Shown here: piece by piece, positions 1 to 64,000 of the stretch
How the letters are laid out: each line of letters starts with the position of its first letter
Position numbering within the stretch: the first letter of the stretch is position 1
Assembly: GCA_016938735.1 (NCBI GenBank)
Contig: JAFGUB010000009.1
Span: 62,001-126,000, forward strand
Length of the DNA: 64,000 nucleotides
Direction: 5' to 3'
Source: Campylobacterales bacterium
GTDB taxonomy: Bacteria > Campylobacterota > Campylobacteria > Campylobacterales > Sulfurimonadaceae
Notes under the pieces: model-generated
Told to the model about the DNA's origin: nothing
Databases searched by the model: none
Seen by the model: the letters and a program-made list of their open reading frames with translations, nothing else
Position numbers and translations under genes: made by a program

Positions 1-594
1 TCGCTCGTCGGCATTAAGGACCGCTATGGCCGAAGCATAGCCGTTGAGAATGATGTTTTCAACTTCTACGCCGGCAGCACGCACTGCTTTGCGAAGATTG
101 TTGAGATTGCTTTTTTGGGTTGTGATAATGTGGGTTTCTACTTCAAGCCGTGACGCATTCATACCAACAGGATCTTCGATAAAGTCTTGATCGTCAACTT
201 TAAAGTTAAACGGCAGGGTGTGCAATACCTCATATTCATTGGGAATGTTGGCATTGTAAAGAGAGGTGTGCATCACACGGTTGATCTCTTTGACCGTGAT
301 CTCTTTGTTGGGGATATTGACGATGCCACTAGAATTTTGACTTTTGGTGTAGGCGCCGGAGATAGAGACAGTCGCGCTTTTGAGCTCCATGCCGGCAACG
401 CGTTTGGCATCACTTAAGGCTTGTTTGATCGATTTTGAAGCCAATTCGATGTTGGTAATGCTGCCTTTTTTCAGGCCCTGTGCCTTTGCAAAGCCGGCAC
501 CGATAATCTGAATATTGCTTTCAGCATCTACATCGGCAATGATGGCGGCGATTTTTGTTGAGCCGATATCGATGGCTAAAACCGTGTTATTCAC
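1..594 (-). CDS. ftsA: Cell division protein FtsA, 5' part (runs off the left edge)
   Basis: Actin-fold ATPase that tethers FtsZ to the inner membrane and recruits later divisome proteins. The minus strand reads a GTG start at 594 followed by NNTVLAIDIGSTKIAAII, the phosphate-1 loop of the FtsA/actin fold, and then a KGSITNIE stretch and the start of the 1C subdomain. About 198 codons are present and the C-terminal half, including the membrane helix, lies outside the window. The GTG is chosen because AAAGGA sits 8 bases upstream. It starts two bases after the stop of the PpiD-like gene, so the two are probably co-transcribed, as is common in Campylobacterota. Family assignment is firm. Confidence 0.93.
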   Translation of the reverse strand, partial: MNNTVLAIDIGSTKIAAIIADVDAESNIQIIGAGFAKAQGLKKGSITNIELASKSIKQALSDAKRVAGMELKSATVSISGAYTKSQNSSGIVNIPNKEITVKEINRVMHTSLYNANIPNEYEVLHTLPFNFKVDDQDFIEDPVGMNASRLEVETHIITTQKSNLNNLRKAVRAAGVEVENIILNGYASAIAVLNADER

Positions 595-596
595 GA

Positions 597-2063
597 CTAG
601 AGTCCTTTGACATAAATCTCAGTTGGAAACTTTTTCTCAAGTGTTTGCACCAGACCTCGATCCAGTAGCATCGACTTAATACCAGCAGCATCTTGTCCCG
701 AGACCGTTATATTGTTATCAAGCATCTTTTGTTCCAAAATGGCGTAAAGAACCACCTTACCACTTGCAAGCTCGACAAAACCGCGTTTGTTTTTACTTAC
801 GAACATTTTAGCAAGAAAATCACTTGCTTCAGGTGTTTCTAGCAGTTCTATTTTGCTAATATCGTCTTGTGTTAGGAAATCTGTAGTCTTGCCCTCGAAA
901 TTTGCGAGTTTGCTTTGGGCTTCTTGAAGCAGTTTGTATTGTTTTTGTTGGGCTGTGTACTCTGCGAGTACTTCCGTGCGTGCATCCTCAAAGCTTTTTG
1001 GTTTTGAAGCTTCGTAGGCGCTGAGTTTAAAGACCTGATAGGTATCGCCTACCTTTCTAGGTTTGAGGTATGGATCTTGCAGCGTTAGTGCGCTTAGCTC
1101 CTCGTACAGTGCTGTATCGAAGCTATGGTTTTGTTCGTCAATTTGTATCCGAGAGGCATTAAGGCCCTCCAGCGTATTCCCTTTTTTGAACTCAATATAT
1201 GCTTTTAGGGCCGCTTTGTTTGCCGCTTTATCGTCAAGCGCCGACATGACTGCGGCTTTGGCTTGATCGAGTGCTAGAAGTTTTCCTTCACTGTCGGCAA
1301 ATGAGAGTTTGTTGGTCTCATGGTGTTCAGCAATCTCCTCATCGGTGTGTGCACCTTTCGCGATGGGGATAGTGAGCACTTCCAAGGTGTATGTAGGGAG
1401 TGTCATATAAGTGAATTGTCGCTCCTCCCAGTATTTTTTGATCTCCTCTTCGGAAGGAGCAACGGTGATATACAGTGGATCCAGGACGGAGTAGCTGATG
1501 CGATCAGCAATCTTTGCGCCGACGTCAAGCGCTGTATTCTCTAGGGATGTCGGTTTGGTACTCAGAAGATTGATGATTTTTTGTATGAGCAGCGACTGAC
1601 GCATATCCTCTTCATACTCTTGAATACTCATACTGTTTTGGCGTAGTACATTGGCATAGGTCTCTTTGTCAAAAGAGCCGTCTTTGAAAAAGTAGCTTTG
1701 GGTTTTGAGAAGGTCGAACAGCTCTCGGTCGCTGACGCTAAGATCCAGACTTTTAGCAAGGTTAAGGATGAGTGCGGCATCGATCAAGGATCTTAATGCT
1801 TGTTGCTGCAAGCCAAACTCTTTGGCGCGGGTGTCGTCGAAATTGCCTTGGAAGAGCTGGTTGTATTGCGCATAAAGGCGACCGTATGCCTGTTGGAAGT
1901 TGCGCTCGGTGATCGGTATCGATCCGACACGAGCGATAGCACTCGCCTTATCACCATAAGAGTATTGTCCCCAGCCGACAAATCCTGCACCGACAAAAGC
2001 GATCGTGGAGATCCAGATGGTCACGACCAGATATTTGCGGTGTCTTTGCATCCATGAAATCAT
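597..2063 (-). CDS. PpiD/SurA-like periplasmic folding factor
   Basis: Membrane-anchored chaperone-like protein of 488 residues. The N-terminus (WMQRHRKYLVVTIWISTIAF, then a glycine-rich stretch) is a short cytoplasmic segment plus one transmembrane helix. A SurA_N-like helical domain follows (about residues 40-190, with QAYGRLYAQYNQLFQG and SMSIQEYEEDMRQSLLIQKI), then a weakly conserved region where the rotamase domain of PpiD would sit. This resembles PpiD, which helps newly exported proteins leave the Sec translocon. The isomerase domain is too degenerate for me to claim activity. It lies directly upstream of ftsA. A TACAAT-like -10 on the minus strand near 2095-2100 may drive the pair. 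Confidence 0.8.
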   Translation of the reverse strand: MISWMQRHRKYLVVTIWISTIAFVGAGFVGWGQYSYGDKASAIARVGSIPITERNFQQAYGRLYAQYNQLFQGNFDDTRAKEFGLQQQALRSLIDAALILNLAKSLDLSVSDRELFDLLKTQSYFFKDGSFDKETYANVLRQNSMSIQEYEEDMRQSLLIQKIINLLSTKPTSLENTALDVGAKIADRISYSVLDPLYITVAPSEEEIKKYWEERQFTYMTLPTYTLEVLTIPIAKGAHTDEEIAEHHETNKLSFADSEGKLLALDQAKAAVMSALDDKAANKAALKAYIEFKKGNTLEGLNASRIQIDEQNHSFDTALYEELSALTLQDPYLKPRKVGDTYQVFKLSAYEASKPKSFEDARTEVLAEYTAQQKQYKLLQEAQSKLANFEGKTTDFLTQDDISKIELLETPEASDFLAKMFVSKNKRGFVELASGKVVLYAILEQKMLDNNITVSGQDAAGIKSMLLDRGLVQTLEKKFPTEIYVKGL

Positions 2064-2174
2064 GTTATAATTACCCCAATTGAGAAGATTGGATATTGTA
2101 GTTTTTTTCCAATTAAAACTCCATGAAATGGGCTTTTGATCTCTCCTGTTTATTCTTTTTGATCAGAATTTATA

Positions 2175-2184
2175 TTACATGTAA
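2175..2184. repeat. TTACATGTAA palindrome, intergenic
   Basis: Perfect copy in the gap before bioA, ending 24 bases before its start codon. Confidence 0.9.
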
Positions 2185-2208
2185 GCAGTTCATAAGGAGC
2201 TATAGACG

Positions 2209-3519
2209 ATGAATAATCAAGAGATGGCTGCACGCGATTTGTCAGTGATATGGCATCCGTGTACGCAGATGAAAGACCACGAGTTTTTGCCGATGGTCCC
2301 GATTCGTCGAGGTGAGGGGGTCTATCTTGAAGATTTTGAAGGTAAACGCTATATTGACGCGATTAGCAGTTGGTGGGTCAATCTGTTCGGTCACGCCCAT
2401 CCTTACATTAATGCCAAAATCGTCGAACAGTTAGGGACTCTGGAACATGTCATTTTGGCGGGTTTTACGCATGAGCAGGTGATTCGCCTTTCTGAGCGTC
2501 TGGTGCGCCTCGCGCCGCAGGGGCTAACGCGTTGTTTTTACGCCGACAACGGTTCAAGCGCCGTAGAAGTGGCACTCAAGATGAGTTTTCATTATCACCT
2601 CAATAATGGAGAACATCGCAGCGTTTTTCTCTCTTTGCGTAACTCCTATCACGGAGAGACGATCGGTGCGTTATCGGTCGGAGACGTCGGTCTTTATAAA
2701 GAGACCTACGCTCCGCTGTTGATTCGCTCCAGACAGGTAAGCGTGCCGCGCGATCAGAGTGAGGCGGCGGCGCTCGATGCGGTGGCCGATCTGGAGCGAT
2801 GTTTGGCATCCGACGCTCATGAGATCGCCGCTTTGATTCTTGAGCCGTTGGTGCAAGGGGCGGGCGGAATGCATATGTATCATCCGCGCTATCTTATTGA
2901 GGCGCGCAGGTTGTGCAGTACGTACGGCGTCCATCTGATCGCCGATGAGATCATGACCGGTTTTGGTCGTACGGGGAGCATGTTTGCTTGCGATCAAGCG
3001 GGGATTGCTCCCGATTTTATGACCTTATCCAAAGGACTAACAGGCGGTTATTTGCCGCTTTCTGTGGTCATGACGACCGATGCGGTTTATGAGGCTTTTT
3101 ATTGCGATTATGCTTTAGGTAAAGCCTTTTTGCACTCGCACAGCTACACCGGCAATGCACTGGCTTGCGCTGCAGCCAATGCGACGCTTGATCTTTTTGA
3201 ATCAAAGGGGATACTTAAATCCAATCAGCAGCTATCACAGTGTATTGCACAAGGTTTGAAGCGTTTTGAGGGGTTGGTGCAGGTCAAAGAGGTGCGTCAA
3301 TGCGGAATGATCGCTGCGGTAGAGTTGGCGGATTATTCCTCAAAGGCACGCATCGGTTTGCAGGTGTATCGCTATGGGCTTGATCATGGAGTCTTATTGC
3401 GTCCGCTGGGTAATGTCATCTACTTTATGCCGCCTTATATCATGACCGAAGAGCAGATCGAAACAATGATCGAAGTTGCCTATGCGGCAATCAGCGCTTT
3501 AGAGCCCGTCGCCGTCTAG
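2209..3519 (+). CDS. bioA: Adenosylmethionine-8-amino-7-oxononanoate aminotransferase
   Basis: PLP-dependent class III aminotransferase that makes 7,8-diaminopelargonate from KAPA using S-adenosylmethionine as amino donor, in biotin synthesis. The 436 residues match the family length. Diagnostic segments are VIWHPCTQMKDHE at the N-terminus, ADNGSSAVEVALKM (cofactor phosphate site), LIADEIMTGFGRTG (aspartate on the PLP ring nitrogen) and TLSKGLTGGYLPLS (Schiff-base lysine). AAGGAG stands at a good distance before the ATG. No other biotin gene is in the window, so the pathway is dispersed. Its last 21 bases overlap the convergent aldolase-like gene. Confidence 0.95.
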   Translation: MNNQEMAARDLSVIWHPCTQMKDHEFLPMVPIRRGEGVYLEDFEGKRYIDAISSWWVNLFGHAHPYINAKIVEQLGTLEHVILAGFTHEQVIRLSERLVRLAPQGLTRCFYADNGSSAVEVALKMSFHYHLNNGEHRSVFLSLRNSYHGETIGALSVGDVGLYKETYAPLLIRSRQVSVPRDQSEAAALDAVADLERCLASDAHEIAALILEPLVQGAGGMHMYHPRYLIEARRLCSTYGVHLIADEIMTGFGRTGSMFACDQAGIAPDFMTLSKGLTGGYLPLSVVMTTDAVYEAFYCDYALGKAFLHSHSYTGNALACAAANATLDLFESKGILKSNQQLSQCIAQGLKRFEGLVQVKEVRQCGMIAAVELADYSSKARIGLQVYRYGLDHGVLLRPLGNVIYFMPPYIMTEEQIETMIEVAYAAISALEPVAV

Positions 3520-4095
3520 TTTGTTGATGGCGCTGTCAAGCATCAGCATTCTGCAACTTTTTTCCAAAATGGCGAGCCGTTTGGCCATGCGGTGCAGATC
3601 GCGGTTGTAAGCGTAGATGCCGTATCCGCGAATGACCATGATGTCGGTTTTTCGGCTCATGAGGTAGTGGGGTATTTCGGTGCTGGCGCGGTCATACCAG
3701 TCTTCGAACTTTTTGGGGTCGTGGACTTCGATGGTGCCAAGCTCTTTAAAGCCGAAGTAATCTTTTGGGACGATTTTGTCCACATTGAGCGTATAGGCTG
3801 TCGTGAAGGGGGGCATGCTAAAGGTGATGAATTTGGCATCGGTAATCTGGCGGTAGATGTTGAGGTGGATATCGGCATCGATGCTGGCATCATTCCAGCG
3901 ATAGTCCTTGTTGTAGTAAAGCTCAATCATACTTTGGGCGTCAAAACTGTCGAAGATGGCGTCACGGGTGTTGATGACAAAGAAATTGGATTCGAGTTTG
4001 GCGGAGAGTGAACCGTGATAAATTCCGAAAAAATCTTTTCGAAACATCGAAAGTGCGAGGGATGAAAGCTGATCTTTAACGTTGTCTTTGTTCAT
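3499..4095 (-). CDS. Class II aldolase/adducin-fold protein lacking the metal site
   Basis: 198-residue cytoplasmic protein with the class II aldolase/adducin layout: a GSLSAKLESNFFVIN strand pair, a DIHLNIYRQ helix, a KIVPKDYFGFKELGTIEV segment and a closing helix with LAILEKSCRM. In active enzymes a His-x-His pair follows the helix and a third histidine lies in an Asn-His-Gly motif. Here those positions read FITFSMPP and VIRGYGIYA, so the zinc ligands appear lost. I infer a non-catalytic or altered role, unknown. The alignment was done by eye. It converges on bioA with a 21-base overlap and diverges from rsmH. Confidence 0.7.
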   Translation of the reverse strand: MNKDNVKDQLSSLALSMFRKDFFGIYHGSLSAKLESNFFVINTRDAIFDSFDAQSMIELYYNKDYRWNDASIDADIHLNIYRQITDAKFITFSMPPFTTAYTLNVDKIVPKDYFGFKELGTIEVHDPKKFEDWYDRASTEIPHYLMSRKTDIMVIRGYGIYAYNRDLHRMAKRLAILEKSCRMLMLDSAINKLDGDGL

Positions 4096-4101
4096 AGGCG
4101 C

Positions 4102-4107
4102 ATTGTA
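4102..4107 (-). promoter_or_regulatory. Candidate -10 box (TACAAT) for the aldolase-fold gene
   Basis: Minus strand reads TACAAT 6 bases before the start codon at 4095. If used, the transcript would be nearly leaderless, which makes this call uncertain. Confidence 0.35.
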
Positions 4108-4155
4108 ACACAGGTTGCTTTTAAGGCGTGGGTGTACTACAATAACACATGATTT

Positions 4156-4165
4156 TTACATGTAA
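4156..4165. repeat. TTACATGTAA palindrome at the rsmH ribosome-binding position
   Basis: Perfect copy ending 3 bases before the rsmH ATG, in the place where a Shine-Dalgarno sequence would normally be. No purine-rich Shine-Dalgarno is visible here. Confidence 0.9.
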
Positions 4166-4168
4166 GCT

Positions 4169-5101
4169 ATGTTCGTGAAACCTGTTCCGCATATTCCCGT
4201 GTTGTACCGCGAGGCTCTTGAGGCTTTTGAAGATATCGAAGACGGCATTATTATCGATTGCACCTTGGGCTATGGCGGGCACAGCTCGATGCTACTAGAG
4301 GCCAAACCCGGTGTTACTCTCATCGGTATCGATCAAGACCCCGAGGCGATTGCGTTTTCAACAGAGCGCTTGAAGCCTTTTGGCGACCGTGTGGTCATTT
4401 TGCGGGGGCGTTATTCCGAAGTGATCGGCGAGGTGTTTGAGTGCTATCCGCACGATCAGATACGAGGTGTTTTGGCTGATATCGGCGTATCGAGTCTGCA
4501 ACTTGATCGGCGTGAGCGGGGTTTTTCGTTTGAGAGCGACGCGCTGGATATGCGGATGAATCCCGATGCGACGCTGAGCGCTGCTATGGTGGTCAATACC
4601 TACGACGAACAGCGTTTGCGCTCTATTTTGGAGCGCTACGGGGAGCTCAGCGGTGCAGGCCGGTTGGCTGCGCAGATAGTGAGCAAACGTCCGTTTGACT
4701 CCGCTAAAACGTTATGTGCGTCGCTTGATCCTTATCTGCCGCGCGGCAAAAAGATCCATCCGGCGACATTACTGATGCAGGCCATCCGCATTGAGGTGAA
4801 CGACGAGCTGGGGGAGCTGGAGCGTCTGCTTGATGCGATTGAGGCTCAAGAGGGGCTTACATGTAAGGTGGCGATCATCTCGTTTCACTCTCTTGAAGAC
4901 CGTATTGTCAAGCAGCGCTTCGCTTCATGGGCCAAAAGCTGCATCTGCCCCAGCGAAGCCTACCGCTGCACCTGCGGCAACAACCATGCGCGGGGCAAAA
5001 CTGTCGGTAAAAAGCCGATCACGGCGCAAGAAGACGAGCTTAAAAGCAACCCGCGCAGCCGCAGTGCCAAGCTGCGCGTCTTTGGAGTCGGTCTGTCGTG
5101 A
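4169..5101 (+). CDS. rsmH: 16S rRNA (cytosine1402-N4)-methyltransferase
   Basis: SAM-dependent methyltransferase that modifies C1402 in the decoding centre of 16S rRNA; formerly MraW, and usually placed beside cell-division genes. The 310 residues match the family. HIPVLYREALEAF opens the protein, DCTLGYGGHSS is the SAM-binding loop, DIGVSSLQLD and GFSFESDALDMRM are family signatures, and ISFHSLEDRIVKQRF lies near the C-terminus. The ATG is preceded by a TTACATGTAA palindrome instead of a clear ribosome-binding site. The stop overlaps the GTG start of the FtsL-like gene, so translation of the two is probably coupled. Confidence 0.96.
   Translation: MFVKPVPHIPVLYREALEAFEDIEDGIIIDCTLGYGGHSSMLLEAKPGVTLIGIDQDPEAIAFSTERLKPFGDRVVILRGRYSEVIGEVFECYPHDQIRGVLADIGVSSLQLDRRERGFSFESDALDMRMNPDATLSAAMVVNTYDEQRLRSILERYGELSGAGRLAAQIVSKRPFDSAKTLCASLDPYLPRGKKIHPATLLMQAIRIEVNDELGELERLLDAIEAQEGLTCKVAIISFHSLEDRIVKQRFASWAKSCICPSEAYRCTCGNNHARGKTVGKKPITAQEDELKSNPRSRSAKLRVFGVGLS
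4857..4866. repeat. TTACATGTAA palindrome inside rsmH
   Basis: Perfect copy read in frame as Leu-Thr-Cys-Lys. Confidence 0.9.
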
Positions 5102-5376
5102 GCGATAAGCACGAAATCCTAGAGGCGATTGAGCCGATTCTGGCCCCACAGCAGCAAAACGGATGGCGTTTTTTGCTTTCGGTGATGTTGATGGTGATTC
5201 TTTTTTTTGCCATTCTTTTCCCAAAAATCTATCTGCACAACCAAATCTACTACACCAGCCGTGAAGTTGCCAAACTCAAGCGCGAATATGATGCGCTCAA
5301 AGAGGAGAACCGCCTTATTCGCGCCGAAGTAGAGTCAATTCGTTTTAAAAATCAGATTCTCGACACACTTTTTTAA
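5098..5376 (+). CDS. FtsL-like small divisome membrane protein
   Basis: 92-residue bitopic membrane protein directly downstream of rsmH, the usual place of ftsL. About 22 cytoplasmic residues precede one transmembrane helix (residues about 23-45, LLSVMLMVILFFAILF). A short periplasmic coiled coil follows (VAKLKREYDALKEENRLIRAE). This size and topology are those of FtsL, which with FtsB and FtsQ controls septal peptidoglycan synthesis. FtsL sequences diverge strongly, so the call rests on position and architecture. The GTG start at 5098 overlaps the rsmH stop. Confidence 0.65.
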   Translation: MSDKHEILEAIEPILAPQQQNGWRFLLSVMLMVILFFAILFPKIYLHNQIYYTSREVAKLKREYDALKEENRLIRAEVESIRFKNQILDTLF

Positions 5377-5394
5377 CAACTATTAATAGTGCTC

Positions 5395-5404
5395 TTACAT
5401 GTAA
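5395..5404. repeat. TTACATGTAA palindrome, intergenic
   Basis: Perfect copy 18 bases after the stop of the FtsL-like gene and 43 bases before the next start. Confidence 0.9.
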
Positions 5405-5447
5405 TGTGGTAACTTTGCCGCTGAATATTGCTTATGAAGGAGCGGTG

Positions 5448-6734
5448 ATGCGTGCAGCAGTTTGGTTTGGTTTGGTTTGTGGACTCGGTACGGGGGTAAT
5501 GGCGGATTATATTGTTGAGTATACACTCCCAGATGGTCGCCAGACGATCACGTATAAAGATGCCAAACATCATAAGTTAAGCATCGATTCGGAAGGGACG
5601 CAAAGCCATGTCTACCGCATCGGCGAGAAGGTCTATATGGTGAGCGTCGAGGATGGGCAGACGCAAGTGATGGATATGGATGAGATGCGCAAACTTACGG
5701 CGGCGTTTGGTGCATCGGCTCAAGAGCCCAAGGAGCCTAAAGAGCGTTGGAAAGTCACCAAGACCGGCAGAAAAGAGAGTGTCGCCGGGGTCAAAGGCGA
5801 GGTGTGGATCGTCGAGGGCGAGATGGATGGGGAGCCTTACCGCGACGAGGTGGTGATGACGCAGGATAAACGCGTTGTGACCACTTTTGATGCCTTGTTA
5901 GGTACCGTTGAGAAAATCGGCGAAGGGTTTGCGGCAATGGATGAGGAGTTTCAGTTCGAGAAGGGTTGGGCTCCGATCAAGGCTGAGGATATGGTGCTCG
6001 CTTCGGTGACGGAGCGTTCGGTAGATGCGGCCGAATATGAGCTGCCCAAAAACGCTCAGGTGCAGAAGATGCCCGATGTGGCCGGAATGTTCGGCGGTAA
6101 AAGCGAAGGCTCAGAGGCGGGTGTGGCAGGGAACTGCTACACGCAGGTCTGTTGTGGTCAAAGCGCGGGCCCTTCGGTGGCGCTTAAAAAGATGCTCAAA
6201 GAGAGCGCAGAGGGCTTTAAACTCGCCGGCGACGGGGTATGTGACATCCTTGGTTTTGCAACGGCTTTTGGGCAAAGAAGCGTCGAAGGGGCGCTCTATA
6301 CCAAAGGCAAGGATGCTATTCAGGTGACGCTGAACATGAACGATAGCGCGCAAGGCAGCGTGCTGCAGACCCGACAGACGATTCAAAAGCACGGAAATGC
6401 GGGGCTGATTCAGGAGGTAAAAGGCTACAAAACAGGCAGTATCGGCGGCAAAACGTACCACTACGGCCTGCTGATGCCGCCAAAACAGCAGACGCTCGAT
6501 ATTCTCATCGACGCGCAAACGACGCTGAGCATCACGCATCTGGCGGGTTCCGGGGAGATTGATCTGATCGGCTGGAGCAAAAAGGCGATTGATGCGGGTG
6601 CCTATACCACGCCGGCCAAAGCGGAGTCCAAAACCAAACCGGCACAAAAGGGGGCACAAGGGAATGAACTTGACAAAGAGGGGGTTAATCAGGGAGTTGA
6701 CGAGGCTGTACAGCTCTTTAAATCTCTCTTTTAA
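5448..6734 (+). CDS. Secreted protein of unknown function with a GTTTG repeat in its signal peptide
   Basis: 428-residue protein I do not recognise. The ATG at 5448 is chosen because AAGGAG lies just upstream and it begins a signal peptide (MRAAVWFGLVCGLGTGVMA); an upstream in-frame start exists but lacks these. The mature part is soluble and probably periplasmic. It shows two similar beta-rich segments near the start (DYIVEYTLPDGRQTITYKDA and HVYRIGEKVYMVSVEDGQT), a VKGEVWIVEGEMDGEPY strand, a cysteine cluster (NCYTQVCCGQ) around residue 230 and a lysine-rich tail. The signal-peptide codons contain four tandem GTTTG units. Confidence 0.75.
   Translation: MRAAVWFGLVCGLGTGVMADYIVEYTLPDGRQTITYKDAKHHKLSIDSEGTQSHVYRIGEKVYMVSVEDGQTQVMDMDEMRKLTAAFGASAQEPKEPKERWKVTKTGRKESVAGVKGEVWIVEGEMDGEPYRDEVVMTQDKRVVTTFDALLGTVEKIGEGFAAMDEEFQFEKGWAPIKAEDMVLASVTERSVDAAEYELPKNAQVQKMPDVAGMFGGKSEGSEAGVAGNCYTQVCCGQSAGPSVALKKMLKESAEGFKLAGDGVCDILGFATAFGQRSVEGALYTKGKDAIQVTLNMNDSAQGSVLQTRQTIQKHGNAGLIQEVKGYKTGSIGGKTYHYGLLMPPKQQTLDILIDAQTTLSITHLAGSGEIDLIGWSKKAIDAGAYTTPAKAESKTKPAQKGAQGNELDKEGVNQGVDEAVQLFKSLF
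5460..5479 (+). repeat. Four tandem copies of GTTTG in signal-peptide codons
   Basis: Positions 5460-5479 read GTTTG four times without a mismatch, about 12 bases after the start codon. The unit is five bases, so gain or loss of one unit would shift the reading frame. Only four copies are present. Confidence 0.9.
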
Positions 6735-6738
6735 CTCT

Positions 6739-6748
6739 CTACATGTAA
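6739..6748. repeat. CTACATGTAA (one mismatch to the palindrome), intergenic
   Basis: Near copy in the gap between the secreted protein and the RND pump, about 12 bases before the -10 box. Confidence 0.75.
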
Positions 6749-6759
6749 AGCTCTCGTAT

Positions 6760-6765
6760 TATAAT
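6760..6765 (+). promoter_or_regulatory. -10 box (TATAAT) of the RND pump gene
   Basis: Perfect TATAAT 26 bases before the TTG start at 6792, with AAGGAAG as ribosome-binding site in between. Confidence 0.65.
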
Positions 6766-6791
6766 GCGGCAAATCGGATAAAGGAAGCTCT

Positions 6792-9700
6792 TTGATTCGC
6801 CGCATTATTGAATTTTCCATCGACAAACCCCTGCTCAACCACTTTTTTCTGCTCTTTATTCTGTTGATGTCGATCTTTGCCTATATCAACATCCCCAAAG
6901 AGATCTTTCCGCCGGTTGCCAAAGATCAGATCGTCATTAGCGGTGCCTATGCCGGCAGCAGCGCGGAAGTGCTCGACAAGATGGTCGTGCGTACGATCGA
7001 AGATGAGCTTAAAAACGTCAACACCATCGACAAGGTGCGCAGCGTCATTAAAAACGGCAGTTTTACCATTCATGCTGATATCAAGCCCGGTTCGAGCAAT
7101 ATTGCGGTGCTCAGCGACGTCAAGGATATCGTCGCCACTACCAAGCGCGACCTGCCCTCGGATATGAACGAGCCGATTGCCAAACTGGTCGAGCACGCCA
7201 TTCCGCTTGTCCTGATCGCCGTGGCGGCGGATGCGCCCACAAGCGCACTGATCGAACGCGCCGAAGAGCTCAAAAGCAGACTCAGCAGCTTCAAAGATCT
7301 CAGCGACATCACCCTGCGCGGTGACAGCGACGAAGAGCTGGTGATTCGGCTGGATGAGGCGAAAATCGCTGCGATGGGTCTGGATAGAGTGGCGGTGGTC
7401 GCGGTGCTACAGGGGATCAGCTCGATTTTTCCCGTCGGCTCGATTGAGCAGCGGGGTGCGCATCTTTTTATCAGCACCTACAACGGCGAGAAGGAGTCGG
7501 TGCGCCTTGAAGAGACCTTGCTTGGGATCGGTGAGCGCAGGGTGCGTCTGGGAGATATCGCCAAGGTCTCCTTTGAGCTAGGCGATGAGAGCGAACTGTC
7601 GCACTACAACGGTATGCGCAACATCTCGCTCAATATCAACAAGGCCAAAAGCGGCAATGCTATCGAACTCTCCAAACTGATCCGTAGTGAGCTCAAAGCG
7701 TTTGAGACGCGTTATCCGGGTTATACCTTCGAGATCTATACCGACACTTCGGTCTGGATCAAAAACCGTCTCAATACGGTTTTTGCCAATATTATTTTCG
7801 GCTTGATGCTCGTTTTTCTCTCCATGCTCGTTTTCGTCAATAGAGGGATTGCGCTGGTTGTGGCGATGGGGATACCGCTCAGTTTTATGATAGGTCTGAT
7901 TGTCAGCGATGCGATCGGCGAGAGCCTGAATATGCTCTCGCTTCTGGGGGCGCTTATCGCCCTTGGAATGCTTGTAGATGAGGCGATCGTGGTGGCCGAG
8001 AACATCTACCGTCATTTAGAAGAGGGGCATTCGCGTCGAGACGCCGCGATACTGGGGGCTAGCGAGATGTTTCCGGCGGTGCTGACCGCGACGCTCACCA
8101 CTGTTTTTGCTTTTTTGCCTCTGCTGATCATCTCCGGAGAGATGGGGACTTTTATCAAAATATTGCCCATTATGATCTCGGTGTTGCTGATCAGCTCGCT
8201 TTTTGAGGCGTTTTACTTTTTGCCGCTGCATGCGCACGATTTTATGCGGCTGCGCAAGGAGACCCATGCGACCCATGCGATTTGGGAGCACCTTTATCGC
8301 TGGTATGACAAGACGCTGCATTTACTCTTTGCACGTCGTATGGTCGCACTTTTGGGCATGACGCTCTCCATTCTGGGCTTGACTTTTGTGCTGATGAAAC
8401 AGAGCAAATTTCAGCTCTTCCCTGATTTTGACGTGACGCAGGTCTATGTGACCGGAAAAGTCAATATCAACAACGAACTCAGCGATACGGAGCACCATGT
8501 AAGCCGCATCGAGAAGGTGTTGCTTGAACGTTTGGGGGGTGAAGATGTGGCGTCTGTCACCTCCGTGATCGGAATGTGTCTGGACAATCAGAATATGGCT
8601 GAGATCGGGGAGAACCTTTTTCATATCTTCATCGATCTGCATGAGCGTGCGCCGGAAAACTTCTTTGAGCGCTATCTCAATCCGTGGCTCTCGATCGAGT
8701 ATGACGCCGATGCACTGATTCGCAAACGCACCGCCAAAGAGATCGGCGATGAGGTGGAGCGGCTGATTGAACCGGTAGTGACTCAGGGCGAGGAGCGCCC
8801 CTTTGAGGAGCTGAGCGTCACCGTTCCGGGCACCGGCGTAGTGGCGCGCGATGTGGAGATCGCGCTGAGTGGCAAAAGCGAAGCGGAGGTGCATGAGGCG
8901 CTACTGGGCTTGCAAGAGAAGCTCAAAGCCGTCACGGGTGTTTATGGCGTGGCCAATGACGCCGATATCGGACAAAAAGAGCTCAAATTGCGTGTGAACC
9001 GCTACGGGGAGCAGTTGGGCTTAAGCGAGCAGAGCGTGGGTGCGCAGCTACGCGCCTACTACCTCAAAGGGGAGTACGGCAAGATGTTTAATGATGAGGG
9101 GCTGGTGCGCATCAGGCTTGAGAGCAGCCAACGCAATCGCTTGGATGCGCTTAAAGAGATGCAGCTTCAGCTTCCCTCAGGCAGCTTGGTAGCCCTTCAC
9201 GAAGTGTGCGATTTTGTCTATGAACAGGCCTATGTGAGCCTCATTAAAGAGGAGGGCAAACGCATCCGCACCCTTTACGGCTCTATCGACAAAGAGCTCA
9301 TCACCTCTTCTGAGGTGATGGTGCAGATGCAAGGCGCGATTGACGCGCTCCGCGCCGAAGGTTTTAGCGTCGATATCAAAGGCGAAGAGCGCGAAAACGC
9401 CAAAAATAAGCGTGAAATGTCCCAAGCAGCGGTACTGGCGATTATTTTGATTCTGATTACGTTGGTGTGGCTCTTTGATTCGCTCAAGCAGTCGCTGATT
9501 GTGCTAAGCACCACGCCGCTGGTGCTCTTTGGGGTTTATGTGGGGCATCTACTGATGGGTCTGAATCTCACCATGCCCGGACTGATTGGGATCGTAGGGC
9601 TGATCGGGGTGGTGGTGAATGACGGATTGATCATGGTGAGCTTCATCAAGCGCGCCCGCGACACCGAAGAGCTGATGCGGCTCGCAAGAACCCGCCTGCG

Positions 9701-9896
9701 CCCGATTCTACTCACCTCTATCACGACGGTTTTGGGGCTCTCTACCCTGATCTTTTTTGCTTCTGGGCAGGCGATGATTTTGCAGCCGATGGCGATCTCC
9801 TTGGGGTTTGGGATTGCTTGGGCTACACTCTTAAATCTGGTTTACGTACCGCTGCTGTTTGCGGCGGTCTATAAGATTCCAAGGCCTTCTCGCTAA
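6792..9896 (+). CDS. RND-family efflux permease (single-gene form)
   Basis: Inner-membrane proton-driven transporter of 1034 residues, the full RND length. One transmembrane helix lies at the N-terminus (FFLLFILLMSIFAYINIP), then a large periplasmic domain, a six-helix bundle around residues 330-540, a second periplasmic domain, and helices 8-12 at the end. The fourth helix carries GMLVDEAIVVAENIYRHLE, the proton-relay region, with Asp-Glu where AcrB has Asp-Asp. The TTG start is set by AAGGAAG and by alignment with the N-terminal helix. No adaptor or outer-membrane channel gene is adjacent, unlike the second pump at 50.6-56.2 kb. The substrate cannot be predicted. Confidence 0.9.
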   Translation: MIRRIIEFSIDKPLLNHFFLLFILLMSIFAYINIPKEIFPPVAKDQIVISGAYAGSSAEVLDKMVVRTIEDELKNVNTIDKVRSVIKNGSFTIHADIKPGSSNIAVLSDVKDIVATTKRDLPSDMNEPIAKLVEHAIPLVLIAVAADAPTSALIERAEELKSRLSSFKDLSDITLRGDSDEELVIRLDEAKIAAMGLDRVAVVAVLQGISSIFPVGSIEQRGAHLFISTYNGEKESVRLEETLLGIGERRVRLGDIAKVSFELGDESELSHYNGMRNISLNINKAKSGNAIELSKLIRSELKAFETRYPGYTFEIYTDTSVWIKNRLNTVFANIIFGLMLVFLSMLVFVNRGIALVVAMGIPLSFMIGLIVSDAIGESLNMLSLLGALIALGMLVDEAIVVAENIYRHLEEGHSRRDAAILGASEMFPAVLTATLTTVFAFLPLLIISGEMGTFIKILPIMISVLLISSLFEAFYFLPLHAHDFMRLRKETHATHAIWEHLYRWYDKTLHLLFARRMVALLGMTLSILGLTFVLMKQSKFQLFPDFDVTQVYVTGKVNINNELSDTEHHVSRIEKVLLERLGGEDVASVTSVIGMCLDNQNMAEIGENLFHIFIDLHERAPENFFERYLNPWLSIEYDADALIRKRTAKEIGDEVERLIEPVVTQGEERPFEELSVTVPGTGVVARDVEIALSGKSEAEVHEALLGLQEKLKAVTGVYGVANDADIGQKELKLRVNRYGEQLGLSEQSVGAQLRAYYLKGEYGKMFNDEGLVRIRLESSQRNRLDALKEMQLQLPSGSLVALHEVCDFVYEQAYVSLIKEEGKRIRTLYGSIDKELITSSEVMVQMQGAIDALRAEGFSVDIKGEERENAKNKREMSQAAVLAIILILITLVWLFDSLKQSLIVLSTTPLVLFGVYVGHLLMGLNLTMPGLIGIVGLIGVVVNDGLIMVSFIKRARDTEELMRLARTRLRPILLTSITTVLGLSTLIFFASGQAMILQPMAISLGFGIAWATLLNLVYVPLLFAAVYKIPRPSR

Positions 9897-9934
9897 ACTG
9901 GGGACGGCTTTTTATACGCTAAGTATGATGATGG

Positions 9935-9940
9935 TATAAT
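9935..9940 (+). promoter_or_regulatory. -10 box (TATAAT) upstream of the DUF2018 gene
   Basis: TATAAT 26 bases before the start at 9967, followed by an AAGGGA ribosome-binding site. It probably drives the run of genes from 9967 through hemC. Confidence 0.7.
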
Positions 9941-9962
9941 CAGCGACTTTTTTAAGGGATCT

Positions 9963-9972
9963 TTACATGTAC
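9963..9972. repeat. TTACATGTAC (one mismatch) over a start codon
   Basis: The ATG inside this near copy is the start codon of the DUF2018 gene. Confidence 0.75.
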
Positions 9973-10248
9973 AATCTGTTTGAAGATGAAGATGACATCT
10001 TTTCAGGCTCTCCGCGCAGCAAATTTATCGACGTGATCTACAACGCCAACCGTGATTTGTGCGCGAATGAACTGGAGCGTTTGATGGAGCGGCTTAGCAC
10101 GCTGGAGATGATCGTGCAAGAGCAGCTTGGGCTTGATTCGGACAAAGCGGTGAACGACGTCTATTTCAGCCGCGGCGAAGAGGTGGCGGCAGCGACCAAA
10201 AACAACTATATGATTTCGGTCGGTCGGATTCTGACGCAAAACGAGTAG
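9967..10248 (+). CDS. DUF2018 family protein (H. pylori HP0242-like)
   Basis: 93-residue protein resembling HP0242 of H. pylori, a small all-helical homodimer known for its knotted topology. The shared pattern is an acidic N-terminus, then FSGSPRSKFIDVIYNANRDL, then CANELERLMERLSTLEMIV, with a final helix ending in MISVGRILTQNE. Function is unknown in the family. As in H. pylori, it is followed by a small secreted protein, polyprenyl synthase, hemA and proS. The start codon lies inside a near copy of the TTACATGTAA palindrome, and AAGGGA lies 7 bases upstream. Recognition is from memory of the family, not from a search. Confidence 0.78.
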   Translation: MYNLFEDEDDIFSGSPRSKFIDVIYNANRDLCANELERLMERLSTLEMIVQEQLGLDSDKAVNDVYFSRGEEVAAATKNNYMISVGRILTQNE

Positions 10249-10249
10249 A

Positions 10250-10657
10250 TTGGTGAAGCGGTGGGCGCTTTTGCTTTGCTGTGTACTCTCGCTTGAGGGG
10301 GCATGGCGCGAAAGCAGAAGTGTCACGCTTGAGAAGGATGAATTAGAGCAAATCGAGATCAAAAGCGACTACTCTACGCGAGAGTTTGTTTTTCGATGGA
10401 CGCTCTACACCGACGATACTCTGGTGGTTTTGAGCCGCTTGGATCGGCGCGTGACGCAGCACATGCTCAGGCGCAACCACGCCAACCAAAGCTACCGGGT
10501 GATGTTGGCGGTACCTGAGGGACGCAAGATGAGGGTGCCTTATCTGCTGGTGCGCTTTAGCGAATTCGACGCATCAACACAGAGGGCATCGTTTGACATT
10601 TTTCTCTTTGACGATGAGCAGGAGATAGTTTGGGAGTATGAGAGACGTGATGAGTAG
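10250..10657 (+). CDS. Small secreted protein of unknown function (HP0241 position)
   Basis: 135-residue protein with a signal peptide (VKRWALLLCCVLSLEGAW). The remainder is beta-rich with alternating charged and hydrophobic residues (FVFRWTLYTDDTLVVLSRLD, YRVMLAVPEGRKMRVPYLLVRFSEFD), so probably periplasmic. The start is TTG at 10250 or GTG at 10253; I cannot decide. It begins two bases after the DUF2018 stop and overlaps the polyprenyl synthase gene by 20 bases, so it is part of the same operon. It occupies the place of HP0241 in H. pylori. No function can be assigned. Confidence 0.7.
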   Translation: MVKRWALLLCCVLSLEGAWRESRSVTLEKDELEQIEIKSDYSTREFVFRWTLYTDDTLVVLSRLDRRVTQHMLRRNHANQSYRVMLAVPEGRKMRVPYLLVRFSEFDASTQRASFDIFLFDDEQEIVWEYERRDE

Positions 10658-11552
10658 CGAAGCGATGCTAGAGGCCGTGGAAGCGCAGATGCGCTCTTTG
10701 GTTGCCGAAGTGGACGATGGGGAGGTGCTACGGCTTTTTGAGACCCTCAGGGGGGGCAAAAGATTGCGTGCCAAGCTGGTACTCAAGATTGCCCCTCACG
10801 CAGAATCATCGGTGTTGCTGGCCGCCATTATCGAGTTGATCCACGCCGCAAGCCTGCTACATGATGACGTGATCGATGACGCTATGGTGCGTCGTGGTGT
10901 CGCTTCGATCAATGCCACTGAAGGCTCCAAGCGCGCCATTATGCTGGGGGATGTTCTTTACTCCAAAGCTTTTAGTGCGTTGACTGATTTTGAGCAGCCG
11001 GTGGCGCGGTGCGTCGCCGACGCCGTAACGGCACTCTCAAAGGGCGAGATGCAAGATGTCGTGATGGCACAGCGTTTCAATGTCGATGCTGAGCGCTATC
11101 TGCAGATGCTCTACTTTAAAACTGCCTCTTTGATCGAAGCGGCCGTGCGTAGTGCGGCACTGCTGTGCGGCAAGGAGCCGGAGCGATACGCGCTTTATGG
11201 TAAAAATCTTGGGCTCTCATTTCAGATCATCGATGACATTCTCGACATTGTTTCGGATGAAGCGACGCTGGGTAAACCGGCGCTGAGCGACTACGCCGAA
11301 GGCAAATGCACGCTGCCCTACATCTATCTCTACGATGCGCTCAATAGTGCAGGTCAAGAGCGCCTTGTCGCGCTACATGCCAAAGCTCCTTCGGAAGCGG
11401 ACGCGCTGTGGATCAAAAGCGAGATGCACTCCGCCAAGGCGATAGAGCGCTCTTATGCACTCGCCGCGTCACTCAGTGCCGAAGCTAAAGCGGCGGTGGA
11501 TGATCCCGCCTTGCATCAGGTGCTTGACACGATGTTGGAGCGCCGTTTTTAA
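10638..11552 (+). CDS. Polyprenyl diphosphate synthase (trans-prenyltransferase)
   Basis: Condenses isopentenyl diphosphate units onto an allylic starter to build the isoprenoid chain for quinones or other lipids. The 304 residues carry GGKRLRAKLV, the first aspartate-rich motif LLHDDVIDDAMVRRG, and the second motif FQIIDDILDIVSDEATLGKP, both needed for Mg-diphosphate binding. The residues before the first motif look like those of long-chain enzymes (IspB type), consistent with the H. pylori neighbour annotated as octaprenyl synthase, but chain length is not certain. An alternative ATG lies at 10650. hemA follows immediately after the stop. Confidence 0.9.
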   Translation: MRDVMSSEAMLEAVEAQMRSLVAEVDDGEVLRLFETLRGGKRLRAKLVLKIAPHAESSVLLAAIIELIHAASLLHDDVIDDAMVRRGVASINATEGSKRAIMLGDVLYSKAFSALTDFEQPVARCVADAVTALSKGEMQDVVMAQRFNVDAERYLQMLYFKTASLIEAAVRSAALLCGKEPERYALYGKNLGLSFQIIDDILDIVSDEATLGKPALSDYAEGKCTLPYIYLYDALNSAGQERLVALHAKAPSEADALWIKSEMHSAKAIERSYALAASLSAEAKAAVDDPALHQVLDTMLERRF

Positions 11553-12824
11553 ATGCACTACCTCACGGTCAGCTACACGCACAAAAATACGACGCTGGAG
11601 ATCAGGGAGCGGCTTGCCTACAGCAATGACCATGAAATCATTGCATCACTCGCCGCGTTGACCGCCTTTGCATCAATCAATGAAGCGTTTTTGGTCTCTA
11701 CATGTAACCGCATGGAGATCGTCTGTAGCTGTAGCGACGTAGAAAGAGCCAGTGATGAGATCGTTTCGATGCTCTCGAAGCATTCACGTTTGGACAAAGA
11801 GGAGCTGGAGCGCCGCGCCGATATTTTTGATGATGAAGGGGCAATCCACCACCTCTTTAGCGTGGCCAGTTCGCTCGATTCGATGGTGGTCGGCGAGACG
11901 CAGATCGCCGGACAGCTCAAAGACGCCTTTCGTTTTGCGACGATGCACGGCTACGCGGGACCGAAATTGGCGCGCGCCGTGCATTACGCCTTTAAATGCG
12001 CCGCAGAGGTGCGCAATGTTACCGATATCTCATCGGGCGCTACCTCGGTGGCGAGTGTGGCGGTGGCCAAGGCGGCGCAGCTTTTGGGCTCGCTCAAAGG
12101 CAGAAGCGCGCTGGTGATCGGAGCGGGTGATATGTCGGTGATTAGCGCCAAAACCCTGCAGCGCCACGGAGCGCAGATTACGATCATGAACCGTACCCGC
12201 GCCAAAGCCGAAGCGCTGGCCCTTACATGTAATGCCAAAGTGCGCAGCTACAGTGAACTTTTTCATGCGATCAACGACTACGAACTGCTTTTTACCTCTA
12301 CCGGTTCGCTTGAACCCATCATCACGAATGCGATGGTGCAAACGGTTTCATTTGAGCGCTACTGGTTTGACATGGCGGTGCCGCGCGATATCGCGGTCGG
12401 CAAGCATGAGGGGCTGCATCTGTTTGTTGTGGATGACCTTAAAACCATCGTCGATGAGAACCTCAGCTTGCGTGAAGATGAGGCGCGTGAAGCCTTTTTG
12501 ATTGTAGGGCGGCACACCGTGGCCTTTTTTGAGTGGCTTAAGACCCAGTCGATTGAACCGCTGATCAAAGAGCTCTACGCCAGAGCCCACGACGCCGCTG
12601 CAGCGGAGGCCCAGCGCGCAGTGAGCGCACATTATTTTCCCAAAAATATGCAGGCCAATGTCGAAAAAGCCTGTGAACAGAGTATCAAACGTTTTTTGCA
12701 TGAGATGGTGGTGCAGATGCGCCGCTGTGTGCGCGACGCCTCATCCGATACGATGATCGAGGCGCTGAGGCAGATGCTGGAGGTCAAAGATGAAGATTTT
12801 ATTACTCACAAGGAGCGAACATGA
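11553..12824 (+). CDS. hemA: Glutamyl-tRNA reductase
   Basis: First enzyme of the C5 tetrapyrrole pathway; reduces glutamyl-tRNA with NADPH to glutamate-1-semialdehyde. The 423 residues are typical. The N-terminal STCNRMEI holds the catalytic cysteine, [16 protein letters not shown] is the family signature, [17 protein letters not shown] is the NADPH-binding loop, and a helical dimerisation domain closes the protein. It begins directly after the upstream stop and overlaps proS by ATGA. Two copies of the TTACATGTAA palindrome or near copy lie inside: 11698-11707, over the catalytic Thr-Cys-Asn, and 12223-12232. Confidence 0.96.
12223..12232. repeat. TTACATGTAA palindrome inside hemA
   Basis: Perfect copy read as Leu-Thr-Cys-Asn. 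Confidence 0.9.
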
Positions 12825-14524
12825 GATTTAGCCGTGCCTACATTCCCACCGTCAAAGAGGCGCCCAACGAGGCGACCCTTCCTAGCCACATCTTTCTGAC
12901 AAGGGCCGGATTTATCGCGCATATCGCCAGCGGCCTTTATAACTACCTGCCGCTGGGCAAACGCGTGATCCGCAAGATCGAGAATATCATCAACGAAGAG
13001 ATGGCGCGCGCCGGATGCGAAGAGGTGGAGTTGGCGTTCGTGACACCGGCTGAGCTGTGGCAGGAGAGCGGACGGATCGAGAAGTTCGGCAAAGAGCTGC
13101 TGCGTTTTCGTGACCGCAAAGAGAACCTTTTTGTCCTTGGCCCGACGCATGAGGAGATGATGGTCTCCATCGTACGCAACCGTGTCAGCAGCTACAAGCA
13201 GTTACCGCTCAATCTCTACCAGATCAAGACCAAATTCCGCGATGAAGCCAGACCCCGCTTCGGACTGATGCGCGCGCGTGAATTCATTATGAAAGACGGT
13301 TACAGCTTCCATGCGACGGTTGAGGATATGAACCGCGAGTTTGATGCGATGGAGGCGGCGTATAAGCGCATTTTGGATCGTCTGGGGCTGGAGTACCGCA
13401 TTGTCGAGGCCGACAGCGGCGCGATCGGCGGCAGCGGTTCTAAAGAGCTGATGGTGCTTGCCGAGAGCGGCGAAGATACGCTGGCCGTCTGTGACACCTG
13501 TGCCTACGGTGCCAATATCGAAGCCGCGGTGCGCGCCCCCAAAAGTGCGCCAAGCGAAGCGCCGGTCGCCGAATTTAATCGCTTCAAAACACCGGGCATC
13601 AAGAGCATCGCCGATCTGAGCGCCTTTTTTCACGTGGATCCCTACTACACCCTCAAATGTGTGGCCAAACGCGCAGTCTACGAAGAGGGGAGCAAGATTG
13701 TGCTCTTTTTCCTGCGCGGCAGCGACGAGTTGCAAAAGGTGAAGGCGCAAAATGCGGCCAAGGCGCTTGAGATTGTCGATGTGGGTGAAGAGGAGCTTTC
13801 CGAGGCGGGCTTACATGTAGGCTTTATCGGGCCGCTTGATCTGAAGGGCTTTACATGTATCTTCGATGAGGCGCTGCGCTGCGCAACGTCAATGATTTGC
13901 GGTGCCAACGAGGTCGATTACCACTTTGTGGGAGTCGATCTGGGTGCACTGGGCGAAGAGAACCGCTTTGCCGATCTGTCGGAAGTGAAAGAGGGGGATG
14001 GTTGCCCGCGCTGCAGCGGCACATTGTCGTATACCAAAGGGATCGAAGTAGGGCATATCTTCAAACTCGGCACCACCTACTCCAAAGTGCTCAAAGCGGA
14101 GTTTTTGAATGAAAAAGGGCAAGCAGAACCCTTTGTGATGGGCACCTACGGAATGGGGGTAAGCCGTCTGGTCGCAGCGGTAATTGAGCAGCACCATGAC
14201 GAGAAGGGGTGTCGCTGGACGCGTGCGACTGCACCGTATACGCTCAATATTCTGGTCTCCAACGTCAAAGACGAAGCCCAAAACGACCTAGGTGAGCTTC
14301 TCTATGCACAGTTTATCAAAGCGGGCGTGGAGGTAATTTTTGATGACCGTAAAGAGCGCTTCGGCTTTAAAATGAACGATGCGGAGCTGATCGGATTTCC
14401 CTTCACCCTTATCATCGGCAAGGGGCTGGAGCAAGGAACGGTCGAACTCTATGTACGTGAGAGCGGAGAGAAGCTGGAGATTCCGGTGGCTGAAGCCTTT
14501 GCATGCGTGATGGAGCGTCTGTAG
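12821..14524 (+). CDS. proS: Prolyl-tRNA synthetase
   Basis: Class II synthetase that charges tRNA-Pro. The 567 residues are the bacterial form with an editing insertion. Motif 1 lies around [20 protein letters not shown], motif 2 around [23 protein letters not shown], an editing (INS) domain at about 230-385, motif 3 with [16 protein letters not shown], and an anticodon-binding domain at the end. It overlaps hemA by 4 bases and fxsA by 1. Two near copies of the palindrome (13811-13820 and 13851-13860) lie exactly 40 bases apart within the editing-domain region. Confidence 0.97.
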
Positions 14525-14940
14525 TGCTCTATCTGCTGCTGTATCTCTTTTTGGAGGTGCTGGTCTCCGTCGAGATCGCTTCGGCCATCGGTGCGCTGGC
14601 CACCTTCGCGGAAATCGTGCTGAGCGCGTTTCTTGGCATCTTCATTTTATTGCGTTTTCAGCAGACGCTGAGTGAAAACATGCGGGCTTTTTCGATGCGT
14701 CAGATCGACTGGCTCCGTTTTCAAGAGCTGAACCTTTTTACTCTTTTAGGCGCAGTATTGCTCATTATTCCCGGTTTTCTCACCGATATCGTCGGTATTG
14801 CGATGCAGTTTAGTGTCATTACCGGCATGTTGGTTAACCGATTTTCGGCAAAATGGCCCCCTCATACTCCACATCACCCTTCAAAGGATTCCAATGTCAT
14901 TGACGTCGAAATTATCAGTGATCACACTTCTAAGCAGTAG
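14524..14940 (+). CDS. FxsA family membrane protein
   Basis: 138-residue inner-membrane protein. The GTG at 14524 overlaps the proS stop (TAGTG) and starts directly with a hydrophobic helix (LYLLLYLFLEVLVSVEIAS). Three more hydrophobic segments follow, including IVLSAFLGIFILLRF and LLGAVLLIIPGFLTDIVGIA, the last being the FxsA family signature. The cytoplasmic tail ends in an acidic VIDVEIISD. FxsA is named for relief of phage T7 exclusion in E. coli, but its normal function is unknown. The 3' end overlaps the next gene by 47 bases. Confidence 0.82.
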   Translation: MLYLLLYLFLEVLVSVEIASAIGALATFAEIVLSAFLGIFILLRFQQTLSENMRAFSMRQIDWLRFQELNLFTLLGAVLLIIPGFLTDIVGIAMQFSVITGMLVNRFSAKWPPHTPHHPSKDSNVIDVEIISDHTSKQ

Positions 14941-15730
14941 TCTTTTTGCGGCCAACAACGCCGATATCGAGACTTTTCTCAAGCGCCAGATCGGTGCCAA
15001 CCCTTCGGTCAAATCACTCGAAGTCAAAGTGGTCGATACCAAAAAACTTGATGCGCCCAAAGGCTGGGAAGCGGTGATCGTCAATCTCAACGCCAAGGTG
15101 ATGCAAGGCGCAAATGAACGCCCCGTATCGCAGCGCATGGTCTACTTTGTTAACGGTGACTACCTTACGGGTGATCTGACCAATATTAAAACAGGTGAGC
15201 AGCTCAAAAACAGCGTTGGCCCCGAGTTCAAAGCGGAGTTCTACAACAAAGCCAATCTGATCTACGGTAATGAGAACGCTAAGCATAAAGTTGCGATCTT
15301 CTCCGATCCGCTTTGCCCCTTCTGCCGCCGTTTCGTTCCCGAGGCGGTGAACTACATGAAGCAGTATCCCGAAACCTTTGCGGTCTATTACTACCATTTT
15401 CCGCTTGAGCAGCTCCATCCTGCTGCTGTGGCGCTGACCAAAGCCGCAGTTGCCGCCGAACTCAAAGGGCGCAAAGATACGGTGCTGGATATGTACAAAG
15501 TAGAGGTAGACAGCAAGCTGACCGACGAAAAAGCGATTCTAGAAGCCTTCAATAAAACGCTCGGTACATCAATTGCAGCGGAAGAGATTCATGCTGAAGC
15601 GGTTAAAAAGCACACTGCATTTGATATGAATGTCGTTTCAAGCATGATGGTTAGCGGTACGCCGACCATGTTTTTCGACGGTAAAAAAGATGATTCAAAA
15701 GCAAAATATAAAGAGGTAAAGGTTAAGTAG
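14894..15730 (+). CDS. DsbC/DsbG-like periplasmic thiol oxidoreductase
   Basis: 278-residue secreted thioredoxin-fold protein. The ATG at 14894 is chosen because AAAGGA precedes it and it begins a signal peptide (MSLTSKLSVITLLSSSLFAA). The N-terminal part (NADIETFLKRQIGANPSVKSLEVK) resembles the dimerisation domain of DsbC/DsbG. The thioredoxin domain contains FSDPLCPFCRRFVPEA, with CPFC as redox motif, and a cis-proline loop SGTPTMFF. A role in disulfide isomerisation or cytochrome maturation is inferred from the fold. It is nested between fxsA (47-base overlap) and hemC (1-base overlap). Confidence 0.85.
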   Translation: MSLTSKLSVITLLSSSLFAANNADIETFLKRQIGANPSVKSLEVKVVDTKKLDAPKGWEAVIVNLNAKVMQGANERPVSQRMVYFVNGDYLTGDLTNIKTGEQLKNSVGPEFKAEFYNKANLIYGNENAKHKVAIFSDPLCPFCRRFVPEAVNYMKQYPETFAVYYYHFPLEQLHPAAVALTKAAVAAELKGRKDTVLDMYKVEVDSKLTDEKAILEAFNKTLGTSIAAEEIHAEAVKKHTAFDMNVVSSMMVSGTPTMFFDGKKDDSKAKYKEVKVK

Positions 15731-16686
15731 TGCGTGACGAACTCATCATTGCCACCAGAGAGAGCAAGCTGGCACTTTGGCAGAGCGAGCACATCAAAGC
15801 CCGCCTAGAAGAGCTCCATACGGGCTTACATGTAAAGCTTTTACCGATGAAGTCGATGGGCGATAAGATGCTGGATGCTCCATTGGCCAAGATTGGTGGT
15901 AAGGGGCTCTTTCTCAAAGAGCTCGAAGAGGCGATGCTGCGCGGCGAAGCGCATCTCGCCGTACATTCGCTCAAAGACGTTCCTACGGTTCTGCCTGAAG
16001 CCTTGCCGCTTGTGGCCATTACCGAGCGTGAAGATGTACGCGATGCGATGCTTAGCGACAAGTATGCAAACATCGACGCGCTTCCAAGAGGGGCGGTGGT
16101 CGGCACTTCGTCGCTACGCCGCCAGATGCAACTCATGCGGCTGCGCCCCGATCTCAAAATCAAATGGTTGCGCGGTAACGTCAATACCCGCATTCAAAAA
16201 CTCAAAGACGGTCACTATGACGCCATCATTCTGGCGGCTGCTGGAATTAATCGTCTGGAACTGCTTGATCTGGTGGAGTACGTCTACCCGATTTCACTCT
16301 TTGAGATGCTGCCGGCTATGGGGCAGGCGGCGCTGGGCATTCAGTGTATCAATGACCCTGAGGTAATCGCTATGATTTCTCAACTGGATGATGAATACAG
16401 TCGTATCGAAACATCCATTGAGCGCGAGTTTGTCGATACGCTTGAAGGGGGATGCCAAGTACCCATCGGCGTCAATGCGACGCTCATGGAGAATGACGAT
16501 ATTATCGTGAAAGCGGTTTTGGGGATGCCTGACGGTAGTGAAATCATGAGTGATACGAAATTGATCAAGCGTAGTAATAGAGAGGGTATTGGACGCGTGA
16601 TGGCTTTGGAGATGATTGAAAAGGGAGCTAAAGAGCTTCTATTGCGCGCCGAAATGATGGCGGCAGAGCAAAACGCAGCACTCTAA
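15730..16686 (+). CDS. hemC: Porphobilinogen deaminase (hydroxymethylbilane synthase)
   Basis: Joins four porphobilinogen molecules into hydroxymethylbilane for haem synthesis. The 318 residues begin with the typical ATRESKLALWQSEHIKA. AVHSLKDVPTVLP and GTSSLRRQMQL bind substrate, LRGNVNTRIQKL is the signature, and GGCQVPIGV carries the cysteine that anchors the dipyrromethane cofactor. The GTG start overlaps the upstream stop (TAGTG). A perfect TTACATGTAA lies near the N-terminus. A hairpin follows the stop. Confidence 0.97.
   Translation: MRDELIIATRESKLALWQSEHIKARLEELHTGLHVKLLPMKSMGDKMLDAPLAKIGGKGLFLKELEEAMLRGEAHLAVHSLKDVPTVLPEALPLVAITEREDVRDAMLSDKYANIDALPRGAVVGTSSLRRQMQLMRLRPDLKIKWLRGNVNTRIQKLKDGHYDAIILAAAGINRLELLDLVEYVYPISLFEMLPAMGQAALGIQCINDPEVIAMISQLDDEYSRIETSIEREFVDTLEGGCQVPIGVNATLMENDDIIVKAVLGMPDGSEIMSDTKLIKRSNREGIGRVMALEMIEKGAKELLLRAEMMAAEQNAAL
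15826..15835. repeat. TTACATGTAA palindrome inside hemC
   Basis: Perfect copy read as Leu-His-Val. Confidence 0.9.
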
Positions 16687-16710
16687 AAAAAGGAGCTATC
16701 CTCTTTTTTA
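16685..16710 (+). terminator. Candidate intrinsic terminator after hemC
   Basis: An A-run, AGGA, a four-base loop, TCCT and then a T-run (about 16691-16709) directly after the hemC stop. The GC stem is short, so this is moderate evidence for the end of the operon that starts at 9967. Confidence 0.5.
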
Positions 16711-16781
16711 GATGTTAAGGTTACTATTATTATTTCTAATGTAATATCACTTCTATTTCCTTTTGAATTGAGGTATATGTT

Positions 16782-17117
16782 ATGCTAAAAACGCTCTTAC
16801 TTTCGGCCCTTCTAGCCGCTTTTGCATTTTCTGGTGCCCAAGCACACGTCTACAAAGGACAAAAAGAGTACATCAAGAACTGTAAGGAGTGTCATGCTGT
16901 CGGTAAGGATATGGCCAATTCCAAAACTCAGCGAGATTGGGAGAAGCTACTTAGCGAACAGGGTACGACACTGGCCAATCTGCATTTGAAAAATCAAGAG
17001 GCTGAAGCGTCTCACGACTATTTCAGCAGCCGCAAATATGAAAAAAACGTCAACCATCTGCTCGATTTTCTGAAGGAGTTCGCCAAGGACAGCGGCAACG
17101 TACCGGCCTGTGATTGA
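16782..17117 (+). CDS. Small periplasmic monohaem cytochrome c
   Basis: 111-residue protein with a signal peptide (MLKTLLLSALLAAFAFSGAQA) and one haem-binding motif, CKECH, shortly after the cleavage site. Past the motif it is helical and charged and ends in VPACD. It could be a small electron carrier for respiration; I cannot tell the partner. The gene stands alone between hemC and argH with its own upstream AT-rich region and GAGG as ribosome-binding site. Confidence 0.82.
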   Translation: MLKTLLLSALLAAFAFSGAQAHVYKGQKEYIKNCKECHAVGKDMANSKTQRDWEKLLSEQGTTLANLHLKNQEAEASHDYFSSRKYEKNVNHLLDFLKEFAKDSGNVPACD

Positions 17118-17125
17118 TCTTTCGC

Positions 17126-17131
17126 TACAAT
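17126..17131 (+). promoter_or_regulatory. -10 box (TACAAT) of argH
   Basis: TACAAT 26 bases before the argH ATG. The spacing is the same as at other clear promoters in this window. Confidence 0.6.
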
Positions 17132-17157
17132 AGCGGACTTTTTGTTTGGGGGTTTGA

Positions 17158-18537
17158 ATGCAAAAGATGTGGGCCGGGCGTTTTTCGACGCAAACCGCTT
17201 CATTGCTGGATCAGTTCAATGCTTCGATCATGTTTGATCGAAAGCTCTATGCTGAAGATATTGAGGGTTCCATCGCCCATGCACGTATGCTCTGCGCACA
17301 GGGTATTTTAAACATCGAGGAGCTTGAGCAGATCGAGTCCGGAATGGCTCAGGTACGTGAAGAGATCGAGTCGGAGCGCTTTGAGTGGCGCATCGGCGAT
17401 GAAGATCTGCATATGGCGATAGAGAAGCGTTTGACCGAGATTATAGGCGAAGCAGGCAAAAAACTGCATACCGCGCGTAGCCGCAATGATCAGGTCGCGG
17501 TTGATTTTCGTCGCTATGTCTTGCGCAAGAATAGAGAGCTGATGCTTCAGCTCAAAGCGCTCATCGCTGCTTTGCTCGAAGTGGCCAAACCCCATACCCA
17601 CACTCTTTTACCGGGCATGACCCATCTTCAACACGCTCAGCCTATCAATTTTGCATTTCATCTGATGGCTTACGCGTCGATGTTCAAGCGCGATATAGAG
17701 CGTTTTGAAAGTTCGACCAAACGCAACAATATCTCTCCGCTCGGTTGCGCCGCTTTAGCCGGAACGCCTCATAATATCGACCGTTCAATGAGCGCCAAAG
17801 AGTTGGGTTTTGATAGTGTGAGTATCAACTGTCTCGACACTGTCAGCGACCGTGATTTCGCTTTGGAAATCCTCTTCAATATCTCGACGATGATGATGCA
17901 CATCTCTCGTTTGGCCGAGGAGTTGATCCTCTGGTCGAGTTATGAGTTTCGTTTTGTGGAGCTTAGTGACGCCTACTCTACGGGTTCATCGATTATGCCG
18001 CAGAAAAAAAATCCCGACGTGCCTGAACTGTTGCGTGGCAAAACAGGCAGAGTGTTTGGCAATCTGATGGGCCTTTTGACCGTTATGAAGGGTTTGCCGC
18101 TGGCCTACAACAAGGATACTCAGGAAGATAAAGAGGGGGTTTTTGACAGCGTGGAGACGGCGCAGATTTCGCTTGAGATTCTCAAAGAGGCGCTGCTGAG
18201 CATGACCGTCAAGCCCCATTACATGTATCAAGCGTGTAAAGTCGGGCATCTAAGTGCTACCGATCTGGCCGATTATCTGGTGAAACACTGTGGCATCCCT
18301 TTTCGCGAAGCGCATCATATTACTGGCAGGGCGGTCGCCAAAGCTGAAGAGCTGGGAATCGATCTGAGTGATATGGATTTTGAGACCCTTCATGCGATTG
18401 ATGCGCGTATTCATGCAAATGTGACGGAGTTTCTCTCGATCGAACATTCGATGAACGCCCGCACCTCTGAGGGGGGCACGGCAACGCTGCGAACGATGGA
18501 GCAGATCATCTATTTTGAACACTATCTCAAGGATTAA
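17158..18537 (+). CDS. argH: Argininosuccinate lyase
   Basis: Last enzyme of arginine synthesis; splits argininosuccinate into arginine and fumarate. The 459 residues match the family. [20 protein letters not shown] opens it, [18 protein letters not shown] and [15 protein letters not shown] are substrate-binding regions, and [20 protein letters not shown] is the fumarase/lyase superfamily signature with the catalytic serine loop. osmC follows after three bases, so both may be transcribed from the TACAAT box at 17126. Confidence 0.97.
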
Positions 18538-18540
18538 ACC

Positions 18541-19008
18541 ATGACCGTTACCGTCTCTCATCTGGATGCGATGCGTTTTGAAGCGCAGACCGCCAACGGC
18601 TCTTTTGTGATTGATTGTCCCGTGATCTCGCCAATCGAATATTTTTTAAGCGGATTGATTGCCTGTAGTGCGTCGGATATGATCGCGATTCCCAGCAACC
18701 AAGGCAAAACGGTGCGCAACCTCAGTGTTAGAGGCGATGTGGTGCGCAACGGTGATTTCCCTAAAAAGTTCAATACGCTGCATCTCGTTTATCAATTTGA
18801 TTCGGATGCTGACGACACCACGGCGCTGCGCTGGGTGATGGCGAGTATCGAGACCTACTGCTCTACCATCAATACCGTGCGTCAAAGCGTCGAGATCAGC
18901 TATGATGTGATCCATAACGGCGTCACACTGCGAAGCGATGAGAAGATTATCAGCGGAGGCGGCGGTGTTGCGTTTGATATGGGCAGTATAGAGAGCTGTC
19001 CGGCTTAA
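18541..19008 (+). CDS. OsmC/Ohr-family protein
   Basis: 155-residue cytoplasmic protein of the OsmC fold. The fold helix reads SPIEYFLSGLIACSASDMIAI, which carries one of the two expected cysteines. The second family cysteine falls in VMASIETYCSTINTVRQSVEI. OsmC and Ohr proteins reduce organic hydroperoxides, but relatives with other roles exist, so activity is inferred only. AAGGA lies before the ATG, three bases after argH. It converges on the HIT gene with a shared hairpin between them. Confidence 0.8.
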   Translation: MTVTVSHLDAMRFEAQTANGSFVIDCPVISPIEYFLSGLIACSASDMIAIPSNQGKTVRNLSVRGDVVRNGDFPKKFNTLHLVYQFDSDADDTTALRWVMASIETYCSTINTVRQSVEISYDVIHNGVTLRSDEKIISGGGGVAFDMGSIESCPA

Positions 19009-19029
19009 GCAGCCTTACATGCAAGCGCC

Positions 19030-19050
19030 GACTTCCCTTTAGAGGAAGTC
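19030..19050. terminator. Hairpin between convergent osmC and HIT genes
   Basis: GACTTCC, a seven-base loop, then GGAAGTC form a perfect seven-base stem, followed on the plus strand by TTTC. It overlaps the last codons of the HIT gene (stop at 19039). It may serve as a two-way terminator, although the T-run is short. Confidence 0.5.
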
Positions 19051-19395
19051 TTTCGGGTCGGCATCGGCAAAGTGTCCCCATGAGAGTTTGGCACCCCCAA
19101 GCAGATGAAAGTGCAGATGTTTTACCTCCTGCCCTCCGTTATCCCCGATATTCGTAATGACTCTATATCCTGATTGATCGACATTCACATGCTTCGCGAC
19201 TTGTTGGATAAACGGGGTCATGTCGCGCATCATCTCCGATGAGAGTTCATTGAAGCTGTCCACATGCTGTTTGGGAATCACCAAAATATGTACCGGCGCT
19301 TTGGGGTTGATATCATGAAACGCCACGAAGTCGTCATTTTCCAAGACTTTGTTCGAGGGGATTTCACGGTTGACGATTTTGCAGAAAATACACAT
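19039..19395 (-). CDS. HIT family nucleotide-binding protein (HINT type)
   Basis: 118-residue histidine-triad protein; the family hydrolyses nucleoside phosphoramidates such as AMP-lysine. It begins MCIFCKIVNREIPSNKVLE, which carries the paired cysteines found in HINT proteins. NINPKAPVH-type residues follow (HDINPKAPVHILVIPKQH). VKHLHFHLLGG contains the active-site triad. AAGAGG precedes the ATG. In H. pylori a HIT protein also sits next to pheS. It is divergent from pheS and convergent with osmC. Confidence 0.92.
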   Translation of the reverse strand: MCIFCKIVNREIPSNKVLENDDFVAFHDINPKAPVHILVIPKQHVDSFNELSSEMMRDMTPFIQQVAKHVNVDQSGYRVITNIGDNGGQEVKHLHFHLLGGAKLSWGHFADADPKDFL

Positions 19396-19428
19396 ACATT
19401 ATACCTCTTGATTTTTTGTCATTGTAGC

Positions 19429-19438
19429 TTACATGTAA
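19429..19438. repeat. TTACATGTAA palindrome between HIT and pheS
   Basis: Perfect copy in the divergent promoter region, 33 bases upstream of the HIT start. It directly abuts a minus-strand TACAAT-like box. Confidence 0.9.
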
Positions 19439-19494
19439 GCGGTTCTCTCTTAAACCTGGCGTATCTTTGAAGCTGTTTATAAATCACTTTTGAT

Positions 19495-19500
19495 TACAAT
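19495..19500 (+). promoter_or_regulatory. -10 box (TACAAT) of pheS
   Basis: TACAAT 29 bases before the TTG start at 19530, with GGAG as ribosome-binding site at about 19518. Confidence 0.6.
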
Positions 19501-19529
19501 TCGCGCAATTTACCTACGGAGAAACCCTA

Positions 19530-20522
19530 TTGAAAACGTGGTATGAAGCGATCGAGTCGGCTCAGAATGTTGAGCGGATAGAAGAGATACGCATAGCGAT
19601 TTTTGGCAAGAAAGGGGAGCTGGCAGAGGCGTTTGCCGCTATGAAAAATGCGCCCGACGATCAAAAAGCCTCTATTGCCAAAGAGCTCAACGAACACAAA
19701 AACGCTTTGGGTGTTTTGCTGAGTGAGCGCAAAGCGGTGCTGCAGTTGCAAGAGCTTGAAGCCGCTATGAAAGCTGAAGCCATCGATGTGACGCTCTATG
19801 GGCCAACCCCTTTGCGCGGCGCTTTGCATCCGGTGATGGAGACGATGGATCGTATCGTCGATTACTTTGTATCGATGAACTTTTCGGTGCAAACCGGACC
19901 GATGGTGGAAGATGATTTTCATAACTTCGAAGCGCTCAATCTGCCCAAGCACCACCCCGCACGGGACATGCAAGACACTTTTTACTTCAACGATCAGATG
20001 CTGCTGCGCACCCATACGTCGCCCGTACAGATCCGCACGATGCTTCAAAGTAAACCGCCGATTCGTATGATCGCTCCGGGCAGCGTCTTTCGCCGCGACT
20101 ACGACATCACCCACACGCCGATGTTTCATCAGGTAGAGGGGCTGCTGGTTGACAAAGAGGGTGCCGTCTCTTTTGCCAACCTCAAATTTATTCTGGAAGA
20201 CTTTTTGAAGTACATGTTCGGCGACGTCAACGTCCGTTTCCGCCCCAGCTTTTTCCCGTTTACGGAGCCCTCCGCGGAAGTGGATATCAGCTGTATCTTC
20301 TGCGGCGGTGAAGGGTGCCGCGTCTGTTCCAAAACGGGCTGGCTTGAGGTGCTCGGTTGCGGTATCGTCGATCCCAACGTTTTTGAAGCGGTCGGCTATA
20401 AGGATGTCAGCGGTTACGCCTTCGGACTTGGGGTTGAGCGTTTTGCGATGCTGATTCACCGCGTCGGCGATTTAAGGTCGCTGTTTGAGGGAGACTTGAG
20501 ACTGTTGGAGCAGATGAGATGA
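19530..20522 (+). CDS. pheS: Phenylalanyl-tRNA synthetase alpha subunit
   Basis: Catalytic subunit of the (alpha-beta)2 class II synthetase. The 330 residues contain an N-terminal coiled-coil region and a catalytic domain: MMETMD-type motif 1 near residue 105, motif 2 around [19 protein letters not shown], and motif 3 with [11 protein letters not shown]-type sequence (read as [14 protein letters not shown]). [17 protein letters not shown] segment with four cysteines may bind zinc, as in some relatives. The start is TTG, supported by GGAG and by the preceding -10 box. It overlaps pheT by 4 bases. Confidence 0.97.
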
Positions 20523-22855
20523 TAGTAACGAAGAGCTGGCTAAACGAGTTTGTCGAGATCAGTGATCTTTCAACGGAGCGTCTGTGTAAAACATTCAATG
20601 CCATCGGTTTGGAGGTGGACAGCGTCACGCACTTTGCGTTGCCGCAAAAGGTGGTTTTGGGCAAGGTGCTGGAGTGTGTCGCGCATCCCGATGCGGGCAA
20701 GCTCAGCGTCTGTCAGGTCGATGTAGGTGGGGCTGTGCGCCAGATCGTTTGCGGCGCATCAAACGTACGCGCCGGTATTTATGTTCCTGTAGCGATGATC
20801 GGAGCCGAAATGCCCGGAGGCTTGGTCATCAAACCCGTGGAGTTGCGCGGTGTGCAGAGCGAGGGGATGATCTGCTCCGCAAGCGAACTCGGTCTGCCCA
20901 AAACGGAAGAGGGGATTATGGTGCTCGATGAGAGCATCGGCGTTTTGGAAGTCGGCAAAGCGCTGCAGCTCTATCCCGCGCTTCAAGATGACCCGATCGA
21001 AATCGAATTGACGGCCAACCGCGGTGACTGCTTGAGTATCCACGGGATTGCCCGCGATGTGAGCGCGGCGCTCAACCGAAGTCTACGCGAGATGCCGGTC
21101 GATACGGAGAAAGAGGGACGCATCGGTATCGGTCGTATCGCCCATCTGCATCAAAGCGAGCCGCTTGAAGCGGATCTCTCCTACCGCGCCGTTGACGTTG
21201 CTTCGCTTGAGCTGCCTGTGCTGGTTCGGCTCCGTCTGGCGATGCTAGAAGAGAGCTATACAACGGAGCTTGAGGGGCTGCTTTTGTATGCGGTACACGC
21301 CACCGGCGTCATTATGCGGCTGTATGACCGCAAGCGTTTTGCCGTATCGGACGAGCAAAAGCTGGTGATCGATCTTGGGCGCGACGATGAGGAGTTTGAA
21401 GTGCTCCGCGGTGCCGATGGGGTGCTCTCATCCATCGGTGTTTCGCAAGAGGAGCAGAGTAAGCCTGAAGCGAACGAAGCCAAGGTGCTGATCGAAGCCA
21501 GTTACGTCGATCCCGAACGGATTGCGCGTAAAATGGCGCAAAGCAAGCGCAAAAGCTCTCCGCTGTACTACCGTAGCGCACGCGGCAGCGAACCCGTGCT
21601 CGATTTTGGCTTGAGCTATTTTTTCGATCTGCTCGCTGCCAATGCGGAGGCTAAGGTCTATGGCGGAAGTATCGACGTACTCCAAAGCGTTCAGCCTTTA
21701 CATGTAACCGTCAGTACGGAGACGATCAACGCCTTTATCGGTGCAAAAATCGAGAAAACGACAATCTTGCAGATTCTCAAAAAACTGGGCTTCGGGATTG
21801 AGAAGTCGCAAGGGGAGCAGTTCGCGGTAGAGGTTCCGCGCTATCGCCACGACATCCAAAACCGTCAGGATATTGTCGAGGAGATCGTCCGTTTGGTAGG
21901 GATTGACAACATCCCCTCCAAGCCCTTTGTTTTCAAAGAGGATTTTCGCTTCAACGATGACTACCGCGCCTATCAAAAACGCCGTGAATACCGTTACAAA
22001 GCAGCCTATAGCGGCTTTTTTGAGAGCGTTCATTTTGTCTTTGGAGAGAAGCAGAAGTTCGAGCAATTCGGCTTTACATGTACGCATGAAAGCAAGGCCT
22101 TGCTCAATCCGATCACGGCCAATTTCGATACCTTGCGCCCCTCGTTGATGCTGGGGCTTTTGGAAGCCGCGAGTCTCAATGCCAAATCGGGACAGAAGCG
22201 GATCGCCCTTTTTGAGATCGGATCGGTTTTTGATCCCCAGCGCCATGAATCCGTGCGTATGGCGATGCTCTGTTCTGGCTACGGGGCACATGAGCGGATC
22301 AGCAACGCAGGCCGTCCTGAAATGATCGATTTTGCGGGTTTCGTTCAAAAAGTCTCAGACGTCATCGGCGCGTTTGAGCTCAAGAGCGTTACGGAGCCGA
22401 CACCTTTGATGCATCCGTATCAAGCGGCTCGGATCGTTCAAAACGGTCAAGAGATCGGGACGCTGTTCCGTCTTCATCCCGAAGTACAGGCGGCTTATGA
22501 TCTGGAGCAGACCTTGGTGTGCGAGCTTGATTTTGTCGCTTTGGACGATACGCTCAAAACGGCAAAGCCTTATTCAAAGTATCAGGCATCCTATAGAGAT
22601 TTGAGTCTCGTCGTATCCGATATACTGAGCTATGAGCAGCTTGCAGAGACGATAGCGCGTAGCAAAAGCGAAGAGGTGATCCGTTTTTATGCGGTCGATC
22701 GCTATAAAGATGCTTCGCTTGGAGCGTCCAGCTCTTTGACGATTCGTTTTGTTTTACAGTCACTCGAAAAAACCCTGAGTGAAGAAGAGATCGCTGCCGT
22801 GATGGATCGTATCTTGAGTGCGCTTGGAAACGAACTTGGGGTGGTGCTACGATGA
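20519..22855 (+). CDS. pheT: Phenylalanyl-tRNA synthetase beta subunit
   Basis: Large structural and editing subunit of PheRS, 778 residues. An EMAP-II-like tRNA-binding domain lies at about 40-150 ([20 protein letters not shown]). The B3/B4 editing region is shorter and more divergent than in E. coli. B5 contains [23 protein letters not shown], followed by a catalytic-like core, and an FDX-ACB anticodon domain closes the protein ([20 protein letters not shown]). It holds one perfect palindrome at 21698 and a near copy at 22074-22083. It overlaps pheS and aroA by 4 bases each. Confidence 0.95.
21698..21707. repeat. TTACATGTAA palindrome inside pheT
   Basis: Perfect copy read as Leu-His-Val. 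Confidence 0.9.
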
Positions 22856-24129
22856 ACTCCTACCGCATTGAGCCGATCGGCTCATTTGAACTTGTGACCA
22901 ATGAGATCGCACCCGACAAGTCCATCTCCCACCGCAGTGCGATGTTTGCGACTTTGGCAGAGGGCAAAACGGTGATACGCAACTTTTTGCGCGCCGAAGA
23001 TACCCTCAATACCCTCAGAATCGTCGAAGCGCTCGGAGCTGAAGTCGAGGACGATGGAGAGGTCATTACCATCGTCTCAAGCGGTATCAAAGAGACGCCG
23101 GAGATTCTTGATTGCGGCAATTCGGGAACAGGTATGCGTCTTTTTTGCGGTCTTTTGGCATCGGCCCAGGGGCACTTTATTTTGACCGGAGATCAATACC
23201 TCAAGCGCCGACCGATGAAGCGCGTGACGGCTCCGCTGCGTGCCATCGGAGCTAAACTTGACGGACGCGAAGGAGGAAATCTCGCACCGCTCAGTATTCG
23301 CGGCGCTTCGCTTAAGGCGTTTCATTATGAGAGCCCGATCGCTTCGGCGCAGGTCAAGAGCGCCATGATTTTGGCGGCTTTGCGAGCGGACGGTACGTGC
23401 ACCTTCGTCGAGCCCGAACTGAGCCGAGACCATACGGAACGGATGCTGCGCGGAATGGGTGCGCGCTTACATGTAGAGGGATTGCGCATCACGATCGAAC
23501 CGCTTGACGGATTGCTCAAACCTCTTGATATTCGCGTGCCTTCAGATCCTTCCAGCGCTTTTTTCTTTGCGGTTGCGGCAGCGATTACGCCGGGTTCTAA
23601 GGTGGTTATTGAAGGGATAACGCTCAATCCGACGCGCATCGAAGCCTTTAAAGTGCTCGAACGCATGGGGGCGAAGATAGACTATACACTGACCGAAGAC
23701 CGTTATGAACCGATCGGAACCATCAGCGTCGAAGCATCACCGCTTAGGGCCGTCGATGTGAGCGAGCATATATCGTGGCTGATCGATGAGCTTCCCGTAC
23801 TCTCCATCGCTATGGCTTGCGCCGAGGGGGTGAGCCGTATTTCAAACGCCGAAGAGCTGCGGGTCAAAGAGAGCGATCGTATCTCTACCGTGGTGCATAA
23901 TCTCCGTCAGTGCGGTATTGAAGTTGAGGAGTATCAAGACGGTTACGCCGTGACCGGCGGAAAGCTATGCTCGGCAAACGTCCAAAGCTACGGAGACCAC
24001 CGTATCGCAATGAGCTTTTTGATTGCGGGGTTACGGTGCGGGATGGAGGTTGATGATGTAGAGTGTATCAACACCTCTTTTCCGAACTTTTTTGAATTGA
24101 TCGAGCGCATCGCCGGTGTACGATCATGA
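22852..24129 (+). CDS. aroA: 3-phosphoshikimate 1-carboxyvinyltransferase (EPSP synthase)
   Basis: Sixth step of the shikimate pathway: transfers enolpyruvyl from PEP to shikimate-3-phosphate. The 425 residues show [19 protein letters not shown], the substrate-binding [45 protein letters not shown] and [15 protein letters not shown]. All are canonical. It overlaps pheT and ispH by 4 bases each, so the four genes pheS-pheT-aroA-ispH are one translationally coupled operon. A near-copy palindrome is at 23467-23476. Confidence 0.97.
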
Positions 24130-24950
24130 CCATCACGCTCGCTGAAAATTACGGGTTTTGTTTCGGCGTCAAGCGTGCTATCAAAATTGCGGAAGAGAAT
24201 CAAAATGCTCAGACCTATGGGCCGCTCATTCACAACGCGCAGGAGATCGAGCGGTTGAAGCGCGATTTCAACGTCGGTTTAAGTACTAATTTGGCTGATT
24301 TTGAACCCGGATCGACGGCTGTGATTCGTACCCACGGGATCCCCAAGCAGGAGCTCGAGACACTGCATTCGAGGGGTGTACATGTAGTGGACGCAACCTG
24401 CCCGTACGTCACCAAACCGCAACAGATTTGCGAAGAGATGAGTGCGGCGGGATATGACATCGTTATTTTTGGTGATGAACATCATCCAGAGATTAAAGGG
24501 GTTAAGAGCTACGCTTCAGGCAATGTTTTTACAGTCTTAAATATTCAAGAGTTAGCGTCACTAAAGCTTAAAGAGAAGGTGGCGTTGGTGGCTCAGACCA
24601 CCCGCAAAGTAGAAGAGTTTTTAGGGATTGCCAACAGCTTGATTACGGCGCACAAAGAGGTACGGGTTTTCAATACGATCTGTAACGCTACGTTTGAAAA
24701 TCAGGATGCGGTAAAGGCTTTGGCCCGCAAATCCGACGTCATGGTCATCATCGGCGGCAAGGATTCATCCAACACAAAACAGCTTCACTCGATAGCGCTG
24801 AGTGAGTGTCTCCACAGCTATCATATTGAGTCCTTTAAAGAGCTTCAACGTGCATGGTTTAATGAAAAAGCGCATTGCGGTGTCAGCGCAGGTGCATCAA
24901 CGCCGGATTGGATCATTCAAGAGGTCATCGATGCTATCGCTGCTTTTTAA
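24126..24950 (+). CDS. ispH: 4-hydroxy-3-methylbut-2-enyl diphosphate reductase
   Basis: Iron-sulfur enzyme that completes the MEP isoprenoid pathway. The 274 residues carry the three cluster cysteines in [24 protein letters not shown] and [11 protein letters not shown], plus VRTHGIP-type (read as [11 protein letters not shown]) and [13 protein letters not shown] at the C-terminus. It supplies precursors for the polyprenyl synthase at 10.6 kb. It is the last gene of the pheS operon. An AT-rich gap of 106 bases with a promoter precedes rpsA. Confidence 0.97.
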
Positions 24951-24961
24951 TTTTATAACAG

Positions 24962-24980
24962 ACGAAAATTTTTTTCGCCT
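24962..24980. terminator. Weak AT-rich hairpin after ispH
   Basis: CGAAAA and TTTTCG flank a short T-run just after the ispH stop. It could act as a terminator but the stem is mostly A-T. Confidence 0.35.
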
Positions 24981-25017
24981 ATACAAATAAATCATATAAG
25001 CGTAAGCAACATTTGGG

Positions 25018-25023
25018 TATAAT
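25018..25023 (+). promoter_or_regulatory. -10 box (TATAAT) of rpsA
   Basis: GGGTATAATC stands 33 bases before the ATG at 25057, with AAGGGAA as ribosome-binding site. Confidence 0.7.
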
Positions 25024-25056
25024 CAGCCAATTTTTAAGTTAACAAGGGAAATTGGC

Positions 25057-26712
25057 ATGGGTTTCGAGAACGAAGGGTTCGAAGAAGAAAATTTTGAGCA
25101 GATGCTTGAGGCATCGTTCAAAGAGCAGGAGACGACACGCATTACAGAGGGTGAAATCGTCGAGTTTCAAGAGAGTGATAACAGAGTTTTGGTAGGGATC
25201 GGCGAGAAGTTAGAGGGCGTGCTTTCACTCGATGAGATTCGTGATGAGAGTGGCAATATTCTATTTAGCCTGGGCGACAAAATTACGGTAATGGTTACGG
25301 GTTATTACAACGAACGACCAAAAATTTCGTACAAAAAAGTCCTTGAGCAGCAAAAAATGATCGATTTTATCAAGCAGCACGGCGATAACTTTGAAGATTT
25401 AATCATCGAAGGAGAGATCACCAGGAAAAATCGTGGTGGCTACATTGTCGAAGCAGATGGTGTCAACTTCTTTATGCCGCGTTCTCTTGCCGCGTTCAAA
25501 GAGAACGAAGAGGTGGTTGGCCGCAAGATCAAAGCACAGGTTGTGAAGATCGATCCTGCGGATCAATCAATCGTCGTTTCCAGGCGCAAGCTGTTCAATG
25601 AAGAGCGTAAGAAGAAAAAAGAGATCATCGACACTCTGATTGAAGAGGGGCGCGTGGTTGAGGGTGTCATCAAAAAAATTACTAGCTACGGTATGTTCGT
25701 CGATGTCGGCGGCGTAGATGGGTTGGTGCACTACAACGAAATCAGTTACAAGGGGCCGGTGAATCCTTCCAAGCTCTACAAAGAGGGCGATACCGTTGTC
25801 GTCAAGGCGATTGCCTACGATAAAGAGAAGCGCCACCTCTCTCTTTCGATCAAAGCAGTTCAGTCCGATCCTTGGAAAGAGGTCGAATCAGAATTGGAAG
25901 AGGGCGATACCATCACTGTCACTGTCAACAACCTTGAGCCATACGGTGTGTTTGTAGATCTTGGAAATGATATCGAAGGCTTCTTGCACATTTCCGAAAT
26001 CACATGGGACAAAAATATTAAGCATCCCAAAGATTATCTGAGCGTTGGACAAGAGATTGATGTAGAGGTGATCGAGATTAATTCCGATACCCATAAGCTT
26101 CGCGTCTCTTACAAACGTCTTTTGCCAAAACCCTTTGATGAGTTTATGAAAAAACATAAAGAGGGTGAAATACTTAAGGGGACGGTCTCTTCTGTGACCG
26201 ATTTTGGCGCATTTGTCAAAATCGACGGTGTAGAAGGGTTGTTGCACAACCAAGATGCTTCTTGGGAGAAAAATCTCCGCTGCAAAGATCTCTTCAAAGT
26301 AGGTCAAGAGATTGAAGTGAAAATTGCCAAGATCAATCAAGATGATCAAAAAATCTCACTCAACCGCAAATCGCTCGAAGAGAGTCCTATCGAGAAGTAT
26401 GCCAAGGCGCACAAGATCAATGAAATGGTGAACGGAACGATCCGTGATATTAAAGACTTCGGCGTCTTTGTTTCACTGCAAGACGGTGTTGATGCCTTAA
26501 TCCGTAACGAGGATCTTTATCCTCTGAAAGCTGAAGAGCTCCAGATCGGTCAAGCGATTGAAGCGGTGATTGCTGTGGTCGATACCCAGCGTGATCGTAT
26601 TCGTCTTTCGGTCAAAAAGCTTGAGCGCATTAAAGAACAAGCACAGATGGATGAGTTTAACGACGATTCTTCAAACAGTCTTGGGGATTTGATTAAAGAT
26701 AAACTTCGATAA
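25057..26712 (+). CDS. rpsA: 30S ribosomal protein S1
   Basis: Binds mRNA on the 30S subunit and aids initiation. The 551 residues are close to the E. coli length. Six S1/OB-fold repeats are recognisable, at roughly 30-100, 115-180, 200-270, 285-355, 372-440 and 460-530. Later repeats show the typical GVIKKITSYGMFVDVGGVDG, VNNLEPYGVFVDLGNDIEG and VSSVTDFGAFVKIDGVEG. The acidic N-terminus is normal. No copy of the TTACATGTAA palindrome lies in this gene or in its downstream neighbours up to 30.6 kb. Confidence 0.97.
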   Translation: MGFENEGFEEENFEQMLEASFKEQETTRITEGEIVEFQESDNRVLVGIGEKLEGVLSLDEIRDESGNILFSLGDKITVMVTGYYNERPKISYKKVLEQQKMIDFIKQHGDNFEDLIIEGEITRKNRGGYIVEADGVNFFMPRSLAAFKENEEVVGRKIKAQVVKIDPADQSIVVSRRKLFNEERKKKKEIIDTLIEEGRVVEGVIKKITSYGMFVDVGGVDGLVHYNEISYKGPVNPSKLYKEGDTVVVKAIAYDKEKRHLSLSIKAVQSDPWKEVESELEEGDTITVTVNNLEPYGVFVDLGNDIEGFLHISEITWDKNIKHPKDYLSVGQEIDVEVIEINSDTHKLRVSYKRLLPKPFDEFMKKHKEGEILKGTVSSVTDFGAFVKIDGVEGLLHNQDASWEKNLRCKDLFKVGQEIEVKIAKINQDDQKISLNRKSLEESPIEKYAKAHKINEMVNGTIRDIKDFGVFVSLQDGVDALIRNEDLYPLKAEELQIGQAIEAVIAVVDTQRDRIRLSVKKLERIKEQAQMDEFNDDSSNSLGDLIKDKLR

Positions 26713-26715
26713 TCA

Positions 26716-27219
26716 ATGCACAAAGTAGCCTATTGGTTGACACCGCTGATTGCGCTGGGTGTCGCCTTCTTTCTAATAGTGCTGCTGTATACCATCAATC
26801 AGGGGGAAGCTTCTCCCGGTTCACTGCAAAAATCAACGGTGGCTCTCTCGCCAAAAGAGCAGACCTTGGTTGAAAGCGGTTGGCTTGAACGTTTTTCTCA
26901 AAGTGAGCGTCACGGTTATTTTTTCCCTGTTAACGAGATCTATATTAATATTGATCTAAATAGAGACATCACTTTGGAAACAACCTATCAGCTCAAAGCG
27001 ACGATCAAAGATCCCTATCAACTCTTTTGCTTGAAAGAGGAGTTGAAGCACGCCAAATGGCGTTATTTTCTTCAGCAAGACAAGAGCGGTACGCTGTTGT
27101 TGATTCAATCCAAAGAGATTGATCGTCTTCAAAAATTTGTAGAAACACTTAAAAATTATCATATTACGGCAACAGTCTTGCCGTTTAAAGAGGAAGAGGA
27201 ATGGAAAAGTACAAAATAG
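26716..27219 (+). CDS. Single-pass membrane protein between rpsA and serA
   Basis: 167-residue protein with one N-terminal transmembrane helix (LTPLIALGVAFFLIVLLYTI) and a periplasmic alpha/beta domain. Two repeats of similar shape, YQLKATIKDPYQLFCLKEEL and a later LIQSKEIDRLQKFVETLKNY, suggest a small ferredoxin-like or SPOR-like fold, but I would not name it. Its start follows the rpsA stop by three bases and it overlaps serA by 19 bases. H. pylori has an unnamed protein of similar size in this position, as I recall it. Confidence 0.75.
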   Translation: MHKVAYWLTPLIALGVAFFLIVLLYTINQGEASPGSLQKSTVALSPKEQTLVESGWLERFSQSERHGYFFPVNEIYINIDLNRDITLETTYQLKATIKDPYQLFCLKEELKHAKWRYFLQQDKSGTLLLIQSKEIDRLQKFVETLKNYHITATVLPFKEEEEWKSTK

Positions 27220-28787
27220 TCGTTTGTGATCATATCCATGAAGCCGGTTTAAAGATGCTTGAGAGTGACGATCAGATCGAGATGATTTTTGCGGCCGATC
27301 TTGACAAAACCGCTTTGTTGGACGTCGTTGCTACGGCGGATGTCGCCATTACGAGAAGTTCGACCGATGTTGATGCAAAATTTATCGCCGCCGGTAAGAA
27401 CCTTAAAGCGATCGTACGCGCCGGAGTAGGTGTGGACAACGTCGACATCGACGGTTGTTCCAAGGAGGGGATCATCGTCATGAATGTACCGACTGCCAAT
27501 ACCATTGCAGCCGTTGAATTGACAATGACCCATATGCTCTCTTGCATGAGAATGTTTCCCTATTCTCACGATCATCTGAAAAATCAGCGTATCTGGAAGC
27601 GTGAGAAGTGGTACGGCTATGAGCTCAAGGGTAAGCGTCTGGGCATTATTGGATTTGGTAATATCGGAAGCCGCGTCGGTATCCGCTCCCGCGCCTTTGA
27701 GATGGACGTCATCGCTTATGACCCTTATATTCCCGCTTCAAAAGCAACCAATCTGGGCGTGACGTATACCGAAAATTTTGATGATATTCTGGCTTGTGAC
27801 ATCATTACGATCCATACCCCCAAGAACAGTGAGACTGTCGGCATGATCGGCAAAGAGGAGATCGCCAAAATGAAAGACGGTGTTGTCCTAATTAACTGCG
27901 CGCGCGGCGGATTGTATGATGAGGAAGCGCTCTATGAAGGGCTTAAATCAGGAAAAATCCGCTTTGCGGGTATCGATGTGTTCAATAAAGAGCCGGCCAC
28001 CAACCACCCCTTGCTGGATCTTGATAACATCGTCGTCTCTCCTCATCTGGGCGCCAATACCTTTGAATCTCAGTATAACATCGGCGTGCAGGCTGCGCAG
28101 CAGGCGATAGAAGCAGCTAAAGGAATCGCCTATGCCAACGCCTTCAATCTTCCGATTGATGAAACCAAAATTCCTCCTTTTGTGAAGCCATTTTTGGGTC
28201 TAGGTCAGAAGATCGGATTTTTGGCAGCGCAGATGAACCGCGCACCTATGATTTCAATCAAAGTGAGCGGTCAAGGGGCGATTGCCGAGTATGTCGCTTC
28301 GCTCTCAACTTTTGTAACAGTAGGGGCTTTAGCGGAGAGCAGCGGAGATTCGATCAATTATGTGAATGCAGAGTTTATTGCTGCCGAGCGCGGCATCAAG
28401 ATCGAAACTGAGGTTTTACCTGATAGCAATGTCTTTAAAAACCTTATCACCATCAAACTGACCACCGACAAGCAGGTGATCAGCATCGCGGCAACCATCT
28501 ATGATGATGAAGTCGAACGGATTGTCGATATCAACGGATTCGATCTTGACGTTGCCCCCAAAGGGGAGATGATTTTGTTCCGTAATACCGACGTACCGGG
28601 TGTTATTGGACAGGTGGGGACGATCTTGGCTCAAGATAACGTCAACATCGCGGACTTCCGTTTGGGTCGTAACGCGAAGCGTCAAGCTCTGGCGGTCATC
28701 ATCGTGGACTCTCCCGTTTCGATCAAGACCATTGAAAAACTTGCCTCTCTTGAGGCGTGTATCGGTATCGATCACGCCCGTTTATAA
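27201..28787 (+). CDS. serA: D-3-phosphoglycerate dehydrogenase
   Basis: First step of serine synthesis: oxidises 3-phosphoglycerate with NAD. At 528 residues it is the long form, with a catalytic and NAD-binding domain, an intervening domain and a C-terminal ACT regulatory domain (about 455-528, MILFRNTDVPGVIGQVGTIL). GIIGFGNIGSRVGIRSRAF is the nucleotide loop. Catalytic arginine, glutamate and histidine fall in INCARGGLYDEEALY, FNKEPAT and VSPHLGANTFES. GAGGAAGAGGA precedes the ATG. It faces the minus-strand Big2 gene, with 15 bases between stops. Confidence 0.97.
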   Translation: MEKYKIVVCDHIHEAGLKMLESDDQIEMIFAADLDKTALLDVVATADVAITRSSTDVDAKFIAAGKNLKAIVRAGVGVDNVDIDGCSKEGIIVMNVPTANTIAAVELTMTHMLSCMRMFPYSHDHLKNQRIWKREKWYGYELKGKRLGIIGFGNIGSRVGIRSRAFEMDVIAYDPYIPASKATNLGVTYTENFDDILACDIITIHTPKNSETVGMIGKEEIAKMKDGVVLINCARGGLYDEEALYEGLKSGKIRFAGIDVFNKEPATNHPLLDLDNIVVSPHLGANTFESQYNIGVQAAQQAIEAAKGIAYANAFNLPIDETKIPPFVKPFLGLGQKIGFLAAQMNRAPMISIKVSGQGAIAEYVASLSTFVTVGALAESSGDSINYVNAEFIAAERGIKIETEVLPDSNVFKNLITIKLTTDKQVISIAATIYDDEVERIVDINGFDLDVAPKGEMILFRNTDVPGVIGQVGTILAQDNVNIADFRLGRNAKRQALAVIIVDSPVSIKTIEKLASLEACIGIDHARL

Positions 28788-28802
28788 TCCGTATGTCTCT
28801 CT

Positions 28803-31265
28803 TTAGGGCGCAGGGTCGATCACGCTGATCGATTGATTGCGCTCAAATCCTTCATAGATCACTTTGATGTTTGTCGAACCGACTGCGAGTGCCAAGACAG
28901 TTGCATTGGCATCGATGGTCGCAACCGTCGTATTGGAGCTCGACCACACTGCTTCGTCGCTGACATCACTTTTGGAACCATCGCTATAATAAAGATCGCA
29001 GCTTAGCTGCATGGTGGCATTGATCTCCATGTTAAGCGATGGAATAACCATGACAATGGCTTGGGGTGATTTATAGACTTTCAGTTTTTGATCCGCTTCG
29101 AATCCTTTGTAATAGGCGGCGATCTGCGCCTCTCCCACCTTCAGTCCGCGAACTCTTCCTAAGGCGTCGACAGAGGCATACTGAGGGTAGAGCGAGCGCC
29201 AACTGACGCGCGACGTGATGTCGTCGCGCCTTGCGTCTTTGTAAACGGCTATGGCGCGTAACTGTACGGTCTGGTTAATATCCATCTCCAGAGCATCGGG
29301 CTGGATCAGAATAGAGGTGATTTCAGGTTCGATGATTTCGACGGTAGCGGAAGCGGAGAGCGAGCCGTAGGAGATTGTCACTACCGCCGTACCGACATTG
29401 ATGCCATAGAGGCTTCCGCCGCTGCTCACGGTAGCGATTGGTGTCGGATAGCTGCTCCATGTGACAACGTCATTAAAGTTTCTGCGTACACCATTGCTGT
29501 AGATACCGACGGCTTCAAGCTGCATTTCGTCGGAGCGTTGTAGTGTAGATGAAGGGATCTCTAAGTGTAAGGCACTCAAAGACGGTTCGGTAACATTGAG
29601 ATCAAATGATGCGGACACGCTACCGTGGCGGGCGGTAATCGTCGTTGTTCCCGCATTCATGGCCTTGAGCGTTGTTTGGGTCGCATTGAGATCAATGTGC
29701 ACGACATGAGGGTGGCTGATGGTGTATTCAAGCGCGCCGCTTAGCTCTTGTACACTACCGTCGGAGAAGTAGCCGTATGCTTGAAGTGGTGAACGAGCAC
29801 CAATCGGTAGCGTGTTAGGCGGTATTGGATCAAAGACAATGCGTAATAGATGTGCGCCTTCGATCTGAACCGTTTTGCTTGTGCGCAGAGGCCCGTAGGC
29901 GGCATCAATCCGTACCGGACCGACGTGATGTGCCATAAGTTGGCCCGACAAAAAGGGTGTTGTGGAATCGACAGTGGCAACGCGGGTATTGGAAGTGTGC
30001 ATAAAGACCCCGCCATAGAGGGGATAAGTGTTTGCTGACGTATCGGTGATTGTGGGCTGCAGCGTAACGACGAATCCGGGTTTTAGTGATGCTTTAGGGG
30101 CAAGTAGATCAAACGAGTGTACGAGTTGAGGACGTAGCTCAACACGCGTATTTTGCATCATACCTCCAAAGTAGGCTTCGATTTGTGCATATGGCGCTTT
30201 TTGGGTGAGAAAGCAGCCTGGTCGGTTGAGCGTATTGACCTCTAAAGTGTTTCGCCATAGACTCTCTTGGGTCACGCGTCGGCTGGAACCGTCGTTGTAA
30301 TGGGCAATCGCCTCAACACATCGCTCGATACCGAGGCTCTGTTGCTCATAGGTGAAATAGGGCCAAGGGCTCTGCGGTGCACTTAGCTCCAGTCGTGTCA
30401 GCTCTGCTTGTTTCACGGTGATGGGGAGCTCTTGTGTGAAGCCTCCAAAATTTGCTCTGATGATGCTTTGGCCTTTGGCGAGCGCGTGTACCGATCCTGC
30501 GTCGATGGTGGCTACTTCAGGGCTTAAGCTGCTCCAGTTGGCGTCTGCAGAGATCTCTTGTACCCAGCCGTCGGCGTAGTGTGCGTAGAGCTCTAGCCTC
30601 TCTTGGGTGCCTACATGTAAGATCAGCTCCTCTTGGGAGAGTGAAAGGGCAAGTAAAGGGCTCTCTAAGAGATCAATCGTGAGATTGGTGTCGCGGTTAA
30701 GATAGCGAGCGTGCAAGACGACAGACTCTTTTTGGTTTACATGTAAGCATCTGTCTCTGTCGAGTTGATTGGCGACAGATGCGTAAAACGTCCCTGAAAT
30801 TTCCCTTGTTACCTCTTGAGAGGTATTGTCGTCAAACAAAGCGCTGCATCGTATGAGGGTGGAGGTGCCTACATGCGGGTGGGGATCTTGGGCGCTGCAT
30901 TGAAGCGTGGTCGGCAGGGCTTCAGCAACGTGAAGGGTCTCGTTGTACTCTTGCTCATTGATACGAATCGTGAAACGCGCCGTTCCGGGGCGCTGGGCAT
31001 GGATACGGCCGTTGTCGAAATAGGCGGTATTGATGTCGTGGCTGATCCACTGTGCCGCGTCCGTGACCTCTTGAATCGTTTGGGGTTCATCGAGATAGAG
31101 TCTAGGAGTAGTGGAGGTACGCGGATGGAGCGTGCGTGTGTCGAGCTGCACGCGCAGTGTTGAGACATTGGTGTCGTTGGTATCGTTTGAATCTATTTTC
31201 TGATCGGAGTTACCGCCGCAACCCACAAAGATGAACGCCAGAAGCAGAAGGATCAATGTCTTCAT
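28803..31265 (-). CDS. Lipoprotein with multiple bacterial Ig-like (Big2) domains
   Basis: 820-residue surface or periplasmic lipoprotein. The start at 31265 (MKTLILLLLAFIFVGCGG) gives a lipobox; an upstream in-frame codon does not. The rest is a chain of about eight Big2 repeats with the recurring pattern leading to W-S, then VATIDA, G and a repeated VGTA[VT]I segment (VTWSSYPTPIATVSSGGSLYG, RVSWRSLYPQYASVDALG, EAVWSSSNTTVATIDANA). Big2 domains often act in adhesion or as spacers. It is the last gene of the cellulose-type operon and overlaps the DUF1566 gene by ATGA. It holds one perfect and one near-copy palindrome. Confidence 0.85.
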   Translation of the reverse strand: MKTLILLLLAFIFVGCGGNSDQKIDSNDTNDTNVSTLRVQLDTRTLHPRTSTTPRLYLDEPQTIQEVTDAAQWISHDINTAYFDNGRIHAQRPGTARFTIRINEQEYNETLHVAEALPTTLQCSAQDPHPHVGTSTLIRCSALFDDNTSQEVTREISGTFYASVANQLDRDRCLHVNQKESVVLHARYLNRDTNLTIDLLESPLLALSLSQEELILHVGTQERLELYAHYADGWVQEISADANWSSLSPEVATIDAGSVHALAKGQSIIRANFGGFTQELPITVKQAELTRLELSAPQSPWPYFTYEQQSLGIERCVEAIAHYNDGSSRRVTQESLWRNTLEVNTLNRPGCFLTQKAPYAQIEAYFGGMMQNTRVELRPQLVHSFDLLAPKASLKPGFVVTLQPTITDTSANTYPLYGGVFMHTSNTRVATVDSTTPFLSGQLMAHHVGPVRIDAAYGPLRTSKTVQIEGAHLLRIVFDPIPPNTLPIGARSPLQAYGYFSDGSVQELSGALEYTISHPHVVHIDLNATQTTLKAMNAGTTTITARHGSVSASFDLNVTEPSLSALHLEIPSSTLQRSDEMQLEAVGIYSNGVRRNFNDVVTWSSYPTPIATVSSGGSLYGINVGTAVVTISYGSLSASATVEIIEPEITSILIQPDALEMDINQTVQLRAIAVYKDARRDDITSRVSWRSLYPQYASVDALGRVRGLKVGEAQIAAYYKGFEADQKLKVYKSPQAIVMVIPSLNMEINATMQLSCDLYYSDGSKSDVSDEAVWSSSNTTVATIDANATVLALAVGSTNIKVIYEGFERNQSISVIDPAP
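30737..30746. repeat. TTACATGTAA palindrome inside the Big2 gene
   Basis: Perfect copy read as Leu-His-Val on the minus strand; a near copy lies at 30611-30620. Confidence 0.9.
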
Positions 31266-32530
31266 GACGCGGCACCGCAGCGCACACACCGTACTCTGAA
31301 ATAGGGTTCGGTGTTATTGAGGTCATAGGCATTTTCGTGGATTTGAGCGTTGCGTTCGATACGTTCATCGATCGGTCCGCAGGTGTTGAGCTGATAGTTG
31401 GCTTGTTGGCAAAAACGCTCCTCTTCTTCAAAGCATCCGTTGGAGCTGGAGTGGTAGCGGCAGGGGCAGTTGTAGCGAAAGGCGTCGTGTAGCACGAAAT
31501 CGCTCTCTTCGCGGTAATTGACAATGGAGGCGAGCTCGGAGATGGTGGGGAGGCGCCAATCTTTGTAGCCGCCTAGATCCAGTGTCGCGCAGTAGTCGAT
31601 GGCGTCGCCCCAGCGCAGGGTGCGGTCTACCACGTCGAGGCTGTCTTGCCACATCCGTCCCGTCCGTCGGTCGCTGACCACCTCCTTTTGCGCGTCGCGC
31701 TCGAAGTAGCCCAGATCAAGTGCTGCGCCCCGTACACATTTGACGTAGCGATTGATGGCAGGCTCCTGAATCACGCCGTAGGGATTGGGTTCAATAGAGA
31801 CGAAGGTCTGTTGAGTGAGTGGAAGCCCTGAGTCACTGTCGTAACTTTTGATCGTCTCAACCGTGGTGGTGTTTTCCTCGTTGCGGTAGATCTCTTTGAT
31901 TGAGAGTGAGGAGAGAAAGCCGTCGTTGGTATACGAAGGATTTTGCAGGCGTGAAATCAGCACGCCGTAGGGGCTTGTCGGGGTGGCGATTTCGCCGGCG
32001 AGATTGATCGTGAAGTCGTTGCGCTCGACGCGGAGCATGTAGACTTTTTGAGCTTGTTTGAGGCGGTCGGCACTGTAATAATCGCCGTATGGCATCATCT
32101 TGAAGGCACTCTCTTTGGTGTTGGTTGAGGCACCCAGATTAACGAGGGTCAGCAGCTCGTAGCTGTTGGGCAGTCGCCAGTCGGCGTAGCCTCCGAGCGT
32201 AAGGTTTTCACAATATCCTTCTGCATCGTTTGCGTTATCGACCAAGGCGGCTTCATTATCCTGCCATATCAAGCCATAACGTCCATCGGTTACCATGCCG
32301 CCCTTGGAAGCGTCAAAAAGCCTTGACGCTCCGATTTGATCCATACCGTCGTCATAGCGCAGATGATTGGTTGCAAGATCGCGCGAGGAGAAGATGATCT
32401 TTTGACCGGTTTGAAGCGGATAAGCGATAGACCCTTGAGCACATGATCCAGTGCTACGATTGCCGTTTTGGGAAGTCTGACAGGCGCTCAGCAGTAGTGT
32501 TAAGACGAATAAGCAGTAGCGTGCGGTCAT
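31262..32530 (-). CDS. DUF1566 (Lcl-type) lipoprotein, two domains
   Basis: 422-residue lipoprotein (signal peptide ending in LLLSACQTS). Two DUF1566 domains each show the family hallmark: YGLIWQDN with a following ENLTLGGYADWRLPNSYELLTLVN, and GRMWQDSL with ATLDLGGYKDWRLPTISELASIVN. A cysteine-rich stretch (YNCPCRYHSSSNGC) lies near the C-terminus. DUF1566 is related to the Lcl collagen-like adhesin C-terminus of Legionella and occurs in secreted proteins; binding function is inferred only. It overlaps both neighbours by ATGA. Confidence 0.85.
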   Translation of the reverse strand: MTARYCLFVLTLLLSACQTSQNGNRSTGSCAQGSIAYPLQTGQKIIFSSRDLATNHLRYDDGMDQIGASRLFDASKGGMVTDGRYGLIWQDNEAALVDNANDAEGYCENLTLGGYADWRLPNSYELLTLVNLGASTNTKESAFKMMPYGDYYSADRLKQAQKVYMLRVERNDFTINLAGEIATPTSPYGVLISRLQNPSYTNDGFLSSLSIKEIYRNEENTTTVETIKSYDSDSGLPLTQQTFVSIEPNPYGVIQEPAINRYVKCVRGAALDLGYFERDAQKEVVSDRRTGRMWQDSLDVVDRTLRWGDAIDYCATLDLGGYKDWRLPTISELASIVNYREESDFVLHDAFRYNCPCRYHSSSNGCFEEEERFCQQANYQLNTCGPIDERIERNAQIHENAYDLNNTEPYFRVRCVRCGAAS

Positions 32531-32961
32531 GGCGTTACATGTAGGTTCAGACGAGCGGATTTTGGCTCGAAATAGTTTGCGTATGGGGTCTGAGGTGCCG
32601 ATGCAGAGGTGCTTTGGATATTGGATCGGTTCAGGTCTTCTGCAGATTTCGGCTCATAAAGCGAGAGATCAATTTTTTCGGTAACGATCTGCGGGGTACT
32701 CGCTCGTTGGCTCCGTTTTGTTTTGGTTGCCGATGCCAATCCGATCTTATAGCCTTTGACATATCCGCGATCGACGCGGCACCACCCATAGCGGTCGCAG
32801 CCGTGTACGTCGATACGCTCCCCTTTTTGGAAGTGGCGCTCTTTTTTGAGCGAGTGCTCGGTTGGTTGCTGATAGAGATCGAGATCGGTTTTGAGCAGAA
32901 GCTCTTGTTTGGCCCAGAGACTAAGGCTGAGCGTTAGCATAAGCAGAGATACTTTTGACAT
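32527..32961 (-). CDS. Secreted SH3-like protein
   Basis: 144-residue secreted protein (signal MSKVSLLMLTLSLSLWA). After it comes one bacterial SH3-like domain, with TDLDLYQQPTEHSLKKERHF, QKGERIDVHGCDRYGWCRVD and GYVKGYKIG. A low-complexity tail rich in serine and alanine follows. SH3b domains often bind cell-wall peptides or proteins. It overlaps the DUF1566 gene by 4 bases and follows the second FlgO-like gene after 12 bases, within the polysaccharide operon. Confidence 0.7.
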   Translation of the reverse strand: MSKVSLLMLTLSLSLWAKQELLLKTDLDLYQQPTEHSLKKERHFQKGERIDVHGCDRYGWCRVDRGYVKGYKIGLASATKTKRSQRASTPQIVTEKIDLSLYEPKSAEDLNRSNIQSTSASAPQTPYANYFEPKSARLNLHVTP

Positions 32962-32973
32962 TGAGAACTCCTT

Positions 32974-33555
32974 TTATTTGCGTGTGAGCAGATGCATCAT
33001 CTCACAGTTCATCGGCAGTTTTTTAGCAAAAGAGCCTTCGATGATGCCGGTTTCCAGATCGATGAGTTTGACAAAGATGATGATTTCTTCATCGCTGTAG
33101 GTGTAGGTGCCCACGACCGCGCGGTTAACGTCGAAACTTTGGGTGCGGATCGTATTGACATCGCGCGAGAGAATCTTGAGTCCGTTGCCGGAAATTTTGA
33201 AGTATTTGGAGACTTCCGCTTCGATAACATTGATATTGTATTGGTGAATGAGCGCATTTTTGACGCTGTTGGAGAAGACGTAGCCAAGCTGTGAAAAGTT
33301 CTCCAAAGAGGTTAAATCGACAAAATCGGTCACCAGCACTTTGGTAGGCACTGTGCCAATCGTTTTGAACATGGCGTCAATCGCTTCGTGTGCCAAGGCG
33401 ATATAGTCCACCGGTACGTCGTAGTACTCCTTAAATCCACGGTTGACATCACAGGGGACCTTGGGGTAGTGCTTGGCTTGTGGGTTGCTCTGATTTTGGC
33501 AGCCGCCAAGCAGCAGGGTTAATGACAAGGCGCTAAAAACCGTCAATCGTCTCAT
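32974..33555 (-). CDS. FlgO-family lipoprotein, second copy
   Basis: 193-residue lipoprotein (lipobox TLLLGGCQN). The FlgO-like region reads KVLVTDFVDLTSLENFSQLG, VFSNSVKNALIHQYNINVIE, VGTYTYSDEEIIIFVKLIDL, a layout shared with the adjacent gene. FlgO is an outer-membrane lipoprotein known from Vibrio flagella, but relatives appear elsewhere as surface assembly factors. Here the neighbours are polysaccharide secretion genes, so a flagellar role is not implied. It overlaps the first FlgO-like gene by 4 bases, suggesting an old duplication. Confidence 0.75.
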   Translation of the reverse strand: MRRLTVFSALSLTLLLGGCQNQSNPQAKHYPKVPCDVNRGFKEYYDVPVDYIALAHEAIDAMFKTIGTVPTKVLVTDFVDLTSLENFSQLGYVFSNSVKNALIHQYNINVIEAEVSKYFKISGNGLKILSRDVNTIRTQSFDVNRAVVGTYTYSDEEIIIFVKLIDLETGIIEGSFAKKLPMNCEMMHLLTRK

Positions 33556-34136
33556 GGTAGAACGCTCCAGCAGTGGTGTGCGCTTTTGCAGTCGTCAGGT
33601 TTGACATCCACGCGGTAGACGCCGCTATCATTAATATCAAAGAGCGCCATACGCAGCGTTTCGGGATCGTTGATCGAGACGCTTGCCGCAGAGAGCAGTT
33701 CGTTGGCGTTTAGATCAATCAAACGGGTGTTGACGAGGAGAGCCTCTTTATAGCGGCCATAGGTGCCCACAAGTACGAGAGCATTCTGAGGCACCTCTTT
33801 GAGCCGGCCTCGGTTGAGGAGAAATTCGCCCTCTTTGGAAAGGGTGACGATATCCGTGCCTCGATATTCGATGACACGCCACCCTTTGAGTTTGAAGTCG
33901 GTCATGAGTGATTCGGAGAAGAGGCGACCAAACGAGGAGGAGTGCTCCAGATCGTCGATACCCACCAAAGAGGTCAGGACGACGATACGTTCATGCAACG
34001 GCTGATCGACACCGTAGAGAAGATTGGTGGAGATGCGCTGTACCCCCTCTTTGAAGTTGGGTACGTCCACAAGGCTTTTGGGAGCACAGGCTGAGAGCAG
34101 CCAAAGGGCCGAGATGAGAAGTGTGTATTTGATCAT
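33552..34136 (-). CDS. FlgO-family lipoprotein, first copy
   Basis: 194-residue lipoprotein (LLSACAPKS lipobox). It shares the FlgO pattern: RIVVLTSLVGIDDLEHSSSFG, RLFSESLMTDFKLKGWRVIE, NALVLVGTYGRYKEALLVNTRLIDL. Compared with its neighbour, identity is low but order and spacing match. It follows the BcsC-like gene after 18 bases. A role as an accessory to polymer export through the outer membrane is inference from context only. Confidence 0.75.
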   Translation of the reverse strand: MIKYTLLISALWLLSACAPKSLVDVPNFKEGVQRISTNLLYGVDQPLHERIVVLTSLVGIDDLEHSSSFGRLFSESLMTDFKLKGWRVIEYRGTDIVTLSKEGEFLLNRGRLKEVPQNALVLVGTYGRYKEALLVNTRLIDLNANELLSAASVSINDPETLRMALFDINDSGVYRVDVKPDDCKSAHHCWSVLP

Positions 34137-34154
34137 GAAATGTCCTTTCTGTGG

Positions 34155-37100
34155 TTAGTATAGTATCTTTTCAAGATGGTGGGAGGCTTCAAAATTTTTG
34201 AGCGCGCTGTTGTGCTTGCGGTCAAAAAAGTAGACCAGCGAAAAACCGGCCTGCATCAGTTCGTAGCTAAACATCTTCTCAAATGAGAAGGCTGCGGTTA
34301 GATCGATATGATCGCTCAGACGCACGCCGCTGCCGAAGGCAACTTTATAAGCGAGCCCTCCCGTTCGGTATCCCGGCTCGATGGCGCCGCTGAGCGGCAC
34401 TTCGGGTAAACTTAAAGGGTATCGCTCAATGTCTTCGACCAGATAGCCCTGAAAACCGGCGGATGCTTTGAGTTTCCAGTAGAGCGTAGAGGCGATGGTG
34501 TCGCCGGCATCGATGAGAAAGTTGCCCATCCAGAAATCCTGAGGGCTGAAGTAGCCTCCGTGCCCGTAGGTGAAGAGGTCGCTGTTGTATTTGTAGCTGT
34601 CATAAACCACAATCAAGCCGTAGTCGAGGTAGGATAGGGTTTCGTTGGCACTGTGGTAGATGGCCCCGAAGACAGTTTTGAACTCGCTATTTTCCATTAG
34701 ATTAAGGCCGTGAATCAATGGATAATACTCCAGATCTAGACTGAGCGTGACGAGCGAGTCGTAGCTGATACCGCCAAGAAAGCCCCGTTTGAGCACACGT
34801 CCCCAGTTGACCTCCAGTGCGCCTTGTTCTGCGCGCTCGCCGACAAAGGAGAGCATGGTGTCCTCAATGCTTTTTTGGGTGTATCCGACATGGATGCCAA
34901 AACCGTTTGATTGCAAACTCAGATCCATCAGCCAAAGCGGTTCGGGGGTAATTTTGGCGCCTAGAGGGGTGGAGCCAAACTCCAAAGTGAGCCAGGGCAG
35001 GGCGACACCGAGGGTCGGATAAAAGCCAATATCGCTCGCAAGATCGCTTCTTGGATCGTTTTGTCCCAGGCCGAAGTCGAGATAGCTACCGTTGCTATCG
35101 GCTAAAAAACCATCGTACATGTAAAGGGTTTGGGTGCGCAGATAGAAATGGGCATCACCGCCGTAGAGGTGTAGATCAAGCGGCAGGGCGTAAGACTCGA
35201 AAAAGTGACGCCCCTTCTCTCCTTCGCGCCGTTTGTAGTGCAGACCCGTCGAAAGCGCGTTGTGGCGGTATTGGCTCTTGAGGCTCTTATTGATTTTGGT
35301 CAGTAAGGCCTCGCGCTCGGCACTTGAGGGGAGGGCGGTTAAAAGCGCTTTAGCGCGTTCAGGTTGTTCGATGTCGCTGTAGAGCTGCGCGACCTTGAAG
35401 CGATCCTCTGTTCTTAGTTGATCTTCAATACGTACCAGCGCTTGTGTCGCAAGCTCGAACTGCTCGGTTTTGGAAGCGCTGAGGGCAAAAGCATAGGTGT
35501 CTTCGACATTTTGGCCGTAGCGCAGGTTGATGTCGGCAAATAGTTGTTGCGCCTCCTCAAACCGGTCGGTGTAGTAGGCACACCATGCATGCATGCGTTC
35601 GAGTCCCTGATCGTTGAGGGATTTGACGACACTGTTGCCATAGCGGTAACACAGTCCGAAGCGGCGGTTTTGATAGTAGCTAAAGAGACGTGAGCGTTCA
35701 TAATCCTGACGGAGCGTCGTGAGGGCTTGGCGCTGCTTGGACTCTGTGAAAATTTTGCCAAGACGCGTGAACTCTTTTTCAAAGAGGTTATCCTCCTCAA
35801 AATCCTTGAGCCGGTACAGATAGGTTTGCGCGAGTGCGAAGTTGTGGGGATCGTATTCGAGCGCTTTTTTATAGGCGCGGATCTGATCTTGATTCTGTCG
35901 GCTCTCCAGTGATTCGGCCAAAAGAACGTAGAGGCCGCTTTTGACTTCATTTGGCTCAAGTGCTTCGATGGCGGCCACGGCGGCATTGGTGTCGCGCCGC
36001 TCCATGGCGACCATCGCATAGCACTCAAGGTAGGGAGCACGCTCATAGGGCTCAAGTACGCCCACTCGTCCATAAAGTTCAAGTGCGTCGATGCAGCGGT
36101 GTTCGCGCGCGGCCAGCAGGGCCATGACGCTGAGGCCGTAGCGGTCTTGCGGCATTCGCTCCAGCAGACGCTCTGTATCGATTTTTGCCTCATCAAAGCG
36201 CTTTAGACGCAGCAGTATCTCGATGCTTTTGCGCATGAGTGCCAGATCGTTCGGATAGGACTCTTCGAGAAATCGGCTTACATGTAAGGCTTGATCGAAC
36301 GCACCTAGACGAAGCTTCTCATCGATTTTGGCCAAAGCTTGCAGTTTGTACGGATCGCTAACGCGCTCTTTGTCGCGCAGCCGCTCGTACCAAAAGATTG
36401 CGTTGGGGTAATTGAAGGTCTCAAGCGCCGCATAGAAGGCGACGGCGACGGCTTTTTGGCTTTGGGTGGCGCTGTAGAGGGTTTGGGCGAGAGTCATGGC
36501 GCTTAGATAGCGTTTTTGGCGATAGGCGGCATACATCTGACCTTCGATGCACTCATGCGTGTTTAAAACCGAGCAGGCGCGGTTAAACGCGCCCCATGAG
36601 CGGTCGGGATCGGTTTCGAGGTTGCTCCAGCCGATCTCCATCAGCTCGGCATGAATGATGGTGCGCTCAAGCTCGCGCGCGCGCGGTGCGTGCGGCAGCA
36701 GTGGCAAAAGAAGTTTTTTGGCCTGTTCATACGCTTTGAGCCGCAACTGCTCACCGGCTTTGGCAAGTGCGACGTCTTCAAAAAAACGGCGCGCTTTGGG
36801 CTCTGTTTCGAGATATGGGATCATCAGCGAAAGGGCAAGTGCGCTTTGAGCCTTTTGCTCAAGAGCGAGCGCCTGACGGTAGTCGATCTCGAAACGGTAG
36901 CGCTGTGCCTGCGGCGATTCGGAGGAGTCAAGCAAGGCGACGGCCAGCTCAAACTCGCCGCGATCGGCGGCGGCTTCGGCTTCGCTGAGCAACCCCTCGT
37001 TTTTGAGTGCGGAGAGTTTGGGAAAGACGGCGATATGGCGCTCTACAAGGGCTTTTGCTTCATCATGCTTGGAGCGTTTGAGCAGTGCGTAAAACTGTGT

Positions 37101-37649
37101 GACGATCAGGTCGTAGTAGAGCTTTTTGGAAGCTTTATCACTCCCTACATAAGGTTCGAGGTAGGCTCTGCCTTCATTATAGCGATGGCGTTTGAGTGCG
37201 ACGAGGGCTAAGGCGTAGGCGCTTTCAACTCTGGGATTTTTATCGTGATTGCGTTTGAAAATCTTCTCCGCCAAAGCGTAATCTCCCCGCTCATACGCTC
37301 CGTAGCCCGTATAAAAGGGGAAGGCGTCGCGCGGTTCGTTTGAGGCTGTGACGGCGGGGCGCAGGTCGATTATGGCGTAACCGATTTGGTGGCGCTCAAG
37401 CAGTTTGACCGTTTCGCGCAGGGCTTCGGTGGTGTTGGCGTCGTTACAGCGTAGGGCGACTTTTAAGCCCTCTTCGTACATGTAACATGAGAGTCCAAGT
37501 ACCCCATAGGCTTTTTGATGATGGGTGACGATATCTTTGTACTCCGGAGTCGTTTGAATCAGCTCGAAGGTGACCGAAACATTGTCATCGGCTCTGAGCA
37601 GATTAAGAGAGAGTAAAAAGATAAAGAGAAAAGGCATAGTAATCTTCAT
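34155..37649 (-). CDS. BcsC-like TPR and outer-membrane barrel protein
   Basis: About 1164 residues with a signal peptide (MKITMPFLFIFLLSLNLLRA; a start nine bases earlier is equally possible). From about 100 to 800 it is a series of helical TPR-like repeats (YERGDYALAEKIFKRNHDKN, FELAVALLDSSE, IDALELYGRVGVLEPYERAP). The last 330 residues are alternating beta strands ending in an aromatic residue, typical of an outer-membrane barrel (GSGVRLSDHIDLTAAFSFEK; final residue Tyr). This architecture matches BcsC, the cellulose export porin with a periplasmic TPR scaffold. Position after bcsA-bcsB-GH8 supports it. Sequence identity to BcsC is not obvious by eye. Confidence 0.72.
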   Translation of the reverse strand: MKITMPFLFIFLLSLNLLRADDNVSVTFELIQTTPEYKDIVTHHQKAYGVLGLSCYMYEEGLKVALRCNDANTTEALRETVKLLERHQIGYAIIDLRPAVTASNEPRDAFPFYTGYGAYERGDYALAEKIFKRNHDKNPRVESAYALALVALKRHRYNEGRAYLEPYVGSDKASKKLYYDLIVTQFYALLKRSKHDEAKALVERHIAVFPKLSALKNEGLLSEAEAAADRGEFELAVALLDSSESPQAQRYRFEIDYRQALALEQKAQSALALSLMIPYLETEPKARRFFEDVALAKAGEQLRLKAYEQAKKLLLPLLPHAPRARELERTIIHAELMEIGWSNLETDPDRSWGAFNRACSVLNTHECIEGQMYAAYRQKRYLSAMTLAQTLYSATQSQKAVAVAFYAALETFNYPNAIFWYERLRDKERVSDPYKLQALAKIDEKLRLGAFDQALHVSRFLEESYPNDLALMRKSIEILLRLKRFDEAKIDTERLLERMPQDRYGLSVMALLAAREHRCIDALELYGRVGVLEPYERAPYLECYAMVAMERRDTNAAVAAIEALEPNEVKSGLYVLLAESLESRQNQDQIRAYKKALEYDPHNFALAQTYLYRLKDFEEDNLFEKEFTRLGKIFTESKQRQALTTLRQDYERSRLFSYYQNRRFGLCYRYGNSVVKSLNDQGLERMHAWCAYYTDRFEEAQQLFADINLRYGQNVEDTYAFALSASKTEQFELATQALVRIEDQLRTEDRFKVAQLYSDIEQPERAKALLTALPSSAEREALLTKINKSLKSQYRHNALSTGLHYKRREGEKGRHFFESYALPLDLHLYGGDAHFYLRTQTLYMYDGFLADSNGSYLDFGLGQNDPRSDLASDIGFYPTLGVALPWLTLEFGSTPLGAKITPEPLWLMDLSLQSNGFGIHVGYTQKSIEDTMLSFVGERAEQGALEVNWGRVLKRGFLGGISYDSLVTLSLDLEYYPLIHGLNLMENSEFKTVFGAIYHSANETLSYLDYGLIVVYDSYKYNSDLFTYGHGGYFSPQDFWMGNFLIDAGDTIASTLYWKLKASAGFQGYLVEDIERYPLSLPEVPLSGAIEPGYRTGGLAYKVAFGSGVRLSDHIDLTAAFSFEKMFSYELMQAGFSLVYFFDRKHNSALKNFEASHHLEKILY
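36278..36287. repeat. TTACATGTAA palindrome inside the BcsC-like gene
   Basis: Perfect copy read as Leu-His-Val; near copies lie at 35115-35124 and 37476-37485. Confidence 0.9.
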
Positions 37650-38637
37650 GCGCTCCATCCATCCTTTCAGAGAGTTCCGCTTCAAAGCGTGCGGTATCCA
37701 TACCCAAAAAACGCCCGACTGCCGCATAAACTGCCAGATGGGCACCGGAGAGATCATACAGCGATAAGCTCCCTTTGTTAAGCTCCGCACGCCCGAGCGT
37801 CGCGTAGCGCATCATCTCAAGATAGCGCCGATACGGCTCCAGCAGTTTACGTTTGCGCTCATCGCTGAGGTCGCTGCGCACAATCATTAAAGGTACCCGT
37901 ATTGCGTCGTATCCAAAATAAGCGGCGTCAGGATCAAGGCTAAAGTGCTGCGTAGAACGATCAAGCAGTACCCAGTCGGAGTGCAGACCAAGCGGTGAAA
38001 AACGGGCCTCTTCGAGGAGTTTTAAAGCGCTACCATGTAAGGCATTCCAGATCGGATCTCCGTCGATGCGGGAGAGATAGCTAAAGACTTCCAGCAGCAG
38101 ATAAGAGGGGTTGAGCTTTAGTGTCTGCTCGGTTTCAAAGCCCTCTATGCCGGGCAGCAAAACACTCAACGTACCCGCCTTGCGCACCAGATGCTGCTTG
38201 ATCGATGAGAGCAGCGTCTGCGCTTCTTTGGCATATGTATGATTGCCTGTACGCTGTGACATCAGCAGCAGCGCATAAGCAATCCACAGATCGCCGTCGG
38301 TGGCGTTGTTGTGTGAGAGCATCTGCCACTGGCCTTGTGGCGTCTCTCCCCATTTCCAGCCCACAAGCCCCTGAGCATTATGGTGCATATTGGAGCGATA
38401 CCACTCAAAGATGCGCTCAAAGGTTTGCGTGTCGTCATGGCGATAGGCAAAATAGAGGGCGTATCCGATTCCCTCAGAATGGGTGACGGCACTGTTATGC
38501 CGATCGATCACCCGTCCGTCATTTTGGATGTAGCGGCTTTTGTAGGTGTTCCATGCGTTCTCTTGTCGGGGTGCGGCGGCGCAAGCGCCGAGCGCAAAGA
38601 GCATCAGTATTGCCAGGAATCCGAATTTAGGCCACAT
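37603..38637 (-). CDS. bcsZ: Glycoside hydrolase family 8 cellulase (BcsZ-like)
   Basis: 344-residue periplasmic endoglucanase, perhaps a lipoprotein (LFALGACAAA). VTHSEGIGYALYFAY places a glutamate at residue 55 and NNATDGDLWIAYAL an aspartate at 116, the same positions as the catalytic acid and an active-site aspartate of E. coli BcsZ as I recall them. YFGYDAIRVPLMIVRSDLS is the third conserved region. BcsZ trims nascent cellulose chains and is required for proper export. It overlaps bcsB by 11 bases and the BcsC-like gene by 47. Its presence argues that the neighbouring synthase makes a beta-1,4-glucan. Confidence 0.9.
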   Translation of the reverse strand: MWPKFGFLAILMLFALGACAAAPRQENAWNTYKSRYIQNDGRVIDRHNSAVTHSEGIGYALYFAYRHDDTQTFERIFEWYRSNMHHNAQGLVGWKWGETPQGQWQMLSHNNATDGDLWIAYALLLMSQRTGNHTYAKEAQTLLSSIKQHLVRKAGTLSVLLPGIEGFETEQTLKLNPSYLLLEVFSYLSRIDGDPIWNALHGSALKLLEEARFSPLGLHSDWVLLDRSTQHFSLDPDAAYFGYDAIRVPLMIVRSDLSDERKRKLLEPYRRYLEMMRYATLGRAELNKGSLSLYDLSGAHLAVYAAVGRFLGMDTARFEAELSERMDGAHEDYYAFSLYLFTLS

Positions 38638-41488
38638 GCTTATGGTGTCTTTGCTTGAAGCCGATCAGGAGTTTGCGTAGCAGCCAAGTCGTCAATATAA
38701 GCACAATAAAGAGCACGATCATATAGCGTGCGGGGTTGGCACTCACGATCAGGCTGATACGATCAAACCAGTTCATGGAGGTGAGGATGTACTTTTGTTT
38801 GATATCAAATGCGACCCCGTCTTGGTCGATAGGATCAAAAAGCAGGGTGTCGCCTTGAATGAGATGACGATTAGAGTAATCAAAGAGCGTCGAAATACCC
38901 TGATTGAGACTGTTTGGCGATTCTGCGGCGAACATCAGATAGGTCTTGTCACTCTGTTTGGGAGAGCGGTAGAGCTGCATCAGCAGCGCCGAATCGAGAC
39001 GGTTGGTTTCGTGCATCCGCTGATAGAAGCGGTGTTTGATCGTACGGTCATCGTCGAGGATGTTTTTGTGCTCGACAAAGCGGCTGACAAAGGGGTAGGG
39101 CTTGTGCATCGCGCTGCCTTCAAAGTTGACGGGAGCGTCGCTGCTGAGGCTTTGCAAGGGGGCGTCGTGGATGGAGCCAAAGGCGATCAGGTGGCGTTCG
39201 TCGTCGATCTGCTCGCTTTTGGAGGTGATGGCCGCATAAAAAGGAAACGATCCCATCTCTTGCGCCAGAAAGAAGATGAAGTTCATGCTTGCCGCAACCG
39301 TTTGGGGGTGCGTATTGGCTAAAAAGAACTGCGTCTGCTGCAGATCGGGGTAGATCGAGTAGGGGTAGGTCGAGGTCGAAACCAGCTGTAAATAGGGCAT
39401 CTCAATCCATCGCTTCGATTCGGGGAGGATGAAATAGGAGTCGTCTAGGATCATGGCCACCAGATTTTCGGTATTGTGGATGGCGCAGTGTCCCTTTTTT
39501 TGCGGTATGAGCGAGAAGTCGAAGAGGAGTTTGTTGTATCCTTTACTAACCAGATAGGCGGGCAGATAGTCGTTTTCGATCCAGCTAAAGAGTTCACCCG
39601 CGCTAAGGCTGATATCGCCTGATTCGCTCGCCTTCATGATGTCGATCTGTTTGGCGAAACGGTTGTTGAGGTAAATATTGACGACGGAGTCTTTATTGAC
39701 CGTATTGGGAAAAACGTAGCGCAGATGGGTTTTGATGCGGTCTTTATCATCAAAATAGTGGTCGGGATAGACTTTGAAATTGAGTGACACTTTGGGAGGG
39801 TACCACCCTTTGAGCACCGTGGTTTCGTAGCCGAGCTCTTTGAAGTAGATCTTTTCGTTGATAGGGATATAGGATTTGGCGCTGTAGGCTTTGGCCGGTT
39901 CTGGAATCTCGACCGAAGCGATGTCAAGCCCTTGTCTTCGATAGAGCGATAGGTCTTGTTTATAGAGTGCGTGCAGCGCGTGGACTATGCGCTCCTCTTC
40001 CACAGGCGTGATCACGACAATTGCTTTGTCAGGGGCATAGGGGTTTTTGATGACGTTGATATCGTGGGCGATCTTTTCGTCGATAAAGAGCGACTCGCCG
40101 ATGCCCCGATCACGGTAGAGGCTGGAGAGTCGGTACAAAGAGGCTGCTGCTTCGTCGGTATAGGCGGAGGTGAAGAGGTAGAACTGATCGATCATCACGT
40201 TTGCTGCGCTATCGCCTCCGATGACTGCTTCGCCAGAGAGGTTGGCATATTCGGCGGATGCGTTTCGATGGGCCGTCGCCACAGGTGCTCCGTCGATATA
40301 GATGCGGTTGAGCGCGCTTTGGCGATGGTGCAGACTCACGATGACGTGATGCCAGCCGGGCGTCAATTTTTTCTCTCCCAGTGAGAGTTCTTCCTGGGCG
40401 GTGCCGATGAGCAGTCGGTTGGCGTGCAGACCGATGCGGTAGCCCGAGGCAAAGGAGAAGAGGGTGCCGCTTTGCTCGTTGGCGACATTGATCCAAAAGG
40501 CGACTGTGGCGCTGTTGTGTAGATTAAACGGAAGCGATTGAAGTGAAATCGCCCCCCCCTGCAGCAGCAGGCTCTCTCCACTAAAGGCATCTTTGGCGCT
40601 GTAAGCAAGACCATGAGGCGTTGCATCGATGCGGATGTTGGGGTCATTTAAGAGCCAGGGGGTGACGCTACGGTCGTTAAAAAAGAGGGATAAGAGCGGA
40701 TTGCCAAAGAGCATGGCACCTGGGGCGAAATCGTTCAGCAAGGTTTTGATGCGGTCGCGTTTACCGATGATGACGTTGTGTGTGTCGCGGCGTAGCGTAT
40801 TGGAAGCGTCGATAGGCAAAATTCGGTACTTGAGGTGGTTTGCCGTAGCGGCGGTAAAGAGCAGATAACGACGCAGCTCCTCATCGCTTTGATCGGAGAG
40901 GACGTAGTTAATCGTCGAGACCTCGTATTGTTTGTCGTCCAGTAGATGCGTGACAATAGAACGTACCTCTTCAGGTATCGGTTTGATCTTTACATGAAAC
41001 TCAACATAGCTCTGTTCCAAATGGACGTCGCTCCAGAGCTCCGAGCTTGAGCCGTCCTCGCACTCGTGGGTGTAGTGCTGGATAAACTCGAGTGTCAACG
41101 TGTTGTGGGTTTGGAAGAGTTCGGGAGTGATCTCAAATTTGACCCCTGTTTTGGTGTTGTCGAAGACACGAAACTGCGCCACGACCGCATCGTTGAACAG
41201 AACCAAACCTGCCGAGTGGTCTTTCATCAATAAGATGGAGGAGTCGTATTTGATGTAGCCTTTCGCACCGAGCACCTCCCAGTTGCCGGGGATCGGTAGG
41301 CTAATCGAATGCATACCGTCGGTGCCTCGGATTCTTTGAACCTCTATCGTCGGATCGACATAGTTGAGGGCAATGCGCACCAATTGCGTTCCGTCTCCGA
41401 GCGATTGGGTTGTGATCGGATCTTTTTGGACCGCTGGTGAGGCCAAAAGCATGGTGGCGCTCCAGATCAGCCACATGAGCTTCAACAT
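38627..41488 (-). CDS. bcsB: BcsB-type cellulose synthase subunit with a LamG-like insert
   Basis: 953-residue periplasmic protein anchored by one C-terminal helix (YMIVLFIVLILTTWLLRKLL). The N-terminal part has BcsB features: a carbohydrate-binding-like domain with FNDAVVAQFRVFDNTKTG and THECEDGSSSELWSDVHLEQ (the WSDV region is a BcsB hallmark). Between about 330 and 470 lies an inserted concanavalin/LamG-like domain (ATVAFWINVANEQSGTLFSF, PGWHHVIVSLHHRQSALNRI, YIDGAPVATAH, VMIDQFYLF). The BcsB second half resumes at YFKELGYETTVLKGWYPPK. BcsB guides the polymer from BcsA through the periplasm. It is ten bases after bcsA. Confidence 0.85.
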   Translation of the reverse strand: MLKLMWLIWSATMLLASPAVQKDPITTQSLGDGTQLVRIALNYVDPTIEVQRIRGTDGMHSISLPIPGNWEVLGAKGYIKYDSSILLMKDHSAGLVLFNDAVVAQFRVFDNTKTGVKFEITPELFQTHNTLTLEFIQHYTHECEDGSSSELWSDVHLEQSYVEFHVKIKPIPEEVRSIVTHLLDDKQYEVSTINYVLSDQSDEELRRYLLFTAATANHLKYRILPIDASNTLRRDTHNVIIGKRDRIKTLLNDFAPGAMLFGNPLLSLFFNDRSVTPWLLNDPNIRIDATPHGLAYSAKDAFSGESLLLQGGAISLQSLPFNLHNSATVAFWINVANEQSGTLFSFASGYRIGLHANRLLIGTAQEELSLGEKKLTPGWHHVIVSLHHRQSALNRIYIDGAPVATAHRNASAEYANLSGEAVIGGDSAANVMIDQFYLFTSAYTDEAAASLYRLSSLYRDRGIGESLFIDEKIAHDINVIKNPYAPDKAIVVITPVEEERIVHALHALYKQDLSLYRRQGLDIASVEIPEPAKAYSAKSYIPINEKIYFKELGYETTVLKGWYPPKVSLNFKVYPDHYFDDKDRIKTHLRYVFPNTVNKDSVVNIYLNNRFAKQIDIMKASESGDISLSAGELFSWIENDYLPAYLVSKGYNKLLFDFSLIPQKKGHCAIHNTENLVAMILDDSYFILPESKRWIEMPYLQLVSTSTYPYSIYPDLQQTQFFLANTHPQTVAASMNFIFFLAQEMGSFPFYAAITSKSEQIDDERHLIAFGSIHDAPLQSLSSDAPVNFEGSAMHKPYPFVSRFVEHKNILDDDRTIKHRFYQRMHETNRLDSALLMQLYRSPKQSDKTYLMFAAESPNSLNQGISTLFDYSNRHLIQGDTLLFDPIDQDGVAFDIKQKYILTSMNWFDRISLIVSANPARYMIVLFIVLILTTWLLRKLLIGFKQRHHKHVA

Positions 41489-41498
41489 ATTAACTCCT

Positions 41499-43715
41499 TC
41501 ATTTTGAATAGGATAAACGATTTTTGAAATAGAGAAACGTTACTAAAAAGGCCTCTTTAAACAGAGTGTTTTTAAAACTTTGGCGCACGATATACGCAAA
41601 GCTTTGAATCGGGTTCATCACACGGTGGCTTTCGTCAAACTCTCGCCATACGGTATCGTTAGCGTAGATGATCTGAATGATTTTTTGACGTACATGTAAC
41701 TGCTCATCAAGATTTTTGAGTATAAATACAAGATTTTTCCCCCATCCAAAGGCACGCAGAAAATCGACCGGAGCACGAAAAGATTTACCGTCGATATCGC
41801 CTAGCTCGATCTCGATAGAGCGTGCGGTTGAGAGTTTGGTCTCAATTTGATCATTCAGATGTGTCGGGGTCGCGTTGAGTCCTCCTTCACCGATATCGGT
41901 GATGTTGGCCTCGATCGCTTCTCCATCGGCAAATATCGTGCATTGGCGCTTCAGCGGAACCCGAATATATTTTCGTACTTCCCCTTTTTCACTGGTGACG
42001 GCAATGGCGGCAATGAGCAGCAAAAAGTTGAGCAGATTCCACATGGCCGTCATGATGACGACGGCCTGATCTTCGGGATAAGTGATCCAGCGGTAAAGGG
42101 CTGCTACAAAACCGAATGAGACAAGAATAAAGAGCAATACAAAGGGAATGGCAAGCAGACTGACATGGGTTTTGGTCAAGTCTTCTCCCTTGGGAGTAAC
42201 TTTGAAGGTGGGATTGCGGGGATTCAAAACGGTTTGCACGATGGCGGGCAGCGTAAAAAAGGATAGTACGGTTTCATAAAGTTCGGAGAAAAACGGGTTG
42301 CGTACTTTGGCGTAAAGAAAGTAAGACATCATGATCGCCATGAGCATATGCGGGACGACGTAGGCGAGCATCTCCGTCTCATTGGCGTTGTAGATGCGCA
42401 GGCCAAAAAAGAGAAACATCAGCGGCGCAAGATAAAAGACGACCCGCGAATAGGCAAAGAACCAAAAAAAGCTGGCGCTAAGATAGCTGAGCTTCTGATG
42501 CCACTTGAGTTGTTTTGAGAGGAAAGGATTTTTAAGCAAAAAAATCTGTACCATCCCCTGCGTCCAGCGGATACGCTGAATGATGAGCGAGCCGAAACTC
42601 TCCGCCTGAAGCCCGCGCACCATCGGCTCACTGATGTAGGCGCTTTTGTAACCTCGGTCGTGCAGTTTGATCGCGGTTTCGGCATCTTCGGTAATGGTCT
42701 CCCCCGCGATACCGCCGAGTTCGTCAATGTATTTGCGTCTTAGCAGTGCTGCAGAGCCACAAAAGAAGGAGCTTTCCCAAAAGTCGTGCCCTTGTTGAAT
42801 AAAGCGGTAAAACATATCGTTTTCGCTGATGGAGGTGCCGAACATCCGCAGATTACGTTCGATCGGATCGGGGTTGTAAAAAGCGTGAGGGGTTTGAACG
42901 AGAAACATCTTTTCATCTTTCAAAAACCAGCCGACGCTCTGTTGTAAAAAGTGCTTTGCCGGAACGTGATCGCAGTCGAGGATCAGAATGAGATCACCAT
43001 GAACCGAGGAGAGTGCGGAGTTGAGATTGCCCGCTTTGGCGTGTTCATTTTTGGCACGTGTGAGGTAGACAGCGCCGCTGCGTCTACAAAAATCCTGCAA
43101 GTAGGCACGCCGATCGCGCGCTTCTTGCGCTGCTTCAGGATTGGTTGCGTTGCATTTTTGATCGGTGCCGCCGTCGTCGCAGACATAGACCTTAAGTTTG
43201 TGGTGCGGGTATTCCATGGCCAGAGCGGCAAGGGTAGTGTTTTCGATGATGTTAAATGGTTCATTATAGGTCGGAATCAATACATCCACGATGGGCAGCT
43301 CATCTTCGTTATAAGCGTTTAGATTGATACTTTGGCGTTTAAGCAGATGCAAAGAGGTGAAGATGCCCAGCAGATAGATGATGACGGCAACCCCTTCGGC
43401 GAGATAGAGCATCACCGCACCGATGTAATCGAAAAAGCCCTCGTACGTCAAAGAGGCAAAGGTGCGCCAGTACATGTAGCGCAGTACGACTACCACGGCA
43501 AGGATTTTAATCAGCAGTTCGATGAATGGGGGGAGCCGCTTGAATTGTAGCGCGATCAGCAAAAACGCAGAAGCGCCGTATCCGATGACAAATTGCGTCT
43601 CAATACGGTAGTGGGCGCTGATGAGCATGTAAAAGGCGAACAACACCAGCAAGGTTCCAAGCCAGCGTGCTGCGCGGTTGTCGGTCACTGCCTCAAGTGT
43701 CGGGACGAAACTCAT
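41499..43715 (-). CDS. bcsA: Cellulose synthase catalytic subunit, PilZ-regulated
   Basis: 738-residue membrane glycosyltransferase (GT2). Several helices precede the catalytic domain, which shows the full cellulose synthase set: VCDDGG, LDCDH (D-x-D), FFCGSAALLRR, TITEDAETA (T-E-D) and QRIRWTQG (Q-x-x-R-W). The closing PilZ domain binds c-di-GMP: RKYIR gives R-x-x-x-R and DIGEGG the D/N-x-S-x-x-G motif, with glycine in place of serine. Synthesis of a beta-1,4-glucan, activated by c-di-GMP, is the expected function. It overlaps the upstream SPOR gene by 4 bases and carries near copies of the palindrome at 41690-41699 and 43470-43479. Confidence 0.95.
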   Translation of the reverse strand: MSFVPTLEAVTDNRAARWLGTLLVLFAFYMLISAHYRIETQFVIGYGASAFLLIALQFKRLPPFIELLIKILAVVVVLRYMYWRTFASLTYEGFFDYIGAVMLYLAEGVAVIIYLLGIFTSLHLLKRQSINLNAYNEDELPIVDVLIPTYNEPFNIIENTTLAALAMEYPHHKLKVYVCDDGGTDQKCNATNPEAAQEARDRRAYLQDFCRRSGAVYLTRAKNEHAKAGNLNSALSSVHGDLILILDCDHVPAKHFLQQSVGWFLKDEKMFLVQTPHAFYNPDPIERNLRMFGTSISENDMFYRFIQQGHDFWESSFFCGSAALLRRKYIDELGGIAGETITEDAETAIKLHDRGYKSAYISEPMVRGLQAESFGSLIIQRIRWTQGMVQIFLLKNPFLSKQLKWHQKLSYLSASFFWFFAYSRVVFYLAPLMFLFFGLRIYNANETEMLAYVVPHMLMAIMMSYFLYAKVRNPFFSELYETVLSFFTLPAIVQTVLNPRNPTFKVTPKGEDLTKTHVSLLAIPFVLLFILVSFGFVAALYRWITYPEDQAVVIMTAMWNLLNFLLLIAAIAVTSEKGEVRKYIRVPLKRQCTIFADGEAIEANITDIGEGGLNATPTHLNDQIETKLSTARSIEIELGDIDGKSFRAPVDFLRAFGWGKNLVFILKNLDEQLHVRQKIIQIIYANDTVWREFDESHRVMNPIQSFAYIVRQSFKNTLFKEAFLVTFLYFKNRLSYSK

Positions 43716-44407
43716 CGGCTTTGGTTCGGATAGTAGTAGTCAAGTGAAGGATATTCCATTTGCTCTGAAGAGACAGAGGCACCGGTACTGCTACGCTGCT
43801 TAATCACTTCCGACCAGAAAGCATCGTTATCGTTGATAGCCGGTGCGGAAGAGCGGGAGGAGGAGCGTACAGGCGGCGCTGTGCGCGAAGGCTGCGTGAT
43901 GGGTTCAGTCTCCTCTTGCTCTTCGATATAGAGCGGAGCGAAGCACTTTTGGCACTCCTCCCACAGCGAACGTTCCGTTGTAGCGGCTTTTGGTGCCGTT
44001 TTGACCGGTGGAGTAGGTTGGTTTAGATGCGGTTGGGTTGTCTCAGAAAGTGTTCGCGGCGTTGCGGGTGTTGTAGTGGCAGGATAAACAACACTTGAGG
44101 GGTCAAGATCACATTTGCGCACGAAGGCGTCGCGATGGCTTTGGTGTATCTGCTCAAGTGTACCAAGTGCGTCACGATAAGAGGGAAAATCTCCGACCCT
44201 AAGCGTGTAATGACTGCCTCGTTTTTCGATGCGTGCCGTGTCGTAGGTGTGCAAAACGTTCTCGGTTTTGGCATCGATTGCACGTGTGTCGAAGAGGTTG
44301 TAGGTTTGCACCTGAATACAGTACTGCGCTTGTAGCGAGCCATGCAGTGACAATGCGATTACGATGCGTACCGCAGATGAAGTAGGGTCTATTCGCATAA
44401 TCTTCAA
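43712..44407 (-). CDS. SPOR-like secreted protein, first gene of the bcs operon
   Basis: About 231 residues from a TTG at 44407 (AAAGG upstream at a good distance); ATG at 44398 is the alternative, and a GTG at 44443 would put the palindrome inside the coding region. A signal peptide (SSAVRIVIALSLHGSLQA) is followed by a SPOR-like domain: YCIQVQTYNLFDTRAIDA, YTLRVGDFPSYRDALGTLEQ, AFVRKCDLD. The rest is low complexity with proline and serine. The SPOR fold binds denuded peptidoglycan in cell division proteins. Its relation to cellulose secretion is unclear. The facing gene at 44650 begins with the same type of domain. Confidence 0.72.
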   Translation of the reverse strand: MKIMRIDPTSSAVRIVIALSLHGSLQAQYCIQVQTYNLFDTRAIDAKTENVLHTYDTARIEKRGSHYTLRVGDFPSYRDALGTLEQIHQSHRDAFVRKCDLDPSSVVYPATTTPATPRTLSETTQPHLNQPTPPVKTAPKAATTERSLWEECQKCFAPLYIEEQEETEPITQPSRTAPPVRSSSRSSAPAINDNDAFWSEVIKQRSSTGASVSSEQMEYPSLDYYYPNQSR

Positions 44408-44417
44408 GAGGGCGCCT

Positions 44418-44427
44418 TTACATGTAA
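44418..44427. repeat. TTACATGTAA palindrome in the bcs operon leader
   Basis: Perfect copy; on the minus strand it runs directly into AAAGG, the likely ribosome-binding site of the SPOR gene. Confidence 0.9.
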
Positions 44428-44503
44428 GATTCAAACGTGCCACTATACATTAATTACAGCTTCGAGCGGTTATGATTTCCGTCAATTGGCTTCTAATAAT
44501 TAG

Positions 44504-44519
44504 TGAATGTAATAGTATA
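44504..44519 (+). repeat. Direct repeat box, copy 1
   Basis: 16-base unit TGAATGTAATAGTATA; the second copy lies 109 bases downstream at 44613 with one change. Confidence 0.8.
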
Positions 44520-44612
44520 AGCCATTGGTGTCATCGCAGTGTCATTCGATGAATCACTTTTATCACTTTATTTAGTTGCCTTTTAGAGTACACTTCGAGC
44601 TGTTAACTGTTT

Positions 44613-44628
44613 TGAATGTGATAGTATA
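44613..44628 (+). repeat. Direct repeat box, copy 2
   Basis: 16-base unit TGAATGTGATAGTATA, 37 bases before the GTG at 44650. The ATAGTATA end is well placed to be a -10 region for that gene. Confidence 0.8.
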
Positions 44629-44649
44629 TCTGAATTATATCGCTAAGGT

Positions 44650-46530
44650 GTGTCAGTTTTGGTTAAAAATAGAGCAATAGCAATATGCGTGTTATCTTTT
44701 GGAATTTCGATACCTCTATGGGCTGAGTATTGTATCGCAGTGGCATCGATCGAGCAGCAAAGCGTAGAGCGCCAAAAGCAAGAGCTTGAGGTGTTGCTTG
44801 CATCGCTGACCGCTCCGGCGATGCTGGTTCGCGAAGGCAGAGTGATGGTCACCACCGGACGCTTTGCAACCCAGGCTCAGGCGGAACGTCTGCTACCTTT
44901 GACGCAGACGCGCTATCCTGAGGCGTTTGTACTCTCTTGTGATGATGCGGTTGCCTACAAATCGGATCAGGGGCTCCAAAGCGCTACTGTTCCTAAACGC
45001 TCCTTGAGGCCCTTATATGCCATCAAAATGCTCGAGCTTTCAATGCAAGAGGCGCAAAGGCGCGCTAGCGAGATCGAGTCGCACATGGCAAACGTTCCTT
45101 ATGCTTCCAAGCAGACGCATCAAGATCGTTTGTATCTGCTTGGAGGACGTTTTGAACAGCGTGACGATGCCGAACTGGTCTTGACGCTGATACAGCGGCG
45201 CTATCCGCAAGCCGTTATCGTGACCATCGAGCCTTCGAGTGTGCAACCGCCCGTTGCTCCTTTGATAGGCGGCGAGCGGCAGACGGTGGCGGCGAAACAA
45301 ACGTCAAATCAGCCTGAGGATCGGCCGGGCGTGCAAGAAAAATCTCTTACATGTAATGGTTTGATTTCTGTTGTACTGCGAAGCGACACTCTAGAGGGAG
45401 AACAGCTCTTTGAAGGGATGGCGTCGCAACAGCGGATATTGGCAAGTGCTCAAGAAGAGCCGTTTTACGGTTTTTATCTGCGTTCTAATACCGCATGGGA
45501 TACCCTCAATAATGATGCCGCTTACGACATCAGAGTAGAGTGGGAGCTTTTTGATCAGGGCTACTATCATGCCAGAAAGTTGCAGGAGAAGGAGCGGCTG
45601 GATCAGCAGATCGCGCTGTATCGGATGCTCGATCAGGTGCGTAAGCTCTCGCAGCAAAGCGTTTTGGAGGGTATTTCACGCTATCAAAACGCCGTAGAAG
45701 CGTATGAACTGATTGAGCGCCTGAAGATTCAAGAGTCCTATCTCAACCGGATGCAGGCGCGCTATGAGGCGAGAATGGCGACGCAGTTTGAGTATGACAT
45801 GCTACGCTTTGAGATCGACAAAGAGAAGGAGATGCTGCGCCGTTTTCATCATCTCAAGTTGGTGAAAATGCCTCAGGCGCTCTGGCAGCTCGTCAATCAG
45901 ATCGAATATGTGCGCTTGCGTCAAGCCGATCGTATCGTCGCTCAACGCGCGGCGCAAGGAAAGGATCAAGAGGAGATTGAGACGATGGCCCAACGAGCGC
46001 AGATGCACTCGGATTGGAGCGACAAGCTGCAACTGAGCCTCTATGCGGGTCAGCGAAAAATGTATCTCTCACAGCACCAAAGTATCGTCGGGGTCGAGGC
46101 AAAGATCCCGTTGACATTCGGAGATGCGACCGATGAACGCGAACGTACCTATTATACGATGATGGCGCATCAAGTCTCAATGCAGACGCGCCTTGAAGAG
46201 GAGAAGTTGCGTGAAATGACCTCTCGTTTTGCTTATGCGCAGCAGCGTCTTATGACGCTTCGTAACGAGATCGAGCGCTTGGAGCGCCATGCGGTAACGC
46301 TAGAACGGGTGCATGAGCTTGGATACGGGGAGTTGGTGCAGGTAGGAAGCGAAGAGCTCTATCGTCTGCGTTTGAGCCTGCATACCAAACACACCGCGAT
46401 GCAAAAAGAGCGTTTGGCGCTCTATGCCCTTTTGGTCGAGATTCTTTTTACGGCGCAAGCCGACTCGATCAGCGACCTGCTTGAATATGCTCTACCCGAT
46501 TACGCGGACCATCGGGCGGAGCGTAGGTAG
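44650..46530 (+). CDS. SPOR-like domains fused to a TolC-like outer-membrane channel
   Basis: 626 residues; GTG at 44650 or TTG at 44659 (AAGGTG lies 8 bases before the latter). The signal peptide (AIAICVLSFGISIPLWA) is followed by two SPOR-like segments: EYCIAVASIEQQ... VMVTTGRFATQAQAERLLPL and LYLLGGRFEQRDDAELVLTL. From about 230 it is coiled coil with short beta stretches (FYGFYLRSNTAWDTLNNDA, KLQLSLYAGQRKMYLSQHQS), the layout of TolC-type channels. I infer an outer-membrane partner for the Alg44-like HlyD adaptor. The 3' end overlaps the convergent Alg8-like gene by 62 bases. A perfect palindrome is at 45347. Confidence 0.62.
   Translation: MSVLVKNRAIAICVLSFGISIPLWAEYCIAVASIEQQSVERQKQELEVLLASLTAPAMLVREGRVMVTTGRFATQAQAERLLPLTQTRYPEAFVLSCDDAVAYKSDQGLQSATVPKRSLRPLYAIKMLELSMQEAQRRASEIESHMANVPYASKQTHQDRLYLLGGRFEQRDDAELVLTLIQRRYPQAVIVTIEPSSVQPPVAPLIGGERQTVAAKQTSNQPEDRPGVQEKSLTCNGLISVVLRSDTLEGEQLFEGMASQQRILASAQEEPFYGFYLRSNTAWDTLNNDAAYDIRVEWELFDQGYYHARKLQEKERLDQQIALYRMLDQVRKLSQQSVLEGISRYQNAVEAYELIERLKIQESYLNRMQARYEARMATQFEYDMLRFEIDKEKEMLRRFHHLKLVKMPQALWQLVNQIEYVRLRQADRIVAQRAAQGKDQEEIETMAQRAQMHSDWSDKLQLSLYAGQRKMYLSQHQSIVGVEAKIPLTFGDATDERERTYYTMMAHQVSMQTRLEEEKLREMTSRFAYAQQRLMTLRNEIERLERHAVTLERVHELGYGELVQVGSEELYRLRLSLHTKHTAMQKERLALYALLVEILFTAQADSISDLLEYALPDYADHRAERR
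45347..45356. repeat. TTACATGTAA palindrome inside the SPOR-TolC gene
   Basis: Perfect copy read as Leu-Thr-Cys-Asn. Confidence 0.9.
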
Positions 46531-49138
46531 CGTCAAGGGGGGTGTAGGTGATGGCATCCCACCCGGAGGCCTCATAGCGGTGGTGGCGGATATGGCTGAC
46601 AAGGTTGTCGTGGCTGTAGCCGCCGTGAAAATTGATATCGACGTTGTCGAGTTCCAAACGCTCCAGACGATTGCCCGCGCTGCTCCATTGAAGGGTGATG
46701 TGGCGGATGTTTTTGATCGTGCTGTCGCGGAGGATGGAATCGAAGGTGCGTGCGAAGCGCAGATAGCCGTTGCCGCTCTTGCCTTTGTTCCATGCACCGT
46801 TGATGTAGAGTTTTTCAAGCCGAGCATTAGTGACGAACTCCAAGGCAATGGGATGGCGTCCCGCGTTTAGGATCTTCAGACGCTCCAAGGTTGCGTCGGC
46901 GGCGATCTCCAGACGGATCATATCGACGGCGTAATTGGGATGGCTGTTTTCGTATCGGAAGGTTTCGGCCTGTATGTCGCCCTGCGGCACCGCCTGGGTG
47001 ATCGTAAAATCGCTTACATGTACCCCCTGAATCGGTTGTAAAGCGATCAGTTCGCTCTGATGGGCCGGAAAATCAAGGCTTAAGTGCCGATCGAGTTTAA
47101 GCAGTTGTACTCTGGGGTCGTAGTGGGTGGCGCGTACGATTTGCTGTCTTAGATAGGGGTAGGTTTTGTTCCAGCGCTGCGCGCCGATCGAGTGTAAAAA
47201 GGCCTCATCGTTGGGCGTGCGGATCAAGATCCAGTCTGGCTTTTGCGTCACTTCGGTCTCCAGTAGGCTCTCGTCAAAGTGGGCGTCTTGCTTGAGATGT
47301 GCCAGCTTCTTACCCATCGTTCCTTTGACGTAAAGGGCTGCAACCGCTTCGGTCGTGAGATGGGAGCGCAGCAGGGTTGCTTCGCTACCGGCTCCGCTAA
47401 GGTGCACGTAGTCGGTTTGGATTAGTACCGGATGGTGCAGATCCAGCGTGCCTTTGGGGAGCGTGATGTCGCATTGCTTGACGCCGTCGCACTGCCGTAT
47501 AAGCAGGTTGATCGCCGTGGCATCGTCTAGGCCGTCATCGGGAATAACCCCGAAATCGGCGGCATCATAGCGCTGCAATGCGGCGGTTTGATGTTTGATG
47601 ACATCCGTATCGGGTAGGGCAAAGGCCTCATGGGTAAAGGCCATCACAAACAAAAAGAGCAGATAGCTGGCGCCCATCATGATGTCGGGCATTCGGTTGA
47701 AGAGCGGATGGGCCAGTTTGGCGACCGAATCGTCGCTCACTTGAGCCTGTCCCCCTTTGGACCACTTCTGATCGGAGAGATGGAAAAAGGCTTTGATCTT
47801 TACCAATGAGCCGATCCACTGCCCATAGAGCATGAGCGGTAACGAGCGCCACGAGACGATATGGCCGTTGTAGGCGATCGAGGCAACTTGAAGCGTGCGC
47901 ACAAAAAGTACCCATGCAACGTAAAAAAGAAAGTAGTAAATCGATTTGACCAAGCCAAGCACGATGGCTCCGGTTATGCCCACCAAAGAGGTCCACATGG
48001 AGATGCGCTGATCAAAGATGGCCCACCAGATAAAAAAACCGGTCTTGCGCGGCCCCAGCGCGAGTGCGCGGTTGTTGTTGCGTAGGGTGTTGCCGTACCA
48101 GCGGTAGGGGAGTGAGCGGCTCAGCTCTAAAAAATCGGCGTCGCGGCTCTCAAGCGAATAGCAGAGGGTATCAGGCAGATAGCGCATATTCCACCCCTCT
48201 TTGAGCAGGTTGTACCAGGTTGTTTTGTCATCACCCATCAAAAAACGGAACTTACCGTGCATGACGGTCGTAATGATGTCGTTTTCGAGTCGGCGAATGA
48301 ACTCATCATCAATGATGAGCGTCGTGCGGTAGGCTGAGAGACGGCCGGTAAGGGTGAGCACCTTTTTAGAGAGGGAGTGCGACTGAAAGAGCAGATGGCG
48401 CTGTCCGAATTTGAGGTTGAACCAATCTTTGTACCAGTTGGAGTTGGTTTTGATAAAGGCCGCTTCGTTGGTGGTGACGGCACCGAGCTTGGGGTCGATG
48501 GCGAAATGGGGCAGCAGCTTTTGAAAAAATCCCTTCTCCAGATAGCTGTCCCCGTCCATGAAAAAAGTGACGCTGTGTTCGTCTAAATCGTCTCGCAAAT
48601 AGCGTCTGGAGATGGCGCGGATGGCGTGGCCCATAGCGATACGTTTACCCTCTTTTTGGGCTTGCAGCACCAGTTCGACCCGATCGCGTACATGGTGTGC
48701 GTTGTAAAGCTGCATGATCAGCTGATCTTCGCGTTCGCTGCCGGAGGTGGCGACGATGATGGTGGCATGCGAGGGGATCGTGAGCAGCTCGTTAAAGATC
48801 GATTTGAAGGTTTCGATCGTGACCCAGGACTCCTCTTTATAAGAGGGGATGACAAAGTAGAGGTGTTTGGGGTAGCGCTGTTCGTCACCTAGCCGATCGA
48901 TACGGCGCAGCAAGGCGGGATAGGCAATCAAAGCGTAGATCATGGCACGCAGCGTATTGAGCACCAACCAGCCATAACGCCAAAAAGCGAAAGCACCGAT
49001 GATGATGATCGTTTCGTTTTTAACATAGTAGACGTAAGGCCAGATGATATACAAAAGGCCAAAAGAGAAGGAGAGGTAGATAATAGTAGGTTCAATAGCG
49101 CTTTTAAGGCCGTCTCGTCGTCCGTAGCGAAGGCGCAT
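46469..49138 (-). CDS. Alg8-like glycosyltransferase fused to a pectate-lyase-type beta-helix
   Basis: 889 residues. Two N-terminal transmembrane segments precede a GT2 domain with FVIPSYKEESWVT, DGD (195-197, D-x-D), GDDKTTWYNLL (302-312) and LPYRWYGN (about 343-350). The layout and the GDDK-W motif resemble Alg8, the alginate polymerase, more than BcsA. Further helices follow to about residue 502. Then begins a second domain (about 520-889): DAADFGVIPDDGLDDATAIN and ITLPKGTL are the opening of Pectate_lyase_3 right-handed beta-helices, followed by rung-like repeats. The epimerase motif DPHD of AlgG is not seen. The start lies two bases after the Alg44-like stop. The polymer is unknown. Confidence 0.82.
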   Translation of the reverse strand: MRLRYGRRDGLKSAIEPTIIYLSFSFGLLYIIWPYVYYVKNETIIIIGAFAFWRYGWLVLNTLRAMIYALIAYPALLRRIDRLGDEQRYPKHLYFVIPSYKEESWVTIETFKSIFNELLTIPSHATIIVATSGSEREDQLIMQLYNAHHVRDRVELVLQAQKEGKRIAMGHAIRAISRRYLRDDLDEHSVTFFMDGDSYLEKGFFQKLLPHFAIDPKLGAVTTNEAAFIKTNSNWYKDWFNLKFGQRHLLFQSHSLSKKVLTLTGRLSAYRTTLIIDDEFIRRLENDIITTVMHGKFRFLMGDDKTTWYNLLKEGWNMRYLPDTLCYSLESRDADFLELSRSLPYRWYGNTLRNNNRALALGPRKTGFFIWWAIFDQRISMWTSLVGITGAIVLGLVKSIYYFLFYVAWVLFVRTLQVASIAYNGHIVSWRSLPLMLYGQWIGSLVKIKAFFHLSDQKWSKGGQAQVSDDSVAKLAHPLFNRMPDIMMGASYLLFLFVMAFTHEAFALPDTDVIKHQTAALQRYDAADFGVIPDDGLDDATAINLLIRQCDGVKQCDITLPKGTLDLHHPVLIQTDYVHLSGAGSEATLLRSHLTTEAVAALYVKGTMGKKLAHLKQDAHFDESLLETEVTQKPDWILIRTPNDEAFLHSIGAQRWNKTYPYLRQQIVRATHYDPRVQLLKLDRHLSLDFPAHQSELIALQPIQGVHVSDFTITQAVPQGDIQAETFRYENSHPNYAVDMIRLEIAADATLERLKILNAGRHPIALEFVTNARLEKLYINGAWNKGKSGNGYLRFARTFDSILRDSTIKNIRHITLQWSSAGNRLERLELDNVDINFHGGYSHDNLVSHIRHHRYEASGWDAITYTPLDATYAPPDGPRNRVEHIQAGR

Positions 49139-49140
49139 GG

Positions 49141-50520
49141 CTATCCAAACAGCGGTCGGCTAAACCAAACCTTGACGCGTTCGTTGAGTTGTCCGTCATG
49201 CAACGGAGCGCTAAAGCGGAGTTTGACCGTAATCTCTTTGAGACTCACCTCGTCTGAGAGCATGGATTGCGTGTTGATGGCAAGGTTGCCGATCGCTTCG
49301 ACCGTGGCATCAAAGGTCTGATCCAGGCTTGGGACGTAGATGCGCGCGGCCATTCCACTGTAGATATCGACCGTCTCCTCTTTGAGCAGTTTGCAGACGA
49401 CGAAGGGGGCATTTTTAGTCTGTAGCACCATCACTTCGTCGCTAGAGCCTACGTAATTACCGATACTCGACTTGATTGCATAGACTTTTCCCGAGACGGG
49501 GGCAAAAACGCGTCGATACCCAAGCTCGTTGATCAGTTCGGCGCGGCGGAGTTCTAGTTCCGTTTTGAGTGCGAGCAGGGCTTTGGATTGACTCTCTCCT
49601 CCTCCGTCTCTTTGCCGTTCTTGCTCCAGACGAATATCGGCTTTAAGTAGGGCATCTTGGGCGCGGTCTAACTCGGCTTGGGTGAGAAGGCGTTGATCAA
49701 CAAGCATTTTGGTTTGACGCAGACGTTTATCAAGCGTGTTGCGCTCTTGTTGCAGCATCGCGCGGAGCGCATCACTAGAGGGCTCTGGTTGGGGTTGGGC
49801 GGGACCGAGTAAGAGTAGCTTCTGATCGATAATTTCGATCTTATCGACGGTCATGCGTTCATCCAACTCAAAAAGCAGTGCGCCTTCGGAGACGCTATCA
49901 CCGATGCTTACATGTAGATCACTCATTTTGCCCGAGACGGCGGGGGAGATCTTGATGAAATTGCCTGAAATGACACCGATGGAGCGGTAGACATACTGGG
50001 TATTGTAGTAGATGGTGGTGAGGATCAGGAAAACAAAGAGGGTGCCGACGATCGTGTAAAGGCGCACTCTTTTTTGAAACGCACGCTCCAAAATACCCGC
50101 TTCCGCGTCGCTGAGCATCACGGACTCTTTGACCGGAGTCTCTACGATCGGTTCGTTGTAGATGCCCAATATACCGTCGGTATTTTGCAGTCGTCCTTCG
50201 ATGGAGAGCTCAAGGTATTCGCGCAGGACTTTGCGGTTGGACTCTCCAAGAGAGACAAATTCGAAACCGGCGATATCGTTTCGGCTGTTTTTAAACTGAA
50301 GTTTGACGGGAATCTCCAGACGCGCTTCGGTAAACTGTAGCAGCAGCGAGGACTCTACAATCTCATCGTGAGTGTAGGTTGTCTCTACCCCTTTGATCCC
50401 CACCCCGGTCATTGACCAGTCGTTGGTGGTGTATAGGGTTTGACCTAGACGGATGTAAAGCGGAATCGTGACGCGGTGAGATCTACGCATCTGATTGGCT
50501 TCATGGGTGATACCGGGCAA
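49141..50520 (-). CDS. Alg44-like protein: PilZ domain plus HlyD-type adaptor
   Basis: 459 residues from a TTG at 50520, chosen because AAAGGAG lies 5 bases upstream; an in-frame ATG at 50565 has no ribosome-binding site. A PilZ domain opens it, with RRSHR (R-x-x-x-R) and NDWSMTGVG (D-x-S-x-x-G), both intact for c-di-GMP binding. One transmembrane helix follows (IVGTLFVFLILTTIYY). The remainder is a HlyD/membrane-fusion part with a lipoyl-like half motif, a coiled coil and PVSGKVYAIKSSIGNYVGS. This is the architecture of Alg44, the c-di-GMP receptor of alginate polymerisation. It is directly coupled to the Alg8-like gene. Confidence 0.88.
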   Translation of the reverse strand: MPGITHEANQMRRSHRVTIPLYIRLGQTLYTTNDWSMTGVGIKGVETTYTHDEIVESSLLLQFTEARLEIPVKLQFKNSRNDIAGFEFVSLGESNRKVLREYLELSIEGRLQNTDGILGIYNEPIVETPVKESVMLSDAEAGILERAFQKRVRLYTIVGTLFVFLILTTIYYNTQYVYRSIGVISGNFIKISPAVSGKMSDLHVSIGDSVSEGALLFELDERMTVDKIEIIDQKLLLLGPAQPQPEPSSDALRAMLQQERNTLDKRLRQTKMLVDQRLLTQAELDRAQDALLKADIRLEQERQRDGGGESQSKALLALKTELELRRAELINELGYRRVFAPVSGKVYAIKSSIGNYVGSSDEVMVLQTKNAPFVVCKLLKEETVDIYSGMAARIYVPSLDQTFDATVEAIGNLAINTQSMLSDEVSLKEITVKLRFSAPLHDGQLNERVKVWFSRPLFG

Positions 50521-50633
50521 CGGTGCTCCTTTATGACGGGAATGCTCGACAAACGGACACGACATTGTAGCACGTGCTATGGCGATTAAAGAGCAGAATC
50601 TACCGACCCCCGTGAGGGAGAGGGGGAAGCGGA

Positions 50634-52352
50634 TTAGGGCTCGTAGACCGAGACTGCTTTACGATCAATAAAGCCGAAGTGGTGTTCAAGATCCGCATTG
50701 TGCAGCAGCACGGGCACGACGAGCAAAGAGGCAACGACAGCGGCTATCGTACCGAAGATCAAGGCGACCCCAAGCCCCCCGAATACGGCGTCACTGGCGA
50801 GCAAAGAGGAGGCCAGAATAATCGCGGTGGCCGTGAGAAAGATCGGTTTGGCACGCGTAGCGGCAGCGTAAGCGATGGCGTCGGTTTTGTGCATCGCTTT
50901 TTCATGCATCAAGGCTTTCGTAAAATCGATCAGCAGCAGAGAGTTACGCGAACTGATCCCGATAAGGGCGATAAAGCCGATGAGTGAGGTGGCGGTGAGA
51001 AAGAAGGTGTCGGGATCGAGCAGATCCATAATCCAGTGGCCGACAATTACCCCTATGATAGAGAGAAAACTTCCCAACAGGACAATGGCGCTGAGCGTAA
51101 AACTCTTGTAGTAGACCACCATCAACAAAAAAATCAAGATGAGCGCGGCGATAAAGGCACCGCCTAGATCGACGAAGGTGTCCAGGGTGACCTCCATCTC
51201 TCCGTCCCAAAGCAAATCGTAGCTTGCCCGCGTCTTTTTGTCGGTGAGGCGCAGATTAAACAGACCGATGGACTCTACAGTATAGTCATCGGCAAAGGCG
51301 CTCATGATGGCGGCGCGCGCTTCGACCAGCGGATAGACTTGTGAGACCATATCGGTTTCGGCGACGACGTTGGTCATTTGCCGTAGATTCTTGGACATAA
51401 TCATGGGGTTGGAGCGACTGGGGATGAGTTCGACGACCTCCGTCAGTGGCACTAACATACCCATTTGATTCATCAGGCGCAAACCGGAGAGCTTCTGTTC
51501 GATACTGCGCAGATCCTTGCGGCTGAACTGTTTGCTCTCTTGGCTGAGGGTTAAAAAGATAGGGATCTGCTCATGCACGCTTTCACTGTTTTTGACCGCG
51601 ATCTGCATCCCCTCAAACGCGAGGTAGATGATATCATTGACCTGTTTGATACTCAAGCCAGAGCGGACGATTTTGGTACTGTTGACCTTCAGATCAAAGC
51701 GATCGTAAAGCTCGTCTTGCATGATGTCGATATCGACAAGGCCTTCCGTTTTGGCAAAGATGTCTGCGACTTTGCCGGCAATGGCACGGATACCCTCAGC
51801 GTCATCTCCGTAGATCTCGGCAACGACGGCTGCCAAAGTCGGCGGTCCCGCAGGCGGCTCGACGAATTTGATGCTGGTCTGCTCGATTTGGGAGCTGCAC
51901 GCGTTTTGAATTTCGGGTCGGATGCGCTGTACCATCAGATAGGAGGGTTCGCTGCGGTCATGTTTTTTGGTCAGATTCACCACGATTTCAGCGACGTTTT
52001 CACTGTTTTTGAAGTGGCTGCTTTTAATAAGGCCCGCAAAGTCAAGCGGTGAACCCATTCCCAAAAATATCTCCGTATCGGTGACTTCAGCTTCGCGCTG
52101 CAAAAAACGGTTGACGCACTCGGCAACCTCTTTGGTTTGATGGATAGAGGCGCCGCTGGGCAGATCGATGTAGACGGTAAAGGTGTCGTTATTTTTACCC
52201 GGAAGCATTTTGGCCAGTACCATTTTGGTTGGGTAGAGCATCAACACCGAGAGGATAAAAGCGATGAGGGTACTGACAAGAATGACTGTTTTACGGCTTT
52301 TGCTCTCCAGACTCGTACGGATAAAGGATTCGAAGCGGGTAAAAAGGTTCAT
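50634..52352 (-). CDS. RND efflux permease, C-terminal half (split gene)
   Basis: 572 residues equal to the second repeat of an RND transporter: helix 7 at the N-terminus (VILVSTLIAFILSVLMLYPTK), a periplasmic porter region, and helices 8-12 (FIAALILIFLLMVVYYKSF onward). TATSLIGFIALIGISSRNSL is the tenth helix region with arginine where AcrB has its key lysine. The start ATG overlaps the stop of the N-terminal half (ATGA) and has its own AAAGGAG. The break falls in the cytoplasmic link between helices 6 and 7, so both halves look complete. Confidence 0.9.
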   Translation of the reverse strand: MNLFTRFESFIRTSLESKSRKTVILVSTLIAFILSVLMLYPTKMVLAKMLPGKNNDTFTVYIDLPSGASIHQTKEVAECVNRFLQREAEVTDTEIFLGMGSPLDFAGLIKSSHFKNSENVAEIVVNLTKKHDRSEPSYLMVQRIRPEIQNACSSQIEQTSIKFVEPPAGPPTLAAVVAEIYGDDAEGIRAIAGKVADIFAKTEGLVDIDIMQDELYDRFDLKVNSTKIVRSGLSIKQVNDIIYLAFEGMQIAVKNSESVHEQIPIFLTLSQESKQFSRKDLRSIEQKLSGLRLMNQMGMLVPLTEVVELIPSRSNPMIMSKNLRQMTNVVAETDMVSQVYPLVEARAAIMSAFADDYTVESIGLFNLRLTDKKTRASYDLLWDGEMEVTLDTFVDLGGAFIAALILIFLLMVVYYKSFTLSAIVLLGSFLSIIGVIVGHWIMDLLDPDTFFLTATSLIGFIALIGISSRNSLLLIDFTKALMHEKAMHKTDAIAYAAATRAKPIFLTATAIILASSLLASDAVFGGLGVALIFGTIAAVVASLLVVPVLLHNADLEHHFGFIDRKAVSVYEP

Positions 52353-53944
52353 GAGTGCGCTCCTTTGGAGTGATCGGGCTTTTTCATCATGCGCTTGGCG
52401 AAATAAGGCGTAAAAATGTAGGCAACAAAGAGCGAGGCGATGAGTGCCACAGGAACATTGGCCGGAATGGGTTTCATGAATTGTCCCATCATTCCGCCGA
52501 CAAAGGCCATCGGTACCATCGTTAAGATGATGGCCAGGGTAGCGATGTTGGTCGGCGGCCCGATCTCGTCGGTCGCTTCGATTAAGAGCTCATCGATGGG
52601 CTGATGGGCCGATTCGACGGAGTGGAAGTGACGGTGGATGTTCTCAATCACGATAATGGCGGCATCAACGAGCAGTCCAAGGCTGAGCAAAAAGGCAAAG
52701 AGGGTGATGCGGTTGATGCTTTGGCCGGTGATATAGGCGATAAAGAGGGTAATCGCTAAGATCGCCGGAACGCTAAAGGTGACGATGAGGGACTCTCTCC
52801 ATCCGAGGACAAAAATGAGCAGTATCGCGATGATCACGATGGAGATCAGCAGGTGAAAAACCAGCTCGTTGACCGCTTCGTTGGCACGTTCGCCGTCGTT
52901 GCGGGTGATGGTGTAGCTGATCCCTTTAGCCGCAAGGGCCTCTGAATAGGTCTCAAGTTCCTTTTTGACCTCTTCGGCAATGATAACGGCATTGGTGCCT
53001 TTAAGTTTTGATACCGTGAGTGTTACCTGATCGCCGAGCGTGCTAAAAGTGCCCTTTTGGTTGATGCTAACGGAGGCGGATTGAAAATTTTGAATGTCGT
53101 GACCGTCGGTGACGGTGGCGACATCGCGCAGATGGATCGGAGAACCCATATATTGCGCGACAATGATCTCTTCGACGTCTTTGATCGACTCGATGGCGTT
53201 TTTGACCCCCATCATCACGATCTGGTGCTCGTTGGTGCGGTTTTTGACGGCGGGGACATTGTAAGCGAGTGCTTTGATCGCTTCGACAATCTGGCCCAAT
53301 GAGAGGTTATAGCCCGAGAGTCGGCCCAGATCGACTTCGATGTTGAATTGGCGCTTATTGCCCCCTTTGAGTGCAGTAACGGCGACATTGGGAAGGGCGT
53401 TGATCTGGTGCTGTAGATTCTTAACCGCGTCGTAAAGCTGTGTCGAGCCCATATTGGAACCCTCTTTGGCATAGAAAGCGACGGAGAGGATGGGGATATC
53501 AACGTCGATATCGAGCGGTTTAATGATGGGCTGCATGGCGTTTTTGGGGAAGATGTCCATGTTTTGCATCACTTTGTCGTAGATTTTGAGGTTGGAGTCC
53601 TCTTTCTCCTCTCCGATGTAAAAAGCGGCATTGACAATCCCTACGTTGTCCATGGCGACACCATAGATGTGCTCAATCCCCAAAACCTCTTTGAGTTTGC
53701 GCTCAAGCGGTTTGACGATCACCTTTTCCACCTCTTTGGCGGTGGCACCCGGAAGCGCGACGATCACCGTCGAGCCGCTTACCACCATTTGCGGATTCTC
53801 TTCACGCGGCATCACCATCAGCGCCAGATAGCCGATGGCCAGCAGGGTGACGCCGAGAATCATGGTGAGCGGGCTGTTGAGAAAATATTTGGCGAGTTTT
53901 CCCGAACCATCCTTTGGCTCATACGATTTGTGCAGATGCATCAT
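52349..53944 (-). CDS. RND efflux permease, N-terminal half (split gene)
   Basis: 531 residues with helix 1 (SPLTMILGVTLLAIGYLALM), porter domain (PREENPQMVVSGSTVIVALP) and helices 2-6. The fourth helix reads GLLVDAAIIVIENIHRHF, with alanine at the second aspartate position of AcrB, a pattern also known in heavy-metal-type RND pumps. AAGGAG lies two bases before the first ATG and five before the second (53941), so the second may be used. It forms an operon with the adaptor upstream and the C-terminal half downstream. Substrate not predictable. Confidence 0.9.
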   Translation of the reverse strand: MMHLHKSYEPKDGSGKLAKYFLNSPLTMILGVTLLAIGYLALMVMPREENPQMVVSGSTVIVALPGATAKEVEKVIVKPLERKLKEVLGIEHIYGVAMDNVGIVNAAFYIGEEKEDSNLKIYDKVMQNMDIFPKNAMQPIIKPLDIDVDIPILSVAFYAKEGSNMGSTQLYDAVKNLQHQINALPNVAVTALKGGNKRQFNIEVDLGRLSGYNLSLGQIVEAIKALAYNVPAVKNRTNEHQIVMMGVKNAIESIKDVEEIIVAQYMGSPIHLRDVATVTDGHDIQNFQSASVSINQKGTFSTLGDQVTLTVSKLKGTNAVIIAEEVKKELETYSEALAAKGISYTITRNDGERANEAVNELVFHLLISIVIIAILLIFVLGWRESLIVTFSVPAILAITLFIAYITGQSINRITLFAFLLSLGLLVDAAIIVIENIHRHFHSVESAHQPIDELLIEATDEIGPPTNIATLAIILTMVPMAFVGGMMGQFMKPIPANVPVALIASLFVAYIFTPYFAKRMMKKPDHSKGAHS

Positions 53945-53950
53945 GGCTCC

Positions 53951-54745
53951 TTAAGGGATCATGACGGTCGCATACATGCCCGGAAAAATGGCTTGCATCG
54001 CCTGACGCTCGAAGCTGACTTTGACTTTGAACGTATGGGTCATAGGGTTGGAGCTGGGGATGATGGCGCTGACCGTGCCGATCGCCTTAAGACCCGCAGA
54101 GGGGATCTCCACTTCAACTTTTTTGCCGTAGGGGACGCGAGAGAGGTCATTTTCCGCCACTTCGATGGCAATTTTCAGATCATGCAGATCGGCCAGCACA
54201 AACGCAGGCATTCCGGGCATCGCCATTTCGCCGACTTTGATATTTTTGGCAATGATGACACCATCGTTAGGGGCTTGGATTTCGAGGTATCTGTACTGAT
54301 TCTCGACCTCTTTGAGCTGGGCTTTGGCCTGTTCAACCTGTTTTTTGCTGATATCAACCATATCTTTGAGGTTTTGGGCGGCAAGTTCCAGATTTTCGAC
54401 TTCGTACTGGCTCACCATGCTCTTCTCCAGCAGGCGCTTGTGGCGCGCAAGGTTAAGCAGGACGTTGTTGTACTGGTTTTGGTTCATCTGAAGCGCGAGC
54501 TCCGCTTGAGCGATGCCCAGTTCTACGCGTGCTTTGGCCGAATCGACCTCTTTAGAATCGATGGTATAGAGCAGGGTACCTTTTTTGACTTGCTCGCCTT
54601 CGCTTGCACCGACTTGGGTGACAAAGCCCATATAGCGGCTGGTGATCATTTTTTGGTTGTCGGAGATGACGCTGCCTGAGACCTGTAGGGTGTCAGCGAT
54701 CAAGGCGCTGCATGTAAGCAAAAGGGCAATGAGGGTTGATTTCAT
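53951..54745 (-). CDS. Periplasmic adaptor (membrane fusion protein) of the split RND pump
   Basis: 264 residues with a signal peptide ([17 protein letters not shown]). The lipoyl-like half motifs (QVGASEGEQVKKGTLLYTID and IQAPNDGVIIAKNIKVGEMA) flank a coiled coil, and a beta-barrel domain follows (YGKKVEVEIPSAGLKAIGTV). This short form lacks a long membrane-proximal domain. It links the RND permease to the TolC-like protein encoded just upstream. It overlaps tolC by 4 bases and ends 6 bases before the permease start. Confidence 0.9.
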   Translation of the reverse strand: MKSTLIALLLTCSALIADTLQVSGSVISDNQKMITSRYMGFVTQVGASEGEQVKKGTLLYTIDSKEVDSAKARVELGIAQAELALQMNQNQYNNVLLNLARHKRLLEKSMVSQYEVENLELAAQNLKDMVDISKKQVEQAKAQLKEVENQYRYLEIQAPNDGVIIAKNIKVGEMAMPGMPAFVLADLHDLKIAIEVAENDLSRVPYGKKVEVEIPSAGLKAIGTVSAIIPSSNPMTHTFKVKVSFERQAMQAIFPGMYATVMIP

Positions 54746-56169
54746 GATTGGACTCCGTTGAGTAGTTGTTCGAGGGCAAATACGCGCTCGTTTCTTTGGT
54801 TTTTGACTTTGAGCAGCTCTAGTACTTTGGAGAGCTGTTCGGACTGCTTGATGACCAGATCGCTCATGGAGGCGAGTTGCTCTTTGTAGCGCTCTTCGTA
54901 GCTCTCGTAGATGGTATTGGCGAGTTCAAGTTCGTGCTCGAGCGCGGTGATTTCGTAGTCGAGCGACTTGATTTCGGTCATGATTTTGTCGAGCTGAAGG
55001 GCAATCCCCTTTTTAGCCAGTTCGACCTGCGTGCGTGTTTTGAGGGTTTCGACGCGCGCACGCTCATATTTGGCATTGTCAGCTAGGCCGTTGAAGAAAT
55101 TCCACTTGAGTTGAAGCCCAACGGTATAGGAGCCTTGATCGGCGGCGTACTCGCCAAATGATTCGGCAGCGGTCTGCACCTCCGCTTGCATTCCGATGAT
55201 GGGGAGGTAATCGGCGCGCTCCGCATCGAGCATGTGTTCCCGGATTTTGAGGCCGGTTTGGGCGCGGCGCACGTCCAAGTTGCCCTCAATCACCGCATCG
55301 GAGGAGAAGTGCGGCAGCGCAGCGTCATGTTCGGGCAGCTCGATACTCTGGACATTTTGATTGAGCAAAAAGCTGAGGTAATGATAGAGTAACTGTTCGT
55401 TGGCCTCCATCTGACGGATGGAGCGTTCGACGTTGGAACGTTTGGAGCGCACTTCGAGCAGATCGGTCTGCTTGGCATACCCCTCTTGGATCATCGTTTC
55501 GGTCATCTTTTCGACTTTGCCGATATTGGCATGGATGGTACGCAGGTTGTTCAGCGCCTCTTCAAGCAGTCGCATGTCATAAAAGGCCTTGCGGGTCTCG
55601 TAGACTTTAAGCAGCAGTAGTTGAGCGCGATCAAGGGTTTTGAGCTGCTGCATCGTTTTGGCGGCTTCGACATAGGCGCTGATTTTACCGCCGACATAAA
55701 GTGGAAGGGTGTATTGCAACTTGCTTTGAAAGAAGTTACGATCAGATGGATGGTTGAGATCTTCGGGGGTAATTTGCAGCAACGAACCCATATCTTGGGT
55801 AAAACCCGCAGGCAAGGCGCCAGGATTGGCGTTCATCGCTTCAAGCATCTGACCCATCGGAGCGAGAAACTCGCTAAAGCCGAAGTCGCCGAAGGTGGCT
55901 TCTCGGCCTGTGAGCTTGAAACCGAAGGTGTTCAGCGCGTCATTGGTACGCGAAACGTTTTGGATGAAATCCAAGCTGCCGTAGTGCGCTCCTAAGGCCT
56001 GTTCGTAGGAGGTTTCGGCGCTTTTGAGATCATAATCGGCAGCCTTGAGTTCTAGATTGTTGGACGCGAGCAGGGCAAGTGCTTCGTCAAGATTGAGTCG
56101 GTCGGTGTAGCCGGGACTTTGTGCAAAAAGATGCAAAAAGGCGGCGGCGACAAGCGAAATCATACGCAT
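54742..56169 (-). CDS. TolC-family outer-membrane efflux channel
   Basis: 475 residues with a signal peptide ([17 protein letters not shown]). Two OEP repeats are visible, each with long amphipathic helices: [20 protein letters not shown] and the later FDSDAV-type region around [20 protein letters not shown]. The beta strands read [24 protein letters not shown] lies 9 bases before the ATG. It is the first gene of the four-gene efflux operon and diverges from efp. Confidence 0.92.
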
Positions 56170-56320
56170 GGCAAATCACTCCTTTATCGGGTGCATGAGA
56201 TACTACAGTGGAAGGTTCTTGATAATAATCATGAGCGCGGATTATAGCGTATTGCGTTCATTTTATTTTTTAAAGCTCGCTTCTTGTAATATTACGCCAA
56301 AAAACAAAGGGTACAACAAC

Positions 56321-56887
56321 ATGGCAACCATCGGTATGGGTGATATCAAGAAAAATATACGTCTGATCATCAACGACGTTCCTTATAAAGTAATCGAGTT
56401 TCAACACGTCAAACCGGGTAAAGGAGCAGCATTTGTGCGTATGCGGGTGAGAAGCTTTATTGATGGTAAGGTGATCGAGAAGACGGTTCATGCGGGGGAT
56501 AAATTTGAAGTGCCCGAACTGCGCCACGTGACGATGCAGTTTCTCTACGACGACGGCGATCAGTTGCAGTTTATGGACAACGAAACCTATGAGCAGATCG
56601 GCCTAAGCTACGACGCTTGCGAAGAGGCGATGAAGTGGATCAAAGACGGCACCAACGTCGATATGATCTTCTATCGCGGTGACGCCATCAGCGTGGACGC
56701 TCCGGCGGTGATGGAGCTGAAAATCGTCGAAACGCCGCCCAACTTCAAAGGCGACACCTCCAGCGGTTCGCGCAAGCCTGCGACGCTTGAAACCGGCGCA
56801 GTCGTTCAGATCCCCTATCACATACTCGAAGGCGATGTCATACGGGTCAATACGGTTGACGGTGAATATATCGAAAAGGTCAAATAG
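56321..56887 (+). CDS. efp: Elongation factor P
   Basis: 188-residue translation factor that relieves ribosome stalling at polyproline. The ATG at 56321 begins [19 protein letters not shown], matching the family start; a longer reading is possible but lacks support. The loop [20 protein letters not shown] carries the lysine that is modified in some bacteria. Domains II and III follow normally and it ends EYIEKVK. Proline-rich clients in the window, such as the bcs SPOR protein, would be plausible but untested. Confidence 0.97.
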
Positions 56888-56890
56888 GCC

Positions 56891-56900
56891 TTACATGTAA
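56891..56900. repeat. TTACATGTAA palindrome merged with a ribosome-binding site
   Basis: Perfect copy that continues as GGAG, so the last bases of the palindrome help form the AAGGAG ribosome-binding site of the DJ-1 gene. Confidence 0.9.
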
Positions 56901-56910
56901 GGAGTACAAG

Positions 56911-57471
56911 ATGGCAAAGGTAGCAGTTCCCGTTGCGACGGGGTTTGAAGAGATTGAAGCGGTGAGTATCATTGATGTGTTGCGCCGCGCCGGTGTTGAG
57001 GTGCTGATGGCCTCGGTCGGCAAAGAGTTGAGCGTCAAAGGGGCCAACGGCATCACCGTCCTCTGCGACTTACATGTAAGCGATATTAACGCGGAGATGA
57101 TCGACATGATCGTATTGCCCGGCGGTTGGGGCGGCACCAACGTGCTGGCACAAGATGTGACGGTGCAAGCACTGCTTCGCGCCATGGATGCCAAAGGCAA
57201 GCTGATCGGTGCCATCTGCGCCGCTCCTTTTGCGCTTTATAAAGCCGGTGTACTCAAACAGGCCTACACCTGCTACCCCTCCGTCGAAGAGCAGATTGAG
57301 GGGAGTGCTTATCTAGGTACCCGTTCTGCGGTGGTGGAGTCTGGTAATGTCATCACCTCGCGCGGGCCGGGAACGGCGATCTGTTTTGCGCTGATGATCG
57401 TGCGCAAACTTTGCGGAGAGGAGAGCTACCTTGCACTCAAAAGCGGACTGCTCGCCGTTTATTGCGGATAG
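56911..57471 (+). CDS. DJ-1/PfpI family protein
   Basis: 186 residues of the DJ-1 superfamily. VPVATGFEEIEAVSIIDVLRRAG carries the conserved glutamate, and GAICAAPFALYKAGVL the nucleophile-elbow cysteine. Family members act in protein repair, oxidative-stress response or as glyoxalases; I cannot choose. TAAGGAG lies 6 bases before the ATG and overlaps the palindrome. A second palindrome lies in the coding region. The 3' end overlaps the convergent YbaY-like gene by 13 bases. Confidence 0.92.
   Translation: MAKVAVPVATGFEEIEAVSIIDVLRRAGVEVLMASVGKELSVKGANGITVLCDLHVSDINAEMIDMIVLPGGWGGTNVLAQDVTVQALLRAMDAKGKLIGAICAAPFALYKAGVLKQAYTCYPSVEEQIEGSAYLGTRSAVVESGNVITSRGPGTAICFALMIVRKLCGEESYLALKSGLLAVYCG
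57070..57079. repeat. TTACATGTAA palindrome inside the DJ-1 gene
   Basis: Perfect copy read as Leu-His-Val. Confidence 0.9.
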
Positions 57472-57857
57472 AGGCGCTCTAAGGTGAGCTGCTGCTGCGG
57501 CCTGCGCGGTTTAAATGGGCGCTGGCTGCTGTAAAGGAGGCGGTTGTTAAAGCTGATCGTCGCTCTGATGGTGTACTGCAGTGATCCGTCAAGCGTTGCG
57601 GGATCGAGCAAGATCCGAATCGCAAAAGGTGCTTTGCCTTCAATCTCGATACGTTTGGAAGCGACGCTTTGAGGCAATATGAGCTCCGATCTTAGTGCTT
57701 CGATTTTCAGATCGAGGAGGCTTCCTTTGGGAAGCGTGTGCGGCTGTTGAAGATCGATGCTCAGATAAAGCGCCCCCTCATAACCCCCTGACTCCTCTTC
57801 ATAGCGCATTGCCTCTAGGCTTTGAACGAGCAAAATCACCCACCAAAAACGCCGCAC
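57459..57857 (-). CDS. YbaY/YscW-like secreted beta-sandwich protein
   Basis: About 132 residues from a GTG at 57857, chosen because GGGAGG lies 7 bases upstream and a signal peptide follows (RRFWWVILLVQSLEA); an ATG at 57872 is the alternative. The mature part shows the YbaY/YscW layout: GALYLSIDLQQPHTLPKGSL, KAPFAIRILLDPATLDGSLQ, YTIRATISFNNRLLYSSQRP. The family contains a type III secretion pilotin and many unknown lipoproteins; no secretion genes are nearby, so function is open. It overlaps the upstream pseudouridine synthase gene. Confidence 0.65.
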   Translation of the reverse strand: MRRFWWVILLVQSLEAMRYEEESGGYEGALYLSIDLQQPHTLPKGSLLDLKIEALRSELILPQSVASKRIEIEGKAPFAIRILLDPATLDGSLQYTIRATISFNNRLLYSSQRPFKPRRPQQQLTLERLYPQ

Positions 57858-58576
57858 AGCGCATCCTCCCATCCAAACCGTTTTATGATCTCTTTATACG
57901 CCTCATCCAAAGGGGCTTCGATGCGGATCGTTTGTGCGCTAAAGGGGTGAACAAACTCCAAAACAGCCGCATGCAACAGCATCCTTCGGCACCCAAAGTG
58001 CTGTCGAAAAAGGCGGTTGTGTTCGCCCCGACCATACGTTGTGTCACCGATGAGATGATGCGATAGGTGCTTGACGTGGCGGCGGATTTGGTGTTTGCGT
58101 CCCGTTTGCGGCGTTACATGTAAGAGCGAATAACGCACCTGTTCATAGCGTCCCAGCGGAATATCCAAAGCGGCGGTAGCGATGCGGCGGTAGTGCGTGA
58201 GGGCGTTTTGCGCGGGTTTATTCGGGTCGGCGTTTTTGTCGCAGATCTTATCGAGCTTCTCTTTGAGCGGATGATCGATGAGTCCCTGTTCGTCGGTAAA
58301 GCCGCGCACCACGGCAAGGTAGTGCTTGGTTGTGGCGTGTGATTCAAACTGCGCGGCCATTGCCTGTGCTCCCTCTTTGCTCAGTGCAAAGAGCAGCACG
58401 CCGGAAGTCGGCTTATCGAGGCGATGCAGGGCGTAGACCCGTTTACCGATCTGATCGCGCAGCAGTTGCATTGCAAAGCGCGTCTCACGGCGGTCAATCA
58501 TGGAGCGGTGCACCAGCAGATCGAAGGGTTTGTTGATGGCGACAAAGTGTTCGTCTTGATAAAGCAGTTCCAACAT
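57836..58576 (-). CDS. RluA-family pseudouridine synthase
   Basis: 246 residues; converts uridine to pseudouridine in rRNA or tRNA. VYALHRLDKPTSGVLLFALS holds the catalytic aspartate. YLAVVRGFTDEQG, SLLHVTPQTGRKHQIRRHVKHL and LHAAVLEFVHPF are family signatures. It lacks an S4 domain, like RluA or TruC types, so the target position is not predictable. One perfect palindrome is inside (58114) and another 18 bases upstream of the start. Confidence 0.93.
   Translation of the reverse strand: MLELLYQDEHFVAINKPFDLLVHRSMIDRRETRFAMQLLRDQIGKRVYALHRLDKPTSGVLLFALSKEGAQAMAAQFESHATTKHYLAVVRGFTDEQGLIDHPLKEKLDKICDKNADPNKPAQNALTHYRRIATAALDIPLGRYEQVRYSLLHVTPQTGRKHQIRRHVKHLSHHLIGDTTYGRGEHNRLFRQHFGCRRMLLHAAVLEFVHPFSAQTIRIEAPLDEAYKEIIKRFGWEDALCGVFGG
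58114..58123. repeat. TTACATGTAA palindrome inside the pseudouridine synthase gene
   Basis: Perfect copy read as Leu-His-Val on the minus strand. Confidence 0.9.
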
Positions 58577-58593
58577 CTCGCCATCATAGCGCT

Positions 58594-58603
58594 TTACATG
58601 TAA
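58594..58603. repeat. TTACATGTAA palindrome, intergenic
   Basis: Perfect copy between the pseudouridine synthase start (58576) and the CowN-like stop. Confidence 0.9.
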
Positions 58604-58659
58604 AATTCCGTAGTGCGCCGAAGAGCGAGTCCTTATCCTATTGCTTTGGCGTCATTTTG

Positions 58660-58971
58660 CTAACAGCACTCCAGTTCACAACGCCTCAGTGCCGTGATAC
58701 CCGCTTCGTGCGCATTTTGTTCAAAAAACCCTTCAAGATAAAAGACGTTGGAGCAGACCAGATACAAAAGCGCCTCAGAACTGTCTTGCGCCGCATCACG
58801 GTCATAATAGGCAGGGGGAATAGTAGGAATGATCTTTTTCCAGTAAAGGTTGACGTGCTCCAGCGTGCCCACCACGCGTAACAGCTCGTCGATGACCAGA
58901 CAGGCGTTTTCAAAACAGTCGATACACGCGAAAGAGACGTAGCGCTCGTCAATACGAATAGAATCGTTCAT
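58660..58971 (-). CDS. cowN: CowN-like nitrogenase-protection protein
   Basis: 103 residues that resemble CowN, a small protein that protects nitrogenase from carbon monoxide in Rhodospirillum and relatives. The match rests on IDERYVSFACIDCFENACLV at the N-terminus, which corresponds to the DRYVSFxxIDCxxNA opening, the middle YLVC-type helix, and the ending RRCELECC (the family ends in a paired cysteine after a Leu-Glu-type stretch). The sequence in between is divergent. No other nif gene is in the window. A TATAAT box stands on the minus strand at 58992-58997; no -24/-12 element typical of NifA control was seen. Confidence 0.68.
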   Translation of the reverse strand: MNDSIRIDERYVSFACIDCFENACLVIDELLRVVGTLEHVNLYWKKIIPTIPPAYYDRDAAQDSSEALLYLVCSNVFYLEGFFEQNAHEAGITALRRCELECC

Positions 58972-58991
58972 GGGTTCTCTTTTTGATGATC

Positions 58992-58997
58992 ATTATA
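58992..58997 (-). promoter_or_regulatory. -10 box (TATAAT) of the CowN-like gene
   Basis: Minus-strand TATAAT 20 bases before the ATG, with AAAGAGA as ribosome-binding site. Confidence 0.55.
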
Positions 58998-59074
58998 AGC
59001 GGTAAGCGGGTTTTATGCGCCGAAATTTTAAATGCGCAATGCCTAAAATCTAAGCAAAATCAAAAAAAGACACA

Positions 59075-60355
59075 TCAGGTGACGACCCTGTTTCTCCCGC
59101 CGTTTTTGGCTTGATAAAGCAGGGCGTCGGCCTCTTCAATGAAGGCATCGATGCCACGATCTAGCAATGTGTAGGGGTGCTTGGGCACGATGGCTATGGC
59201 GCCGATGCTCACGCTAACGTTGATATACTGCCCCTCGTAGTGGCAGCAGAGATTGGCGAAGGTGTCGCGGACATGATCGAGTTTTTGTTCGGCGTTGGCC
59301 ATATTGGCGTTGGGCAGCAAGATAATGAACTCCTCGCCGCCGTAACGGATGATGATATCCGAATCGCGCAGCGTGTGTTTGACGACACGCACAAACTCCT
59401 TTAGCACACTGTCTCCGGCAAGGTGGCCGTAGGTGTCGTTGATCAGTTTGAAGTGGTCCAGATCGCACATGGCCAGCACAAAGGTGCCACTGGTGGCCAA
59501 AGCGAGCTCGTACTGATTGATGAAGATATACTCCAGCGCATTGCGGTTGAGTGCTCCGGTCATCTCATCTTTGGAAGCGTCGCGTACCAGCATACGGTTG
59601 TCGATGAGTGCCAGTTCGGTGCCGATAGAGAGCGAGATAAACTCACACTTTTCAAGGTAGCTCACCAAGATGTTGTAATTGAGATGCTCTTTGTGCATCT
59701 GAGTCTTGATCGCGCGCGCGAGCGAATGCAAGGTGGCGTGAATCGACGTTATGTACTTGTATTTTGAGTTGTTACTGATGACCGCCTTGCCCTCGCACTC
59801 AAGCCATTTGCCAAAAGCACACAAGCTGTGGTCAAGCTCCGGCGTGAGCGACGTATCGCCATTTTTGATCGTTTTGGTGAGCTCGTTGAGCCACTCAAGA
59901 TGGCGTTGGTAGTGTTCTACCAGATTTTTTCTGATCAGATCCTTGATGCTGTTGATGCGGGTGTTGTTGGCGTGGCTGAGCTGCTGCATGTAGCTGCTTA
60001 GGTGCTCTCTGGCCAGAAGGTTTTCGACGTCGGCGTAGATTTTGTGTAGCTCAAAGACCTCCTCTTTGGCATTTTGCTCAATGAGTAGGGTGGTGAGGCG
60101 GTTTTTGAGGCTGTTGATCTCGTTGATGAGCACCAGATAGGGGATGTTATAGCGCTGATTGAACTCCGCCATATCGGCGCAAGCCGCTTTGAGCCGCGTG
60201 CGCTCTTTACGTGCGGTCGCCTCCAAAATCTCTTTGCTGATCGATTCTAGACACTCAAGCGCAGAAACTTCTAACTCGTTAAAGGAGATGCGGTAGCGCT
60301 CGAGAAGCTCGTCGATCAGAAGCTCTGCATACTGTTCTAAAACGGTTCTTAACAT
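59075..60355 (-). CDS. Diguanylate cyclase with a CZB zinc-sensing domain
   Basis: 426 residues. The N-terminal 130 are helical, of unknown type. Around 150-225 lies a CZB-like region: HYQRHLEWLNEL, then SLCAFGKWLECEG, then HATLHSLARAI, giving the His, Cys, His and His of the zinc site seen in DgcZ of E. coli. The GGDEF domain follows: DEMTGALNRNALEYIF, CDLDHFKLINDTYGHLAGDS, RDSD (an inhibitory-site R-x-x-D) five residues before GGEEF. It should make c-di-GMP and so could supply the two PilZ proteins of the polysaccharide locus. Its start codon lies within a near copy of the palindrome (60350-60359). Confidence 0.88.
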   Translation of the reverse strand: MLRTVLEQYAELLIDELLERYRISFNELEVSALECLESISKEILEATARKERTRLKAACADMAEFNQRYNIPYLVLINEINSLKNRLTTLLIEQNAKEEVFELHKIYADVENLLAREHLSSYMQQLSHANNTRINSIKDLIRKNLVEHYQRHLEWLNELTKTIKNGDTSLTPELDHSLCAFGKWLECEGKAVISNNSKYKYITSIHATLHSLARAIKTQMHKEHLNYNILVSYLEKCEFISLSIGTELALIDNRMLVRDASKDEMTGALNRNALEYIFINQYELALATSGTFVLAMCDLDHFKLINDTYGHLAGDSVLKEFVRVVKHTLRDSDIIIRYGGEEFIILLPNANMANAEQKLDHVRDTFANLCCHYEGQYINVSVSIGAIAIVPKHPYTLLDRGIDAFIEEADALLYQAKNGGRNRVVT

Positions 60356-60359
60356 GTAA
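60350..60359. repeat. TAACATGTAA (one mismatch) over a start codon
   Basis: Contains the start codon of the diguanylate cyclase on the minus strand. Confidence 0.65.
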
Positions 60360-60449
60360 TGTTTCCTTACAGGTTCATCAAAGGGTGATGGAATCGTAGT
60401 ATATTAACCTATTTCAAAAATATTGATCGCACAATCTTTGTCGCTGAGT

Positions 60450-60455
60450 TATAAT
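60450..60455 (+). promoter_or_regulatory. -10 box (TATAAT) of the PAS protein gene
   Basis: TATAAT 36 bases before the ATG at 60492. It lies downstream of an earlier in-frame ATG, which decides for the later start. Confidence 0.65.
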
Positions 60456-60491
60456 CAAGCAACGATTTTGATCCTTGAAGAGGTGGGCTCT

Positions 60492-60911
60492 ATGAATCCC
60501 AAAGTCTACAAAAACGGTACAAGCGGTGAGTGGTTTTTTCCTAGCGAATCCTATATTTTGAGCGAAACGGATGATAAAGGGATTATTCTGTATGCGAATG
60601 ATCTTTTTTGTGAGGTTGCCGGTTACACCCGAAGTGAGATTTTGGGACAACCGCACAATATCGTACGTCATCCCGATATGCCTCGAATCGCCTTCAAAGG
60701 GCTTTGGGACGACATACGCAGTAAAGGTTTTTGGACGGGATTTGTCAAAAACCGAAGCAAAGACGGCGGTTTTTACTGGGTCTTTGCAACCGCTCTGAAA
60801 AAGACCGATGCCGGTGGTAAAATTACCTACCTCTCGATCCGTACCGTGCCATCGCGTGAAGATGTCGCTAAATATTCCAAGCTCTATGCCGAATGGAAGC
60901 TCAAGGAGTAG
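60492..60911 (+). CDS. Aer-like single PAS-domain protein
   Basis: 139 residues, just one PAS domain without an attached output domain. TDDKGIILYANDLFCEVAGY and GQPHNIVRHPDMPRIAFKGL match the flavin-binding PAS of aerotaxis receptors (Aer). SKDGGFYWVFATALKKT and ITYLSIRTVPSREDV close the fold. I infer a redox or energy sensor acting through a partner, as found for short Aer homologues in Campylobacter. The longer reading from 60423 is rejected because the promoter lies inside it. Confidence 0.87.
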   Translation: MNPKVYKNGTSGEWFFPSESYILSETDDKGIILYANDLFCEVAGYTRSEILGQPHNIVRHPDMPRIAFKGLWDDIRSKGFWTGFVKNRSKDGGFYWVFATALKKTDAGGKITYLSIRTVPSREDVAKYSKLYAEWKLKE

Positions 60912-60968
60912 CGTGACGCATGCTTGCGCTGTGTTATACTCACACCTATTTTTTCCCTAGAGCCTTTA

Positions 60969-61697
60969 ATGACCCAACACTTTATTCTTCCGCTCGAAAA
61001 CGACGCCGAAACCGCTTTGATCTTACACACCAATTACCTAGACGAAGCCCCGATCAAGAGCCATCCGTGGCTGCTGTGGTGCTTTATCAAGCTCAAATAC
61101 CCCCAAGCTAACGGCTGCTGGAGCGATGAGGAGCAAGAGCGGCTGCTTGGGCTTGCTGAATCGATCGATGCTGCTTTGGAAGCCTTGGATGTTTTACATG
61201 TAGGTGTTCGCGTTCAAGAAGGATGGTGCGAACTCTACTACTACGCCGAACAGTTCAAAGGCTTTGAAGCCACGGTTGCGCCGCTGGTGCAACACGCAGG
61301 ATATAGCTTCGAGATCAACGCCGCGCGCGATCCCAAATGGGAACTCTACCGCTTCACCCTCACGCCCGATGCCAAGACGCTGCGCAAAATGCAAAGCTTA
61401 GAAACGCTCGAAGCGCTCGAAGCCGAAGGGGATGATCTCAGCCGTCCCAGAGCCGTGGAACACTACCTCTTTTTCCAGACCGCAGCGCAGCGCGACCGCG
61501 CGGCTGAGGCGCTGGAGGGCTTTACATGTAAGGAGAAAACCCACAACGCCAAAGAGGAGCACGCCTACGGCGCGGTACTTGAAGAGGTGCGCGCGCTGGA
61601 TGATGAGGGGATTTTCGATGCGGTCTCCAAGATGTTTGAGCTCGCTCAAAAAGAGCACGGCCTTTATGAGGGCTGGAGCACCACGCTCGCCTCATGA
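60969..61697 (+). CDS. DUF695 plus RraB-domain protein
   Basis: 242 residues. The N-terminal DUF695 region includes LHTNYLDEAPIKSHPWLLWC and WCELYYYAEQFKGFEATVAP. The C-terminal part has the RraB pattern with a hydrophobic RAVEHYLFFQTAAQRDRAAE and a later DDEGIFDAVSKMFELAQKEH. RraB inhibits RNase E in Gammaproteobacteria, but Campylobacterota generally lack RNase E, so the partner here is unclear. It overlaps the MFS-acyltransferase gene by 4 bases. A perfect palindrome and a near copy (61194-61203) lie inside. Confidence 0.8.
   Translation: MTQHFILPLENDAETALILHTNYLDEAPIKSHPWLLWCFIKLKYPQANGCWSDEEQERLLGLAESIDAALEALDVLHVGVRVQEGWCELYYYAEQFKGFEATVAPLVQHAGYSFEINAARDPKWELYRFTLTPDAKTLRKMQSLETLEALEAEGDDLSRPRAVEHYLFFQTAAQRDRAAEALEGFTCKEKTHNAKEEHAYGAVLEEVRALDDEGIFDAVSKMFELAQKEHGLYEGWSTTLAS
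61522..61531. repeat. TTACATGTAA palindrome inside the DUF695-RraB gene
   Basis: Perfect copy read as Phe-Thr-Cys-Lys; it continues as GGAG. Confidence 0.9.
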
Positions 61698-63532
61698 AGG
61701 GGATCTTTGCTACCCCCGGAGCGCTCTTTTATCTTTTTGCGCTCTTTCTCAACGCCTTTAGCGATCTGGGCCACAAGATCATCATCCAAAACACCGTCTT
61801 CAAGATCTACGACAACGAAACACAGGTGATGCTCACCGCCATCATCAACGCGCTGATGCTTATCCCTTTTATCGCGCTTTTTACTCCATCAGGCTACCTC
61901 GCCGACAAGTACCCCAAACATCTGATTTTGCGCTACGGTGCGCTCTTTGCACTGGCCGTTACCCTGCTCATTACGCTGTGTTATTACATGGGGTGGTTCT
62001 GGGCGGCCTTTTGGCTCACCTTTGTGATGGGGGCGCAAAGCGCCATCTACGGCCCCGCCAAATACGGCTATATCAAAGAGCTCTTTGGCAATGAGCGCAT
62101 CAGCGCGGGCAATGCACTGGTGCAATCGGGTACGACGGTGGCGATTTTAAGTGGGATTATCGCCTATACGGTGTTGTTTGAGCTGCGTCTAAGCGGTGAT
62201 GAGACAAACGAAGCGGAGATTTTACGCCATATCGCGCCGCTGGGGTGGTTGCTGGTGGCCGGCTCGGTGCTGGAGTATCTTTTTGCATACCGCTTACCCG
62301 ATAAACAGGGCTTACATGTAAAGAAACGCTTCGATACACGCCGCTACCTCAGAGGCTACTATCTGCGTAAAAATCTCAAAGCGACCCTGCGCAAACGTGA
62401 GATTGCCGTTGCCATCGTCGCGCTCTCACTCTTTTGGTCGATCTCGCAGGTGATTTTGGCGGCCTTTGGGGCGTATGCCAAGGCACATCTGGGGATGCAA
62501 AACGCCATTATGGTGCAAGGGCTGATGGCGCTTGCGGCGATCGGTATCATCCTTGGCAGTGTGGTTGCGGCGCATATTTCGCGGCGCTACATCCATAAAG
62601 GGCTGATTCCGCTCGGCTCTTTGGGGCTCACCCTGTGCGTCTGGCTGCTGCCGATGCTTGATTCCGCATGGGCGATTGCGGTGACGTTTAGCGGTTTTGG
62701 ACTCTTTGCGGGCTTCTTTATCGTTCCGCTCAACGCTTACATCCAGCAACACGCCCCAAGAGCGCATCTAGGCACCATCTTAGCGGGCAACAACTTTATC
62801 CAGCACATCTCTATGGCGCTCTTTTTGGGCCTCATTACCCTCTTTAGCTACTACGGGCTCGATCCGGTCGCGCTCTTTTATTTGATGGGCGCTTTGGGGT
62901 TGGTGATGAGTCTCTATCTGCTGCGGCGTCATCTGGACTGGTTTGTCTGGGTACTCATCGAACTGCTGTTGAGCGTACGCTACAAAATCATCTACGAAAA
63001 CGCCCATCTGGTCCCCCAAGAGGGCGGGGTACTGCTGCTGGGCAATCATATCAGCTGGATCGACTGGGTGCTGGCGCAGTTTCCCATCGAGCGGCGCATC
63101 CGCTTCGTGATGGATCGGGGGATCTACCGCTGGCCGGTGCTGCACTATCTGTGGCGGCTGGGGCGGGCGATTCCCATCTCCGAGAAAGGGAGCAAAGACG
63201 CCTTTGCCGAGGCCAGAGCGGCGCTGCGCACTGGCGAACTGCTGGGGTATTACCCGGAAGGGATGATTAGCTATAGTGGTGAGATGAGCCCTTTTAGACG
63301 GGGCTTCGAGTTGATCGCCAAAGGGATTCCTGCTACAATCTCACCCTATTACATCGGTGGTATTTACGGCAGTTTCCCCTTTTCGCGCGCTCAAAAACGC
63401 TTGGTGCAAGAGCGTTCGCTTTGGCGTCGCGTGATTCGGGTACGCTTTGGAGTGCCGCTTGGTATCGACAGCGACGCCGCCGCCGTCCAAGCGGCCGTCA
63501 CCGCACTCAAGGAAGATAATGGCCCTCAATAA
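61694..63532 (+). CDS. MFS transporter fused to a PlsC-type acyltransferase
   Basis: 612 residues. The first 410 are a 12-helix MFS domain resembling LplT, the lysophospholipid flippase (ALFLNAFSDLGHKIIIQN; FMGAQSAIYGPAKYGYIKEL-type stretch). The last 190 are a PlsC acyltransferase: GGVLLLGNHISWIDWVLAQF contains the H-x4-D catalytic motif, and YPEGMISYSGEM the third motif with a variant of EGTRS. Together they would import and re-acylate lysophospholipids. In E. coli the two functions are separate (LplT, Aas) and Aas also carries a ligase domain absent here. A perfect palindrome is at 62312. Confidence 0.9.
   Translation: MKGIFATPGALFYLFALFLNAFSDLGHKIIIQNTVFKIYDNETQVMLTAIINALMLIPFIALFTPSGYLADKYPKHLILRYGALFALAVTLLITLCYYMGWFWAAFWLTFVMGAQSAIYGPAKYGYIKELFGNERISAGNALVQSGTTVAILSGIIAYTVLFELRLSGDETNEAEILRHIAPLGWLLVAGSVLEYLFAYRLPDKQGLHVKKRFDTRRYLRGYYLRKNLKATLRKREIAVAIVALSLFWSISQVILAAFGAYAKAHLGMQNAIMVQGLMALAAIGIILGSVVAAHISRRYIHKGLIPLGSLGLTLCVWLLPMLDSAWAIAVTFSGFGLFAGFFIVPLNAYIQQHAPRAHLGTILAGNNFIQHISMALFLGLITLFSYYGLDPVALFYLMGALGLVMSLYLLRRHLDWFVWVLIELLLSVRYKIIYENAHLVPQEGGVLLLGNHISWIDWVLAQFPIERRIRFVMDRGIYRWPVLHYLWRLGRAIPISEKGSKDAFAEARAALRTGELLGYYPEGMISYSGEMSPFRRGFELIAKGIPATISPYYIGGIYGSFPFSRAQKRLVQERSLWRRVIRVRFGVPLGIDSDAAAVQAAVTALKEDNGPQ
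62312..62321. repeat. TTACATGTAA palindrome inside the MFS-acyltransferase gene
   Basis: Perfect copy read as Leu-His-Val. Confidence 0.9.
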
Positions 63533-63890
63533 ACCGCGCTACACTCTCTTTAAAAATACCACCTATGCCCTAAACGGCCTGATCGAGGTGGCCAAACACG
63601 AAAACTCCTTCAAACTGCAACTGGTACTGTTCGCAGTGATGAGTGTGGTGGCGTGGTATCTGCCCATCGACTTTGCTTACGCCGCGATTTTGTGGATTTC
63701 GCTTTTTATCCCCATCATGGCTGAGATTGCTAACTCTGCGGTGGAGCGCGTCGTGGACCTGGTAACGATGGAGCATCATGAGCTTGCCAAACGCGCCAAA
63801 GACGCGGGCGCGGCGCTGGTCTTTGTCTCTTTGCTTTTTACTGCTGCGATCTGGTTGTGCGTGCTCATTGTGGCGTTTGGGTTTTTGTAG
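63519..63890 (+). CDS. dgkA: Diacylglycerol kinase (prokaryotic type)
   Basis: 123-residue inner-membrane kinase that phosphorylates diacylglycerol for phospholipid recycling. The family layout is clear: an N-terminal amphipathic helix (YTLFKNTTYALNGLIEVAKHENSFKL), three membrane helices, and the signature IMAEIANSAVERVVDLV. The ATG at 63519 is chosen because AAGGA precedes it. It overlaps the acyltransferase gene by 14 bases, which joins two lipid-recycling steps in one operon. Confidence 0.95.
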   Translation: MALNKPRYTLFKNTTYALNGLIEVAKHENSFKLQLVLFAVMSVVAWYLPIDFAYAAILWISLFIPIMAEIANSAVERVVDLVTMEHHELAKRAKDAGAALVFVSLLFTAAIWLCVLIVAFGFL

Positions 63891-63947
63891 GCCGAAGGCC
63901 GTTTGGGCCAAACGTTAACGAGAGATGCGTATTGTAAAAAATTGCCG

Positions 63948-63953
63948 TATAAT
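63948..63953 (+). promoter_or_regulatory. -10 box (TATAAT) near the right edge
   Basis: CGTATAATGC on the plus strand after dgkA, probably for a gene starting beyond 64000. The only open reading frame visible before the edge is seven codons (63977-64000), which is not supported as a gene. Confidence 0.5.
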
Positions 63954-64000
63954 GCGCTATCTATTTATCCGCGCTTATGCCCTGCGTTTGCGAGCTGTGA

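Follow-up and report, generated by a model that had tools for sequence, protein, structure and literature searches.

We identified, in a 64,000-nucleotide stretch of DNA from a Campylobacterales bacterium (hereafter the window), an Alg8-type GT2 synthase joined in a single polypeptide to a predicted C-terminal beta-helix. The reading frame occupies positions 46469 to 49138 of the minus strand (889 aa with an ATG start in the ORF listing of the window; the plus-strand reading of the same interval contains many stops), and the gene is present as a single copy in its own genome (2.85 Mb, 99.7% complete). The best explanation, to which we assign a probability of about 0.6, is that it encodes the catalytic subunit of a c-di-GMP-controlled exopolysaccharide synthase of the Alg8/Alg44 type that carries its own periplasmic uronate-type lyase or C5-epimerase at the exit, the catalysis being predicted. 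An earlier note, made from the sequence alone, had proposed the fusion of an Alg8-like polymerase to a beta-helix, and this is confirmed by the ORF, Pfam, an AlphaFold2 model, and the recurrence of the architecture in homologues.

The synthase part, residues 1 to 507 (47618..49138, minus strand), was recognized by Pfam, the helices of the AlphaFold2 model, hydropathy averaged over 22 homologues, a motif table, and Foldseek. It is followed by a junction or linker, residues 508 to 520 (47579..47617, minus strand), modeled with low confidence by AlphaFold2, and by the right-handed parallel beta-helix, residues 521 to 889 plus the stop codon (46469..47578, minus strand), for which AlphaFold2, Foldseek, and conservation are the evidence. 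Pfam matches the part to Glyco_tranf_2_3 (residues 90 to 350; E = 5e-29), and the Pfam GT2 domains together span residues 90 to 416. Both GT2 motifs given in the earlier note, DGD at residues 195 to 197 and GDDKTTW at 302 to 308, are present in the ORF. The full-length AlphaFold2 model, computed with 22 homologues, has a pLDDT of 86.3, and Foldseek searches with the synthase part recovered hyaluronan, cellulose, and chitin synthases. The DGD, GDDK, and RWxGNxxR motifs of Alg8 occur in all fused members, except for RWxGN in one of them (L050). DGD, GDDK, and RW(F/Y)GNxxR are common to the fused synthases and to the AlgD-linked Alg8s, whereas BcsA has QRIRW instead; an identity as a cellulose synthase was rejected on two grounds, the absence of QxxRW from the GT part and its large distance from BcsA in the tree.

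Hydropathy averaged over the 22 homologues and the AlphaFold2 model place five membrane helices at approximately residues 13 to 36 (TM1), 43 to 62 (TM2), 383 to 400 (TM3), 401 to 423 (TM4), and 486 to 507 (TM5). The cytoplasmic GT2 domain (residues ~90 to 365, with DGD195-197, GDDK302-305, and RWYGN346-350) lies between TM2 and TM3, and an amphipathic or gating segment (residues ~432 to 452) lies between TM4 and TM5. The earlier note had left the membrane side of the beta-helix open; transmembrane prediction, with five helices and positive-inside flanks, points to the periplasm, since a cytoplasmic GT domain followed through an odd number of helices would put the C-terminus on that side. The unfused AlgD-linked Alg8s (e.g., L024) appear to share the last hydrophobic segment after the same region, which suggests that the beta-helix joined a C-terminus that was in the periplasm before the fusion.

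The C-terminal domain is predicted to be a right-handed parallel beta-helix of the pectate lyase-like fold. The earlier note had placed its start near residue 520 and its end at residue 889, and AlphaFold2 predicts a helix over the whole C-terminus; modeled alone, the domain reaches a pLDDT of 94.4 and a pTM of 0.93, and the structure prediction that the note had named as a possible refutation thus came out in its favor. By sequence, the Pfam family Pect-lyase_RHGA_epim (PF12708) matches residues 527 to 591 below the threshold (17.2 bits against a cutoff of 27), with scores of 25.0 in L022 and 29.1 in a Vibrio relative, and no curated lyase or epimerase family of Pfam matches the window helix above threshold. 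Foldseek searches with the helix recovered polysaccharide lyases, phage depolymerases, AlgE4/AlgE6, and an alginate epimerase/lyase, together with GH28 and GH110, the solved structures among these being only about 10% identical. A single-protein sequence search of the solved structures found nothing, and a profile search reached no further than the first part of beta-helix lyases and comparable enzymes.

The helix is under purifying selection (dN/dS = 0.105 against a sister genome). Across 22 sequences, it is less conserved overall than the GT part (mean pairwise identity, 40% versus 59%), with 30 invariant columns. Eighteen of these fall within 66 residues (781 to 846; hypergeometric P = 6e-8, for a stretch chosen after the columns had been seen). 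This cluster is mostly polar, its invariant residues including N784, K785, Y792, R812, H813, Q817, W818, N823, D834, N836, H838, H843, and N845, in the pattern NKG..G..Y, RH...QW.....N, VD.N.HGG..H.N, which the strand map of the model places on successive rungs. Judged by its sequence, the helix is not AlgG-like. The absence of the AlgG motif DPHD, read in the earlier note for the window, holds for all 22 helices. An hhalign comparison with four alphaproteobacterial AlgG-like proteins gave a probability of 0.1%, i.e., no relation, although these proteins were assigned by operon position and lack a clear DPHD, which makes this a weaker test than one against Pseudomonas AlgG. With neither profile similarity to AlgG-like helices nor DPHD, orthology to AlgG was rejected.

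A scan of named genome records recovered 27 loci, at 21 of which there is a full-length fused homologue (42 to 82% identity); the other matches are partial, at least some of them on account of contig ends. Of 151 genomes from the family to which the window belongs, 8 (the window included) carry the fusion at full length with no internal stop; several of the 21 named records are the same genomes as those among these 8. This recurrence rules out a split gene, as well as the joining of two genes by a sequencing error that the earlier note had considered. The fused proteins are found in Campylobacterota (Sulfurimonas, Sulfuricurvum, and others), Gammaproteobacteria (among them the isolate Pseudoalteromonas sp. 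G4), and a metagenome-assembled genome (MAG) of Desulfobulbaceae; the fusion is thus a conserved architecture across three taxonomic groups. Searches with the helix only retrieved it almost exclusively in fused form, with eight fused proteins and one free protein in the family sample and four fused proteins among four matches in 369 genomes of the class of Pseudoalteromonas. A close paralogue of the fused synthase (G005 C206/C210; L027 and L029:1-1231), read across two contig ends, seems to stop right after TM5 without a helix and is followed by a PL7 lipoprotein, suggesting that some members can do without the domain. Searches of open-licence papers brought up no report of Alg8 fused to a beta-helix or of a GT fused to a pectate lyase.

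Directly upstream of the synthase gene lies that of an Alg44-like copolymerase (49141..50565, minus strand), recognized by Pfam and a 17-sequence alignment, with a PilZ domain (RxxxR at residues 27 to 31 and DWSMTG at 49 to 54), one membrane helix, and a HlyD-type periplasmic arm. In 17 loci, R27, R31, S51, and G54 of the PilZ domain are invariant, and the RxxxR and (D/N)xSxxG motifs for c-di-GMP are intact, suggesting that the synthase is controlled by c-di-GMP through its PilZ-HlyD partner. Convergent with the fused gene is the gene for a secreted protein (44650..46530, plus strand), a candidate TolC-like outer-membrane factor on the basis of a family alignment and neighbor tables. Pfam OEP is found in 2 of the 17 members of its family (best E = 1.9e-4), the window member having no Pfam match, and a profile search of the solved structures with this family returned no TolC, only weak chance-like matches. 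The pairing of this gene with the fused synthase is conserved among relatives; the two genes overlap at their 3' ends by 62 bases (46469-46530), and convergent overlaps recur in many relatives, with 3' overlaps of about 15 to 83 bases in relatives from three taxonomic groups. We regard the protein as a possible, weakly supported TolC-like exit through the outer membrane.

A cellulose operon (34155..44443, minus strand) adjoins the fused locus in the window's sub-clade only. It encodes, all on the minus strand, a SPOR protein (43712-44443), BcsA (41499-43715), BcsB (38627-41488), BcsZ/GH8 (37603-38637), and BcsC (34155-37790). Its BcsB contains a Laminin_G_3/concanavalin-type lectin domain (residues 312 to 446; E = 4e-10 in Pfam), which is unusual for a cellulose synthase subunit. 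On the other side of the locus, ORFs at 50634-53944 (minus strand) resemble, by eye, an RND efflux pump split between two genes that overlap (531 and 572 aa), and the split is also seen in the sister genome L016.

Several stand-alone relatives of the helix bear on its likely substrate. The invariant residues, except for H843, are kept in relatives from Thermus and Vibrio, which align with the window at 30 to 32% identity. The Vibrio pelagius gene is flanked by genes for a PL5 alginate lyase (PF05426; E = 1.7e-80), heparinase II/III, the glucuronate isomerase uxaC, a KdgM-type porin, and kdgR. On a Thermus thermophilus plasmid, a protein annotated as hypothetical (L085:7857-8999) bears the signature of the helix family and has no synthase in its vicinity. 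At another locus (L028), a secreted stand-alone helix is followed by two PL7 lipoproteins, and in one sub-clade, a PL7 (PF08787) alginate-lyase lipoprotein directly follows the fused or related gene, most such lipoproteins carrying the RxEL, QIH, and Y(F/Y)KAG motifs. A search of the window's own genome found no PL7 genes; thus, a uronan as the polymer, which we consider probable, is extrapolated from sister clades and one Vibrio cluster.

Whether that polymer could be ordinary alginate, with the helix as a divergent AlgG, was weighed against the company kept by the unfused synthases. These are encoded in algD-alg8-alg44 loci in Campylobacterota and in algD-alg8-alg44-algA loci in Rhizobium, Loktanella, Tateyamaria, and Jannaschia. 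In the campylobacterotal loci of this type (L097-L102 and L024), there is no adjacent recognizable AlgG, and in most of them, large secreted proteins of about 860 to 890 aa come next. The relatedness to Alg8 and Alg44 speaks for alginate, as does the position of the nearest unfused relatives in algD-alg8-alg44-algA operons of the canonical type, where a beta-helix protein is encoded separately. However, a single branch of the synthase tree separates the 22 fused from the 12 AlgD-linked synthases (support, 93/100; branch length, 2.32, with the long branches advising caution in reading it), and the two sets differ in their diagnostic motifs (MGDDK and LPYRWYGNTLR in the fused versus TGDDK and LMxRW(F/Y)GN in the AlgD-linked proteins). 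The best match to an AlgD query in the window's own genome is only 29% identical and of the UDP-glucose 6-dehydrogenase type, adjoining ORFs that read from their sequence as GDP-mannose/GDP-fucose genes. The lack of AlgD suggests that the polymer is probably not ordinary alginate; together with a Desulfobulbaceae genome (G153) in which an AlgD-linked Alg8 stands at a locus different from that of the fused gene, it also suggests that the fused synthases are independent of GDP-mannuronate, with UDP-GlcA as a possible sugar donor. Given further the missing DPHD and the negative hhalign comparison, plain alginate is disfavored, and its combination with a divergent AlgG seems hardly probable at all.

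Regarding the helix itself, the suggestion of the earlier note that a modifying, cleaving, or guiding domain stands at the synthase exit is compatible with all of the evidence and is supported by it, and the readings divide over which of these functions applies. A noncatalytic guide or binding domain, shielding the nascent polymer and passing it to the HlyD arm and the outer-membrane factor, would suit a covalent attachment at the exit and a helix devoid of DPHD, and it has a precedent in AlgG, the scaffold role of which is separable from epimerization (PMC3815931). We nevertheless consider it unlikely, because the invariant set is rich in Lys, Tyr, Arg, His, and Asp and is also found in secreted stand-alone proteins without an adjacent synthase, namely, those of the Thermus plasmid, the Vibrio uronate cluster, and L028 with its two PL7 lyases. 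That the helix is instead a glycoside hydrolase trimming a neutral or mixed polymer, as BcsZ does for cellulose, would accord with the presence of GH28 and GH110 of the beta-helix superfamily among the structural matches, with BcsZ in the adjacent operon, and with an own genome lacking both AlgD and PL7. GH28-type hydrolases have several acidic residues, whereas the cluster holds a single invariant Asp (D834), and both the uronate cluster of the Vibrio relative and the PL7-linked clade point to a uronan; a hydrolase is therefore decidedly unlikely, and we infer a lyase or epimerase in its place. Finally, signal peptidase I might cut after TM5, between AFA and LP, making the fusion a device for cotranslational delivery only and leaving the helix free in the periplasm. 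Good AxA sites are present in the window and its near relatives, and 12 of the 22 homologues pass the -3/-1 rule, but the other 10 fail it (with K, Y, D, M, or V at -1 or an unsuited residue at -3), and the apparently identical last helix of unfused AlgD-linked Alg8s (e.g., L024) argues against TM5 being a recycled signal peptide; such cleavage is very improbable.

If the helix is a lyase or epimerase, the system might operate as follows. The cytoplasmic GT2 domain would polymerize a nucleotide sugar and the membrane helices would pass the chain outward, while the neighboring PilZ-HlyD protein would sense c-di-GMP and form the periplasmic adaptor. The chain would emerge beside the beta-helix, tethered by about 13 residues, the groove of which would act on it as a uronate-type lyase or C5-epimerase, thereby setting its length, clearing stalled chains, or altering the residue type. 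It would then leave along the HlyD arm and probably through a TolC-like outer-membrane factor.

The Alg8/Alg44 pair, tripartite export, and the fusion of GTs to modifying domains are each of an already known kind. The Alg8-Alg44 alginate polymerase of Pseudomonas and Azotobacter shares the DGD, GDDK, and RW(F/Y)GNxxR motifs, a similar membrane layout, and a PilZ-HlyD partner; the window synthase differs in its fusion to a beta-helix, its lack of a link to AlgD, and its separate branch in the tree. The mannuronan C5-epimerase AlgG is another right-handed beta-helix of the periplasm found in association with an Alg8-type synthase, but it is a separate protein in the alginate systems, and the window helix lacks its DPHD. 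Exopolysaccharide operons offer precedents in GT-deacetylase fusions of the PgaB type and in BcsAB and BcsZC fusions (PMC7112194); in these, the partners are either a GT and a deacetylase or Bcs subunits only, and none joins Alg8 to a beta-helix. The tripartite cellulose secretion system XcsAB-TolC proposed in cyanobacteria (PMC12430437) combines a synthase, a HlyD-like adaptor, and a TolC-like channel, as the window system may also do; unlike the window system, it has no fused periplasmic enzyme, its PilZ domain is on the synthase, and its polymer is cellulose. The RbmB polysaccharide lyase of Vibrio cholerae and phage capsule depolymerases are beta-helix enzymes that act on bacterial exopolysaccharides and were recovered by Foldseek, with a weak sequence match at the helix start; they are free or phage borne, about 10% identical to the window helix, and not joined to a synthase. 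It is a tentative possibility that a uronan other than alginate (e.g., glucuronan), a synthase that epimerizes or cuts its own product by means of a covalently attached beta-helix, and a HlyD/TolC-type conduit in place of AlgK/AlgE together make up a hitherto undescribed exopolysaccharide system.

The fusion hard-wires a putative enzyme to a synthase and thus offers one polypeptide with one adaptor for testing synthesis-coupled modification. It further points to an Alg8-like synthase family working with a donor other than GDP-mannuronate, and to polymer-acting beta-helices as a new family. In several bacteria of marine and subsurface origin, a new chain would probably encounter, on leaving the cell interior, the enzyme that modifies or cuts it.
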